Origin: Thuidium tamariscinum
Lineage: Eukaryota; Streptophyta; Bryopsida; Hypnales; Thuidiaceae
Direction: 5' to 3'
Length of the DNA stretch: 64,000 bases
Assembly (NCBI GenBank): GCA_947034885.2
Contig: OX344755.2
Span: forward strand, 64,501-128,500
Shown here: positions 1 to 64,000 of the stretch, one piece after another
How positions within the stretch are numbered: the stretch's first letter is position 1
Layout: every line of letters begins with the position of its first letter
The notes under the pieces: model-generated
What the model was told of the DNA's origin: nothing
The model's input: the letters and a program-made list of their open reading frames with translations, nothing else
Database searches by the model: none
Position numbers and translations under genes: made by a program

Positions 1-279
1 CTCTGGTCACTTGCTTTGACTAGGGGTCTCAGTTTTGGATTATGGAAATCTCACCCTCTCAGTGCAATTCAATTCACTAATCCTCCTTCTCTCACACTCT
101 AGTTGTTTGAGAAATTCCAGAATTGGAATAAGACCCTAACCTCTCAATTTTCTCCCTTGTCTTCTCTCTGGCAATTCTCAATTTTCTCAACTAAACCCCC
201 ACTCTCCTCTGTCTACAAATTTTTTAAATCAAAGGACCAAATCTGTCTTTTGGGGCATGATGTATGTGGAGAAAATTGG

Positions 280-325
280 CCGACCCCCCAGTCAAGCAAC
301 CGACTGAGTGTGGGTGGGGGGTCGG
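280..325. repeat. Short GC-rich inverted repeat (hairpin)
   Basis: An 11-bp perfect inverted repeat (280-290 CCGACCCCCCA, 315-325 TGGGGGGTCGG) surrounds a 24-base loop. It lies just outside the copy A minisatellite. In RNA it would form a stable stem-loop; no function is implied. Confidence 0.6.
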
Positions 326-365
326 AAAAAGGGTTTGGAAGCCCTGGACGGCCAGTAGCTGGCCA

Positions 366-475
366 CTGCCGGCTGGCTACGAGCCTTATACTGCTGCTGG
401 CTACGAGCCTTATACTGACTGCTGGCTGCGAGCCTTATATTGACTGCTGGCTTAACGAGCCTTGACTGCTGGCTT
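366..475. repeat. Minisatellite of about 26 bp in copy A
   Basis: Four degenerate head-to-tail copies of a unit containing GGCTACGAGCCTTATACTG, with the last copy shortened. The equivalent positions in copies B and C hold GC-rich tandem repeats with quite different monomers. Confidence 0.75.
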
Positions 476-1196
476 ATTGGGTTAACATCCCAATTCTGGT
501 ATTCCCAAGCCACAATTGGGTCTCCTTTTATGGGGACCCTCTAAACTAAAACAACTTGGAATTTTTTATATCTAAAGGCAAAGCTTCGCCGTCTCGGGAG
601 GTCTAGTCCCAAAATAAAAAAGGATTTGACAAACTTTTGGCTAAGGCAAGAAACTATTTTAGAATTTTGGCGATAGTTTCGCCGTACTAGAGGGTTGTCC
701 CTCAAATTCTAGGATAATTTTGCCAGAGGTTGGCCTACTCACGAAATAAAGAGGAATTTGGATCCTACCCAAACTCCTAGAACGTAACCAGGACCAAAAT
801 TAATCGTTTAAGCTTAGGGGGATCCTCAATAAGCTAATCCAAGTTGTGAATCCCTTATCAAAAGACTTAAATCGACTAACGGTGGTATCAATACTTCAAA
901 ATGAGAGTACTAGCAAATGATTAAGCATTCCAAAGGTACCTCAAAGTCCTTGGAATGGCTTATGACAAAAGACTTAAGAATGTGGTGGAACTCAAGTGTA
1001 TCAAGGGGGACAAGGAGTTGGAGAATTCCAAAAACTTGCAAGGTAGCCACATGTGATGTGTAATGGGGTGTAGATGGAATAGAGAATTGATGAAAAAATA
1101 GTGTAATTGAAATAAGAGGTGTGAAAATGATAGTAGAGGTTTCAAAATGAAAATAGAGGTGTTCAAAAGAGGTGTGGAATGAGGGGAGGGGGAGGC

Positions 1197-1204
1197 CTTT
1201 TATA
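1197..1204 (-). promoter_or_regulatory. Predicted TATA box of repeat copy A
   Basis: The minus strand reads TATAAAAG, a perfect plant TATA consensus, followed by a GC-rich stretch. The matching place in copy B reads CTATTTAAGG and in copy C GTATATAAGGG. Conservation of a TATA-like motif at the same place in three diverged copies supports a real, now probably dead, promoter firing toward lower coordinates. Confidence 0.5.
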
Positions 1205-2258
1205 CATTTCCAAGGCCTCCTCCCCCCTCAAGTTACGAACTAAACTAACTACGAAAAAACCAAGTTAACGAACTAAAAAATCTACCCTACTGCTGTAGCT
1301 ATTCTAACTTTTGGAGAAATGGTCCGATCGCCAAACGGACAGCGCCATTAGCTCCAGAAGACCCAAATTAGTCTGAAAGAACCCCTACCCCTTACTCTCG
1401 GAACCCAAATGCACTCCAAAGCTAACATTCACGAACCGGTAAAAAGGGTGGAAAATCTATCTTTTGGAATTGATTTTTCCCAAAGGTTTTGACTAGCCCG
1501 GGTTGTCGGGAAGGTCCAAGAATGTTGGAAAAGAGTCTAAGTTGACCCGAATCGGACTCCGTATGCTCCCCGTGCGCCGGTCAACTCGCAAGAGTTTTGG
1601 TAAAACCATCAAAACTTGTCTACGCTGCCGGTTCTGGTACTTGTTGATGTCAGAAAGTCTTGAAATTTGGTGGGACGCTTATTTAGGCTAAAACATACTA
1701 TCCTAATTTTTAGTGGGATTTTACCATCACCGTGGAATCTTCTATGAATTTCCAATTGCCGGTAAAAGCGGTTGACTTCCCATGGAGTCATTTCCGTAAT
1801 CCAGGAAATTACGAAACTTTTAGGGGATCTTCTAGGAAGTCCCCCAATGACAAGCGCAAAGTTTTGCTAAAACCCTACACTGCCTAATCAAAGTAGAAAT
1901 TGCAATGTGGCGGAATTAATTCCTCCGGGGATGAATCATTCCCGTACAAGGGAATCTTCGCCGGTTGGCTTCGCCGTGACGCCCGTAGGAGACTGTCGGA
2001 CTCCCATGGTGCTAATGCAATCTCTTGTGAATCGCGTAAAATCATGTCTAATCTCCTGATAAGTTGTAGAAATTGGCTCTAAGGAATCTTTCAAGGTACT
2101 CCAAAATCATTAGACCCAATTCTCCATCATTGGCAGGAATCGCATCAATCCTACTATGAGTACTCTTTTTAGTTGATTTTTAACCATAATTATCCTAAAT
2201 ACGAGCAATAAGCGAAAAAAAGAAAAATCCGAGGCTTGAGTGACAATGACGGGACTCA

Positions 2259-4879
2259 CAATCCCTTAAATGACATTGTTTTTTTTAAAGGAAATAGGCT
2301 TCTAAATGAAGTTGCATGTATTTACAACTTCCAATGTGGAATTTGTTAAATCAAATGTATACCCAACATGTCAAATCCTTAAGATACATTGGAAATGCCC
2401 TACTACAAAATGTGTCAAAATAGAGAGGGTTGAAATCACTAATTACTACTAAAGTTAGAATTTGCCAAGCAGAAAATATCTATAGATTCCTAGAACTTCA
2501 AACAACTAGAGTGTGTCATTAGAGAATGTGTATGAACATTGCTTACTACTAGAATGAGAATTTACTAGTTCACTAAGAAATAACTAAATTCTGAGTTGTG
2601 TGGGCGTTTATTTACCCACCCTTGGTAAATAAACGGACACAACTAGGTTCTAGGGGTCTATACAATTCTTATCCTAGCGGGTGACTAAGCATAGGTCCAT
2701 TGTGCCTTCCAAGCAATGGATCTTTTGTTTTCTAATGTTCCTAGGTTTTTTAGATGGCAACAAAGTTACCACAATAGCGAGGTAATAGACCAGGCTACCA
2801 CCCCTTATCAGCAGCCAATTTGGACCATTACCAATCTAAGTTTGCATGTTGGAGAACTAGGACCAGTTGCCCCTTCTAGCTCTGCAGCTAATCTTAGCCT
2901 AATATATTTTCCTACCGTGATTTCTATCGTCTAACCTAACATTCAGCCTATGCTTAAATTTTCCCCTTAATCTAAGTTCTAGTTTAATTCTCCCCTAATT
3001 TAAAGCCTAATTTAATTCTCCTTCAATCCTACTTTAACTCTCCCTCAATCCTACTTTAACTCTCTTTTAATCTAATTACTAATTTAATTCAATTTTAATC
3101 TAAATTCTAATTTAATTCCCTTTTAATCTAATTAGTAATTTAAGTCTTTTTTAATCTAAATTGAGCTTAATTCAGCACTCTAATCTAGTTACTAATTTAA
3201 TTGGACCCTAATTCAACTTGAGCCTAATTTGACGCTCTAATCTAATTACTCCTTCATCACCTATCAGCCACATTGGTTCACCACTAATCGTAACAGATTA
3301 GGAAAAAACCCACAACCTATCAAGTATCGATTTTAGTGACTTACCCGACGGTTGTTAGCATCCGCGACATCTCCCTCCAAACCTCCGGTTGCATATCCGT
3401 ACTTCATTGTAGACACGGGTTTGAGATGACTTCAACGCCCATGGCTTAACCCCTAAAGGACCAAACTGCGTTTTTTGGCAACAGAGCAATTTTGGGCAGC
3501 TCACTACGAATGGAGTTTTTATTCTTTTTCTTTGAAATTTTCACACAACATGCACCTAAAGAGTAGCTTTAAGGTCCAACAAGTTTCATAACATTTGACT
3601 ACATAGTCAAAAAGTTATTGCATGATATGTGATTTCCTTTTATCTTTGGGCAGCCTGGGCAGATAAAAAAACTTCTTTAAAAATAATTTTTTGAAAAAAT
3701 AAAAAATTTAAATATTTTATTTAGAATTTTGTATATGCAATAATCTTTGAATCATTCCATTTGGATTAGTAAGTCAAAAGTTATGAGGAGGTTTAGTTTG
3801 AGGTAGTTTGTGGCAAGTTACAAAATTCCTACCCTACAAAAAAAGTTTGAAATCCTTTATTTAATTCAATTTTTAATTTTTTTGGATAAAAATAATTGCA
3901 ATAGGTGAAGATTTTTTATTAAAACATTTTAACCATTGGGATCAAAAAATTTTGATTCTATAAATAAATTGTTTACAATTTAGTGTTTTGGCTCATTTTC
4001 TACTTCTTTGTACTTGATATTTTTTTCCTCTATGTTTTACAACTCCAAATGATTTCAAATTTTTCTTGCATATAGACAACTTGCCTTTAAAAATGAATCC
4101 AGAGAGTAACCACCAATTTGAACTTTTTTTCATACAAATGTAACCTTGTGAAGTGCAGCTGCCCGGATTTTCACAATGGTAAGAAAGGGATTTTTGTCAC
4201 TTTAAACACTAATATCTTGCAATCTACAAGGCGGAAATTGCTGAAATTTTTTCCATATCTTTTTAAACTTGTGCTGTAAAATATCCTATAGTTAATTTTG
4301 TCCAAAAATGTTTTTTTCTTAAAATTTGGTAGTTGTCTAAAAAATGACAGTTTTGAAGCGGTTTTGGTGAAAACATAGTCAAAAACCTTTAGGTGTTAAT
4401 TCAAGAAGGATAACGTACACTCTACAAGTCCTAATGGGTTCCCCCTTCTTTCCCTTTTACTCTTCTTTTACATTAATACTATTCCACCAACCTTCTTGGT
4501 GGTCTTACATCTATAGTTCCCCTAATAATGGAAGACTTCTTGCCTTCTCACGTTGTCATCTTTTGCGTCATTCTAATCTTTATCTCATTGGCCACAATGG
4601 ATTCTTAGGATTTCCTTACGCCCCTAAGCTTAGGAAAATATTGATTGTCTTTCTCCCTTCCCTCTCCTATTAATTCTCCTCCAATTTAAATGCCTTTCAT
4701 TGTTGTTGTCTTTGCTTTGGTGAGAGTGGAGAGGCCTTGAGCGGTGGTATGCAGGATGCACGTAGAGATGCTTTCCCTCTTCCCTCCCTTTTGTTCTTCT
4801 CTTCTTGGTCTAGTTTCTCGCTATAGTAATTTTTTAGATCCCCCTCCTCCTTTGTTTTCTATTATTTCCTTCGTGGTCT
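2259..4879. other. AT-rich region without genes
   Basis: No convincing gene is present. Positions 2940-3250 are a degenerate simple repeat of TAATTTAATTC/TAATCTAATT type units. Positions 3480-4400 are AT-rich and contain a motif of the type TTTGGATTAGTAAGTCAAAAGTTATG (near 3770) that recurs, diverged, near 16445 and 21145. The 79-codon open frame at 4434 has no recognisable features and is not called. Confidence 0.5.
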
Positions 4880-4909
4880 GGCTTTTTGTTTGATACAAAT
4901 CTTCCTTGG

Positions 4910-5185
4910 TCTCGATGGCCCCAGACCATGACTCCCTAGCCAACAGCCCTAGCCCCCGTTCCCTAGCCCTAATGGCCCGACTTCCAGCTCAACATTCGGA
5001 CCCTGATGGACCAGACCCATGACTCCCCCGCTTGACATCCCGACTTCCAACCTGACACCCGGACCTCGACGCCCTGACCCCAACTCCCCGCCAACACTTG
5101 GATCCCGATGACCCAACTCCAATGGCCCAGACCCCTGGTTCCGATGGCTGAGGCCTCTGGTTCCAATGGCCTAGACCCGCCCTCT
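4910..5185. repeat. Degenerate GC-rich tandem array in copy B
   Basis: Short imperfect units of the type CCCGACTTCCAACC / GATGGCCCAGACCC are repeated head to tail. It sits at the same distance (about 0.7-0.8 kb) beyond the TATA-like motif as the arrays in copies A and C. Confidence 0.55.
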
Positions 5186-5950
5186 AGACTTAACTGAAAT
5201 TTTGATGATTTGGGGGGTACTTTGGTAATTTGGTCACACTAAACTAGAATGGGCTTTTCTCATGCATAACTTACTTGGATGTTTATGTTCTATCCCAATC
5301 TAATTTGCCCTAATCTTGGATGCTAAACTTTGGACTTTTCTAAGGTCTTGGAAACTATACTTTGGAACCGACTTCTATGGAGGTTCAAAGCTCCGCCGTG
5401 AAGTTGGTTTTAACACCCACTGTGGGACTTTGAAGTATCCAGGGATTCAAAGCTCCGCCGTGGAGTTGGTTTTAACATGCATTATAGGACTTGCTAAATA
5501 ACATAGGTTCAAAGCTTTGCCGCCTTCAAGGTGGGCCCACTTCATAATACAACCAAGGGAGGAGTGACTATAGTGAGGACTCACTTCTAAAAGACATATG
5601 CTAAGTTAGGATAAACCGGAGGTGAGGCAATCATGCACTAAAGGTCCCCCAAAGCGGCATCACCAAGGTACGGTGGGGGGTGACTTTAGGGTTAGTACAA
5701 GGAATAAAAAAGACTTCAAAATACTCTAGAAAGGGTAGGTCAATACTCAAAGGCACAAAAAAAATCATGAACACAAGAAGAAAGACCCCTAAGGACCTTC
5801 AAAAGCTGAAAATAGAACAAGGGGAGCCAAAAGTGCTCTAAAAACACCGTCGGTAGAGGTTTTTTGGCTTGAAACGCCAAAGTCCCATGATAACTTGGAC
5901 TCACAGACCCGAAACAAGTATTGGGAGTATTGAAGAAGGGAAAATGAATC

Positions 5951-5960
5951 CCTTAAATAG
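5951..5960 (-). promoter_or_regulatory. TATA-like motif of repeat copy B
   Basis: The minus strand reads CTATTTAAGG. Its position matches the TATA motifs of copies A and C. Confidence 0.35.
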
Positions 5961-7479
5961 GATCCAAGGGACCACCTACCCCCCTCAACTTACTACTAGT
6001 AACCTCATCTTTCTAGATTTTCATCCTTATCTTTTGAGATTTTCACCTAAATTTTGGGTTTTACGTTAGTCACAAGTTCTAACTTTTGGAGATCAATTCT
6101 AAATTGAAAATGGATTGAGCCATTGGCTTTAGAATTCCAATTTAAGTCTGAAGGACCTCACACCCTATGTTAATTCCGCAAGAATCCCTCCCTAACCTGG
6201 TGCCAACCGTAATTAGTACAAATGTTAAAAATCTATTTTTTGGAGGTCACTTCTTTTGCCAAGGGGAACTAGCCAGGGTCGTCGAGAAGGCTCTTGGGAG
6301 CGAGAAAAGCCTCTTGGTTGACTTCATTCCCATTTTGTATGCTCCTAGGATGTCGGTCAATGCCCCATAATTTCCGCCATGTGGATAATTTGGGATGGAT
6401 GCTACCAATTTGGGACTTCCCGCTATCGGAATCCTATGAAACTTGTTGGAGCGCGTTATTAGTATAAAAATTCTACTCTAATTTTTAGTGAGATTTTATC
6501 GCCACCGGGGTAATTACTGTGAATTTCCTATCTTGAATTTGGGTGGTTGACTGTTCGGAAAAAGATCTTGGAATGATCAGAAAAAACCGAGACTTTCTAG
6601 GGGACCTCTCATGGAATCCCTTGAGAGACCTGTAAGTCCGTAGTGGCCCTTACAAAGATTAGGTATGGATGGCAACAATGCTCGCTCCATTAATTCATCA
6701 ACAGTTAAGGAATCTTCCACATGTGAGGGAATCTTTACAAACCGATTTTACTTCCGATACCTTGCAATGGTTCCGACCCGAGATCACAATCCGGTGGTTG
6801 TAGATTCTTCTGCAACCGATCTTGAGGAAGTAACACATGTACGCTAACAATTGGGGTTTCTACTATTTCGTCGATGGAATGGGAAAATTGAAACCTCTCT
6901 AAGGAATCTCTTTCGGGGGTTGGCCCAGACTCTTTTTAGACCTAGTTTAGCAAGCAAGGTTACATGCATATGAAGCTTTAGGCTATTTTGGATAAGAACC
7001 CTCAAACCTATCAAATCCCACTATTCATTGGTTCTAACCTATTTACAAGTGGATTTTAGGGCTGTTCTATGAATAAAAATACAATTATGACCAAATAATA
7101 AGTTGGCATGTAACATACCTATTTTGATACTACACTCTTTTTAGGGCTTTTTGTCAATATTTGTAGTATAAATTACAAAACTTCGAAAAAAAGAAACACA
7201 TGAGTCCTAAGTGACGTATTGGGAGCTCATAGTAAGTTGTACCGTTAAGCATTGTATGAGATGCCCAAGTGTTAAATTGTTTAGGTTCTGAGTTGGTATT
7301 GTTCATGCGACCCTAAGTCAAACATGAGCTTCCACTAGCATAGAAGACGTTCTTGTGTCATTCTTGAGTCCTGTCTGCCACGAATGACTTCATAGTGACT
7401 GAATGCTAACTACAAGAAGTCAAGAGTAAGTCATAGAACGCTACTGAAGTCATATTTTTACAGGGTACAAGAGAATCTT

Positions 7480-8140
7480 TTGTACTTATCTTATGATATG
7501 CTATCTTTGTTGGATTTTGTACTCATCTTTAGACTTGGTTGTGTACGTAGGAAGTGGAGAATCAAATGTGAAACAAATCCAAGCACTTCACCATTAATAG
7601 AATGGATTCAGAGTATAGTACGAGGTTTGAACTTGAATTTGGGGAACGCAGAGGACATGGACCGGTTTTTGCTGAGCACAAGGCCCTCACAAAGAGCCAC
7701 TCGGTATGTAAGGCTCATGTCATTTGGGAACCACTTTCAAGTTGAAGATTCAAGTACTATGCAGTTGTTGAGCTACAACAGTGGCTTAGCGTCTATTTTC
7801 TAGCATCCGGCTGGAAATTCTGAGGACTCATTGGTCAATTACGTGGGAGTACTCAAGGATGTTTTACAATTGGATTATGGTGCTTTGACCACACCCATCA
7901 TTTTATTACACTATAAGTGGGTGAAGACCCATGATAGTTGAGGTAATTCCACATACATCAAGGACGACTTTGGTTTTCTTCTAGTTAGTTTTCAACACAA
8001 ATTGCTGCACTTGGCAGAGCCCTTCATTTTTGCGAGCCAGGCCACATAGGTTTTCTTTTCTGATGTAGTAGAAAGGCTTGACTGGATATTAGTCTTACGT
8101 AGAGAGGCAAGAGCAAGACAGGAAGTCGTAGATACTACAA
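7480..8140 (+). pseudogene. CACTA transposase C-terminus, DUF4216-like, decayed
   Basis: Conceptual translation in one frame gives a diverged version of the C-terminal module of CACTA Tnp2-type transposases (DUF4216 type). The segment FGNHFQVEDSS is followed by NYVGVLKDVLQLDYG, then IKDDFGFLLVSFQHKL, and VFFSDVVERLDWILVLRREA. The copy at 42686-52828 has the same blocks (FGNHLHVASAK, EYVGHVQEILELNYRG, IKKDRWGFSLVNF, VFFADAKEDPRWKVLLQKE). At least three in-frame stops interrupt it: after the IF near 7801, after THDS near 7940, and after SQAT near 8048. The rest of the transposase is not visible upstream, where repeat copy B abuts. It is a dead 3' fragment of an older CACTA element. Confidence 0.75.
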
Positions 8141-9739
8141 ATGCCTTCATTACTACTACAATAGAGACTACAGGCCTAACAACTCCTCGGAGGTTGCCGA
8201 TCCCTTCGCAATCAGTGAATATAGTTGGGGCCATAGAATTATCATAGGAGGATAACTTATTAGCTCAAGAAGATTATTAGGTGTTAGCGAAGGTCTGATT
8301 CGCATGACTGTACCAAATTACCAATGTACACCTATGGCGGGTGTAGTTTTGCTGAACCCTTGGGTTTCATTCAAAGCTGAAATCCAAACTTCAATTTGCA
8401 TGCACGATCTCTAAGTTATAACAAACAGTAGCATGTTCTTAAACATCTTTAAGCACTTTAGACCTTGGTGTTCAGGGTAGTCTCTCAGAAGTTGAACATG
8501 AGTCACAAAGAAGTTGAGAATGAGTTGCATAGAAGTTACACATTCCCAAGTCTAACTACAATTGAAATGCAGTAGATCTCTAGTTGAATTGGAGTTGAAC
8601 CAAAGTTGTTATTTGGAGGTCTTCATTGGAAGTGTGGGAGAATGTGCAAGTACCTAACTTTTTCAAACATTGTCATCTTGTGTCTTAAATTGCAGTTACA
8701 ATTCCAAGTTAGTCTGAAGATTGAGGAATTTGGCGATTCGATACTGAAAACAATGTTATAGCAGATGGTCTTGTTCAATATCTACGACAATTTCTTGAAA
8801 ACAATGTCATCATACACTACATTCGCTAGACTCATCGTCAGTCATAGAGGTCTTCATATTAAGAATGAGTCACTATAAGATGTTCTTGAAGCTCGACTAA
8901 ATAGTTATTCCTCAGCTGCACCATATCAGACCCAACCTCAGTGATGACCAGTGGATGAAGGTTGAACTTGCCTTTATGGATTTGAACAAACAAAGACAAC
9001 AATGTTCATGGAGATGAGTTAATTGTAAGAATGTTGAATCCTTATGAGCAAGCGACATTCAGTTTGCAATCTACATCGGTGATTGTTTGCTATGTTTGCC
9101 ACTAATCTCCATGTGTGTGTCAACCACATATATGTGAACTCAAATGATACGAAAAATTAGCATTTGAAAAGAATTTATTTATTTATTTGCAATCTTAATA
9201 TATATCTTCAAATGTTCCTCTACTACTCTCTTCCAAACTACCACGTTTTATTGGACTTAGTGGTTGCGGTTTAAATTTGTCAGGTAGGAGTCTGTTTGGC
9301 TTACATGAGGCCAAAGAATGTTCTGAAGATATTCATTTGTAGTGCCAATCTGAGGACCAGGTTTAGCATAGCTTTATATAATGTGATTCATCATGATATT
9401 TGATAGATTTAGGACGTTTGGTGCATAGTAATGCCTCTTGAATGGGCATACATTAGCAGGTCTCTGAAATTGGATTTTGCTTCATACCAAACCAAATGAA
9501 CTCCCACAGATGTCGCCTGAAGATTTAAGTAGTCATGTTCATATGCCAAAGAAGAAGACTAATTTGGATGGACTTGAAAGTACATCATTGTCCCAATCAC
9601 TGCTACCCTTGCAGGTTTACAAAACCATTGTTTTACTAGTATTGGACCCCTCAATGGAACTGCAGTCATTTTGTAGTCACAATCCAATAATTGGGTAAAT
9701 AACTACCATCCACGTCAACACGTTTGCCTACCCATCATT

Positions 9740-10073
9740 TCTATGGGGGGGAAAATGCAACAAAAGAGATCCCAAAGTCATTTTCGAGTACTGAAAGAGT
9801 CAGCCACGTTTGCAAAATTTGACAGCGCCCGTCTTTTCAATGACTCTGGCGGCCACATCACCGCAAATGCCTACAGAATCATCAAAGAGATGAAAATGAA
9901 GTTCAATCTTCATGAATACATCATCCTTGAGTCATATCCATAAGTGAAGAATGACTTAAACACCGTCAGTACCTTACAGATGGTGCAATTACAGAGTAGG
10001 TAGTCATTCTTTAGTCAAAACGAACAAGCAGTCATTTTTGCCCAATCATTTTGGACCCCAATTTCTTGTAGTG
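9740..10073. mobile_element. Right end of the older CACTA element
   Basis: The sequence ends TTTCTTGTAGTG (10062-10073), the reverse complement of the classic plant CACTA terminus CACTACAAGAAA. The preceding 330 bp carry repeated AGTCATT/AATGACT heptamers (near 9776, 9948, 9999 and 10029). Such subterminal repeats are typical of CACTA elements, and the same heptamer crowds the ends of the 34-kb CACTA. The matching left terminus was not found; it was probably lost or displaced beyond repeat copy B. Confidence 0.65.
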
Positions 10074-10146
10074 AAATTTTCAATTTGCGCATTCATAGTT
10101 TCATGTGATCCTTGATGCACCTACCACAGTCCTTCTTGCACTCAGC

Positions 10147-10366
10147 CACTAGTAGAAACCCCCATTTAATGTGACAAGGCCTAATTTTTCTTGATGGATT
10201 TTGCTAGGCATCAAAAGTAACAACCCGTGTTTTTATGTCAACTTACATTGATGTTGTGTTGAAAGTTTTTGTTGACATAAAAACATGGATTGTTACTTTT
10301 GATGCCTAGCAAAATCTGTCAAGAAAAATTAGGCTTTGTCACATTAAATGAGGGTTTCTACTAGTG
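10147..10366. mobile_element. 220-bp CACTA-type MITE with 3-bp TSD
   Basis: The element is almost entirely one inverted repeat: CACTAGTAGAAACCC at the left end, GGGTTTCTACTAGTG at the right, and arms of about 100 bp that nearly match throughout. It is flanked by a perfect 3-bp direct repeat AGC (10144-10146 and 10367-10369), the TSD length of CACTA elements. It has no coding capacity. The ends match those of the 34-kb CACTA (CACTAGTA...), so a transposase of that kind may have moved it. Confidence 0.9.
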
Positions 10367-10895
10367 AGCGCACCACACTTTCACCAAGCTACAACCATTT
10401 AGACCAAAAGTTTTCACTAACCAATCATGGTCCTCCAATGTGGCCCGCTTCAACTCAACCCTCAATTTCTTCACCCTCTTCAAATATAAATCAATAATAA
10501 CAATTGTAAGAAGTATAGACTTTAGAGGATTATTGTCAATCTCGTCGGAGTTTGAACAACCATTCACGTGAGATGAAGCAATAGGTAGAACAATAACATT
10601 TTCTCCTTTGACTTCAAGAACTTGCACTTCTTCCACTAAAACCGCAGGTTCTATAGTGAGGCACCTTCACTTATAGCCATCATCGTCTACTTTGTCAAAA
10701 ATCCTAATGATGTGAACTTCTTTGGAAAACCCATTGAAGCGCTCCAACTTCTTCTTCATGAACCTTTAGTCTTCAACGTCCTAGAAATCAAATGCCCACT
10801 CCAACACATCATTCAATTCTAACGAATTTCTCAGTGCCTTTAAAGTCAAAGCTCCTTTGGCATCCAACTTGCCTAAGTATTTCTAGATCTGCCAC
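10361..10895 (-). pseudogene. Decayed protein gene of unknown family
   Basis: One minus-strand frame reads as a protein for about 175 codons broken by three or more stops (near 10675, 10765 and 10780). The pieces look coding: LDAKGALTLKALRNSLELND, then FMKKKLERFNGFSKEVHIIR, IFDKVDDDGYK, and a final segment EEVQVLEVKGENVIV...ELKRATLEDHDWLVKTFGLN. The last segment has an open frame from 10636 to 10361 whose end runs into the CACTA MITE, so the MITE truncates or abuts the gene. I do not recognise the family. The composition is that of a soluble mixed-charge protein, and no signal peptide or membrane segment is visible. Confidence 0.4.
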
Positions 10896-11832
10896 TTCAA
10901 ACTTCAACGTCCACATGTAAGCTTATCGTTTGCCATAAAGACAGAAAACCCGCAAACCTAATGCTTGAATCCAAATCCTAAACCAAACACAAACTTAGAA
11001 TCTCTTAAGCAAATTCAAACACTTTGAAAAAACTCTAGCACTGTTATTAAAAAACCCAACATCTACAAAAATTCAATGAACGCCCACTCGCCCTGACACT
11101 CAGTTTATCATTGACTAAACTAACAGAAGACTTCGGTTTCCTGGCCAAAATATCATCCATCCAAATTTAAATTTCCTGCTACAATAGGTACATGGGATTT
11201 CTGTAACCCCTTAGTGAATTATAATGTACAACTCATGAATAGATTAATACTCTACTAAGTATACTATAAAAAGTTCAAATTCTTAGAGGGGAATTTTGGT
11301 GGGGCTACTTTTGAAAAAAAAAATTGATAAATTTTAGTATTTTTGTATACCCTTTATTATTTTTAAAGTCTAAAATCTCATTACATGGGTGCTAATTTAC
11401 TTTGAAGGGTTGTATAAAATTCACCTCCAACACAATTAAAATTACCCTTCATTAGTTCGCACACCGACATCAAAGAAACGGAGAGTGCACCCCCGAGGCA
11501 AACACATGACTGGAGGATACATTGTCTGGGAGATCTCATTGTAACAAACAACCCTTTTTTTTACTTTTTGAAGAAGTGCCAAGATGGTGAACACTTCAAA
11601 TTTGGTGAAGCATTGTATTTCTACATTCATCTGTCTTTTGGACTTAAATACTTTTCCATCATATTCATACACTTTTTCATCTAAATTTGGCAAATTCATC
11701 CATATTTTAAAGAAAACTAGAAAAATTCAGGAGAAAAAAGTTTACTTTATTGGGCAAAAAAAAGACATTATTTTGAAATGGTGCAATCTCATCCTATAGT
11801 GCCAAAAAAAAGGGCTAGTGATAAACAAACAA
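10896..11832. other. AT-rich region without confident genes
   Basis: Nothing assignable. A minus-strand open frame of 85 codons at 11442-11699 has no recognisable motif and may be chance or a remnant. Confidence 0.4.
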
Positions 11833-12561
11833 GGGTGATTGCAAGAAACACTTGTATTATTTGTTGCGTTTTCAACAATCCTCATGATTTTTTTAGAGTA
11901 CTTTAAAATTAGAAAACTAATTTTTTTTAAATTTAAAAAACATGATTAATGTATAACCTCTAAAATGAAGGTTTTCACCAAAGGAAATGGATAGAAAAAT
12001 TCTCTAAGTAGGAGAACTTGAAAAGGGCCAAATCTCAAGAAAATAGATACTTTGATTCAAAAATTAATTAAAAATAGTATAAATAAGTAAATACAAAAAA
12101 TAAAAATTGTACATTTGTAAAAACTTTATGGAGATGGTCAATCTCAAGAAAATCCATGAAAATAATATTTTATATGTTTCAAAATGTAAGCAGAAAGAAG
12201 CTCACTTTGTAGACTTCTATACTACATAGAATTAACTATTTTTAAAATTCCTTCAATAGAAAGTTGTATTTCTATAATAGAAATAAGTCTACAAAATTTT
12301 ACAATGTAACTTTTCAAAAAGGTACTCAATAGTACTAGAAACCTCCAAATTGGTAAGTGTGACATACATTTCAAGCCTAGTTTTGGACAATAAATTATTT
12401 TTGAAAATTACCAAAAAATCAAGGAAATTTTATGATAGTCATCAGTATCTTTTCTATAAATTTTAAATCATTTTGTGTTAAAGCACAAAATTTATGGCCA
12501 AAAAACTTATTAGCACACAAGTTTTGACACAAAATAGGACAATTGTTTCTTGCAATTGCCC
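11833..12561. mobile_element. 729-bp MITE-like element, ends GGGTGATTGCAAGAAACA
   Basis: The left end is GGGTGATTGCAAGAAACACT; the right end reads, on the minus strand, GGGCAATTGCAAGAAACAAT. The flanks carry an 8-bp direct repeat ACAAACAA (11825-11832 and 12562-12569). Because that octamer is itself two ACAA units, a 4-bp TSD cannot be excluded. It has no ORF and the interior is AT-rich. A second element with the same ends and length lies at 23158-23885. Superfamily is uncertain: an 8-bp TSD would favour hAT. Confidence 0.7.
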
Positions 12562-12569
12562 ACAAACAA

Positions 12570-15500
12570 AACAACTATCTTAAGGTATAGATTCTTCAAT
12601 CAATCATCAATGACCTATATTTGATGAATCCCAGTAGTAGTCCATGTCATTTTGTAAATCCTTTAATGTTTTTTAAACTATTGTCGTGTGCTAATGCTCC
12701 TTGTTCTTTACTCTTCTATGCCCCTTGTCCTCCCTTATCTTCTTTTGTGATCCCTTGTTCTCATTTGCGCTTCTTCATCCTTAATTGTACTCTTTATAAT
12801 TTGCCCTTGTTTCTCAGACTTTGCCTTTGTTTCTCAATCTCTTACTCTTGATGCTTCTATATTTGTATTTAAAAGTTTTAATTCTTTGTTTGTTATTAGT
12901 AATAAAACTGAGGATCCCAAGAATAATATAATGGAAAGAGTAACAATAAGTAGCATGAAATTAAAAAAATTAGAAACCTCATTCAAATTCAACTTGTTAT
13001 GCATTCATTATAAATAGAAAGTACACTATGTATTTTCAAGAAGATTAAAATTGTTTTGATTTAAAGTCTTCTTTGACATGTTCGAAAATGAATTCAAAAA
13101 CTAAATTTCACTTCAATTTCTTGTAAAAAGCTCTTTCCTACCACTTTTACTACTTTCAAAATTGTATTATTGAAATATGATTTAAAATAAAATATTAAAT
13201 TTAAATTTAAATTTAAATTTCATTTGTTCTAATTTCATCAAATTTTATGAAGATAAATTTGTGATTGTGAATCAATTATTATACTTACTAAAATAATTCA
13301 AGGTCACTTAAACAAAATATTAAACTTTCTACAGTAGGCCAACAAAATTCATTGAATATCATTCATATAGTAGTAAAAATAGTAAATTTTTGGTTTATTA
13401 AGTTTACCACAAAATCCATGCCCATATTCATGTATGAAAAGTTGATTGATGTAAACATTTCTTTGCACATGTGAGCCATATATATATGTTTCTTACAATT
13501 CTCTTATTTCATTACCTCACCTATCATACAAATTGATGATGCAATTTCTAACAATTTGATTTTGAAATATACCTTCAATATGTTTTTATTGTTTTTTACT
13601 ATTATATTCATTAAATTCCTAAAATATTAATTGATAATAAATGTTCTATCAAAAAAATTATTCACTACAAGTCTATGTAAATATTTTTTTGATATTATAG
13701 AATACCTTATTAGATCGAAATTGAGGATAGTCCTCCGAACTACCTTTCATTTGTATTGCTACATGATACCTTATTACCTCACATTATTTTACAATTCATC
13801 TTAACTCTTAAGACACCTTAAAGTTATTTAAGGCATACTTAAGATGTTGATTTATTACACTTAATTGTATTAATTAGTTTTACGATTATTTCATGATCTT
13901 GAACCTATTTAAGGACTTCCTTTGTACTTAGGTCACATACTATAATTGATTTAAAAAAAATCCAAGCCATTAAGAAAGCTATAATATTGAATTTTTTTGA
14001 AAAAATTGTAATTTTTATTTAACATTATTAAATATGAGATGTGATATTTGAGAAGAAAATATTTCTTCTACACTCTAAAATTATACCAAATTGAAATCCA
14101 TTACATGTTTGAAGTTATTTTTAGGCTTTCTTATCTACTTTCATTGCCTATTATGCATATTTTTGTACAAACCGTCTTTCAATGTCAATGAGAGTTGGCA
14201 TTTAAAATTTTAATGTCCCTCAATTTGAAATCTTCATATTTTGGAGTATTAAGAAGATACAAATTGAAACCAAAAATTCAGCATATACATATAATAACTA
14301 AAAAGCTTTAATTCTACTTTGCTTGTTGACTTGTTAGTCCATGTTATTTGTTATATCATCTTCTATATTTCCATTTTATTATTTCAATAAATTATTATAA
14401 GTTAAATATTGCAACAAAGTGTATTCAAATAAGACAAAAAAATCACACGTTTATACCTAAATCATTATGATTATTAGCATTTGAATTCAAATTTTTATGT
14501 CTTTTTTATAAAAATACCAATGTATGAAACAAAAAGTTGAAATAAAGACATACAATGATAAGGATTAAAGATTACAAGCAATGAAAAATGAAAAATGATC
14601 CAATATATTTAATTCAAATAAATGATGGCAACAAAGTACAATGAAAATACAATGAAAACAACAATGAATGAGTGAGTAGAAGATGAATAATGCAAGAATA
14701 TGAACGTGAAGGGAAACCTAGCCAAGAAAAGTTGCCTAGAGTGTTTAAGGTCTGTTCTTTTCATTATTGAACGTTGCAACTCTTGGATATGAAGAGATAT
14801 GAAGAAACCTAGTAAAACAAAAAATATATATTTTTGTACATAAATCCTATATTTGTTGAGCTTAATTAAATTATATTCATGTCTAAACATTATCATATAT
14901 ATTGGGTATCTATTGTTTAATTCTCCTTTGGCGCTCCATGTTGGTGTTGGCTCTAACTGTTGTTATAGGAGATCGTTGAAGGGATTTCAGTTATATATTA
15001 TTATTATATTTTAAATAATGTCATTGTAGATCAAGTACTATAGGTTAACTTTAAATAGAACAAAACTAAGATAATAGGCATAAAACTTCTTGTAATTTTT
15101 GCGAGTAGATCATGAAACATATAGGATTTATAAATATGAAATCCATTGTAGATGTACTTATTCTAAATTTTATCATATAATAAAAGACTCAACTTTAGAA
15201 TATAGTAGTGCAATTTTCTTCTCATGGAGGTTGAATTATTTATACAAAAATTTATAAGAGATTCAAGTTTGAAACAAGAATAATAAAATATAATCCTAAC
15301 TAGAATTTGCTACTTGCATCTTTGATTGTATACTTCTCTCAAATTATCTCATTTTTAAGTATTGAAAACTAAGAGTATTCTTTGGATATCCTTTCTTCTT
15401 CAATTACTTATTGAGTTTTTGTTGTTGAGGCTCCATACATGCATTTTCTTCACTTTCTAACAATGCATATTCTACATATTTAGAAATAAATTCAATTACA

Positions 15501-16880
15501 CTACTACAATTAAGGGCTTGCTTGACCAAATTAGTCTATAACAATGTTGCTTTAGTCAAGTTTTGTTAAGTTTCTTACAAAGTCTTGCAACTATGCCAAG
15601 CTTGTGGCACCGATGCTTTCCAAATAAATAAGCTACTAGGACATGACACAATGTAAAGCTCAAGATGCAAAGAAACAATCATATTGGCTATCATAGACTA
15701 TTCATCTAACTATGTTCATCTATGAATTAAATTGCATACTTGGATATACTCTTTAGTTTATACAAGTATTTGTAAATAAGGATTTTAAAATAGTTTGAAA
15801 TAAATATTCAGTTAATAGAAAATTTCCTCAAATAAAACCTTAATTAAATTGTAAATTTTTAATCAATTCATTGTTGTAATTAAATGCAGCAATGAAATTT
15901 CTTGGAATCTCATTTTGAAATAGTTGTAGTAAGATATTAAATGCAATTTTGTATTAAGTACATACACAATTTTGTATTAGTAGTCTATTTTTGTTGTATA
16001 TTTTTATACATGGAATGTATAGCGTTGCAACTACAATCCAAAATTTGATGTATATTCATAAAGAATTGGTGTATATACTACTTTCCCCCTTAAAGATCCA
16101 AACACTATTTTTTATGCAATGAAGTGATTTTTAATAGCTTATTACAAACAAATTTTTCATTTTATTTCTTTAATTCTTTATGGACCATTGTCCCCTTAAA
16201 GAATGAGATGCATTTTAGACAGGTTCCTATAACTTCAATTTTTGATGAAACTTTTTAAAACTCCCTCACAAGATTTTTAAAATTTTTTATTAAATTTTAT
16301 TTCAATTAATGCTCAACAACAAAAGTTATACCACAAAAAATCTCAATTTTACATTTAGCAGGTAGCAAATTCTTTTTGCATAAAGTCAATTAAAATTCAA
16401 TTTTTTTTTCAAATAATATTTTCATGTCTACATATAAAGATTCGATTCATTTGGACTAGTAATGAGAAAGTTATGGACAATCTTGTGTTTTTAGCAATCT
16501 AAATGTCTTCTTAAAAAAATAATTTACAAGATTTATTTCTAAATGCAATTTTGACAATTTTTCAAATAAAGTTCTTAGACAAGGTTACGTTTATTCACTA
16601 GAGCAATCTTGCCACTAGGATTTTTGTGTTTCAATCCCATCTTAGAGCTATTAAACATTTAGTTTTTCTTTCAATCTTGAACCTACTTATACTAAACACT
16701 TTTTTTTAAAGGATCCTATTCAACTATTCAAGTGTGTTTTTTATTCTTCTTCCCTATACATGGCTATCAAAGTCATCTAAATTTGCACATTAGTTCAAAA
16801 GAATTTGTTTTTCTAACGTATAATGCTTGTATCTTTCAATCTATATAGTCAAACTTCATGAAATTCTTACTACATAAATC
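12570..16880. other. AT-rich intergenic DNA without genes
   Basis: The longest gene-free tract. No ORF with recognisable features and no RNA gene was seen. A short (TTTAAA)n run lies at about 13197-13217. Positions 16200-16500 resemble 20960-21330 and 3480-3850 in short motifs (TTTGGACTAGTAATGAGAAAGTTATG type). The 95-codon minus-strand open frame at 14609-14896 is of low complexity and is not called. Confidence 0.5.
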
Positions 16881-19200
16881 CTATAGCCCCCCAGCCTGTG
16901 AAATTTGATTAAAAGCGTGAACATGGCAGAGCTTTGAACCTAGGTGAACCTTTCTATCAAACTAAAAACTAAAAGTTAAGTTGTAATCTTTGAAAGACCA
17001 TTTGAAATCAAGCCCAAAAGCTAAAGTTTGAGGAAGTTAGCCAATTATTCCATAAAATCATTTGATTACAAGTGTACTTGGATAGGTGAAGATTTAATAG
17101 GCTTTAGAAATTTTCAAATCAAAGGATAAGCTATCATTTTCTTTTCTCTCTCCAAAATAGGTGGAAATTCTCTCTTCTTTTTTGCTTTAAATTTCCCTTT
17201 GATTAGATAGATTTAGTAGTTTACAAAAACCTTGAAAATCCCAAAAATATTCGATTGATTGATAGTTTGTCCCTTTAGTTCCATTAAAATTTAGTTGATT
17301 TAGCCTATTCTACTTACGTTTAGTTTTAGTTTGTTGGAATAGGAAAAAACCCAAATACCAAAAAATCAAATTTAGATTGTCATGCCAACTAGTTGGCATG
17401 TCCCAAAGGAGTCAGTCAACTAGACCATTTCAATACCCCCGTCGAAACGGACACAAGCTGCAGACAAACCAACTAAGGCCGCGGATGGACAGAGCCTCGG
17501 CCAATAGCACCTTGCCACGTGGTGCTATTACAGTGGCCACCAGCCAGGGTGAGTTAGGTCTATGGAGTTCTGCAATCTAGGAGTCTAGGGAGTCACATTA
17601 AAGAGTTTAAACTCACAACCTATTTCAAAGTTCAAATAATCATCTAGGTAAATAATCCACCATTAATCATTTGAATTAAAACTCCATATTGATAATTGAT
17701 ACTACAAAAATTGGATTTTTGACCAAATTCAAAAGGATTGGAAGTGGAATCTACAACCCATAACTTTGATTTTGCATCAAAAATCTAACATTTGTAGCAT
17801 CAAATATTCTCCACAACCTAGTTTCTTCACTCAAACCTCCATAGCCAACTCTCACTCCAACATTGCAAACTTCAAATGCAAAAATGAGAAGGGAGAAAGG
17901 AATTAGGAAGGAATAAGGTTACGGGAAAGAGGCCCACGTGAAGGAATTAACATTAAAAAACTAATTTATAAAGAATATCACTATTGGATTTGGTTCTTTA
18001 TTCTTTGGCTTTGACCTTTGACATTTGACATTAAAAAACTAATTTCTGTAGAATCTGAGTATTGAAATTTGTTCTCATTTTTTGGGTTTGTTCTTCATTT
18101 TTTGGTAGTTAGTTATTAATTAGATTCTTAGAAGATTTGAATTTTGTTAGTTTTGTTTATTAGGCCTAATAAGCCAAAAGAAAAAAAACAAAATTAACAA
18201 CCAATTTCTTTAAGAATTTGGAGAAAATTAAAATTAATTAGATTTGATTAGATTTGATTGAAATTTAATATTCAAAGGTTCTAAATTAATTGGTTGTCAT
18301 TAGCTGTTTTGGCCAAATAGGCAAAAAAAAAGGACAACTAATTATTTAGAGTTAAAGAAATTAAATTTAAAAAAAATTTAGATTAGATTTATTCCTACAT
18401 TAGATTAAATTTATTTTGCTTAGGATTTTATTTAGAATCAATTTGTTCTACTTTTAGTGGATTTAACTACTTTTGCGATGTTTCAATAATTACCAAGGGA
18501 TAGGAATTAATCAAGAACATGTAAAATAGTTAAACCACATAACATTTGGTGCATTTTGAATTAAGAATTTACCTTTTATCAATAAATTGAGGATTTTGTC
18601 AAGAATTAGCTAAATCGATGCACAAGAAGAATTTAACAGAGAGATTGCCAGAGAGTATGTTCACATGATGATGTTTGATGATGGGACCATCGAGATTTAC
18701 GCTAAGTAGGTATGTTGACTTTATTTGATTTTTATTCTCTTTATTTTGTTGTTCAATCTTATCTTACCAAGTTCTTAAAATTAGTTAGAATAAGTAAATT
18801 AGATTTTTTTTATTTTAGATCATTTAGAAAACCCTAGAATTAGATAAAATAAAATAGTTTATTGCTAAATTAAGATTTAGACTTAGGAATTCATTCAAAA
18901 TCCTTAAACTGCTAACAATCATCACGATTAGTGAAATTCGTGATTTCTAGAATCAAAAAGACGTTATTAAAGAGTTCATTTCTTAGAAGGCATTCTTTAG
19001 AAATACTTAGGAGATTTATAGTTTACTTTGGCCATAGAACCCGTGTGCTAGGTTTTTACTTTAGATGGAGCTAAGAACACTCACATCAAGATATTCATCA
19101 TCTCTCATTTTATCATAGTTATACAACTAGTGCAAGTACCAAAACAATTCAAAGTTCAAGTTTCCTCTACCAACTTAGTGTTAACCTCACGATCAACTTC
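16880..19200 (+). mobile_element. LTR-like repeat, unit D1 (plus strand)
   Basis: It begins near 16925 with GGCAGAGCTTTGAACCTAGG, matching the GGCGG(A/C)...GCTTTGAACC block of copies B and C on their minus strand. It then runs into a D segment from about 17640 that matches the minus strand of 34577-35970. Shared blocks include AGAAGGGAGAAAGGAATTAGG, TTAGGCCTAATAAGCC and AGAACCCGTGTG. D1 is followed directly by a second D segment (D2), shifted by about 1.3 kb. The unit carries the conserved peptide segment described separately. Confidence 0.45.
18620..18709 (+). pseudogene. Conserved 30-residue peptide segment, D1 copy
   Basis: In frame this reads EEFNREIAREYVHMMMFDDG followed by TIEIYAK and a stop. 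The D2 copy (19918-20010) and the reverse-strand copy (34950-35045) encode nearly the same residues although the flanking DNA has diverged. Several differences are at third positions (GAT/GAC, TAC/TAT). Here the ATG is not in frame and a TAG sits where the third copy has Glu, so this copy is dead. The coding part stops at an AG|GTATGT motif that looks like a splice donor. Confidence 0.5.
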
Positions 19201-20420
19201 CTCCCAAATGAATGACAAAACGTTGGGAACCATCGAACAAGCCTTTTAGCCAAAGAATAGAATAAAGGATTTGCAGTGGGCCAAAGAATAATCACATTTA
19301 ATAACCTCTTTGATTTGATTTCATTACTATTTCCATTAAACACTATTTAATCATTTTTTAATTATTCTTTGGAACTAGTGCTTGGCTTTTAGATGATTTT
19401 GTTTTATTAGGCCTAATGAACCAAATAGAATGAGACAAAAATGCCAACTAATTCTTAATATTATTAAAAAATTCACCAAAAACCTTAGATTTGATTTAGA
19501 TTTGATTAGAATATTTTATTTTAATTTTCCTGTAGTTTGTTTTATTTGGGTTAATAATCCAAATAGAACAAGACAAAATACTAACTATTTCATTCAAAAA
19601 AATTAAAATATAAATTAAAAACTAGAATTGATTAGATTAGTTTGTGACTTGTTTTATTTGGCCAATTAAGCCAAAAAAAAGAAGACAACCAATTATTTAG
19701 AATTAAGAAAAAATTAATAATTCTTTAGATTTAGATTAGATTTGTTTTATTTTTAGTGTATTTTAATGATTTTGTGGTATTTCAATAATTATCAAGATTT
19801 ATGAATTAATCAAAAATAAGCAAAATAGTTAAAATTCCTTTAGTTCATTAGTGCATTTTGAATTAGGAAAATTATCCACTTATCAATAAATTGGGAAATT
19901 TATTATGGATTAGCAAGATGGATGGTCATGAGGAGTTTAATAGAGAGATCATTGGAGGGTATGTTCATGTGATGATGTTTGACGATGTAACCATGGAGAT
20001 TTATGCTTAGGAGGTATATCGACTTTATTTGATTTTTATTCTCCTTATTTTTCTATTTAGCTTTATCTTGCTAAGTTCTTAGGAAATTTAGAATAATTAG
20101 ATTTAGATTTTTACTTTAAACCATTACCTAAAAATTAAATAGAATAGAATAGTCATTTCCAATATTGAAACCTAAAATTAGGAGGGTTATTCAAAGTCCT
20201 TAAACTACTAACAATTTCTACAATCAGTGGTTTTCAATGACTTCATAGGAGTAGAAAAACAATACTAAAAGAATTAATTGCTTGGAAGGCACTCTTTTGA
20301 ACACTTAAGAGTTTTATTAACTATTTGGCTATAGAACCCGTGTGCTACATTCTAACTTACAAATGGAGTTAGAATCGTCTATAGATGCTTTCACCTTTTT
20401 TAGCGTAAACTTGTTATAAA
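19200..20420 (+). mobile_element. LTR-like repeat, unit D2 (tandem to D1)
   Basis: A second D segment in the same orientation as D1. It has matching landmarks about 1.25-1.35 kb downstream (TTAGGCCTAAT near 19410, CCAAAAAAAAGAAGACAACC near 19671, AGAACCCGTGTGCTA near 20335). The divergence suggests an old tandem duplication or two old LTR-like remnants side by side. Confidence 0.45.
19918..20010 (+). pseudogene. Conserved 30-residue peptide segment, D2 copy
   Basis: This opens with ATG and reads MDGHEEFNREIIGGYVHVMM, then FDDVTMEIYA and a TAG, followed by GAGGTATAT, a potential splice donor. The ATG aligns with the ATG of the copy at 34950-35045, which supports that start. Confidence 0.5.
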
Positions 20421-22600
20421 AAAAATTTATTTTATTTTTTCATGTCATGGCAATGTTAGGAAATCATATAGTCATGTTTGAAAATGTTGTGACTACTTTA
20501 AGTGATAAGATGACCATTATGAAAACTCTTTTTGTAGATTTGGGGTAGTTTATAGATTGTTTTGTACCAATTGGGGAGCATATTTCAAAAATTTATAAAA
20601 ATTTCATACTTTATCAAAAAAACAAAATTTCAATTGTTCTCATCATTTTTCACATTTGTCTTTGTATGAAAAAATTGAATCTTTTTGTGAATTGCACCAA
20701 GTTAGAATGTTGGATCACTCATTTTACTTGTCATAGGTTAGTTTACTTTAGTTCTTTATTAGTCAACTGTCAATAAAGCCATTACTATGAAAAGGACTCC
20801 AAGGAGTTTTATTGTAGGTCTAAGTTAGAGGTGATTACCTCTAAAGGACCAAAGAACTCCTACTTTGAGCTTTTGAGAACCTTGGCAAGCTCTTGACTTG
20901 GAAACTTGACTTTATGATTTTGAATTTTTGCATGAATTTTGTAGGATGGATGCTACCTGTTATAATCTACATATGAATCTTTATTTCATGTCATTCCAAT
21001 AATTATTACAAAAGTTAGAACATTTAAAAAAATATCAAATTGAGCACTAAAAAATAGTTTTCTAAAAATGAAATTTTTTTGTTTTTATATTGTATAGATT
21101 GATACCTACTGTCAAAAAATTGAACCATTCAATTCCAATTAATGAAGGAAAAGTTATGACGAGTTTTAGTTTGCGGGTAGTGAAGGTTGAAAAAACATAT
21201 AAAGTCATTTTTTACTCTCAGTTTTGAAAAAATTTAAGTTATAAGAAAATACAAAGATTACTAGTTGTTTATTAGAATAATTTTACCATTGGGATAAAAA
21301 ATCTCAAATTTCCAAAAATTATTAGCATATTAGTTTTATCTTTAAGTGAATTTTTTATGTATGTTTTCAACCTATTTTCCAATATATTGATTAAAGTGTA
21401 CAAGTTAAAGGACATAATTATATGTTTTTCACTAAAAATATTGAAAGACAAAACTTCATCTTTTGAAAGAGTTAGAAAAATCTACATTTTGAAGTTTAGG
21501 CATGTTGAACTTGCAATTGGTGAAGATATTCATTCTAAAATTTTGGGACAATGTACTTGAGCAAGTTAACCAAAGGATTCTCTAGTTGAAATTGTCAAAA
21601 TAAATACTAATGAAGATTTTAACCTTATTTAGAGGGTGAGTATTTAGAAGTAGTTTTGGGATTGTAAATGCATTGGTCCTTTAGAGGTTAAGAAATATGG
21701 TGCAAGTCCTAACTTTAAACTTGAAGAAGAAGAAGAAGAATGTTGGTCATTTGACTAGCATGAATAAAGAGTCCGTTGGAGATAGTTCTACTATCTAAGC
21801 CATGTTGACTTAGTTAGCAAGTGCTTTGAACTTAAACTAAAATTTAACACTGATTTCCTAATTCCAAATGCCATTAACTCCTAAATGCCCAAGGCCTTTT
21901 TTGAGCTTCTAGGAATTTGCTCTAAAGTGAACAAAAAGTCAACTTGATGATGAGCATTATTAAAAAAAATTTGAAATATACGTGTACAAATTCAAACTAG
22001 ACATGTTAGAGGTCATTTAGGCCAAGAAACACTAATAAATTGAAGATTATAATGTTTGATTATGAAGGTGTTAAAATTGCAAAAGTGATGTGAAGTCTTT
22101 CAATACTCTTTTCACAAGTCAAATTTAAAAAGTTGGTGACTAAAAAAACATAAGGTGAAAGGGCCTAACATGTATAACCCTAATTAGTTTATGGCTTCTC
22201 AAAATCTACTCTACAATTTTTGAAATGAATTTCTAATGTGGTTTTTTTTTCAAGGTCTAGTGCATTTGAGGCTCATTTCTAAGAGCCCTCAACATTAGAG
22301 AAAGTCAAGATTGCAATGGATATGCACAAAATCTTGAATAGAAAAACCATAATCAATCATTCTCAAGATTGGCTTTTGATGCTTACAGTAGACTTTGAAA
22401 AGAATTTTCCAAAAATACAGACCACCAAAAGTAACAACTTGGTTAGATTTTCTTTTAACTTCATTCGAAGTTTTGCAAACACCAGATTTTGGTGCCTTGG
22501 GTAATTAGGGGTTAACTTCCCCAACATCACCTTTGTAAATGAAGGGCAACATGGTGAGCATTTCATATGCCACGAGAATTTTGCACAGCTATTTCAGCCT
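20420..22600. other. AT-rich intergenic DNA without genes
   Basis: No recognisable gene. Positions 20960-21330 share the AAAGTTATGACGAGTTTTAG-type motif with other AT-rich repeats in the window. Open frames at 21357 and 22316 are short and have no recognisable features. Confidence 0.45.
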
Positions 22601-22990
22601 TTGCACATATTGAGCCCACGCACATGGCTAGGTTTAGGCCCGCCATCTTCTATCCGCCTGGCTAGGTGACGGATGGGCATTGGTGGGTCCGGAAAACTCA
22701 AGCAGTTGGCGCTAGTGCAGGCCAAGCCGCACGCACAAGGCGCAGTAGCCATGCCACGCCAGGCCACCCAGTTTTCCGGTGGGGTTCCGCCATATTCTTG
22801 CTCTACTCTAGGAAAACGAAGAGAGCTCCACTGGAAGAGTGCTGTGCGTTGTATTTTGAGCTGTGCTTGTATTTGAAAATATTTTATGGGTTTGAGGTAG
22901 TGGTGAAGACTGTAGGAGAGGAGGGAATCACAATATGGTCAACCAAACCTTCTTGGGTTTTTTTTCTTTCATAATTCATTGTTCTCTTGA
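22600..22990. other. GC-rich patch in AT-rich surroundings
   Basis: Positions 22600-22870 are clearly richer in GC than the neighbouring kilobases and contain overlapping open frames (22666-22974 and 22673-22876), neither with a recognisable motif. It may be a fragment of another mobile element. No gene is called. Confidence 0.3.
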
Positions 22991-23068
22991 CCTTCAAGCA
23001 ACGTAGACATCGTTTGTTGCCAGAAACTTCAATTCAAATTCATGGAGGTCACCCGATATGACATTTGC

Positions 23069-23157
23069 TACCCATTATTGTAGTCATGGTTTGGAGATAT
23101 CATTTTCTACGTCGCATATGGTGGGTTGAGCCGCGCTAATACATCCATCACGATGTT
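23069..23157 (+). pseudogene. PIF/Harbinger transposase, N-terminal fragment
   Basis: In the frame that continues past the MITE at 23158-23885, this stretch reads WRYHFLRRIWWVEPR, a stop, then YIHHDV. It is followed at 23886 by EEGDVWHTYPQ. A basic run RRxWWV(E/H)P before an acidic stretch is the usual start of plant Harbinger (DDE_Tnp_4) transposases. The in-frame TAA near 23138 shows decay. The true start codon is not resolved. Confidence 0.55.
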
Positions 23158-23885
23158 GGGTGATTGCAAGAAACACTTGTCCTTTTTTTTGTCCCCTTGA
23201 CCTTTAGGAGGTAGTTTTTTGCTCATAACTTTTTCATTTTTTGTTCATTTGACTTGAAACTTGAAACTTGAAATGAAGGTGCTTACAAAAGTTTTACACT
23301 TTTGGTAATTTTTTCAATTTTTTCAAAATTAGTTTACTATTTTTAAACTGCCCCCGATTGGGTGTCTACTTTGGCCATTTTGGGGGTTTTCAGTCCTATT
23401 TTTGACCCAAAAATGCAAATTTTGAGCTGTAAATTATCATGCAATGACCTCACCTAAATTCACACAAGACTACAAAGAGATTTTTTGAAAATACTATATT
23501 GTTCAACCTCCACATGTCGTCAAAGTGACTAACTTTGTGCAAGTGTAGAGAATAGAATTAATTTTTTCCAAAGATGAAATTTGTTGGAAAAGAAAGACCT
23601 TTACTTGGAAAAAAAAATCAAATTTTGAATTTTCATTTTTTGAATTTTTTTACTATTTTTACCAAATTAGTGAAAAAAGAGCTATTTTCATTGTATTTTC
23701 CATTGTCTATAATATTTAGAGAAAAAATTTCTTAGGTCTGAATTTCAAGAGACATAATATTCTCATTGCTCTTCAAATTACTCAAATTTTTTTCAATTTA
23801 AAAAAAAATTATTTCAAAGGGTCATAGGACTCATAGGACTCACTGATTTTGAGCCAAAACCGGTAAGTGTTTCTTGCGACGACCC
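23158..23885. mobile_element. 728-bp MITE-like element inside Harbinger gene
   Basis: The left end is GGGTGATTGCAAGAAACACT; the right end reads GGGTCGTCGCAAGAAACACT on the minus strand. The ends and the length match the element at 11833-12561. TGTT is present on both flanks (23154-23157 and 23886-23889). Deleting the element and one TGTT joins the two Harbinger transposase fragments in one frame, which fixes the boundaries. The interior is AT-rich and non-coding. Confidence 0.7.
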
Positions 23886-24071
23886 TGTTGAAGAAGGCGA
23901 TGTTTGGCACACTTATCCACAAATGCTAGATATGAGGTATTGGCAAACTTATCGCATGGATTTTTTAGCATTTGAGGCTTTAATTGACTTATTAACACCT
24001 TACTTGCATCCCACTGCGGTTACATTTGTGAGACTGCCGATCCCAGTTAGAAAACAAGTGAAGCTTGTTTT
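23886..24071 (+). pseudogene. PIF/Harbinger transposase, central fragment
   Basis: An open frame reads EEGDVWHTYPQMLDMRYWQT, then YRMDFLAFEALIDLLTPYLH, and ends RLPIPVRKQVKLVL. The F..L...L.P.L...(R/K)..IPV.KQ..L.LYRLAHG pattern is characteristic of Harbinger/HARBI1-like transposases. It breaks exactly at the left end of the 34-kb CACTA element and resumes at 58284 as YRLAHGVSCARMHNLYGCGE. Confidence 0.8.
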
Positions 24072-24420
24072 CACTAGTAAAAAAACAGGGTAATTGTAAC
24101 CACTAAAACAATGACTTATTGTCCACAATAACTAAATAGTGACTATAGCTGCTGATCTAGTGCAGAAATTGCCCGCATTTGTAGGTTCTATTATTTTGTA
24201 GTCATTTTCAGATAGCGCAGGGTGGAAATGGATGAGCACCCGGTCAAACAATAGCTTTGTGAGCAGCTTATCGTTGGAAATTTGTAGAAAAAGCCAGGTT
24301 GGAATGAACACAGTCATAGGCTAGTCATTTAGAAGCCATAGAAAAATGGTTTGGAGATGGTAATTACTGTCATATGACTTCATTTTCACTTGGTTGTGGA
24401 TTTGGGATAACATTTTTAAT
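24072..24420. repeat. CACTA left subterminal repeats
   Basis: Heptamers of the AATGACT/AGTCATT type occur near 24110, 24207, 24324 and 24376 (the last as TGACTT). They lie within about 300 bp of the terminus. In well-studied CACTA elements such motifs bind the TNPA-type protein. No confident gene is seen from here to about 27.8 kb. Confidence 0.6.
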
Positions 24421-24769
24421 TTTCAAATTTTTTTGGGTTTTGACACTTGGATGGATTAGGATTCAATCAAATGGATGCTTCAGATTGCTTCCTTTAGAAG
24501 GGGCTTAGATGAACAAATCAAATTATTTTTTTAAAAAGTAGTTGAGATGGATGGATCAGATTGACAAATGAAACTTCATCTTCACAACAAAATGATGGTT
24601 GAAGATTGCATCTCTAAATAATTGAACGGCTACCCTAAAATATGGCAGCTTTCCTTTGTAGTTAGGGTTTAGGCTAGACACCACCATTTTAGGTCATCTT
24701 CTTTTCCTCTTTCCTTCTTGGTCATGAACATCTTCTTCATTTTTTCCTCTTCGTCTAGAGGTTTTGTTT

Positions 24770-25270
24770 GATGTAAACTGTAGAGGTGTTGTTGGCTTGT
24801 TGCCATAGAGCTGTTGTTGGCTGTAGAAGTATTGTTGTTGTAGAGGTATTGTGAAGGTGTTTTGTTTAGGGTTTAGGGGTAGTTCTATTGTTGTAGAGGT
24901 GTTGTTTTGTAGTTTTAGGGTTGTATAGATGTGTTGTTATAGAGGTGTTGTTGTACATACAAATTGTTGTTTTGTAGTTTTAAGGTTTGTTGTTCACTTG
25001 TTCTACTATTTTGTTGATATGTAGTTTGGGTGGTACTAGTTTCAATTGGTAGTTTCAATAATTTTAGTCTCATGTTTTCAATGGAAAGAGTTGGTAGTTC
25101 CAGTGGTTTTAGTCAAGTGTTTTCAATGTTTTCAGTGTTTTCAATGGTTCCAGTCTAGTATTTTTAGTATTTTTAGTGTTTTTAGTCTAGTGGTTTTGTT
25201 TTAGTCATTGTTTTTAGTCTAGGGTTTAGTTCTAGTCATTGTTTTCAGTCTAGTGGTTTAGTTCAATCAT
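24770..25270. repeat. Low-complexity GTTGTAGAGGT and TTTTCAGTCTAG repeats
   Basis: Two adjoining degenerate simple-sequence tracts. About 24770-24990 is built from GTTGTTGTAGAGGTATTGTT-like units, and about 25020-25270 from TTTTCAGTCTAGTGGTTT-like units. Neither is coding. Confidence 0.6.
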
Positions 25271-25274
25271 TGCA

Positions 25275-27841
25275 TTGAATGTCGCAGACCACATCGTTTT
25301 TGCACTAGTCACAAAATGTAACCATCACAGGTATTCCCAAAGGCCATTCAATGAGTTTGAAATGACCTTCCTAGTCATTTATCCGTACAACTGGAATATA
25401 ACACTACTAGAGAATTCAGTGTCCGTTTTTTCAAAGATTTCAGAGGGAAATGACAACTGTGGCAGTTGGTTAGGACTACTTGATTCGAACAAATTTTAGC
25501 AGAGTTCAGTTGATTATGCCACGTCGGATGGAGCGAAGTTAGCCTGCGCCAGACTGTCTACAGAACGTCTGACATTATTTCCAACTACCTTTCTGTAGTT
25601 GCAGAGCTGCAAGCGGTCAGAAGTAGAAGCCCACGTGACTTGGGAGCAATCACAAAGCCCTCCTCCCAATGTATATCTGACATTCTTATATTCTCCAATG
25701 TTGATTTGAACATCTATAATTTAATGGTGGCAACTGGCTAGGGCAATTCTGGAAATTTTAATGGGGGCAGGTATTTGTTTTGAAGAAGCGTCTCCTTTGA
25801 AGACACATGTCACTGTGAGAGTGTGCACACATGTCCTTCATTACTGTAATAAAGTAATCGTAATTTAGGATTTAAGGCAGACTTCCAAAAATGGTTAAAT
25901 CGGGATTTCCATTTCCCAGGACTAAATAATTTTATGTTTTAGATGGGCTTCAATTATGGATCTCATCTCGGTTCCAGGAAGGGATTGGATGGGTTTTTTT
26001 AAATATTCATTTTCTCACCCTTTTTGTCCGGTTATTTCTTTTTCCCACTTCCTCTTGCTATTGCTGTGGTTACATATCCCTTTCCTCATCTGGATTTCTT
26101 TTCTCCCATTTCTTTTGGCCCATTTTTTTCCCTTCTATTTTCTCTTTTAATTTTGATGCCCATTTTTTTTTCATTGCTTATTAAACCATTTTAGATTCTG
26201 CATTATTTTCTTAACAATCTTCTGATTCCACTGATATTAGGCTAAGGCTTCTTTCCCCATTCTTTTCCCCCATTTTAGTTTTCCTTCTTTTTGTTTGTAC
26301 AAGCATTGTTGGAAAATCCAAGCTTTCTTAGTTATGTTGCAAATGGAAATATTAAATTGGAAGGAAGCCACTACATCTGTGCTGAATCTAGGTTCTCTAC
26401 CATGCCATATAGCTCTATTACTGGCACTTGAATCCCAATCCACCTTTGCAAAAATAGTGCAACTGACCATGTATAGCAGGAAATGAGATACCCACAGTAT
26501 TACCGAATTGGAACCCTCTTAAACAGTATAAAGTAAGGCTCTATACATTGATAGGAGGAAAATATTCCAGAGTTCTAACAGAGGAAGAATTTACAAAAAT
26601 CAGTACCCTACTGCGGTTGGACTGGAAGCCCCCTACCTTCCCTCGAAGTTTAACCTCAACTACAGAATTCTGTGAGCTAACAGTCCGTGATGTCTAGCAG
26701 TATGAACTATTACAAACATTGTTTTCCTCCTCAATTTGTAAAAGCATTCTTTCAAACAAAGAAAAACAAATATTTGCCTGCATATATCCTCTATGTGCTT
26801 GTGGTTTTACGCTATATACAAAAGAAAAGGCAAAGCTGAGCTATGTCTTCTGTACCTCAAGCTCTCATCCATTTGACTTCACAATCATTGCACAATACAC
26901 TGATTATTGCACTTACTCCACCCTTAGTGTCCATAACGGTATCTCCTTTCGCTGCTTCTAATCCCCATACCGACCAAAGCTTTGTGGATCTCTTCTTCAC
27001 ATACTTTGCAGAAAAAATGAATTGAAATGCATCACAGTCCAACAATTGGCATTAGAACTTAGCGGTTCTAGGGTGCCCTCAGCTTTTCTTATTCAGGCCA
27101 TGCATGAGTTCCTATGGCCACTACTGCACCTTTGTCGTTCCTCATATTCCGTATGTTGTTTACAAGTTCGGTTACTTTAGTTCTTTGCTTTGAAAAACTG
27201 CCCTTACCATTCGCAATCTTTAAGAAAGGAACTTCCTAATCTTGCATACAATTTTGAACATTTAAACATACAGTAGAACAAAACCAGTATGCACATTTTT
27301 TGCTTAGATTTCTTCCTCACTTAGCGTAGAACATACTTCATGGTCTCACACTATGGCATTATTCACATACCGTTTTTGGTGAACTACTTCCCCACATTTC
27401 TTGAACTCCTTCTTTCTGGCAACTTCATCCCTCCTCTTCCAGCATTTTTTTCCTTCTCTGCAGGACTCTTCTACACAATGTAGCCAAGTCGAACCTCAGT
27501 AATTCCCTTTATTTCTTTTACAAACTAATTTTAGCTGATTTCACATGCATAACAAGAACTTCTTTGATCTACAGGGTAGTTTGAACTACAGACGCTATGA
27601 ATAAAACCAAAAGAAATGATGGGCATGCATGAATACATTCCTACAGCAATTAAGCCCATAGCAACGTCTTCTCAGCAATGGCAGCTTATTTCGAGACCCC
27701 TTCCAACCTATTGTAAGTCCTCTTCATCTGGCAGGTCCAGAGAATAAGAAGGGGTCTTCTACGAAGTCCTGTTCTATAAAACATTGAGGTCCCTCCTTAC
27801 TCTAAGTCAAGCATTCCTAAATTTCATTCTACTGAGCAATA
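25275..27841. other. CACTA interior without confident genes
   Basis: A pyrimidine-rich stretch lies at about 26000-26170. Short open frames at 25275, 25956, 26295 and 26719 have no recognisable motifs. This is probably 3' untranslated or intronic sequence of the minus-strand ORF1 plus inner sequence of the element. Confidence 0.4.
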
Positions 27842-28450
27842 TCAAAACGAAGAATAGCTAGAATTGTTGATTACAGCACTCACCTCTGTCTGCATAGCTA
27901 CTATTGCTGAGGAGGTGGCTTCTTCCACCATTGTGGGCTCTGCTGACAGAGGCACACTTTCTTCTTCTACGGTCGGCCTCATTGTCTGCCTCGCTGCTCT
28001 CAATGATGACTGCAATTGTTCTAATTGCCTCTCCATACGCTGTATGGATTCGGTGTCAATCAACTGTGGCACTTCCTCTTCTTCCCCCATTGGGACCTTC
28101 TTCTTCACTGATTTGTCGAAGTCATCGTTGCGCTCCTTTTGAGGGTCCTCTTCGAAAGTAGCATTCTTTTGTGTGGGTGAAGGACATTCCTTTGTTTTCT
28201 TCAGGGACTTCTTTTTTTGGGCCACACCCTTGTAACCTTTTTTCCTCCACATTTCAAAATGCACTTCATCCAGGTCCGGCTCCCTACCCAATTCTTTCTG
28301 TAAGTCTTCACAAATTCTGTCTTCACCTCTTGGACTTGTTCTTCCTTTGTTCACTCGACAAGCATTCGCATACTTCATCCGTTGTGACAACGCCTCTTGA
28401 GAAGGGTCTTGAGGAATTCTATCTAAACGACGCCATACACCTGCGTCCAT

Positions 28451-29160
28451 CAGGGTTGTCTATCCCGACGTGACATGGGCTTTTGCCGTCCGGATGTCAT
28501 GACGCGTCAGTCGTGACGAGTCAGGACGCGTCAGAGGCCGTCCCGAATGCTGACGGCGTCGTCGACGGCCTGGATGAAGTCCGTCGACCGTCGACAAGGC
28601 CGTCCACAATCGACAGGGCCGTCGAGGAGGCCGTCCACGAGGCCGTCCACCGTTAACAAGGCCGTCGAGGAGGTCGTCGACCGTCGACAGGGCTGTCCAG
28701 GAGGCCGTCCACCGTCGACAGGGCTGTCCACGAGGCCGTCGACCGTTAACAGGGCCGTCGAGGAGGCCGTCGACGAGGCCGTCCACCGATTAGGGTTGGC
28801 CGGCTGCAAACTTCAGAGCCTTGTAACTTTTGCAAAAAGTCTTCAAATTGGGCAAATGAGATGTTTTTCGGCATCTACAGTTTCTGTAGATGCCGAAAAA
28901 CATCTCATTTGCCCAATTTGAAAACTTTTTGCAAAAGTTACAAGGCTCTGAAGTTTACAGCCGGCTAGCCCTAATCGGTTCGATTCTATCCTGGACGGTC
29001 CGGTCGACGGTGGACGGCCTCCTCGACGGCCCTGTCGACGATTTTTCATCCTCTGTCGCGGATTCTGTCGTGAATTTCATCCTGACGGACGCTCGGCTCC
29101 CCGTCACGTCAGCGGACGGACATCCTGACGGACGGATGTGACGCGACGGAAGCAACCTTG
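28451..29160. mobile_element. hAT-like MITE 1, 710 bp, 8-bp TSD GCGTCCAT
   Basis: It starts CAGGGTTG and ends CAACCTTG (CAACCCTG in its sisters). It is flanked by a perfect 8-bp direct repeat GCGTCCAT (28443-28450 and 29161-29168). CAGGG-type ends with 8-bp TSDs are the hAT signature. The interior is very GC-rich: a tandem array built on GGCCGTCGAGGAGGCCGTCC (about 28545-28785) and a 93-bp-arm palindrome centred at 28881-28883. Sister copies are at 47438-48230 (same orientation) and 49642-50265 (reverse). The overlapping long ORFs on both strands come from repeats without stop codons and are not genes. Confidence 0.93.
28788..28976. repeat. Central palindrome of hAT-like MITE 1
   Basis: Two 93-bp arms (28788-28880 and 28884-28976) are nearly perfect reverse complements around a 3-base centre (CTACAG TTT CTGTAG). 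Matching palindromes are at 47858-48046 and 49826-50014. The size is suited to hairpin small-RNA processing if transcribed. Confidence 0.9.
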
Positions 29161-29873
29161 GCGTCCATGCCCGCAGGTCTTTTTGCACCTGCTTTCATAG
29201 CCACTAGAAACTTTGAGCGCCGCTGTGTTACGCTCCTTCCTGCGTGCATCCTGATGTGAGTCCAATCTACAGGAGCGCTATACTCAAATTTCTCTTTGAG
29301 GCGACGCCTCAAAGTCGCCATAGCTTCCTCAGTTTGATTGCGGATGTTCATTACTGATAAATCCAAGCCCGCAGTTAGCTTGTTCAACTCAGCACGCCAA
29401 ACGCCAACGCCGTTACCATATGGAATTCCCTTATGGTTGACGGTAATAAAATGAGGTCGCAGCCCCTGCCTCTCACGTTGCCGCCTGTCACTTTCCCTTT
29501 CCGTCTGTCGATGTCGTCTTTCTCGCTGCTTTGTGGTTTCATCATGTGCTCTTTCCACCTTTGCATTCGCAAGTGTTTTTACTCCCCGTCCATGTTGGTA
29601 CTGGCCATTATCTGACCCGCTAGAGAACTGGTCTCTGTCAGCAACAAAAGAATCTCTACCGCCATCTTGAATTGGGGATGCGTGCCTTCTTGGACGTCTG
29701 TTGCATTCTCCTTCTTCATATATGATTTCAGCAGCACTGCCTTCCATATTCCGACTCCAACGTCTTTCAGTACTTGTCCTTCGGAATTCTTGATCAGTAC
29801 CTCTGGTTTCTTGACCCTCTCCACGATCATATGCGCTTCTGTGATCTCTAGTAACATTATACTTCCGTCCTCT

Positions 29874-31120
29874 CTAGTGTAAAATAAAAAAACACATTCT
29901 TATGTTTGTTAGTTCAAGGGCATCAAACATGACAATGGATAAGTGCTCAGATGTTATCCTATATGAATTTGAAAGAAAGAAGCGGCCTAAATGCATGAAA
30001 GGTTAGGGCTTTGTCAATCATACGAGAAGAGATTCGCTGTAGTTACGACGTTCAGATCTTGACATCCTCTACTGACGCCTTCGACAATAACCTCTGTGAT
30101 TGCCGTATTTGTCGTAGACGGACTGGCCAGAGAGTGAATTATCGCTCCACACATGCGCTTCAAAGGATTCCATGGAGTTCTCTTCCGGATACTCATCCAA
30201 GTCTATCAGCTCATTTTTCTCTTTCCCTTCTCTCTGTCTAACCACTTCATCGTCGTCACTGTCGATCTCCATCTGAACAATACCAGCAACCTTTCCTGCA
30301 ATAGACACCCTCAACGCAGTTCCTCAAATCAGCGCGCACAAAGAGCATATAGGAAATCGAATTTTAAAATGGTAACCCCTATTCCTATTACAAACTACGT
30401 TTCACACTCCACACACACAAATAACAAAGTACTGTTTCAGGTCATGAAAGTCATATAGTAGAAGTTACTTAGAAATGTGTTGCCTTCTTCTACAACTTAA
30501 TTGTAGGCAGTACTACTTGTAGTTCCACATACCTCATATTGTGCAGAAGACCACATCATTTTTGGAGTCCAAGAACCTGCCATTTTCATGTCTAACATTG
30601 TAAGATACACATGGAAACTATCTCAGACATTATGACATGACTACCTCCATCTGAGGCTGCCGAATTAGACATTGGCGCTTCGTCTTGCATGCCCAAATCA
30701 ATGTTGGTGGCGTCTGACACTTTCGCTGTTTCTTTTGGCTTTCCCCCTTGTCTTCCTCCAACGTCGGGTATTGGTCTTGTAGTCTTCATCGCAATCTTCC
30801 TGTATCCAGAAGCAAATGTGGGATTCTTTACCAGCTGCACGTCTCCTTTTGCAACTTTCTGCGATGCCACAGGCTTCATTGGGGTACTCTTCATGCCCCT
30901 GGGACTTGCCGACATTCAGTTTTTCCTCTTTTTAGTCGCCTCAATACTTGGACTCTTCGATGGAGCATCTTCAGAAGGATTTGCTCGAGTTCCTGGCCTT
31001 CTAATGGGCGTGGTTGTGCTCCACAACTAAAAGGTCTCCTTGCCCTTGCCCATTTTTACTGGCCTCCTTTTCTTCTGCTGCACCCTCACAAGACCACGGT
31101 GAGTATTAATTCGTAGCAAC
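29874..31120 (-). pseudogene. CACTA ORF1, upstream exons (decayed)
   Basis: Two further minus-strand coding-like blocks lie upstream of the main exon. About 30314-30069 encodes an acidic segment (MEIDSDDDEVVRQREGKEKN, ELIDLDEYPEE) ending in a stop before a serine/arginine-rich stretch. About 31090-30592 encodes a Lys/Pro/Ser-rich segment (PSKSPSIEATKKRKN, a stop, MSASPRGMKSTPMKPVASQK, ATNIDLGMQDEAPMSNSAAS). The blocks are separated by AT-rich stretches that look like introns. In-frame stops near 30904 and 31025 mark decay. Exon borders are inferred, not proven. Confidence 0.4.
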
Positions 31121-32030
31121 AATGTATACGTTTACTAGGTTACCAAATTTCTACACAAGGAAATAATGCATTACAAATGTAGAGGGCTTCAGGTCTAAAA
31201 AGACAGTCCAGAGATCAATGAATATGTCAAGGAACATTAACATGCGTCGTTAAAACAAGACGACTGTTGTCCATGATGGACACTGTGGAAGACCCAAGAA
31301 TCAAACGATGTTCACCTCTGCAGCCTTTGATCCCTGGTCAATTCTAGTATCCCCACTTTGCCTAGCCGCATACTCTGAAGCTGTCTTCCTCTGCTTCTAA
31401 TATAGAACAGAAGGCAAGGATTGTTAGTAATTTCTCTAGCTCCTATAATTGAATGCATACATGTCTTAGTATACGGTTGGGGCTGCTATACTAAAACCAT
31501 TGAGGATTGGGACACAACGTGAACTTCTGGCCAACCCACCTTCACTCCTAGCACCAAGAGTGATGAAACAAATTTTAGTAATTAGTATCTAGTAACTACT
31601 AACTCTTTTAAGTATGTCTATGTAAGACTCATAGGAAGATGTTTCAAAGCAATATTTACATCTGGGTACTACTTTTATTAAGCGCATTACTTGTTTACAT
31701 GGAGCTACTAAAGACAACCTCATCCTTGCTCTTCGGCAGGGGGTCTCTTCTTCTGTGTACTTCGCCTGTACCCCTAGATGTCAAGTAAATTAAGTGCAAG
31801 CACTTCGGAGTATCTAAATTGTTTGTATTTTACTGTCATTGGTAGTATATTAGCAAGGACATAGAACTTCTGGGTGAAAAGGTGCACAACCTTGTTGTGT
31901 AGTCATGAAATACCTTAAACCCTAGTAATGGCGGCTTAGAGCTCCTTAAATTGCAAAGAAAGAACAGAAAGAATTATGCAACTGTGGCAGGTGAAGGCAA
32001 CACACATTCTACCATGTATTTCGAAATCAA
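31121..32030. other. CACTA interior, probable intron
   Basis: No open frame with recognisable features. It lies between coding-like blocks of the minus-strand ORF1 and is most simply intronic. Confidence 0.35.
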
Positions 32031-32034
32031 TAGG

Positions 32035-32521
32035 TTAAAGCGCAAAGTATTGGACGTCCTGGGAGAATAACGGCGAGGACCATGACGCGTGCGCAGACCT
32101 TCTCACCTGCTTAGAGTGTTTGGATGAGACGCGCGAATTAAGACCCTCATTCACCTCGTCTGCTAATGTGCGCAATTCACAAGTGTAGTCCGATCGCGAC
32201 AAGTATTCGCTGGAGTTTGGGGAGTCCTCAATATATGGCAGCCACAATGCGTCGGACTCTTCTTCGGAACTACAGTCGGACTCTTTCCTTGCTGATAGGG
32301 TCCCTCTTCTTAGAGATGCCCGGTGACTATGTTTGTTTGGCGCTTTTGTTTGTTGTAAACTCCCCGGTCCACTCCAGAAGTGAGGGCACTACGCATCCTT
32401 CAAATTTGAGTGGCGCTGCGGGTGTGGCAATGTCGGCGTCAACAAATTTTGCGCACACTACAGCGTGGGGGATGTCAAATTGCAGGTCATCGCAATGTGG
32501 GGTCGCAACTGCAATGGCCAA
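32035..32521 (-). pseudogene. CACTA ORF1, possible 5' exon (frameshifted)
   Basis: Two minus-strand frames abut here. 32521-32327 reads HCDDLQFDIPHAVVCAKFVD and related sequence. The other frame, from about 32320 to 32035, reads KESDCSSEEESDALWLPYIE then DSPNSSEYLSRSD and CELRTLADEVNEGLNS. The serine/glutamate-rich composition resembles the acidic leader at 30.3 kb. The frame change inside one coding-like block suggests a frameshift. The link to the Transposase_24 exon is inferred from strand and order only. Confidence 0.3.
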
Positions 32522-32529
32522 TCCATCTG

Positions 32530-34576
32530 CCGCTGGCTTCGACGAGTAGCTGCTGCGTGCTCCATTCCGAACAGCTCAAGTGCAAAAAGAGGCGGAATTG
32601 GGAGCCTGTACTAGTTGTAGATCAGTTTCCACAACGTCCAAGTCTGCTTCCTTCTTGGCGGCAGCGGCTGGTGGACCTTGGGCTAAATCAGACACGTTGC
32701 ACGAAGAAAAACTTCATGTCAGACTCTACTGGCATACAATTCACCAGTATGCAAAAAACCTAAATGCTACCATACTGCGTTGCGGCTACTTGTCATCCAG
32801 ACAAAAGGGGAGTACTGCACACTTTCATCCTAACGTAATTAGTATTGAATTGCACTTCATAAACAGTCATAGAATTATGTGCCTTGATAATTGGAGACGC
32901 GTGTTCTGAGCTTCTCCAAATTTGCTGTCCAACTACTTAGTCATTGCAAAGTTTGTTTGGCAGCACATTCCCCAGAGCCGCCACTCCAACTGAGCGATTC
33001 AGTTACTAATTTCTTACAACGGGAATTTGAATCCTAGCTACAACGGTGGAGAGTCGGCAACGTTCACTAGAAGGTATGAAGACTAAGGACAACTGTGACC
33101 GCATTGTCTCAAATTTCAGTTGCTATTACTTAATCTTTAGCAAGTTTCATTTCACTGTATGCACTCTCTCCACTTCTCTCTTCACTGCATGCAATTGTTC
33201 TCTGTGTTGTAGACGCAACTTATAGAGGAGTTGGAGTGACGAGTCTGCCATTTACACTGTCGACAAGGTCGTTCACGACCTCGAAGTTCTGCATTATTTG
33301 GCTTTCCATCTCGGTTTAGGGTGGTGATCGACTGTTGTGAGAGCGACGGTGTGTGCTGAAGGCAACAAGGGGCTTCTACAAAGTGTTGAAGCAGCTCTGC
33401 CAAGGTAAGATTTGAGTTGTTACTGAATTGCGAGTAGCATGTGGTGTTAGCTAAATTGGAGGTGGCTGGGGGCGAGGGAGTAAATGTGCTGAACTTCTGT
33501 GTATACCAATGTGACTTGTCAAGTTCGGCAACCTTAAATGTCATGTGACTAAAATCCATTTTCCGGGATATGGAAGTGACATGGTGATCACGAGGTATGA
33601 ATGCAATATGAAATGTGTAGATTGTCAAAATCCTATATCATAAAAGATCAGAGTATAGGGAAGAGTTACTCGTCTAAGTCAATGCCATTGGAATTCAGCA
33701 TTCATGGGATTTGTTGATGTGGTCCAAGAATCCCAGTTGGCCACCACCAATATCCATTCAAATCTAATTGCATTAGTACAGTGTGGCTCATAAACTACAC
33801 ATGGAACACAATGTATTTAGCGCTGAAATGAAGAAATTGTTGCCGTGCTCTAACATGCACATCATTGAGGAGTATATGTTGGCACTAAATCAGTGGAAAC
33901 CCAAAAGCTTTCATGCTTTTACAGTGCCCAGTTCCATTGTGTAGAGGACTTTAGTAGCGGTTTAGGGGCTTTTAATTCAATGTCGATTTGCTTATAAAGA
34001 CAATATCCTATTGAATGCCTGCCTTCCAGTACCCACTTGCTCTGCTTGCAATACTCGCTTTCTTTGTGAATAGGGGAATTCAAATAATCTGACAGCGTAA
34101 GCGGAATTGGAAATTGTGCAGGACATTTTTGAAGGAAAAAAAAGCCCCTCCACTTCAGACGCCAATAGACACATCATTTTCATTTCTATGTTGGAGGTTC
34201 ACATGAACTGTAGGAACTAGAAGTTCTTATGCAGGAGGCATTGTCTTCGTACTTTAAAGAGGTGGAAAAATGCGCCATCAAAGTCTTGGAGCAGCGTACC
34301 ACATTGAAAGAAGCATTGCACTGAGGGAAGGACTTTCGGAGTACCCTTGCGCATGTCGAGAGTGCCACGATGGGCGAGTACGAAACACAACTCTTGTGGC
34401 AAAGCACCACCGCTAGTATGGGAGAGACCCATATCTTCCATACCCAGTGTTGGTGAGTATTTGTCTATAAAACGATGTCTGCAGACCTTGAAGTGCATGA
34501 TTGTCAATGACCATGGTACATGTCAGTCGTGTAATGTAAGTATGACGGTATGAGCATGTCAAGCAGTACCAAAGCA
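32530..34576. other. CACTA interior between divergent genes
   Basis: A presumed shared 5' region between the minus-strand ORF1 and the plus-strand transposase, now separated further by the LTR-like unit at 34577-38473. Open frames at 33182-33628 (minus) and 34186-34507 (minus) have no recognisable motif and are not called. Confidence 0.35.
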
Positions 34577-34949
34577 TGTTTCCTCATCTATTATGAAAGG
34601 AAATCGGCCATGCTTCCTTGGAGTTACCTACATGCGTGTGTGAGCGCTCCTAACTCCACCCTCGAGCTAAGAGTTCTTCACACGGGTTCTGTGTCTAATT
34701 GAGTTTTCTTTCTAATTGGGTATTAAAAGAAAGCCTTTCAAGCAATGAACTCTTTTAGTCACGTTTTTAAGTGTTCTTTAATCTAATTTGTGGTTATAAT
34801 TTTATCTGTTCTATTCTAAAAGTCAACCAAGCAATTCTACTCTACTCTATTCTATCAATTGATATTGCCTAAATCTAATTCCAAGCATTTGGTAAAAAGA
34901 AGCTTAACAATAAAATAATGAGAATGAAAATCAAATGTGAGCGGTTTAC

Positions 34950-35045
34950 CTCCTCTGCGTAAATCTCCATGGTCCCGTCGTCAAACATCATCATGTGTAA
35001 ATATTCACCTACGAACTCGCCATCGAAATCATCCCGGCTCTCCAT
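34950..35045 (-). CDS. Conserved short peptide segment, only intact copy
   Basis: It starts with ATG at 35045 and stays open for 32 codons: MESRDDFDGEFVGEYLHMMM, then FDDGTMEIYAEE. It then meets GTAAAC, a good splice-donor context (GAG|GTAAAC). It aligns residue for residue with 18620-18709 and 19918-20010, whose coding potential is broken by stops. The three copies differ partly at synonymous positions. It lies about 1.9 kb downstream of the unit's TATA box and on the transcribed strand, so it could be a first coding exon of a spliced transcript. No family is recognised. It is acidic with a central Met-rich stretch. Confidence 0.4.
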
Positions 35046-36027
35046 CTAATCCATGATAATTCTCACGTTGTTGGTCAATTAATTCTGTCCTGTTTAAATA
35101 GAAACTAAATGTTATGTAGCGTTAATTTAATTGCGTAGGTCCTTGAATTCCTAGATCCCCGGTAATTAGAAAATACTGCAATTTAATTAGTCTACCTAGT
35201 TTGGTTAGCAAATGTTTTATTCTAAGGAAATAAATAAAAGTTAAAGTTTAGTTGTTTTAGTTGTTTTTCCTTTGGTTCTAGATTAATATCCAAAATCCAA
35301 ATTGATTTAATTATTTAAATCGGAAATTGTCTTCAAATCTTTTCAAATCTAATTAATTTTTGGATTTGTTTTAATTCTAAAGAAATTGGTTGGCAATTTG
35401 TTTGTTTCCCTTTTGGCTTATTAGAATATTTTAATCAAAAAATCATCTTCAAATCTTTTCAAATCTAATTAATTTTTGAATTTGTGTTAATTCTAAAGAA
35501 ATTGGTTGTCAATTTGTTTCTTTCTTTTTGGCTTATTAGACCTAATAAAACAAAACTAACAAAATCCAAACCTTCTAAGAATCTATTTAATGACTAGCTA
35601 CCAAAGAATGTGAAACATTCCTAAAGAACGAGAATATTAGTAATAGTGTTATTCCTAAAGAAATTAGTTTTTTATTCCCAAGGGTCAACCCCCAAGAATA
35701 AGAATCTAGTTGTATAGTATTATTCCAAAAGAAAATCAATTGTTTATTGTAATTTGCTTCACGTGATGGGTTTTGTCACCTTAATCTTCCTAACTACATC
35801 TTCTTCTCTCTCATTCTTGCTTAGTATGTTTTTGCAAGTTTTTTGTGGAGAGATGCAGCTATGGAGTTTAGGACGTGTAGAAGATGATAAAGTATTTTGT
35901 GACTCCGAAATGTTGGATTTTAGTTTTAAAAACAAAGGTGTGGCGTCAACTGCCAACCATGAGTGTGATTAAAATCCAAGTTTTTGGAGTTTCAAACGTA
36001 CTATGAGTCCCTGGAGTGCTCCCTGTT

Positions 36028-36240
36028 CTCCCCAGCGACCCTCGACTCTCCCCAGCGACCCCCGACTCTCCCCAGCGACCCTCGACTCTCCCCAGCGACC
36101 TCCCGACTCTCCCCAGCGACCCCGGCTCTCCCCAGCGACCCACTCCCCAGCGACCCACTGGCTCCCCGATACCCGGCTGGTCCCGTACTCGGCTAGCCCC
36201 CCGTACCCAGTTGGTCCCCGTACCCGGCTGGCCTTCCAGC
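36028..36240. repeat. 20-bp minisatellite (CTCTCCCCAGCGACCCNCGA)
   Basis: From 36028 to about 36150 there are six or more copies of a 20-bp unit with small length changes, then a more degenerate CCCCGTACCCGGCTGG-like part. The open frames on both strands here (35946-36284) are proline/serine or glycine/arginine repeats produced by the array, not genes. Confidence 0.85.
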
Positions 36241-36902
36241 GGTGTGGCTGGTCCGCCCTGAAGTATGCTAGTGTGGGTTTTTAAACCAAATTCAAGTTGG
36301 AATCTTGGCTTATTTGGACATGCACTTCAATTGGACATTCCTTATAACTTTAGTAAGAATTTTGGAAGTTCCAATTTGGCAATAATTTAACGATGGTCCC
36401 AGTGAGATTTTTGGAGAAATTCCTTTCCCAAGCAAGTATGACTTTAAAGATAAGGTCCCTCCAAATGTTGTGGGTTCAAAGCTCCGCCGTATCTTAAAGA
36501 TTGTTGTATTTTGAGAGTTCTATTTGCAAAAGGAGGTACACATGACAGTGTTTAACCGAACTTTCACACTTTAAATTCCCAAATTTCTTAGTATTCCAGA
36601 GTTTTGTGGCCAAAGGAAGTACACATGACAGTGTTTAACTGAACTTTGGTACTCAACTTAGGAATGTCCAGTATCTAGTGTCTCAACAAATTAGTGCTCA
36701 AAAGTTGTGTGATCCAACGTATAATAGTGAAAATAAGTTGAAGGGGCCCTAAGCCTTCAGGGGTTTAATAATCGAACTAGAAATCAAAAACCTTGGCCAA
36801 GCACTTTAGTCCAAGGGGTGCTCCGACCAAGTCAGTAGCACAAGAATGAAGAAACAAAGTGTCGGTGCACAAAAGAAAGGGTACTGGCAACCTCGAGGGG
36901 GG

Positions 36903-36913
36903 CCCTTATATAC
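36903..36913 (-). promoter_or_regulatory. TATA box of LTR-like unit C
   Basis: The minus strand reads GTATATAAGGG followed by GC-rich sequence. It is at the same relative place as the TATA motifs in copies A and B. Confidence 0.5.
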
Positions 36914-38718
36914 CCGTGGCCGGGCCCCTCTCGGTAATTGCCGGTGAAAACACTTTGTTACTTCCTACCCTAAACTACCCTAATGTAATTCCAAAATATT
37001 AGTTGTTTAATGGTGGAAATTTCTAAAAACATCCCCATTTGGTCAAAGAAATCTTGGCCAAATCAAATCCAAGATCTTAACCCAAAATATTTTGGAATTA
37101 ACCCTAATTTACGTAGATATTTTGCAAATTAACCAAAAGTTATTTTGAAAATTGTCTTTCTTTAGCCCAAAGATGGCTTTTTACGCAAGAAAGAGATCTT
37201 GACCAAATCCAATCTTTGATTTTCCAAGAGATATTTCCAAAATCACTTCTAATTAACCGCAATTAACGATTAAAAAGTCAAACTAAGAGCTGACCCTCTC
37301 TATCTTTTAGGGAACAACTCGAAACGGAAAATCGTCTGCGCTATTGTCTTCAGAAGACCCCAATTAGCCTAAGAGACCCCTTACCCCTCACTCCTAGGCC
37401 ATTTGCGCGCCCAAATTGGAATTACGGTAACTCCAATTAAAAGTCAAAAATCTAACTTTTAGGATTTGCGCATTTTGATGAATCTGTTAGGCCAAGGTTG
37501 TTAGGAATGTCCGCAAGAGTAAGGAATGACTCCTTATTTGCGACAATCGGACATCATTCGCTCCTGATACGCCGGTCAACCGGCCGCCAACTTGTAACTT
37601 CTAGTGAAATTCGATGTCGATGCCGGTTTTGGTAGTTGGGAATGTCAGAATGTCTTCAAATTTGACCGGGCACTTATTAAGCACACAAAAACCTATCCTA
37701 ATTTTTAGTGAGATTTTACCGCATCATATGTAATTTCTATGAATTTACGAACCTTTCTATGTGCGGTTGACTTCCCATGGAGTCAATGTGGAATTTCGGA
37801 AAAATCCAAAATAAATCGGGTAACATCTAGGGCACCCCTAGATTCTTGGTGTAAGTCCCACGCAACCTTGTACCTTTCTAATTTTAGTAATTTGGAATTG
37901 CTTTGCCCAATTGGACAATTTAATTCCTGATGCCCGGGAATCTTGGACAATTGTTTGATTCTTGTTCGCTCCTGGCATGCTCCTACCCTTGGAACACCTC
38001 TCTGTAGTCTTCAATCTCCAATCCTCCATCTTTTAACTCGTGAAATTCGAATTCTCCAAATCCATTGTAGTGGTTTTACCTTTAAGTCCAATTTGTTTCA
38101 AAACTGAACTTAAGCCTTGGTAACTCTCCCACGCTCGTAGTAGACTCTTTCAGCTTAGTCAGTATGTCGTGTGCATCCTTAAAAGGTTGATTTTGCACAG
38201 ACACTTATTAGGACTGACTAACTCTCGATTCTTTATTTCTCTCGGAATTACTAAATCTTCTCATAAACTTGTTTTGGAGACTTAGAATGATTCAAGTTTC
38301 TAGGAGTAGGAATTTCCCACCTTCTAAGTTGGTTTTCCACCATTTTGGCATAGACTGACACCAAAACTCCCTCAACACTCTTTTTATGTCTTTTTCTTGA
38401 ATATTTTGACTAATTTTCGCTATTTAATCGTGAAAAATGGACCCAGAGTCCTGAATGCCATCTCGAGGGCTCACAGCATGTTCCTGTAGAATCTCTATTC
38501 TTTTAAGTAGTAAACAGTAGCTATTTATTATACACTAGCTTATTTTTTATATGCATTACCTATTTGTCTTAGAATCCCTATGCAGTCTTGGACTCCAGAG
38601 ATGTCATTGCTACTTGGATCCATGCCGTGCATGTTCGCCTATATTAGCGGTAATATGTTGTTCTCAGAAGATAGCATGAATTCATGTTCAGGTAGGAATC
38701 TAAAATTTTTATTCCATA

Positions 38719-40190
38719 TCACTTGTGTGTAGGCAGTGGATGGACAAAATATACAAGGGCTAGTACAAGAGCCTGACATAGGGGAAGAGCAATATGTATG
38801 GCGTGAAGAGCATGAAGGCCATCCCTAATATGTCTGGCCCCAGAGAACGGAGGTCGAGGTGGACCAGATGGTTCAAGATGCATTCTTCCACGTAGACATG
38901 ATTCACGATGAAGCAAATGCAGACGACGTTGCCAACAACGCAGTAGAAGATGACGCCGAAGTCCGTCTAGCTGACATGCAACGTCTGATTCAAGAAAGCA
39001 CAAAAGCCATGTACGCTGGATGTAGAGTTAATCGTCTACAAGCCTCCATTGTGCTGATGAATATGGTCAACACATATAGTATTTCATATACTTTCTTGGA
39101 TGAATTACTTCGTTTCCTTGCAGCAGATCTGCTACCTCAATCCAACTGTTTACCTCGTAGCACTTACGAGACGAAGACCATGCTCATGAAGATGGGTCTA
39201 GAGCACCAAAGCATCCACTGCTGCCTAGGTGGCCACATACTATACGAAGGCGAGGAGCATGGCCCTTTGGTTGAGTGTCCTCAATGTGGTTCCCCTAGGT
39301 ATGTGCCTGGGACAAATAACATACTGCAGAAGGTGCTTAGATATTTCCCTATTATTCCACGTCTCCAACGATTGTTCCGTTGCCCGGAGGTGGCAAAACT
39401 CATGAAGTGGCATGCCAATAGCCGTAGCTCTGATGGGAACATGAAGTCCGTGGTTGATAGCCAACAGTGGGCGGCAATACATGAGATCGATGCCACATTC
39501 AAAGACGAAGAGAACAACTTGTACATGGGTCTGGTTGCGGATGGTGTAAATCCGTTTGGAAATCAGAGTACGAGGTATTCCATGTGGCCAGTACTGTTGG
39601 TGACGTACAACATTCCACCTTGGCTTGTATCCAAGAAATTCTTTATAGCCTTGACTCTCTTAATTCCAGGAGAAAAAACTCCTTCTGGTGAGGCATTTGA
39701 TGTGTTCATCACTCCATTGGTGAGAGATCTAAAGAGGCTCTGGCGTGGCATATGGACAATCGATGCATCAATTTAGGGCGGAGGTCGAAATTTCTTGATG
39801 AGGGACATACTCATGTAGACAGTCAACGACTTCACAACATATGGACTCATTTCGGGGCAGCAGTTAAAAGGATATAAAGGATGTCCTCTGTGTGTGACGC
39901 AAACATACGCAATTCATTCTCCCGTGTTGAAGAAAATGCTCTATTTAGGCAACCGCAGGTGGCTTTCACCAGAGCATCGATTCAGGTGAGCGAAAGTTGC
40001 ATTTGATGGCAACCCAGAGTTTCGAGCATCGCCTGAAAGGCCCACAGGGCATGACATTTTATGCATGGGCCAGGAGAGGAAAGCGTTTGTTGCCGAAGGC
40101 GGTCGCAAGAATGTAGACAATGATCCGGTGAAAGAGCATGGACTTAAGCACGTCAGCGTGCTCTACAACCTTCTTTACTGGGCGGTGAGT
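38719..40190 (+). pseudogene. CACTA Tnp2-type transposase, N-terminal and core exon
   Basis: This part carries the core of the plant CACTA transposase (Transposase_21/Tnp2 family), which cuts and joins the element ends. Visible blocks: an acidic leader; a zinc-ligand-like VECPQCGSPRYV; KVLRYFPIIPRLQRLFRCPE; MKWHANSRSSDG; MGLVADGVNPFGNQSTRYSM then WPVLLVTYNIPPWL; and TLLIPGEKTPSGEAFDVFIT. An open frame runs 38859-39776. The next block (GGGRNFLMRDIL, TVNDFTTYGLISGQQLKGYK, GCPLCVTQTYAIHSP, YLGNRRWLSPEHRFR) continues in the same frame, but after a TAG at 39774-39776, a TAG near 39812 and a TGA near 39987. A plausible donor (GGCG|GTGAGT) lies near 40182. The start codon is uncertain, as a TAG near 38826 lies upstream of the 38859 ATG. 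The stops make it non-functional. Confidence 0.85.
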
Positions 40191-40850
40191 TTTACTACAT
40201 CTGAACTCATGTTCCACTGCTCATGTTGGGAGTAAGCTAGTGGAAATAGAAGCATGTAGATTTATGTTTTCATATTGTTTTCCTTGCTAACAATAGTGAC
40301 GATTTCTGCCCACTTTTGCAGTATTGAACACTACGATTAGCAATAAGTATGCCATGTTATTCAATGGAAGTTTATTGTTGCATGTCAATGAACGTAGTCA
40401 TTGTGCTGGAAGAGTAGTTTAGAAAGTGAACCAGCATGACAGTCCACAGAATTCAAAGAGAATTTCAGGGAGAGTTAAGTTTTTGCACTGGGAAGTGCTC
40501 TAAATCGCATGCTAAGAAAATGTCAGGTCTCATGGATCATGTGGGAAGGAATTCCGAGAAGATAACACTCAATATTACCTTATGTTTAATAGAGACAGTC
40601 TATTTCACGTATAGAGCATGCATGAAAAAATACATGAAGCCCTACAGCAGTCCATGCGCATTTGGAGCATGAAAGTAGGATTCACTTCATTCATGTCACT
40701 GACGTCATTAGTATGTTTGTTCCCGTAAATGTTAAACTTGGAGTTCGTAAAGCTTAGTGTCTAGTGCTCATTGGAAAGGTAGTGCATGTTGCCCCTCTGG
40801 GAATTACGAATTCATGACTCTGAACATGCGTTTGTGATTTAGGATCTTTC
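40191..40850 (+). other. Probable intron of the CACTA transposase
   Basis: AT-rich and without homology-supporting codons. It sits between GGCG|GTGAGT near 40182 and a TTTCTGTGCAG|AATTTGC acceptor near 40857, after which the transposase frame resumes. Confidence 0.5.
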
Positions 40851-40851
40851 T

Positions 40852-41860
40852 GTGCAGAATTTGCTGGACGTGATGCATTGTGAGAAAAATGTTTGTGAAA
40901 ACATTTTGAAGACTCTACTAGGGGAGAAGGATAGTCCCGCCGTTCGATTGGACATGCAGCGGATGGGGATACGCCCTCAACTGTGGTTGCAACCCAGGGG
41001 TGGTACTGGTGACCGTCTATGGTTACCAAATGCGCCCTACATCCTCTCTTTAGCGGATAGAAGGGAGTTCATGGAGACTTTGAGGTCCATAAAAACTCCT
41101 TCAAGGTATGTATCCACGCTGAATTCCAAAATTGTAGATGGAAAGTTACGTGGTTTAAAGTCTCATGACTACTATGTTCTCCTTCAACAAATTATACTAA
41201 TGTGCTTAAGAAACATCGGTAATAGAGAAGTTGTTGCTGCAATTATGAAAATGAGTAGGTTATTTCAACGTTTATGCGCAAAGGTCGTCAACCCTGGACG
41301 ACAACAGCAACTACTGGAGGATGCGGCAGAGACACTCTCAGCAATGGAGAAGACATTCCCGCCTTCCTTTTTTGATAGTATGGTACACTTTACTGTGCAC
41401 CTTGTTGAAGAATTGTTTATCTGTGGTCCTGTACACACAAGGTGGATGTATCCCTTTGAGCGTTATTTTAAAGGACTAAAAGGTTTTGTTCGAAATTTGG
41501 CAAAGCCGGAGGGAAGTATAGCTCAGGGCTATCAGGTGGAAGAAGCGTTGGGATTTGTGACCGATTATAGCCCCACCAGTAGGCGAGTCTAGGATAGTAA
41601 GGAAGATCCTTCCATGACCGATGAGATTGTGGAAGGTAAAGGCCGACCATGTAAGCTTTCAGAGTAGCTCAGGAGGTGGCTCCACAACTTTGTCTTGGAC
41701 AACTCCGCACAGTTGGAGCCATACCGGATCTAAGACTCTTTTGCACCAATTAGTACATTAACTCGTAGAAATGTTGGTGACAAAAACGAGAATGAGTTTT
41801 GTGTACCTCGTCCTGAATGGGAAGTCCTGAAAAACTTGATCTTCAAAATATACAAGTGAA
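40852..41860 (+). pseudogene. CACTA transposase, DUF4218-like exon
   Basis: An open frame from 40852 to 41592 reads NLLDVMHCEKNVCENILKTL, then LDMQRMGIRPQLW, GLKSHDYYVLLQQIILM, FPPSFFDSMVHFTVHLVEEL, GPVHTRWMYPFERYFKGLKG and FVRNLAKPEGSIAQGYQVEE. These are the hallmark blocks of the Tnp2/DUF4218 part of plant CACTA transposases. In the same frame after a TAG at 41590 come RPCKLSE, stop, LRRWLHNFVLDNSAQLEPYR, stop, and FCVPRPEWEVLKNLIFKIYK, which match the normal continuation. At least three stops are present. Confidence 0.88.
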
Positions 41861-42685
41861 GAGCTTCATGAATTTCAAGTTGTGTGTTAATTAAATGTAC
41901 CTAAATCGTAGAAGTACTTGTATAATTATTTGCTTAGCCAAAATCTGAAAACTTTGGAAGCTGTAGTTTATTTGATTTAAACCCTTTACAAAAAAATAAG
42001 TGATTGCATGTATTGTCGCTGAGAAGCATAATCATTTGCAAAAGGGTCTAAAGTTCTCGAATTTCTTGGAACCCGAAAGTAATTGAAGAAGTTATAGTAC
42101 ATCGCTTTAAACTTTAAAATATAGAAGATAATGCAAAATAGTATTTCAGTGCATTTGGATGCACTGAAATATCAAATCGTCCGATGTACACAGGAAAACT
42201 GCAAAGTTTGTTAGAGACGGGAAGGATTTGCCTGGTAATTGATTTCGTGGAAACTGGTGAGTCCAATTAGTAATGCAAAAGCAATCATGACAGAGACTCA
42301 TGTTTTGGTGTGGACAAAAATTTCAACGTAGTATGCTGCTACCATGAGGTGAATGTGCTCACTTATTGGTCAAAAAGTCTCACATTGTAGAAAGCACGAA
42401 TTTGGATGAACAATATGACAAATGCTCAAAGTGCTAGGCGCAGACATTTGAAATCTTCGGTCTGTCCTGAGTGCTGTGTTGTCTGTGTTAAGAAAAGTGA
42501 TGCTGTGTAGTGGCAGAAGAAGTTACAAATCGTACAGTGAGACTAGTAGGAACTAGGAAGGCAAGAACTCCAAGAAGGGAGGTAGCATAATTTAGATTTC
42601 CTTAAAATCTCGAATGCAGTATCAAGTATTGGAGAGGTTGTTTAGGCGTTTGGTGACCCTAATGTTCACATTATTCTGTGTTTAC
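41861..42685 (+). other. Probable intron of the CACTA transposase
   Basis: No transposase blocks are visible. It includes a local inverted repeat of the type GCATTTGGATGCACTGAAATA near 42150. The frame resumes after GTGTTTACAG near 42687. Confidence 0.4.
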
Positions 42686-43071
42686 AGGCTCTATGAGGAC
42701 TACCACTTGACCTGTACAACGGAACGAAGTAATTTCAGGAGGAGGAATCCAAATAGACGAGGCCGTAGACTTGTACCGTATCCTCAGGACCTTCCTGAGC
42801 CACAACCATTCTCTGATTGGTTAGAAGAGCACATCTCCTCAGAGCTTGCTACTAATGCGGATGCTATTGAAGCAGATGTGTTGGCTTTGTCAAAGCTACC
42901 ATCAGAATTGGCCACCAAATACCGCAGCATGTGGGCGTTTGGGAACCATTTACATGTAGCTAGTGCAAAGGTGCATTTGAAGACCTTTCACTCAGCGGTG
43001 GCTGCGGTTTTTACCTGCCCTTGTAGGTCTAGGTGTCGTAGCACAGGAAAGCACAATTCCTTCTCTAAGGC
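42686..43071 (+). pseudogene. CACTA transposase, exon broken by the foldback
   Basis: The frame reads LYEDYHLTCTTERSNFRRRN, PYPQDLPEPQPFSDWLEEHI, then ELATKYRSMWAFGNHLHVAS, ending TGKHNSFSKA at the foldback border. The last part corresponds to the segment just before the DUF4216 region of Tnp2-type proteins. The remainder continues beyond the foldback at 52284. The 43072-43084 codons that close the open frame already belong to the foldback. Confidence 0.75.
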
Positions 43072-43384
43072 TGTGGCAACCTAGAATTCCCCTAAGCAGG
43101 TTCTTACGCAAAATACGGGAAGAGGGATCTATTCAATCCCCATTTTTTTTGTTGTTTTCTTAGTTTTTACGCACAATTAGGACCAAGACCGGAAACCGGA
43201 AAACCCCAAACCGTAAACCAGAAACTACGTTAAGGGACAGCGTAAGAAAATCCGGATTCCGTCCACCTAGCGACCGAGACCGGATAGGCAATGAGTGGCT
43301 ACCGAGTCTAGAGATCGTCGGGAACTCTCCCACGTGACCAGATTGGTTTAAACCTAACGGTCAGTAATTAATGCCGGGGGAAAA

Positions 43385-43392
43385 GTATAAGA
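43385..43392 (+). promoter_or_regulatory. TATA-like motif of foldback arm
   Basis: GTATAAGA lies about 235 bp upstream of the arm's ATG. Element E has a clear TATA box (CTATATAAGG, 54177-54186) at a comparable place before its related ORF. Confidence 0.35.
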
Positions 43393-43621
43393 CCAGGGAA
43401 GCAGGGCTAGGTCCTGCCACTTTCTTGCACACAATTCGAGAAAGGGTTTCCGGCCAGAGATAGAGTATTCGGTCTACAGACAGAGAGAAGGGATAGATAA
43501 TCTGTCAATCCGGTCTGGTACATAGTTGAGCAATTAGCACTACGCTAGCTGACAGGTTCTTGAGCGCGGGAGGTTCAGTCAAGTTGGACCGCGCCTAGAT
43601 AGTGTAGGCGTCAAGTGAGCA

Positions 43622-45718
43622 ATGGCAGAAGGGGTGCAGGAAGAACTAATTCTAGCCTTCCGAAATGTGAATCCGGTCGTGCCGACTGACGCACAAGAGA
43701 AGCGGGAGCTGGAGGAAGACCTCAGGCAGATGGGCTGCGAGGGGTTCATGGCTCACCTCTGGAACTTGAAGGATGAGGCGATGGTGGAGGAGTTGCTGAC
43801 CGGCCAGACCAACGAGTGGAAGGGGACGGTCCGGGTGCTGCCAAAGGAGTGGAGCGCGGCTATGTGGCGCAAGGTGTACGCCTTCGAGCAAGGCGGAGAT
43901 GCGACGGGCACCCGGACGGACAAATTCCACCAGGGGAAGTTCCGCAGGCCCACCAACCCGAAGGACGGCTTTACGGTAGCCGAGTGTGTGTCTGCTAGAC
44001 ACAAGAGGCTATTGCGGTTCATGATGGCGATCTTGAACCCGGATAGGCTTAGCAGGATTACGGTCACCGTAGCCAACACAGTCTTTGGTGCGCTATCGGG
44101 GGACCGGAGAATAGATTGGGGGTTAGTCAGGAGAGACCGGATGGGCAGAATGGTGAAAGGGATTGGGAAGTCTAAATCCTCTCCCATTTCACCATTCCTG
44201 TTTCATTTATACCAGTCGTTAGACCTCTTGAGAGAGAAGGAGAGGGAAGCTTACGAGGTAGGGGCTGCAATGATAGAATATGAGATTGCCGACCCGGAAG
44301 CTGAGAATGACCAAGATGAGGGTGACTCCGAGGATGAGAGTCAAGAAGGGCAGTAAGGAGGCACGCAGGAGGAAGACGAAGTTCCAGAGGTAGGAGGGGA
44401 GAATCCACCTCTAGAAACCCCTGTAGTAGCCGGGGAAGCCCAGAGGTTAGATCCAGTCTAGGAACAGGATCCATTGCTAAGGATCCTGCGAGACCTGGAT
44501 GACTTTAGAAAACACCATTTGGAGGAGAGAGGGTTGTTGCGAGGCATAAGCCAAGCCCTAGGCTCTATTCCGCCCACCAAGATCATGGAGGTGTTGGGGG
44601 AATTGATTCAGGAGGCACATGATAGCCAGGATAGAGAAGAGGTACTTCGGTTGACGAACCAAGTCTCAGCCCTAAAGAGGGAGCTCCATCACACTCAGGA
44701 GGAGTTGGATGAAGAGAGACGCCTCACCACGCAGGCCCGGAACACACTCGGAGAGATCCGAGAGTTCATTACGCATTTGGGCGAGGTCGTCAACAAAGCC
44801 ATGCTTTTCGACAGGAAGGTGTTGGAAGTAGGCAAGATGGTGGATCCCCAGATGCTTACAACTCTGGTGGCCTACAACAAGAAGATGGAGGCAGCGTTGG
44901 AGAAGTGGCGGTCAGTAGTCACAAAAGTCCAAGCTAGTTCTGCTCCGGTCTCAGGACCGGAAGAGCCAAAGATGGAGGAGGAGCAGTCGAAGGATCAGCC
45001 ACCACCAATAGCTGTCGAGGTAGAAGCTGGCACATCCGAACCGGCGAAGGAAGAGGAGATCAGGTCTGAAGCCGTGGCGGAGGAACCTGTCCCACCGACC
45101 CGGATTGAAGAGCCCAGGGTTTCTCAACCCGAGAAGACCAAGGAGCCGGAACCCGAGCCGATTGTGTTGAGGGAGATAATCCGGGGAACAATACCACCAC
45201 GGGAGAAGACCAAGTTCATCACCTTGTTGGATGATTCTCCAAGCAAGTCATCACCCACGGTCGTCACACAACCGAAGACCGGAGGAGAGACAAAGGCAAC
45301 GGTGCAGGTCCGCTCCATACTGAAGACCGGATCTGGATCCGGGTCACCAAGCAAGTGACCAGCCCGGACTGCCGAGAAAGTGGGAGACCAGACCCCACAA
45401 AGCAAGATAGTGCACCACCCGCCCATCACCGGATTCAAGAAGAAGACCGCGGAGACATCCAAGGTGAAGCGGAAGGCCCGGGATGAAGAGGAAGAGGAGT
45501 CAGACGAGGAAGATGAGGACTCGAAGGAAGAGACCGACTCCGGTGATGAGTCGGAACAGTACTCAGATGCAGACCAGGCACTGGCAGAGACCAAATAGAC
45601 TAGGGCCAAGGCGCGGGGTAAGACCAAACCGAAACCTAAGCCCATCAGGATGTATCGGTCTCCGAAGAAGCAGCCATCCCGTAAGGGTGCATCGCCTGTC
45701 AAGAGGGCGAGGAAGTAG
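43622..45718 (+). pseudogene. Foldback-arm ORF (about 700 codons), unknown family, left copy
   Basis: One frame runs from ATG 43622 to TAG 45716-45718, broken by stops at 44354 (TAA), 44459 (TAG), 45356 (TGA) and 45596 (TAG). The N-terminal 200 residues form a globular domain shared with the right-arm copy and with element E: QMGCEGFMAHLWNLKDE, AMWRKVYAFEQGG, NPKDGFTVAECVSARHKRLL, RFMMAILNPD, ITVTVANTVFGAL, SPISPFLFHLYQSLDLL. An acidic stretch follows, then a long coiled-coil-like region (residues about 285-440), a Pro/Glu-rich part and a basic tail (KPKPKPIRMYRSPKKQP). No zinc knuckle, protease or polymerase motif is visible. A structural gag-like role is possible but unproven. Confidence 0.55.
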
Positions 45719-46953
45719 GGGAGCATTAACATCAGGTAGATAGGAAGGCGGCTAAATCAGGATATATTTAGAATAGGTAGTTTTGAATCTAGACCGGATC
45801 CAGATTAATAGGATCTGAGATCCTATTTTGTTGGTATTTTTGGAGTTTTGTGGAAGTCAACCCGCCCAAGTTGTAGAGGAATGTTACGTGGCATTCTTGG
45901 CGGCTGATGTTGATTCCATTTGCACTTTTAGGTTTTCTGGTAGTTTAGTATTTAAACCCGGTTCGTAATGGAATCCGGGCGTGCATTATGTTATCTTACT
46001 TTCACAAGTTTTTGTGTTGCAAATACAAGTCAGAACCTTTCTGATTCACTCTGGAGTGGGCTGTGTGCATGGGACCTTGTCAAAGTCTTATGGTGATGGT
46101 TAGGATTGCAGCCTTGTGTGGATAAGTGTGTGCCCGGATGTTCAGTTTATCCGGTCTCTAGACTTAAAGTGAATTCGGTTTTGATAGGGAATTTGTGCAG
46201 GATCTCACAGTGTTTTTTGGAACAGGTCTAGGGAGTATTCAATAGGGATAGACACTTGTAGAGTCTGGATTTGAGATCGGGAGCGTCCGGCCAAATGCCA
46301 ACTGAATGGTGATCCGGTCTCTGTAGAAGAAAGAAGGACTAAGTGAGGAAATTCAGCTCTCTTGCATAAGCTACCGCCCTTATTCTACCAGGACTTAGAC
46401 TAACTGGGTAATCTGTCGTTGTAGTCTTTGTTAGGATCAGGCAGGAGTACTTGCGTGACTTGTTGGGTCGGATTAGTCCCGGTCCAGTTGTGAGGTATTC
46501 TGGTCTGGTTGTAGTAGTAGTTTCTTTTTACTTACAAGTGGAACTTCTGACACTTTAAAACTTGAAGGGTAGGAGTAAGCTTCCTTCCTAAACGCCCAAA
46601 CAAGCAGATCCCTCTTGTTAGCGAGGTAAAACTTATATTTGGTTACTAAATCTAGGGATTGGACCAACTCTTAGTATCCGATCTTTAGCCCATATCTAGT
46701 AAAGATAAGTATAAAGGTGAATGAAACATACTGGTATAATATCTATTTAAGATTGGAAAGATAAAGGATTGATCTGGTAATCAGGTCTAAGGACGTCTTA
46801 GGAACCTTTGAGACCAGGACCGGATTAGTCTTTTGCTTGGGTTTTGTTGTGGTAACCACTAACGTATTCCGGTCTTTCGTCAACTTTCGACCAAATCCTT
46901 TGGGAACAATACACGAGTCACTTTAAGGCTAATTTAGTACATTCTAACGCCTT
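45719..46953 (+). other. Non-coding inner part of foldback left arm
   Basis: No coding capacity. A TATA-like TATTTAAA at 45949-45956 follows the ORF, a second potential promoter in the same direction. The matching spot in element E is GATTATTTAAGTC near 56383. The remainder is rich in CCGGTC/GACCGG words and ends at the palindrome centre. Confidence 0.45.
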
Positions 46954-46986
46954 AGAGAAGGAATTGTGCTTTCCTGTGCTACGACA
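46949..46986. repeat. 38-bp inverted copy of host DNA at foldback centre
   Basis: The 38 bases are the exact reverse complement of 43034-43071, the CACTA transposase sequence immediately outside the foldback's left end (key words TGTCGTAGCACAGG and CTTCTCTAAGGC). The last five bases of the flank (AAGGC) also appear at 46987-46991, where the right arm begins. Confidence 0.95.
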
Positions 46987-47437
46987 AAGGCGTTAGAATG
47001 TACTAAATTAGCCTTAAAGTGACTCGTGTATCGTTCCCAAAGGATTTGGTCGAAAGTTGACGAAAGACCGGAATACGTTAGTAGTTACCACAACAAAACC
47101 CAAGCAAAAGACCGATCCGGTCCGGGTCTCAAAGGTTCCTAAGATTTTCTTAGACCCGATTACCAGATCAATCCTTTATCTTTCAAGACTTGTATATCTA
47201 TTTATACCAGTATATTTACCACCTTTATACTTACCTTTGCTAGATATGGGGCTAAAGACCGGATACTAGTAGTTGGTCCAATCCCTAGATTAGTAACCAA
47301 ATGTAAGTTTTATCTCGATAACAAGAGGGATCTGCTTGTTTGGGCGTTTAGAAAGGAAGCTTACTCCTACCCTTCAAGTTTTAGAGTGTCAGAAGTTCCA
47401 CTTGCAAGGAAAAAGAAATTACTACTACAACTAGACC

Positions 47438-48230
47438 CAGGGTTGTCTATCCCGACGTGACGTGGGCTTTTCCCGTCCGGATGTCATGACGCGTCAGTCG
47501 TGACGAGTCAGGACGCGTCAGAGGCCGTCCCGAATGCTGACGGCGTCGTCGACGGCTTGGATGAAGTCCGTCGACCGTCGACAAGGCCATCCACAATCGA
47601 CAGGGCCGTCGAGGAGGCCATCCACGAGGTCGTCCACTGTTAACAGGGCCATCGAGGAGGCCGTCGACCGTCGACAGGGCCGTCGAGGAGGCCGTCCACC
47701 GTCGACAGGGCTGTCCACGAGGCCGTCGATCGTTAACAGGGCCGTCGAGGAGGTCGTCGAGGAGGTCGACCGTTAACAGGGCCGTCGAGGAGGCCGTCGA
47801 GGAGGTCGTCGACCATCGACAGGGCTGTCGACAGGGCCGTCGAGGAGGCCGTCCACCGATTAGGGCTGGCCGGCTACAAACTTCAGAGCCTTGTAACTTT
47901 TGCAAAAAGTCTTCAAATTGGGCAAATGAGATGTTTTTCAGCATCTACAGAAACTGTAGATGCCGAAAAACATCTCATTTGCCCAATTTGAAAACTTTTT
48001 GCAAAATTTACAAGGCTCTGAAGTTTACAGCCGGCTAGCCCTAATCGGTTTGATTCTATCCTGGACGGTCCGATCGATGGTGGACGGCCTCCTCGACGGC
48101 CCTGTCGACGATTTTTCATCCTCTGTCGCGGATTCTGTCGTGAATTTCATCCTGACGGACGCTCGGCTCCCCGTCACGTCAACAGACGGACATCCTGACG
48201 GACAGACGTGACGCGACGGAAGCAACCCTG
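47438..48230. mobile_element. hAT-like MITE 2, 793 bp, in foldback right arm
   Basis: It starts CAGGGTTG and ends CAACCCTG. The flanks are ACTAGACC (47430-47437) and ACCAGACC (48231-48238), an 8-bp TSD with one change. The left arm of the foldback preserves the empty site (on the minus strand: CTACAACCAGACCAGAATAC), which confirms both borders. The interior is a GTCGAC-rich tandem array (about 47530-47850) plus the 189-bp palindrome at 47858-48046. The long ORFs here are stop-free repeats, not genes. Confidence 0.95.
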
Positions 48231-48984
48231 ACCAGACCGGAATACCTCACAACTGGACCGGGACTAATCCGGCCCAACAAGTCACGCAAGCACTCCTACC
48301 TGATCCTAACAAAGATTACAACGACAGATTACCCAGTTAGTCTAAGTCCTGGTAGAATAAGGGCGGTAGCTTATGCAAGAGAGCTGAATTTCCTCACTAG
48401 TCCTTCTTTCTTCTATAGAGACCGGATCACCATTCAGTTGGCATTTGGCCGGGTACTTCCCGATCTCAAACCCAGACTCTACGAGTGTCTATCCTTATCG
48501 AATACTCCCTAGACCTGTTCCAAAAAACACTGTGAGATCCTACACAAATTCCCTATCAAAACCGAATTCACTTTAAGTCCAGAGACCGGATAAACTGAAC
48601 ATCCGGGCACACACATATCCACACAAGGCTGCAATCCTAACCATCACCATAAGACTTTGACAAGGTCCCATGCACACAGTCCACTCCAGAGTGAATCAAA
48701 AAGGTTCTAACTTGTATTTGCAACACAAAAACTTGCGAAAGTAAGATAACATAATGCGCGCCCGGATTCCATTACGAACCAGGTTTAAATACTAAACTAC
48801 CAAAAAACCTAAAAGTGCAAATGGAATCAACATCAGCCGCCAAGAATGCCACGTAACATTCCTCTACAACTTGGGCGGGTTGACTTCCACAAAACTACAA
48901 AAATACCAACAAAATAGGATCCCAGATTCTACATATCTGGATCCGGTCTAAGTTCGAAAATTCCTAACCTAAATATATCATGCC

Positions 48985-51757
48985 TTAGCCGCCTTTCTGT
49001 CTACCTAACATTAATGCTCCCCTATTTTCTTGCTCGCTTGACAGGCCATGCACCCTTCCGGGTTGGTTGTTTCTTCGAGGACCGGTACATCTTGACGGGT
49101 CTGGGTTTCGGCTTGGTCTTACCCCGCGCCTTGGCCCTGGTCTTCGTGGTCTCCGCCAGTGCTTGGTCTGCATCTGAGTACTAGTCCGACTCATCACCGG
49201 AGTCGGTCTCCCCCTCCGAGTCCTCATCTTCCTCTTCTGACTCCTCTTCTTCTTCATCCCGGGCCTTCCGCTTCACCTTGGGTGTCTCCGTGGTCCTCTT
49301 TTTGAATCCGGTGATGGGCGGATGGTGCACTGTCTTGCTCTGTGGGGTCTGCTCTCCCACTTTCTCGACAATCCGGGCTGGTCACTTGCTTGGTGACTTG
49401 GATCCAGATCCGGTCTTCAATATGGAGCGGACCTGCACCGTTGCCTTTGCTTCCCCTCCGGTCTTCGGTTGTGTGACGACCGTGGGTGATGACTTGCTTG
49501 GAGAATCGTCCAGCAAGTTGATGAACTTGGTCTTCTCCCTTAGCGGTGTCGTTCCCCGGATGATCTCCCGCAACACAATCGGCTCGGGTTCCGGCTCCTT
49601 GGTCTTCTCGAGTTGAGAAACCCTGGGCTCTTCAATCCGGACAGGGTTGCTTCCGTCGCGTCACGTCCGTCCGTCAAGATGTCCGTCTGCTGACGTGACG
49701 GGGAGCCGAGCGTCCGTTAAGATGAAATTCACGACAGAATCCGCGACAGAGGATGAAAAATCGTTGACAGGGCCGTCGAGGAGGCCGTCCACCGTCGACC
49801 GGACCGTCCAGGATAGAATCGAACCGATTAGGGCTAGCCGGCTGTAAACTTCAGAGCCTTGTAACTTTTGCAAAAAGTTTTCAAATTGGGCAAATGAGAT
49901 GTTTTTCGGCATCTACAGTTTCTGTAGATGCCGAAAAACATCTCATTTGCCCAATTTGAAGACTTTTTGCAAAAGTTACAAGGCTCTGAAGTTTGCAGCC
50001 GGCCAGCCCTAATCAGTGGACGGCCTCGTGGACAGCCCTGTCGACGGTGGACGGCCTCCTCGACGGCCCTGTCGACGGTCGACGACCTCCTCGACGGCCC
50101 TGTTGATTGTGGACGGCCTTGTCGACGGTCGACGGACTTCATCCAGGCCGTCGACGATGCCGTCAGCATTCGGGACGGCCTTTGACGCGTCTTGACTCGT
50201 CACGACTGACGCGTCATGACATCCGGACGGGAAAAGCCCACGTCACGTCGGGATAGACAACCCTGAATCCGGGTCTGTGGGATAGGTTCCTCCGCCACGG
50301 CTTCAGACCTGGTCTCCTCTTCCTTTGCCGGTTCGGATGTGCCGGCCTCTACCTCGACTGCTGCTGGTGGTGGCTGCTCCCTCGGCTGCTTCTCCTCCAT
50401 CTTTTGCTCTTCCGGTCTTGAGACCGGAGCAGAGCTAGCTTGGACCTCCGTGACCACTGATTGCCACTTCTCCAACGCTGCCTCCATCTTCTTGTTGTAG
50501 GCCACCAGAGCTATCAGCTATGAGCATCTGGGGACCCACCATTTTGCCTACTTCCAACACCTTCCTGTCGAACAACATGGCCTTGTTGACGACCTCGCCC
50601 GGATGTGTGATGAACTCCCGAATTTCTCCGAGAGTGTTCCTGGCCTACGTGGTGAGGCGTTTCTCTTCGTCCAACTCCTCCTGGGCGTGATGGAGATCCC
50701 TCCTCAGGGCTGAGACCTGGTTTGTTAGCCGGAGTACTTCCTCTCTGTCCCAACTCTCATGTGCCTCCTGAATCAATTCTCCCAACACCTCTATGATCTT
50801 GGAGGGTGGGATGGAGCCTAGGGCTCGGCTTATGCCCTGCAACAACCCCCTCTCTTCCAGGTGGTGTCTTCTAAAGTCATCCAGGTCTCGCAGGATCCTT
50901 AGCAAGGGGTCCTGTTCCCAGACCGGATCTAACCTCTGAGCTTCTCTCACTACCACGGGAGTTTCTAGAGGCGGATTCTCTCCTCCTACCTCTGGGTCTT
51001 CCTTTCCCTCCTGTGCACCCTCTTGCTGCTCCTCTTTACTCTCCTCCTCGGAGTCCTCCTCATCTTGGTCGTCCTCAGCTTCCGGGTTCGCAATCTCGTA
51101 TTCTATCATCGCTGCCCCTACCTTGTAATTTTCCCTCTCCTTCTCTCTCAAGAGGTCTAATGAATGATATAAATGAAACAGGAATGGTGAAATGGGAGAG
51201 GGTTTAGATTTCCCAATTCCTTTCACCATTTGGTCCATCCGGTCCCTCATAACTAACCCCCAATCTATCTTCCTGTCTCTCGACAACGCACCAAAAATGG
51301 TGTTGGCTACGGTGACCATAATTCTACTAGGTCTATCCGGGTTCAAGATCGCCATCATGAACCGCAACAGCCTCTTGTATCTAGCAGACACACACTCGGC
51401 TACCGTGAAGCCATCCTTCGGGTTGGTGGGCCTGCGGAACTTACCCTAATGAAACTTGTCTGTCCGGGTGCCCGTCGCATCTCCGCCTTGCTCGAAGGCG
51501 TACACCTTGCGCCACATAGCCGCACTCCACTCCCTTGGCAGCGCCCGGACCGTCCCCTTCCACTCGTTGGTCTGGCTGGCCAGCAGCTCCTCCACCATCA
51601 CCTCATCCTTCAGGTTCCAAGGATGAGCCATAAATCCCTCGCAGCCCATCTGCCTGAGGTCTTCCTTCAGCTCCCGCTTGTCTTGTGCGTCAGTTGGCAC
51701 GACCGGATTCACATTCCGCAAGGCTAGAATCATTCCTTCCTGCACTTCCCTTGCCAT
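48985..51757 (-). pseudogene. Foldback-arm ORF, right copy, split by MITE 3
   Basis: The same ORF as at 43622, read on the minus strand from ATG 51757. It is broken at different places: a stop at 51443-51445 after ...TRTDKFH, another at about 50643 after ...DEEKRLTT, and MITE 3 inside the Pro/Glu-rich region. It reads through the two stops that break the left copy near 44354 and 44459, so each copy retains parts lost in the other and the ancestor was a single long protein. The C-terminal part (49616-48985) is again acidic then basic. By eye about 85-90% of residues match the left copy. Confidence 0.55.
49642..50265. mobile_element. hAT-like MITE 3, 624 bp, reverse orientation
   Basis: The ends are CAGGGTTG and CAACCCTG. 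The flanks are AATCCGGA (49634-49641) and AATCCGGG (50266-50273). The left foldback arm has the empty site near 45105. Relative to MITEs 1 and 2 the body is inverted and the tandem array is shorter. The palindrome lies at 49826-50014. Confidence 0.94.
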
Positions 51758-52283
51758 CTCTCACTTGACGCCTACACAATCTAGGCGCAGTCCAACTTAA
51801 CTGAACCTCCCGCGCTCAAGAACCTCTCAACTAGCTTAGTGCTAATCGCTCAACTATACGCCGGACCGGATTGACAGATTATCTATCCCTTCTCTCTGTT
51901 TGTAGACCGAATACTCTCTCTTTGGCCGGAAGACCCTTTCTCGAATTGCGTGCAAGAAAGTGGCAGGACCTAGCCCTACTCTCCTGGTCTTATACTTTTC
52001 CCCCGGCATTAATTACTGACCGTTAGGTTTAAACTAGTCTGGTCACGTGGGAGAGTTCCCGACGATCTCTAGGCTCGGTAGCCACTCATTGCCTATCCGG
52101 TCTCGGTCGCTAGGCAAGCTGAATCCGAGTTTCTTACACTGTTCCTTAGCGTAGTTTTCAACTTCCGGTCTTGGTCTTAATTGTGCTTCAAACTAAAGAA
52201 ACAAAAAAAAATGGGGATTGAATAGATCCCTTTTTCCCGTATTTTGCTAAAGAAACAACTTAGGTGAATTCTAGGTTGCCACA

Positions 52284-52828
52284 CTAGGTTGAAGGATCGG
52301 AACCCTGTTGTGGCAGATGTCGAATATGTTGGTCACGTGCAGGAAATTCTGGAACTGAACTATAGGGGGCTGTGTGTAATAGTCTTGTTATGCAGTTGGA
52401 TCAAGGCCAACTACAGGGGAAATACGGCTACAATTAAGAAAGACAGATGGGGTTTTTCACTTGTCAATTTCACACAACCAGAGCCTTTTGGTCCAGAATC
52501 ATTTGCATTTTCATTGCATGTCGAACAAGTTTTCTTTGCAGATGCAAAAGAAGACCCAAGATGGAAAGTTTTACTACAAAAGGAAATAAGGAATCGTCGC
52601 GTTCATGGAGACATTAGTGTTGCTGCAAATATTAGAATGTTTAGTATGGGTGAAGATAGAGAGCACGAAGGACTACGTGCCCCTAAGGTTATTGTGGAAG
52701 AAAACCCAAGTCAATTACCTACAGGGAGGACTGTGAGACAGGAGGAAGCATTTGCAGACCGGGTCAAAGTTCCTTTACCGCACCCAAACCTTGGAGACTC
52801 CGGCGAATCTTCTGAGGATGAGGAATGA
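52284..52828 (+). pseudogene. CACTA transposase C-terminus (DUF4216-like)
   Basis: The frame resumes immediately after the foldback: DRNPVVADVEYVGHVQEILE, LNYRGLCVIVLLCSWIKANY, TIKKDRWGFSLVNF, SFAFSLHVEQVFFADAKEDP and RWKVLLQKEIRNRRV, ending in an acidic tail (GESSEDEE) and TGA. This is the DUF4216-type module that closes plant Tnp2 transposases. The open frame has no ATG of its own at its start; it is the 3' piece of the gene at 38719-43071. A diverged relative is at 7480-8140. Confidence 0.85.
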
Positions 52829-53855
52829 ATTCAGCATAGAAAGTGGACACTATTCCTCTGTTTGGTAATTACAAGTCAAGAAGTAGGGGACGGTCCACAT
52901 GGAAGATGGAGGTTCACTTTGGTACGTGGTTATTTTCAGAAGAAGTCAAGTTTCAATACGTTGATGCAATAATAGTGCTTACAGTATTTATCGTCAGTTG
53001 CCACGTTTTACATGTGCTTGTAGTGTGCAACAATTTTCTTACAAATTTCAGGAATATATTAGTGGAGCAGAAGTTCGGACGCCAACATTAGGTGTTGTGG
53101 TAGTTTTTCAGTGAAATTGACGCCTTCTTAGTACATGCCATCAGAGGGCTAACTTCTGTACTATCCTTGGAAGCAGGAATCTTGGACCTTTTCTTCCTAA
53201 TTGAGGCATTGCCTTTGGCATTATTGCATTACATGTCAGTGCAGAACTTGCTTAGTGGTACTCTTTAAGCATGCCAGTTTCAATTTCTAAGTAGGTGTTC
53301 ATAGCGGTCTTTTGTTGTGCTGTTTCTGCTTTGTACATGTGTTACCGACTGAACTGAAGGTGTTTATCAAACCAGAGAATCTTGGAATTAAACCAGGTAG
53401 GAAATTCACTTGTATATGAAGATGTATTTCATATCACTAGGTCATGGCTTTTGTAAGTGATCACTAGGAAAAGAAGGACAATTTCTTGAGAATATTTTGT
53501 AAATGGATCCAACTCTGACTTTCTTTTGGATGTATTCCGTGGAGAACACCTTTAACCGAGAGCACTTGGTTCTCAATTTTCTGAGGAGTATGCATGTCTA
53601 TCATGCCTACTGAATCCTGCTGTATGTGCCTCCATCATTAATTGCACTGTCCAACGCTATTCTCCATTCCTTTTTTTAATCACAAATTAAACAGAATTTC
53701 ATTTATTCTCCATTCTTCAGAAGATAGTGTATGTACAGTAAAAGAAGCTCTGAACAAAAGAGGCATCACTGACAGAATCATAAATTATAACATCATAATT
53801 TCCTGCGTACCTGCCAATTAGGTAATCTTAAATCCTCCATCTTGCCAAGTCAGCA
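52829..53855. other. CACTA interior 3' of the transposase
   Basis: Probable 3' untranslated and non-coding sequence. The 82-codon open frame at 52843 has no recognisable motif. Confidence 0.35.
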
Positions 53856-54176
53856 TGTGGCAAGGCATATTTTTGATTTTTTCCTTTAAGCATGATTTGG
53901 GAACGGAAGTCAGGAACTTAGCAACCGGAATTTCTCATGGAACGGGTAAAATCCTGCAATAGTACCGGATAATTTTGTAGTGACCGGTCACGGAATAAAT
54001 CCGGTCTATGATAACAGAAGTCCGGATCGGAAAGGATTCCGGACCCTTTCAGGGGAGGAACAGATTCTATCCGGATTCAGTTCTTGATCCGGACCGAGCC
54101 TTTTCCGGACTTGGACCGATCGGATATGAATGGGAACGGATGATCAGGACCGGAAGACCGGATCCATTTCGAGAAA

Positions 54177-54186
54177 CTATATAAGG
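54177..54186 (+). promoter_or_regulatory. TATA box of element E
   Basis: CTATATAAGG, a strong plant TATA consensus, about 345 bp upstream of the element's ATG. A second TATA-like motif (ATTATTTAAG near 56383) lies after the ORF. Confidence 0.55.
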
Positions 54187-54528
54187 CCTGACATTTTCAG
54201 TTGGCCCATTTGCTCTCAGGCGCCTCGTTGTGTGTTTTTTAACCCTCAGCGTTTTTCGCCTTTTCTGTGAGTTTGTCTTTTTGCGCGTGTTTGGTGGCAC
54301 GACTTTCTGTGGCGCGGCTGTCAGTGTTTGCGGCTGGTGTTAGTCAGAGCGGGCAGTTGTCAGCGGCGCGGGTTTCAGACTGTGCGCTGAGACGCTGGTG
54401 TGCGCGGGAGGACTGTGTGTGTTCTGTGCAGGTGGTTATTACGGGCGGATTGTGTTTGTGTTGTGAGTGTGTGAGGAACGGGACGTGCGGCTAGGAGAGA
54501 AGTGAGGTAGTGTTTCCGGATAGTTGCC

Positions 54529-56208
54529 ATGCCGCAGCTACGTCGGAAGAGGAACGAGTCCACCACACCCCCGCCCCCAGGGATACGATTGAAGAAAGTA
54601 GTTCCGCTCATCCCTTCTACAGAGCCGGAGAGAGGTAATCTGATGGCCGACCTAACCACCATGGGTTGCCTAGGGTTAGCAGAGATACCCTGGGGGTTCA
54701 AGGAGGAGAAAATGGTGAAGGAACTGATGGGGAAGGTGTCGAATCAATTCGACAACACGGAGCGGGGAGTAGCGCACAAATGGACGGAAGAGCACTGGAG
54801 GACCGTGTACGGATTCAAGCACCAGGGGCACGGACCGGCCGGGAAGAAGGTAGACTTCCTCCAAAACAAGTTTAGTGGCACCCTTCACCCGAAGGACGGA
54901 TACCGGATCATGGACTGCAACGAAGACAGGCATAGACGCCTGTTGAAGTTTCTGCTTCCGATCCTTCATCCGGAGAAACCAACCCGGATCACGATCGGCC
55001 TGGCCAACACCATTTTCAGTGCTCTGATCGGAGACCGGAAAGTAGACTAGGGCCGGATCATCCATGAGCTGGTCGGCCGGTTACTGAGAAACCTTACAGG
55101 GAACAAGGCGACCCCGATCTCTCCCTACCTCTTCCACCTCTATCACAGCTTACAGCTCCTCACGGATACGGAGGAAAAGACTTGGCGCGCTCAGGAGATA
55201 GTCCTGAAGTACGGAGAGTCGGAGACGGATGACGAGGAGATCCCCTCCGATTTCGACATGGAAGAGGAGGACAAGGATGAGGACCCGGAAGCTCCTCCCT
55301 TGAAGCGGCATAAATCAATACCGCCGAACACGAGAGGATCACCTTCGGTCTGACGAAATCCGGCCACGGAGGACAGACCGGGACCGTCAGAACCGGGGCC
55401 ATCCAAACCGGCACCGAAGGGGAAGGGTCCCAAGGATCCGTTCGACAAGTTGACGGAGATCCTGTGTAACATCCGGGCGGATTGGGAGATCAAACGGATT
55501 ACCCTAGAATCTATCGCGGCTATGGTTAACAGCCAACCGGATAGAGATCTTCCGGGTGTAGTGGGGAATTGCATCGCCTCCCCCATGGATCTCGCCAAGT
55601 TGGAGGCGGAAAACCGGAAACTTCAGGATGAAGTTGACGGTTTGAAGGCGGAACTCCTTGTCCTCAGGGACAACGAGGCCGCTACCAAGGAAATGGCGGC
55701 TGAGACCGTCAAATTGGTCGGGCAAGTGAAGGCGATATTCGGGGAACCCGGATCGGCAGCCATCCGGGCTCGGCTGTTTGACGAGGAGGTCCACAAGGAG
55801 AAGAAACTATCCGGAAGTCGGATAGCCCGGATCCTTACCGACTTCTCCGACCGAATAGAGACAACTCTGGTGCAAGTCCGAGAGGCGGCCGATCGGATGG
55901 AAGACTGCAGCCGTAGACTGACGGAAATCCCGATCAGACTCTCCGATCTATCTCTTCCGGATATTTCCGAAGGGTTGCCCCAGAGGCCAGGGAAGGACAG
56001 GACGCCGCAATCCAAGAAGTCGGGGCGAGCGTCAACGGATAACCGGGAGGCGGCAATTCAGTTGTCAGAGTCTCCTGCGAGTCCTGATATTGGAGCTCCG
56101 GTTGCAATAGACGGGGAACGGAATCGGAACCTCACCGAGGTCTTCGAGCAAATCAGCAGGGCGGAAAGCCCGACTATAGGATCTAGGGTAGCAGGGCTGG
56201 ATACGTAG
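54529..56208 (+). pseudogene. Element E ORF (560 codons), same unknown family
   Basis: One frame from ATG 54529 to TAG at 56206-56208 has internal stops at 55048-55050 (TAG) and near 55351 (TGA). The N-terminal domain matches the foldback ORF block for block: TMGCLGLAEIPWGFKEEKMV, KWTEEHWRTVYGFKHQG, HPKDGYRIMDCNEDRHRRLL, KFLLPILHPE, ITIGLANTIFSALIGDRKVD and ISPYLFHLYHSLQLL. It is followed by an acidic stretch, a coiled-coil-like region (LEAENRKLQDEVDGLKAELL) and a Ser/Pro/Arg-rich tail. Protein similarity is clear while the DNA is strongly diverged, so the family is old and its N-terminal domain was kept by selection. Confidence 0.6.
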
Positions 56209-57479
56209 GTGTTAGATTTTCCTGTTTTTGTAGTTTTTAACTTAGGAAACGGATTAGGAGGAAATCCGGTCCAGTTTAGGAACTTAGAGCGGGTTGGAAT
56301 CCGTTCCGGTTCAGAAGTAGGTAGGAACGGATCCGTCGAGCGTTAATCGCGGCGGACTTGTATGGCACTTTTTGCTTTTTGCTGATTATTTAAGTCAGTT
56401 CCCTCGCGGTGGACTGGGAGTCTTTTCCTTTGCATTATCTTTGTGTATTTTATTCTCTCTTGCTTTGCACGTGTATCTCCCGAGTTTGGCAGGGCGGCGT
56501 GACGCGGAGTTAGGGAGGCGCAAGTGGTTTTGCAGGCGACATTCTCCCTTTGGTGTTTATTTTCCGTGTCTGAGTATATGAGAACGGGTAGAGAAGAGTT
56601 GGGAGTGTAATTCTAGTGCCTCAACGCTTCTAGGACTTAAGATTCCGGGTGAGAAAGCCGTTGTTAGGCTAGACGAGAGGGAGGGATTCCTTAATCGTGC
56701 TAGAGCTCCTGGGTGGGAAACCCAGTTGAGTGTCCGATCTCCTGTGAGGTCTCACCGTCTTTGTGGCAAACGGAAGAGTTCTGGTTGACGTTGGAACGGA
56801 CGGATACACTTGTAGCCACTTGGCTCCCCAGGAACGGAAAGTAGTGTCAAAGTCGTTGTAGTATGAGAAGATCGTACGGGGGATCTCTGTGTGACCTACA
56901 GTCCGGATCTTTGTCTGGACTATTGTGAGGGATCAAACCGGATCTGAAGTAATTTTAGAATTAACGGGTAGAAAGTGGGTCTTCAGCCACTATAAGTCAC
57001 GGAAGGAGCGGTGGGCCTACCGCTCACAAAATCAAGCGGCGACCCCTCTGATGGTAAAACAGAGGCAAAGCTAAACCGGATTGAGGAACGGGTGTGGACG
57101 GATCATCCGGAACGGATTGGTTCAGAGAGGAAACCAAGAGCGGAACCCGTTAGGGAGCGGATCCGTTGCAGTCTGACGGAACGGATAAAATCCGGGAAAC
57201 CGGAAAAGTGAGGGAACGGATCCGTTCCGGACCAGAGTGCTAGAATATCAGTTTTTGAACGGGATAACGGGTTGTTGTCTCGGGTTGTTTGTGTGTTTCC
57301 GGTTCTAGATCTAGAACCGGATTATAGAGTTTTGGGAGCTGTCCTATCTTAATCGCTCAACTAAGCCCGATACTTCACAGAATCTCATGGGTTCGATCTT
57401 TAGAGTCACTTAGTTATACTCTACAGTGATTTTTGTGAGTATAATGGGGAATTTACTTACCCTGTGTTGCGACACAGCA

Positions 57480-57637
57480 CCCTCATGTACCACTGAAAGA
57501 CAGAACAACAGACTTTATCAATCTCTGTTGATTTTATGAAAATCTTTGAAGAGACTGCCATTTTAATTACTAAGGCAGTTGGTATCAACAGAGATCAACT
57601 GAAAATGTGTTGATTCGGGCCCCTTTTTCTAGTAGTG
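57480..57637. mobile_element. Possible remnant of a CACTA-type MITE
   Basis: It ends TTTCTAGTAGTG (57626-57637), the reverse complement of CACTACTAGAAA. An inverted repeat (TCAATCTCTGTTGAT near 57519 and ATCAACAGAGATCAA near 57584) lies within. No matching left terminus was found next to element E. Confidence 0.35.
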
Positions 57638-57639
57638 TA

Positions 57640-58280
57640 AAGTGCACTCAATGAACACTAAGGAGTGACTACAGTAGAAAATAAAGCCTACCACATACAC
57701 AAACAAAGGATGTATCCAGAACCGACTCTACAAAATAAATGACTACTCAGTGACTAGCTTGGAACTCATCGGGACAGTCACACTTTGTCCACACAGATAT
57801 GGCAAAATCATTTCTAGGTCATAAATCAATGACGTGGCGATGCATGGCTCCAAACAAAGTAGTCACTCATAAGTTTTCGGACATGAAAATGACTGCAGAT
57901 TCACTCAAAAATGACTTCATAATTGCTTAGAAATGACTAAGCCATTACGTTGCATGCATCATTGTAGTCATTGTTCAATCATCTAAAAGCCCAATGATGG
58001 CCCCCTAAACCACCCATGTGGCATCCATACTGATGTGGAAAGTGTTTCAAATCGTCCAGGTCCTAAACCATGTCATCAAAATTGGAGCAATGAACTTTTT
58101 TTTCAAATGATGGATGAGGAACGAACCACCAAGTCCGGAATGACTCAATGTCTGCAATGACCCGTCTAGTATGACTCTAGCCCACAATCGCTGCGAAAGT
58201 TATAGATGCTGTTTTTTGTCCGAAATAACCAAAAAAATAGTCATTCCTGCTAGTCATTAAATGCCTGTTTTCTACTAGTG
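57640..58280. repeat. CACTA right subterminal repeats and terminus
   Basis: Ten or more AGTCATT/AATGACT-like heptamers occur (for example near 57740, 57890, 57921, 57940, 57968, 58140, 58242 and 58253), packed up to the terminus at 58280. The density and motif match the left end and the older CACTA at 9740-10073. Confidence 0.75.
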
Positions 58281-58283
58281 TTT

Positions 58284-58866
58284 GTATCGATTAGCACATG
58301 GGGTAAGTTGTGCTAGGATGCACAACTTATATGGTTGTGGTGAATCTACGATACGCAAATATACTATGATTGTTTGTTGAGCACTAGAGACTGGTGAGGA
58401 TTGATTGTTTTTATAATTTATTCACACACCTTTTGGCGATCGATTGCAAAGTATTATAGACAATTTTAGAGGCATTACTGGCTTACCAAACATAGGTGGT
58501 GCAATCGATAGGACGCATATTCTTTTGACATACCGACCAAGTAGACAATATACTCCCATGCCCCAAGACTTTTTTAATTATAAAAAATTTCATAATATTG
58601 TATTACAAGGAATATGTGATACAAATAGGATGTTTTGGAATGTCTGTATGGGTCAACCTGGAGGTGTACATGATATTGGACAATTTATTGTATCCTCTGT
58701 TGCTACACAATTGAGCACACGACAAATTCCTAGTTGTGCCGGTCATCCGTTTGGGTGGTATGGACATCATGCCATATCTAATTGGAGACACAACTTATCC
58801 AAGCAAACCCCACTTGTTTAGAAACTTTAAGTTGGGTAATCTAGCTATGGTGAATCACAATAGGTA
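58284..58866 (+). pseudogene. PIF/Harbinger transposase, catalytic part
   Basis: The frame resumes after the CACTA: YRLAHGVSCARMHNLYGCGE, STIRKYTMIVC, a TGA near 58378, ALETGED, another stop, then GDRLQSIIDNFRGITGLPNI, GGAIDRTHILLTYRP and VCMGQPGGVHDIGQFI. GAIDRTHI and GVHDIG hold the first two acidic residues of the DDE_Tnp_4 catalytic triad. A frameshift near 58735 moves the reading to MDIMPYLIGDTTYPSKPHLF, the usual following LGDxxYP block. The exon seems to end at VNHNR|GTATGT. The part with the third acidic residue is not seen downstream. With stops and a frameshift this is inactive. Confidence 0.85.
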
Positions 58867-59149
58867 TGTTTTTTTTTGTTTTTTTTTAAAGTTTATACTT
58901 AGAATGCTAAATGATCACATTTGACATGTTATTTTTTCCTTCTAAATTGCGTACTTAAATTTCTAAAGACTTTTCATTCCTTATTCAATAAATAATGCTA
59001 CTCATATTGTGGTTAGTTTAGATTTGACTCTCATTAACAGTGGTAGAGTAGTAGATGAAATGCTCACTATTTAATTTCAGATTTGTTGTTTAGAATTTCA
59101 CATAGACTACTCTCCATCTATAAGAATTTTGAACTTGGAATTTGAAACA

Positions 59150-59665
59150 TTACGTTACAATTCCAGATTAAATTACAATATCTAAATCCTGATTTGACGA
59201 TTATAATTTTGTATTAGAAATTTCATATTGAATTAGAGTACCTTAAATCCACATTTCACAATTCAAATTTTTGATTAAAGAAATCATAATGAAATAGAGC
59301 ACCCTAAACCCAGATTCCTTGATTAAAATTTTTGATTAAGAAAATCAGATTGAATAACAGCACCCAAAAACCATATTTAACTACTAAAATTTTGGATCAA
59401 GAAAATCAGATTAAATTATAGCACCTTTAATCTAGATTTGACAATTATAACTTTGGATTTTAAAAAAAGAAAAGAATTATGTATTCCTAAATCCAGATTT
59501 AATTATTCAAATTTTGGATTAAAAAAAATAGATTGAAATCCTAAACCTTAAACCTACATTTTACAATTATAACTTTGCATGAAAAGAAAAAAATTGAATT
59601 ACAACATCTAAATCTAGGTTTCACAATTAACATGTTGGATTAAAAAAATCAAATTCCATAATATG
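59150..59665. repeat. AT-rich tandem repeat, unit of about 62 bp
   Basis: About eight degenerate copies of a unit of the type CACCTAAATCCAGATTTNAC / AATTATAATTTTGGATTAAG / AAAATCAGATTGAATTACAG. It lies between the Harbinger transposase and the Myb-like gene, possibly within an intron or spacer of the Harbinger element. Confidence 0.75.
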
Positions 59666-60060
59666 AGAGAGGGCTAATTCAAATTAGAAGTACATTTTCA
59701 TACTTCACGATTCTAATTTCAATTGTAAAGGTTAATGAAAATGAACTTAACCCTAAACTAATTTAGAAAACATCTGGAAAATATAAACTGACTTGGATTA
59801 TATTCCAATGTACAACAATGCTTGAAACTGTCAAGGCCTTCAACATGTATTCATCATTTAAATAAAATCTCTCATTTAAGCAAAAGTGAGACAAATGCAA
59901 TGAGAATTTACAAAGCATAATCGAAAAGAACATTCAATTGAATAAACCCAATTAATTCTATAAGTCAATTTGAATACGTAGATTCAATCATACTGCAAAG
60001 ATTAGGATCCACTCTTGATTATAACAACTCTCCAAACAATAGTTGAAAGAAACCACAATT

Positions 60061-61185
60061 TTATGCACAATCTTTACAATGTGAAATAAACCCTAATTTC
60101 ATTGAAGGTGAATACTCAGAACAAAGAAGACCCTGAAGTACGTCAATAAAACAATACAAGTTGGCAATGGAATAAAACAGAATACAAATAAGGGTAATGA
60201 ATAAAATAACAATGAAGTCCTTAACTTTGAAGTGGGAAAACAAAGCTAAAACCCTAAACCTATTCAACATTTTTTTAACAACATTTGCAAAAAGAGCTGC
60301 TAGATGCTTGCTACTTGCTTGTTGCAAATAGAACAATTCAAGCTCCAATTTCTTGTTTTTTTGATGATCTGCCAAATTCTCTCTATACATGGTCAAAAAA
60401 GCTTCGATTCGAAGTTTCTCGATGTGTATAGTAGAATCTGCCAATCTATCTAATGTATCCATCAAGTTTCGTTCAATTTTTGGCCTTTTAGTGGGTTTTG
60501 TAGATGTACCTTTCCCATGACATCCGACTAATTTGGCTACACATGTTAGTAGGCTGCTACCGGTGCTCTCGTATTCATTTCCAGTCGATGAAGTTGGAGT
60601 GGATTGTGGTGCTGACAATGGTCCGCCTTCTCCATTATGTCACTCAATCAAATCCACAGGTTCGTTTGATGTCCCCGTCCCCGATATCGGAATGCCTTGG
60701 TCCATCCCACCAGATACCTTGTTGGCCTTAGCAGTGAGACTAAGAATCTCATCGATGTCATTGTACCAAATGAACTTGGCTCCATTGTCACATACACCAC
60801 CTCTTGTTTGATTTCACAGTTTCTTCATCTTGGAATATGTGCTTCGCAACTTCTTCCACTTGTCAAATAAAGACTTGACCTTCTTTCCAAATTCCTACGT
60901 AAATTTCGCAATGAGTAGTTTGTGGATTCTCACCCACTGATGATTTTGCATCGAGACGGAGTTGTGTACCTCTACATGCTCCTTATAGTGCGACAACATG
61001 AATTTCACAAGTACATTGCTCCAATGACGCTTCTGGGGTGTAGCTTGGGGTTGTGAAGGCGAAGGGACTCTAGAGGAAATAGAAAAAACAACATCAGATG
61101 AGGGAGTTCTACCTAAGGGAGAGGAGTATTTGTAAGAAGCAACCTCAACAAACTTTCGTCCTCTATGCTTATCCTCACCTCTCAC
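60061..61185 (-). pseudogene. Harbinger Myb/SANT-like DNA-binding protein, decayed
   Basis: In minus-strand order: an N-terminal segment; a DNA-binding domain starting KRHWSNVLVKFMLSHYKEHV, with VSMQNHQWVRIHKLLIAKFT, a stop, EFGKKVKSLFDKWKKLRSTY, and FIWYNDIDEIL; then a Ser/Thr-rich linker and a C-terminal helical region (RNLMDTLDRLADSTIHIEKL, LELELFYLQQASSKHL). The W...F...+..GNR...F...+W+.L...Y.......G..W layout is that of the Myb/SANT-like (Myb_DNA-bind_3) protein that accompanies Harbinger transposases and helps recruit them. Three in-frame stops (near 60893, 60815 and 60640) inactivate it. It is convergent with the transposase at 58284-58866, as expected for a two-gene Harbinger element. 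The end of the element was not located. Confidence 0.75.
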
Positions 61186-61253
61186 CTCTAAATCAATTAC
61201 AAAAAAAAAGACTAAACAAACATTAATAACTCAATTAAGCGGAAAAAAAAAGA

Positions 61254-62080
61254 TTGCGGTGGGAGGACCTCGTGCCCTAGCCGTATAATTTCGGAGAGAC
61301 GAAGTTGCACCTGCGAAGAAAGAGAACCCCAATTTTTACCCGTACAAAACTCAAAAGTAGAAAAAAGTAACGCCTGGCTTCACCTAGCGGACTGGCTCAA
61401 GCGCTGTTGGGTAGAGAGGAGCGCGCTTAGGGAACATGCGGGGTACCTGGCTGCAAGTCGTTGAGTGAGTGACAAGTAATGTCGAAAACTCGAATCTTCA
61501 CTCGATCTTCACTTCAATCTTCACTTGAATTTTCTATAAGCCTATCTTGTGGTGGCTCTAAAGGAATAAGGTGAAGGTGTGTAATAAGAAACAAGTCCTC
61601 GGACGGGTAAAACGGGACGGCCAAACCACGAGCTGACCGTTCGAAAGAATGGCTCCTAAATTTCAAATCTACAGTGACTAGGAAGTGCCTTTTACTGGTA
61701 GGAACAACATATAAGATCAACCATGTGGGTGATCAATTCCACTTCATTGCCACAAACAAGAAATGGGGCTAATAACTGTCATAAGAATGACTCCATAGCC
61801 CGCAACCAAGTTTACAATGCAAAAATTGAAATAACAACTAGCCTCCAATATTGGCTGGGAAAAATAAGAAAATCACAACAAGCCTCCTAAACCAGCTAGG
61901 AAAAACAAGCCACAAGCCATACACACGAGTCTTCACTCTTCTCCCCTTTTGAGTCCCAAATCTTCAATCTTGAATCTTGAAAACTTCTTTCACTTTCAAA
62001 CTTGGAGAAATCCTAACAAGAACTAAGTAAAACTAAGTTCCATACAAGTTGCGACCTTCCATTTAGTGTCACAGATGCTC
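61254..62080. other. Region without confident genes
   Basis: A short minus-strand open frame (61514-61720) has no recognisable family. The right end of the Harbinger element should lie here or further right, but no TIR with a TWA target duplication could be recognised. Confidence 0.35.
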
Positions 62081-62089
62081 TAAGAATTC

Positions 62090-62870
62090 AAATGCTAAGT
62101 GCTTTAGCAATTTAGAAAGCTAAAAGCACAAACTAATCACCTACAAAATTTGAGCCTATTCTAAGATACCGTCCAAAAGTTCTATGAGAGCAAAGTAGAG
62201 ACCCTCTTTCTTCTTCCTAACTAACCACTGCCTCTTTATATCTCAATAACTTTTGATTGAAAGCTCCAAATACTAAGTGTGAGAGCAATTTAGAAAGCTC
62301 TCACTAATATCTATAACTTTTAAAAATATCACAATGATCTAAGATACTGTCCAAAAGTTATGGGAGGTAGAGTCACGTCCTTCTCAACTAAGAAGGTATG
62401 AAATTCTTCAACCTTTGATACTACATAACTTTTGCATTACAACTCTAATTCATATAAATAAACTCAATTTGAAAAGATAAAATGATGATTTAGGATGTCT
62501 CAAAGTTTCAATTTCATAAAAAAAATTGACCAAAAGTTGTGGGCGTTGAAGATACAGCCTCCCTCTTTCAAGTCCAATTTTCACTCCAAACTTTGGCACC
62601 TCATAACTTTTTGTAACAAACTCTAAACGGAAAGTATCATATCTTCTTAGAAAGATACACACAAGGACAATACACCCTCCAAATCTCAAGTCAAACAAAC
62701 AAGTATTACAAAAGTTATAGCTTGTTGAAGCCTCTGACCTCTCAATGGAGATCCTTGGGTCTTCACAATTTTAAGTTCTTATAACTTTTGACTCCCAACT
62801 TCAAATTCAACTTGTAAATACTCTTTGGAAAGCTATAAACATAAAGAATGTCATGTTAAAATTTCATTAT
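62090..62870. repeat. Degenerate tandem repeat with CCAAAAGTTATGGGAG motif
   Basis: Four or five imperfect units of roughly 170-190 bp share the order AAAGCT..., TCTAAGATAC(C/T)GTCCAAAAGTT(C/A)T, a CCTCTTTC/CCTTCTC tract and ATAACTTTTG. Similar words are dispersed elsewhere (near 3770, 16470 and 21150). Non-coding. Confidence 0.5.
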
Positions 62871-63243
62871 TCAATTCTTCATGCTCAATGAGTTACATCA
62901 ACCCGAAATTCGACCAAAAACTCCCCAAAATACACATACACACTTCTCTCTCTTCACACACCAACTAAACATCTTTTTCCTATTTTCCTCCTCATCATAA
63001 ATGAAGTGGTTGGGGCACATTAGCCTATACCCCTACCAAGACCCCACCTAAGGTTCCAATCACTTCCCCATTCACGCTCTCTCTTATCATCAAACCCCAA
63101 GCTAAACTTTCTATCATAAAATCTTCATTCTACATTTATAATCACACATTGTGATTTAAATAAAATACTCAAAATATAAAATTAAGAACTAACATTTAAT
63201 AAATGTATAGTAGAGGTAAAAAACTAGAGTTTCAATCGAAGGT

Positions 63244-63744
63244 TCACTCCATCTGCAGAAACTTGAGGATGCGTTTGATTGTCGCATCGACATAATCAAC
63301 ACGATCCACCTTTATCAAAGGATTCATTAGTCCTTTTAATCATCGTTCGTGACCGCGACTCCCTTCGATAGGCCTCACCTTACCAAAATATTGTTCGTCG
63401 TTTAAACCTTCAAAACATCCTTCAAATGTCACTTCATGACTTCCTGGCTCAACACATCTAACTTGCAATAAGATTATCAAAGCTCGAGCATCTTGCTGAA
63501 GGTTCCCGTGCCACCGTTACTCCACACGAGGTTGTTTCGACGGTCGAGAAGGCCTAGCTTCATCTCGTGGATGCTCACGTGACAATACAATATCTCGCAA
63601 TAGAAGAGGTTGATTCAACAATTGTGACAATGAAAGTTCGAATTCAGCCTCCGATTGAGGCTCTTCATCTTGAGACTCAGAAAAAATCCTCCAGTTTGAC
63701 ATTCTAATTCTAATGTAGAAACTAAACTCATTAACGAAATCCAA
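63244..63744 (-). pseudogene. Broken gene of unknown family
   Basis: One minus-strand frame extends from 63744 (ATG; a second ATG at 63702 fits MSNWRIFSESQDEEPQSEAE) to a TGA at 63244-63246, with a TAA after ...RPSKQPRVE (near 63517) and a TGA near 63347. The encoded segments are an acidic Ser/Glu-rich part, a basic Pro/Arg part (REHPRDEARPSRPSKQPRVE), then ALIILLQVRCVEPGSHEVTF, EGCFEGLNDEQYFGKVRP and a C-terminus MNPLIKVDRVDYVDATIKRI LKFLQME. The consistent frame across the stops suggests a once-functional protein of about 165 residues. I do not recognise it. Confidence 0.4.
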
Positions 63745-63759
63745 TGAAACTTTAAAGTA

Positions 63760-64000
63760 AAATCATATTCTTATATGGATGTCGTACACCTCAATAGAAC
63801 AGCGTCACCTTGAAGTTATTCAAAGAATTAACGTCACCTTGAAGCTATCCAATAAAACATATTATAATATATTTTTACAATATGTAGGAATTTACAACAG
63901 GAAAGCGCTGATGAGGTTGAGTTCCGCCAGCTCACCAAGCGATCTCCCCTACCCCACACTCGTTGGCACCCACCATTTTTTTGGTCATATGCGCGGACTC
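63760..64000. other. Window end, nothing assigned
   Basis: A short direct repeat of ACGTCACCTTGAAG(T/C)TAT lies near 63805 and 63831. No gene is seen. Confidence 0.3.

Follow-up and report, generated by a model that had tools for sequence, protein, structure and literature searches.

The question raised by positions 43072-52283 of the window, by which we mean the whole 64,000-nucleotide stretch of Thuidium tamariscinum DNA analysed here, is what kind of mobile sequence forms a 9.2-kb inverted structure with the same gene in both arms. The preliminary description saw a single foldback element with 3.9-kb arms, and the self-comparison that it called for does reveal an inverted diagonal, since BLAST aligns 43072-45106 with 52283-50266 at 87.4% identity and 45100-46509 with 49640-48231 at 92.6% identity. 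Both of these main blocks have an E-value of 0, which excludes a chance origin, and inner inverted blocks run on to the centre near 46970. The arms and their outer ends, TGTGGCAACCTAGAATTC, are thus as described, and the 1.4 kb by which the right arm exceeds the left is due only to two nested hAT-like insertions, at 47438-48230 and 49642-50265, each with CAGGGTTG-type ends and an 8-bp TSD matching at 7 of 8 positions.

The key to the structure is that every position of the 38-bp "loop" at 46949-46986 matches the left flank, 43034-43071, in reverse complement (38/38), which had been overlooked. The loop itself forms the 3' end of the left unit. This unit occupies 43072-46986 on the forward strand (3915 bp, TGTGGCAACC...GTGCTACGACA), is flanked by the TSD AAGGC at 43067-43071 and 46987-46991, and has both its ends repeated in 17 of the 20 genome copies examined. 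The right unit lies on the reverse strand and is in two parts, a terminal 38 bp (43034-43071) severed by the left unit and a remainder at 46992-52283 that holds the two later insertions, with the TSD CTAGG at 43029-43033 and 52284-52288. Repair or template-switch models, in which the loop would have been copied from the target flank, were rejected, the loop being the left unit's 3' end with a TSD behind it. A third family member, absent from the preliminary description, starts 1.6 kb downstream of the inverted structure; it is a divergent solo LTR of 3619 bp at 53856-57474 on the forward strand, with the TSD CAGCA at 53851-53855 and 57475-57479. We took as marks of a solo LTR the presence of TG..CA ends, a TSD of 4-6 bp directly flanking the LTR, and occurrence of the same sequence as a pair in a longer element. 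All three window units have TG..CA ends and perfect 5-bp TSDs (AAGGC, CTAGG and CAGCA), and pairing is found in the left-unit family and in a sister subfamily of the third unit. We can therefore state with very little doubt that the 9.2-kb structure consists of two solo LTRs, both from a single Ty3/gypsy family, one nested in the other in opposite orientation, and it is this orientation together with their homology that makes the pair resemble a foldback.

Both LTRs interrupt a forward-strand CACTA coding frame (42596-52825, with a sub-threshold DUF4216 match at its right end), which reads open once the LTRs and one TSD are removed to give the empty site; that 43034-43071 can also be read in frame as CACTA coding sequence is a coincidence. 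Solo LTRs arise by recombination between an element's two LTRs, and we infer that this happened here as well. The older element integrated in reverse into the CACTA transposon, creating the TSD CTAGG, and would then have been reduced to a solo LTR, after which a second element, facing the opposite way, integrated 38 bp inside the end of the older LTR with the TSD AAGGC and would likewise have been reduced. The two hAT-like elements entered the right LTR later.

The assignment to LTRs rests on relatives elsewhere in the genome, where the 17-mer at the left-family 3' end has 342 exact copies, of which solo status was checked in samples only, and its reversed control has none. Of 17 complete copies at other sites, ten occur singly, with a perfect TSD immediately on either side. 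The other seven are without a perfect 5-bp TSD, one matching at 4/5, two having none and four sharing both flanks; these four also have a purine tract upstream and are therefore probably the 3' LTRs of longer elements. In the third family perfect TSDs are seen at 9 of 10 loci, corresponding to about seven independent sites, since one of the ten is the window unit and three loci have identical duplicated flanks. The same genome contains elements with an LTR at either end that measure about 13-14 kb and have a primer site and a purine tract, and among 150 scored matches nine of the 18 same-strand pairs less than 30 kb apart are spaced by 9,522-9,524 bp, as against none of the six opposite-strand pairs. 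An element on C5 belongs to a sister subfamily, with 91% identity to the third unit in the ORF piece. The TSD GTAAT borders it left and right, a putative primer site follows the first LTR and a purine tract precedes the second, and the region between contains matches to RVT_1 (E 2.7e-21) and to RNase H (E 6.6e-36) (PF00078, PF17917, PF17919). An element of the left family on C1 has the TSD AAAAG on both sides, a purine tract, the C5-type primer-site core and, downstream of the LTR, a gag (PF03732, E 5.6e-11), so that gag and RT-RNase H come from two different elements. The unit is, in other words, the LTR of a Ty3/gypsy-type retrotransposon, with a primer site presumably of tRNA-Asp type. The primer-site core follows one of 30 left-family 3' ends, sampled as the first in coordinate order rather than at random, which indicates a very high fraction of single units. 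An integrase family search placed none of the 150 listed of 736 candidates inside the C5 or C1 element, and the end of the C5 internal region resembles an integrase C-terminus by eye. Three ORF copies at 9,522-bp spacing were also seen at C2:8.44-8.46 Mb. Where two 3' ends lie some 22 kb from each other, a full-length element was considered but not upheld in the three pairs looked at, since in the C1 pair each unit has a TSD to itself, one C2 pair has a TSD on one unit and a 4/5 match on the other, and the other C2 pair shows no LTR start at the expected places.

At 3.6-3.9 kb the LTR is unusually long. Wholly within it, on the sense strand, lies a gene of about 560-700 codons. The left copy (43622-45718, forward, about 698 codons) and the right copy (49022-51757, reverse, coordinates from the alignment) have premature stops, four in the aligned frame of each with one position in common, and the right is further split by the insertion at 49642-50265; in the third unit the gene spans 54529-56205 on the forward strand in three open pieces (54529-55047, 55051-55350 and 55354-56205). 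The same broken ORF of some 700 codons is thus in both arms, as had been noted, and the intact form then surmised does exist, the frame being uninterrupted in 3 of 18 left-family units examined. Between the arms dS in the gene is 0.35 and dN/dS 0.18, as compared to 0.99 and 1.26 in other frames; the median dN/dS is 0.17 among the 18 left-family units (146 of 153 pairs) and the value in the third family is 0.21 (39 of 45 pairs). The gene is accordingly under purifying selection. The third-unit ORF is 38% identical to the left one over 155 residues of the gene's first part (E 2e-40), and a further divergent homologue is found in L060.

The ORF also falls outside named families, as first reported, and searches of Pfam, NCBIfam and PDB yielded nothing significant: its pieces gave only sub-threshold matches to Pfam and NCBIfam (best E 0.008), the left piece matched no PDB sequence, and a six-row profile found one non-significant PDB match, SPC24 (E 0.11). 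A structure predicted from four window pieces was unusable (mean pLDDT 40.9), and no relatives were found in the viral contigs searched. Transposase_32 (PF20167) was considered and rejected, as its sole genome match, at C1:40851528, is sub-threshold (29 bits against a cut-off of 45) and outside the listed places of these ORFs. Nor is there a Pfam gag match to the ORF, the element's own gag being located downstream of the LTR. Since LTR-paired elements exist with their own gag and RT-RNase H, the ORF is neither transposase nor gag, but an extra gene inside the LTR.

As to its expression, a TATAAG at 43386-43391 on the forward strand (unit offset 315), with a counterpart TATATAA at offset 323 of the third unit, is a candidate promoter of the LTR gene, and a TATTTAA at 45949-45955 on the same strand, about 1.04 kb from the LTR end, is a candidate for the genomic RNA, a site of this type being found 1.09 kb from the end of the third LTR. 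These motif matches suggest a promoter of the gene's own near the LTR start and a start of the genomic RNA further downstream, in which case the gene would fall in U3, at the 3' end of that RNA. More TATA-like matches lie further down than 45949-45955. In the 3' noncoding part of the LTR (45831-46948, forward strand) the arms are 4-6% diverged, as against the dS of 0.35 in the gene.

That the whole 9.2 kb moves as one foldback DNA transposon with long terminal inverted repeats would agree with arms that are inverted and similar across 3.9 kb, but is made scarcely conceivable by the facts that each arm is an insertion of its own with TG..CA ends and a separate perfect TSD, rather than one TSD surrounding both, that the loop is the end of the left unit and the left flank that of the right one, and that ten of the 17 complete copies are single units. 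Furthermore, the dS and dN/dS between the arms suggest that they diverged as separate functional lineages before they met. A MULE or hAT origin of the arms, with TSDs of 9 and 8 bp respectively, does not agree with the 5-bp TSDs here. One could also regard the 3.6-3.9-kb unit as a complete transposon with a retroviral-type, Ginger-like integrase and the ORF as its transposase, a notion that stems from the TG..CA ends, the 5-bp TSDs, an imperfect 8-bp terminal inverted repeat, the numerous single copies and the absence of direct repeats within a unit. It is nevertheless most improbable, since two units in direct orientation enclose gag or RT-RNase H inside one TSD, the paired copies also show primer site and purine tract, and transposase and integrase models find no match in the ORF; it is the 9,522-bp pairs and the C1 10-kb pair that overturn it.

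With the units taken as solo LTRs, the ORF might still be a passenger, a captured gene fragment serving no element function. It has no recognised domain, 15 of the 18 left-family units are without an uninterrupted frame, and extra ORFs in plant LTR retrotransposons are often heterogeneous and of unclear function (PMC6317226). This is however unlikely in view of a dN/dS of 0.17-0.21 in two subfamilies and of the divergent homologues in the third unit and L060, and the protein encoded in the LTR is probably a trans-acting accessory factor that takes part in the life cycle of the element. While the nested layout is ordinary, the conserved gene wholly inside the LTR, and therefore retained by solo LTRs, is the unusual part. 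It is conceivable, although we hold it somewhat short of an even chance, that a plant Ty3/gypsy lineage moved an accessory gene with its own promoter wholly into the LTR, making solo LTRs potentially expressed cassettes that serve the family in trans after loss of gag-pol. Each integration would then deliver two gene copies, and possible trans roles include countering silencing or aiding packaging. What appeared to be a new transposon class is in any case corrected to a nested solo-LTR pair, in which purifying selection holds a gene across subfamilies with only about 38% residue identity in its first part. As the gene survives solo-LTR formation, copies can persist after the retrotransposon that dispersed them is gone, and annotation pipelines may label such ORFs as host genes or unknown repeats.

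Retroviral genes situated in U3 are known in MMTV sag and in parts of nef and bel, and the moss gene would resemble these in lying within an LTR and at the 3' end of genomic RNA, but host and element are unrelated, the promoter proposed here is the gene's own, and the likeness is one of position. Plant solo and nested LTRs in general likewise comprise single LTRs with a TSD and LTRs within LTRs, and only the near-terminal inverted position, mimicking a foldback, is unusual here. Tandem LTR-retrotransposon arrays, as described in PMC11899658, may have a parallel at C2:8.44-8.46 Mb, outside the window structure, where a shared inner LTR is suggested. Titles and abstract openings, with subscription journals mostly uncovered, include an MMTV review and foamy-virus papers but make no mention of a plant LTR with a gene in it, and passages of a paper on moss transposable elements do not contain "ORF" (PMC7466625). 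The moss ORF does not match the plant mobile domain, Transposase_28 or Athila ORF-1, the Pfam models named in the OTA superclade survey (PMC6317226). According to that survey, OTA elements (Athila, Tat/Ogre/Retand) are Ty3/gypsy elements with extra ORFs and giant LTRs of up to about 5 kb, and they share with the moss family the TG..CA ends, 5-bp TSD, primer site, gag, RT-RNase H, purine tract, multi-kb LTRs and an extra ORF beside the polyprotein (PMC6317226). The moss elements differ in that the extra gene lies wholly within the LTR, so that each of the paired LTRs has it and solo LTRs keep it.

The long inverted repeat at 43072..52283 reported in the preliminary description is borne out by self-comparison of the window, which gives an outer block (43072-45106 versus 52283-50266, 87.4%), a second block (45100-46509 versus 49640-48231, 92.6%) and inner blocks reaching to the centre near 46970, and the extra length of the right arm consists only of two insertions, 47438-48230 and 49642-50265. 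It is however not the single long-armed inverted element proposed there, since each arm is a separate unit with its own duplication. The left unit (43072-46986, forward) has the ends TGTGGCAACC...GTGCTACGACA and a copy of AAGGC on each side, and the right unit (reverse) runs from 52283 to 46992 and then from 43071 to 43034, with a copy of CTAGG on each side. Read in reverse complement, the central 38 bases (46949-46986) are identical to those directly left of the structure (43034-43071), and since the element ends and both duplications fit, the left unit sits inside the right one, oppositely oriented and 38 bp short of the latter's end. These are two nested integrations, each with a target site duplication (TSD), and the foldback as such is ordinary. 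Excision of both units and one CTAGG furthermore fuses the flanking frames into a single open frame.

The unit is an LTR, and since the same unit is found paired around gag on contig C1 and around RT-RNase H on contig C5 of this genome, the window units are solo LTRs, a state that would have been reached through recombination between the LTRs of an element. In a protein search with the ORF piece of the third unit (53856-57474, duplication CAGCA), for which the best 150 of 1,380 candidates were scored, the matches listed include 18 same-strand pairs less than 30 kb apart, nine of them spaced 9,522-9,524 bp, a spacing found in none of the six opposite-strand pairs among these matches. The nine pairs represent a sister subfamily, whose ORF piece is 90-91% identical to that of the third unit; pairs about 22 kb apart, the first full-length candidates, turned out to be coincidences and were rejected. 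The C5 pair, read in pieces, has the order GTAAT, LTR start, LTR end TTGCGACA, TGGCAAAAATCTGGCGCCGCTGCCGGGGAT, which we take to be a tRNA-Asp-type primer site, a 466-codon frame open throughout the piece read (RVT_1, E 2.7e-21; RNase H, E 6.6e-36), the purine tract AGATGAGGAAGGGGTAA, the second LTR and GTAAT. The left-family copy on C1, with LTR 3' ends at 47806178 and 47796179, likewise has the order AAAAG, LTR, CGAGAAAG and the primer-site core of the C5 element, a frame open through all 500 codons read with a Retrotrans_gag match (E 5.6e-11), purine tract, LTR and AAAAG. No integrase match (PF00665) falls inside either element among the best 150 of 736 candidates; an integrase-like C-terminus is discernible by eye ahead of the C5 purine tract. 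Three LTR-gene copies at 9,522-bp spacing (C2:8440768-8460330) probably form a tandem LTR-retrotransposon array in which the inner LTR is common.

A gene is thus located inside the LTR, in sense orientation and separate from gag and RT, and a retrotransposon gag, the identity that the preliminary description had set against its own reading, does not apply to this ORF, the C1 gag match being in the internal frame. Searches of Pfam, NCBIfam and PDB gave no significant match for the ORF (best sub-threshold E 0.008), in agreement with its having been considered unplaceable, and the intact ancestor then postulated has its counterpart in the uninterrupted 698-codon frame that three left-family units retain out of the 18 compared (the left unit of the window and 17 fetched). 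The gene is under purifying selection: between the window arms dS is 0.35, dN 0.064 and dN/dS 0.18 (573 codons), as against 0.99 and 1.26 in the two other frames, while the median dN/dS is 0.17 among the 18 left-family units (range 0.13-0.39; 146 of 153 pairs, those in which changes were sufficient) and 0.21 in the third family (0.16-0.46; 39 of 45 pairs). One premature stop is common to both arms, the codons beyond it still giving dN/dS 0.21, and both copies are also broken elsewhere. Many of the third-unit ORF matches (best 150 of 1,380) lie within open frames of 565-571 codons. In the product of the 698-codon frame, a stretch of acidic residues and a basic C-terminus are recognisable by eye, and the composition leads us to guess at a coiled coil mid-protein.

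The ORFs of the third and left units share 38% identity over 155 residues (E 2e-40), and their 3' noncoding parts align end to end with a score of 164 (100 shuffles: mean 71, sd 11.5, maximum 106); the 5' noncoding parts gave no significant alignment (score 54, shuffle maximum 61). A divergent LTR-gene subfamily, 41% identical to the copy at L022, is found at L060:3535-4095, where a left-family solo LTR lies about 3.4 kb upstream. Since the 3' noncoding part (45831-46948) diverges by 4-6% between the arms despite the dS of the gene, constraint or recombination is suggested to act on it. By motif match, both window families have a TATA-like site ahead of the ORF, at offset 315 or 323, and a TATTTAA located some 1.04 or 1.09 kb ahead of the 3' end. 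The gene may be driven by its own promoter and would be placed in U3, the genomic RNA carrying it at its 3' end, and its product probably has an accessory role in trans.

In the 363 Mb genome (19 contigs), a search with bases 1 to 1,429 of the left unit yielded at least 41 matches including the window itself (462 candidates, best 40 scored). The full unit, 1 to 3915, was matched in 17 of 20 places fetched outside the window, ten with a perfect 5-bp TSD, one with four of five TSD bases, two without TSD and four with common flanks. These last four, left-family LTRs about 200 kb apart on C6 (L015, L018, L024 and L025; 24.98-25.61 Mb), have identical 25-bp flanks and upstream a purine tract nearly the same as that before the C1 3' LTR, and are therefore probably 3' LTRs of duplicated, longer elements. 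A 17-mer of the left-family 3' end occurs 342 times (reversed control 0), which is a count of 3' ends, four of the 30 loci read (the first in coordinate order) being of a more divergent subfamily. Downstream of these 30 ends there is no mutual likeness from the first base, apart from one pair, apparently duplicated in tandem, and the primer-site core follows in one. For the third unit, 39 of the 40 matches listed (best 40 of 444 candidates) cover 1-3619, and nine of ten loci read, which include the window itself and three with common duplicated flanks, have a perfect TSD. Further opposite-facing neighbours of these families occur at L011 (C3:41.86 Mb), L014 (C3:42.91 Mb) and C6:19.89 Mb, and since L014 likewise sits within another copy, with TSD, false foldbacks recur in this genome.

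The sequence hosting the nested units is a CACTA transposon (38829-57637), since upstream frames match tnp2 (PF02992, E 1.2e-35) and DUF4218 (E 6.6e-32); the right side of the rejoined frame has a sub-threshold DUF4216 match (E 3.5e-5, 24.7 bits; Pfam cut-off 30.6). Its 3' terminus at 57637 ends CTAGTAGTG, a pattern search did not find the 5' end, and all three solo LTRs apparently lie inside it. The two right-arm insertions and 28451-29160 are copies of a GC-rich nonautonomous element with CAGGGTTG-type ends and a GTCGAC-type minisatellite, presumably hAT-like judging by ends and 8-bp duplications. The duplication matches at seven of eight bases in both right-arm copies, at least these two having a near-perfect internal palindrome, and is exact (GCGTCCAT) at 28451-29160, where the right end has one mismatch. 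A weak Transposase_24 match below cut-off (27845-28459, reverse, E 8.9e-4) adjoins the latter copy.

We found no report of a gene inside a plant LTR in the literature searched, which mostly lay outside subscription journals. Extra ORFs and LTRs of up to about 5 kb are already known from plant Ty3/gypsy elements according to PMC6317226, and an ORF inside the LTR is compatible with the definition given there. We accordingly rate the LTR-borne gene as a variation on the known plant Ty3/gypsy elements with extra ORFs and long LTRs.
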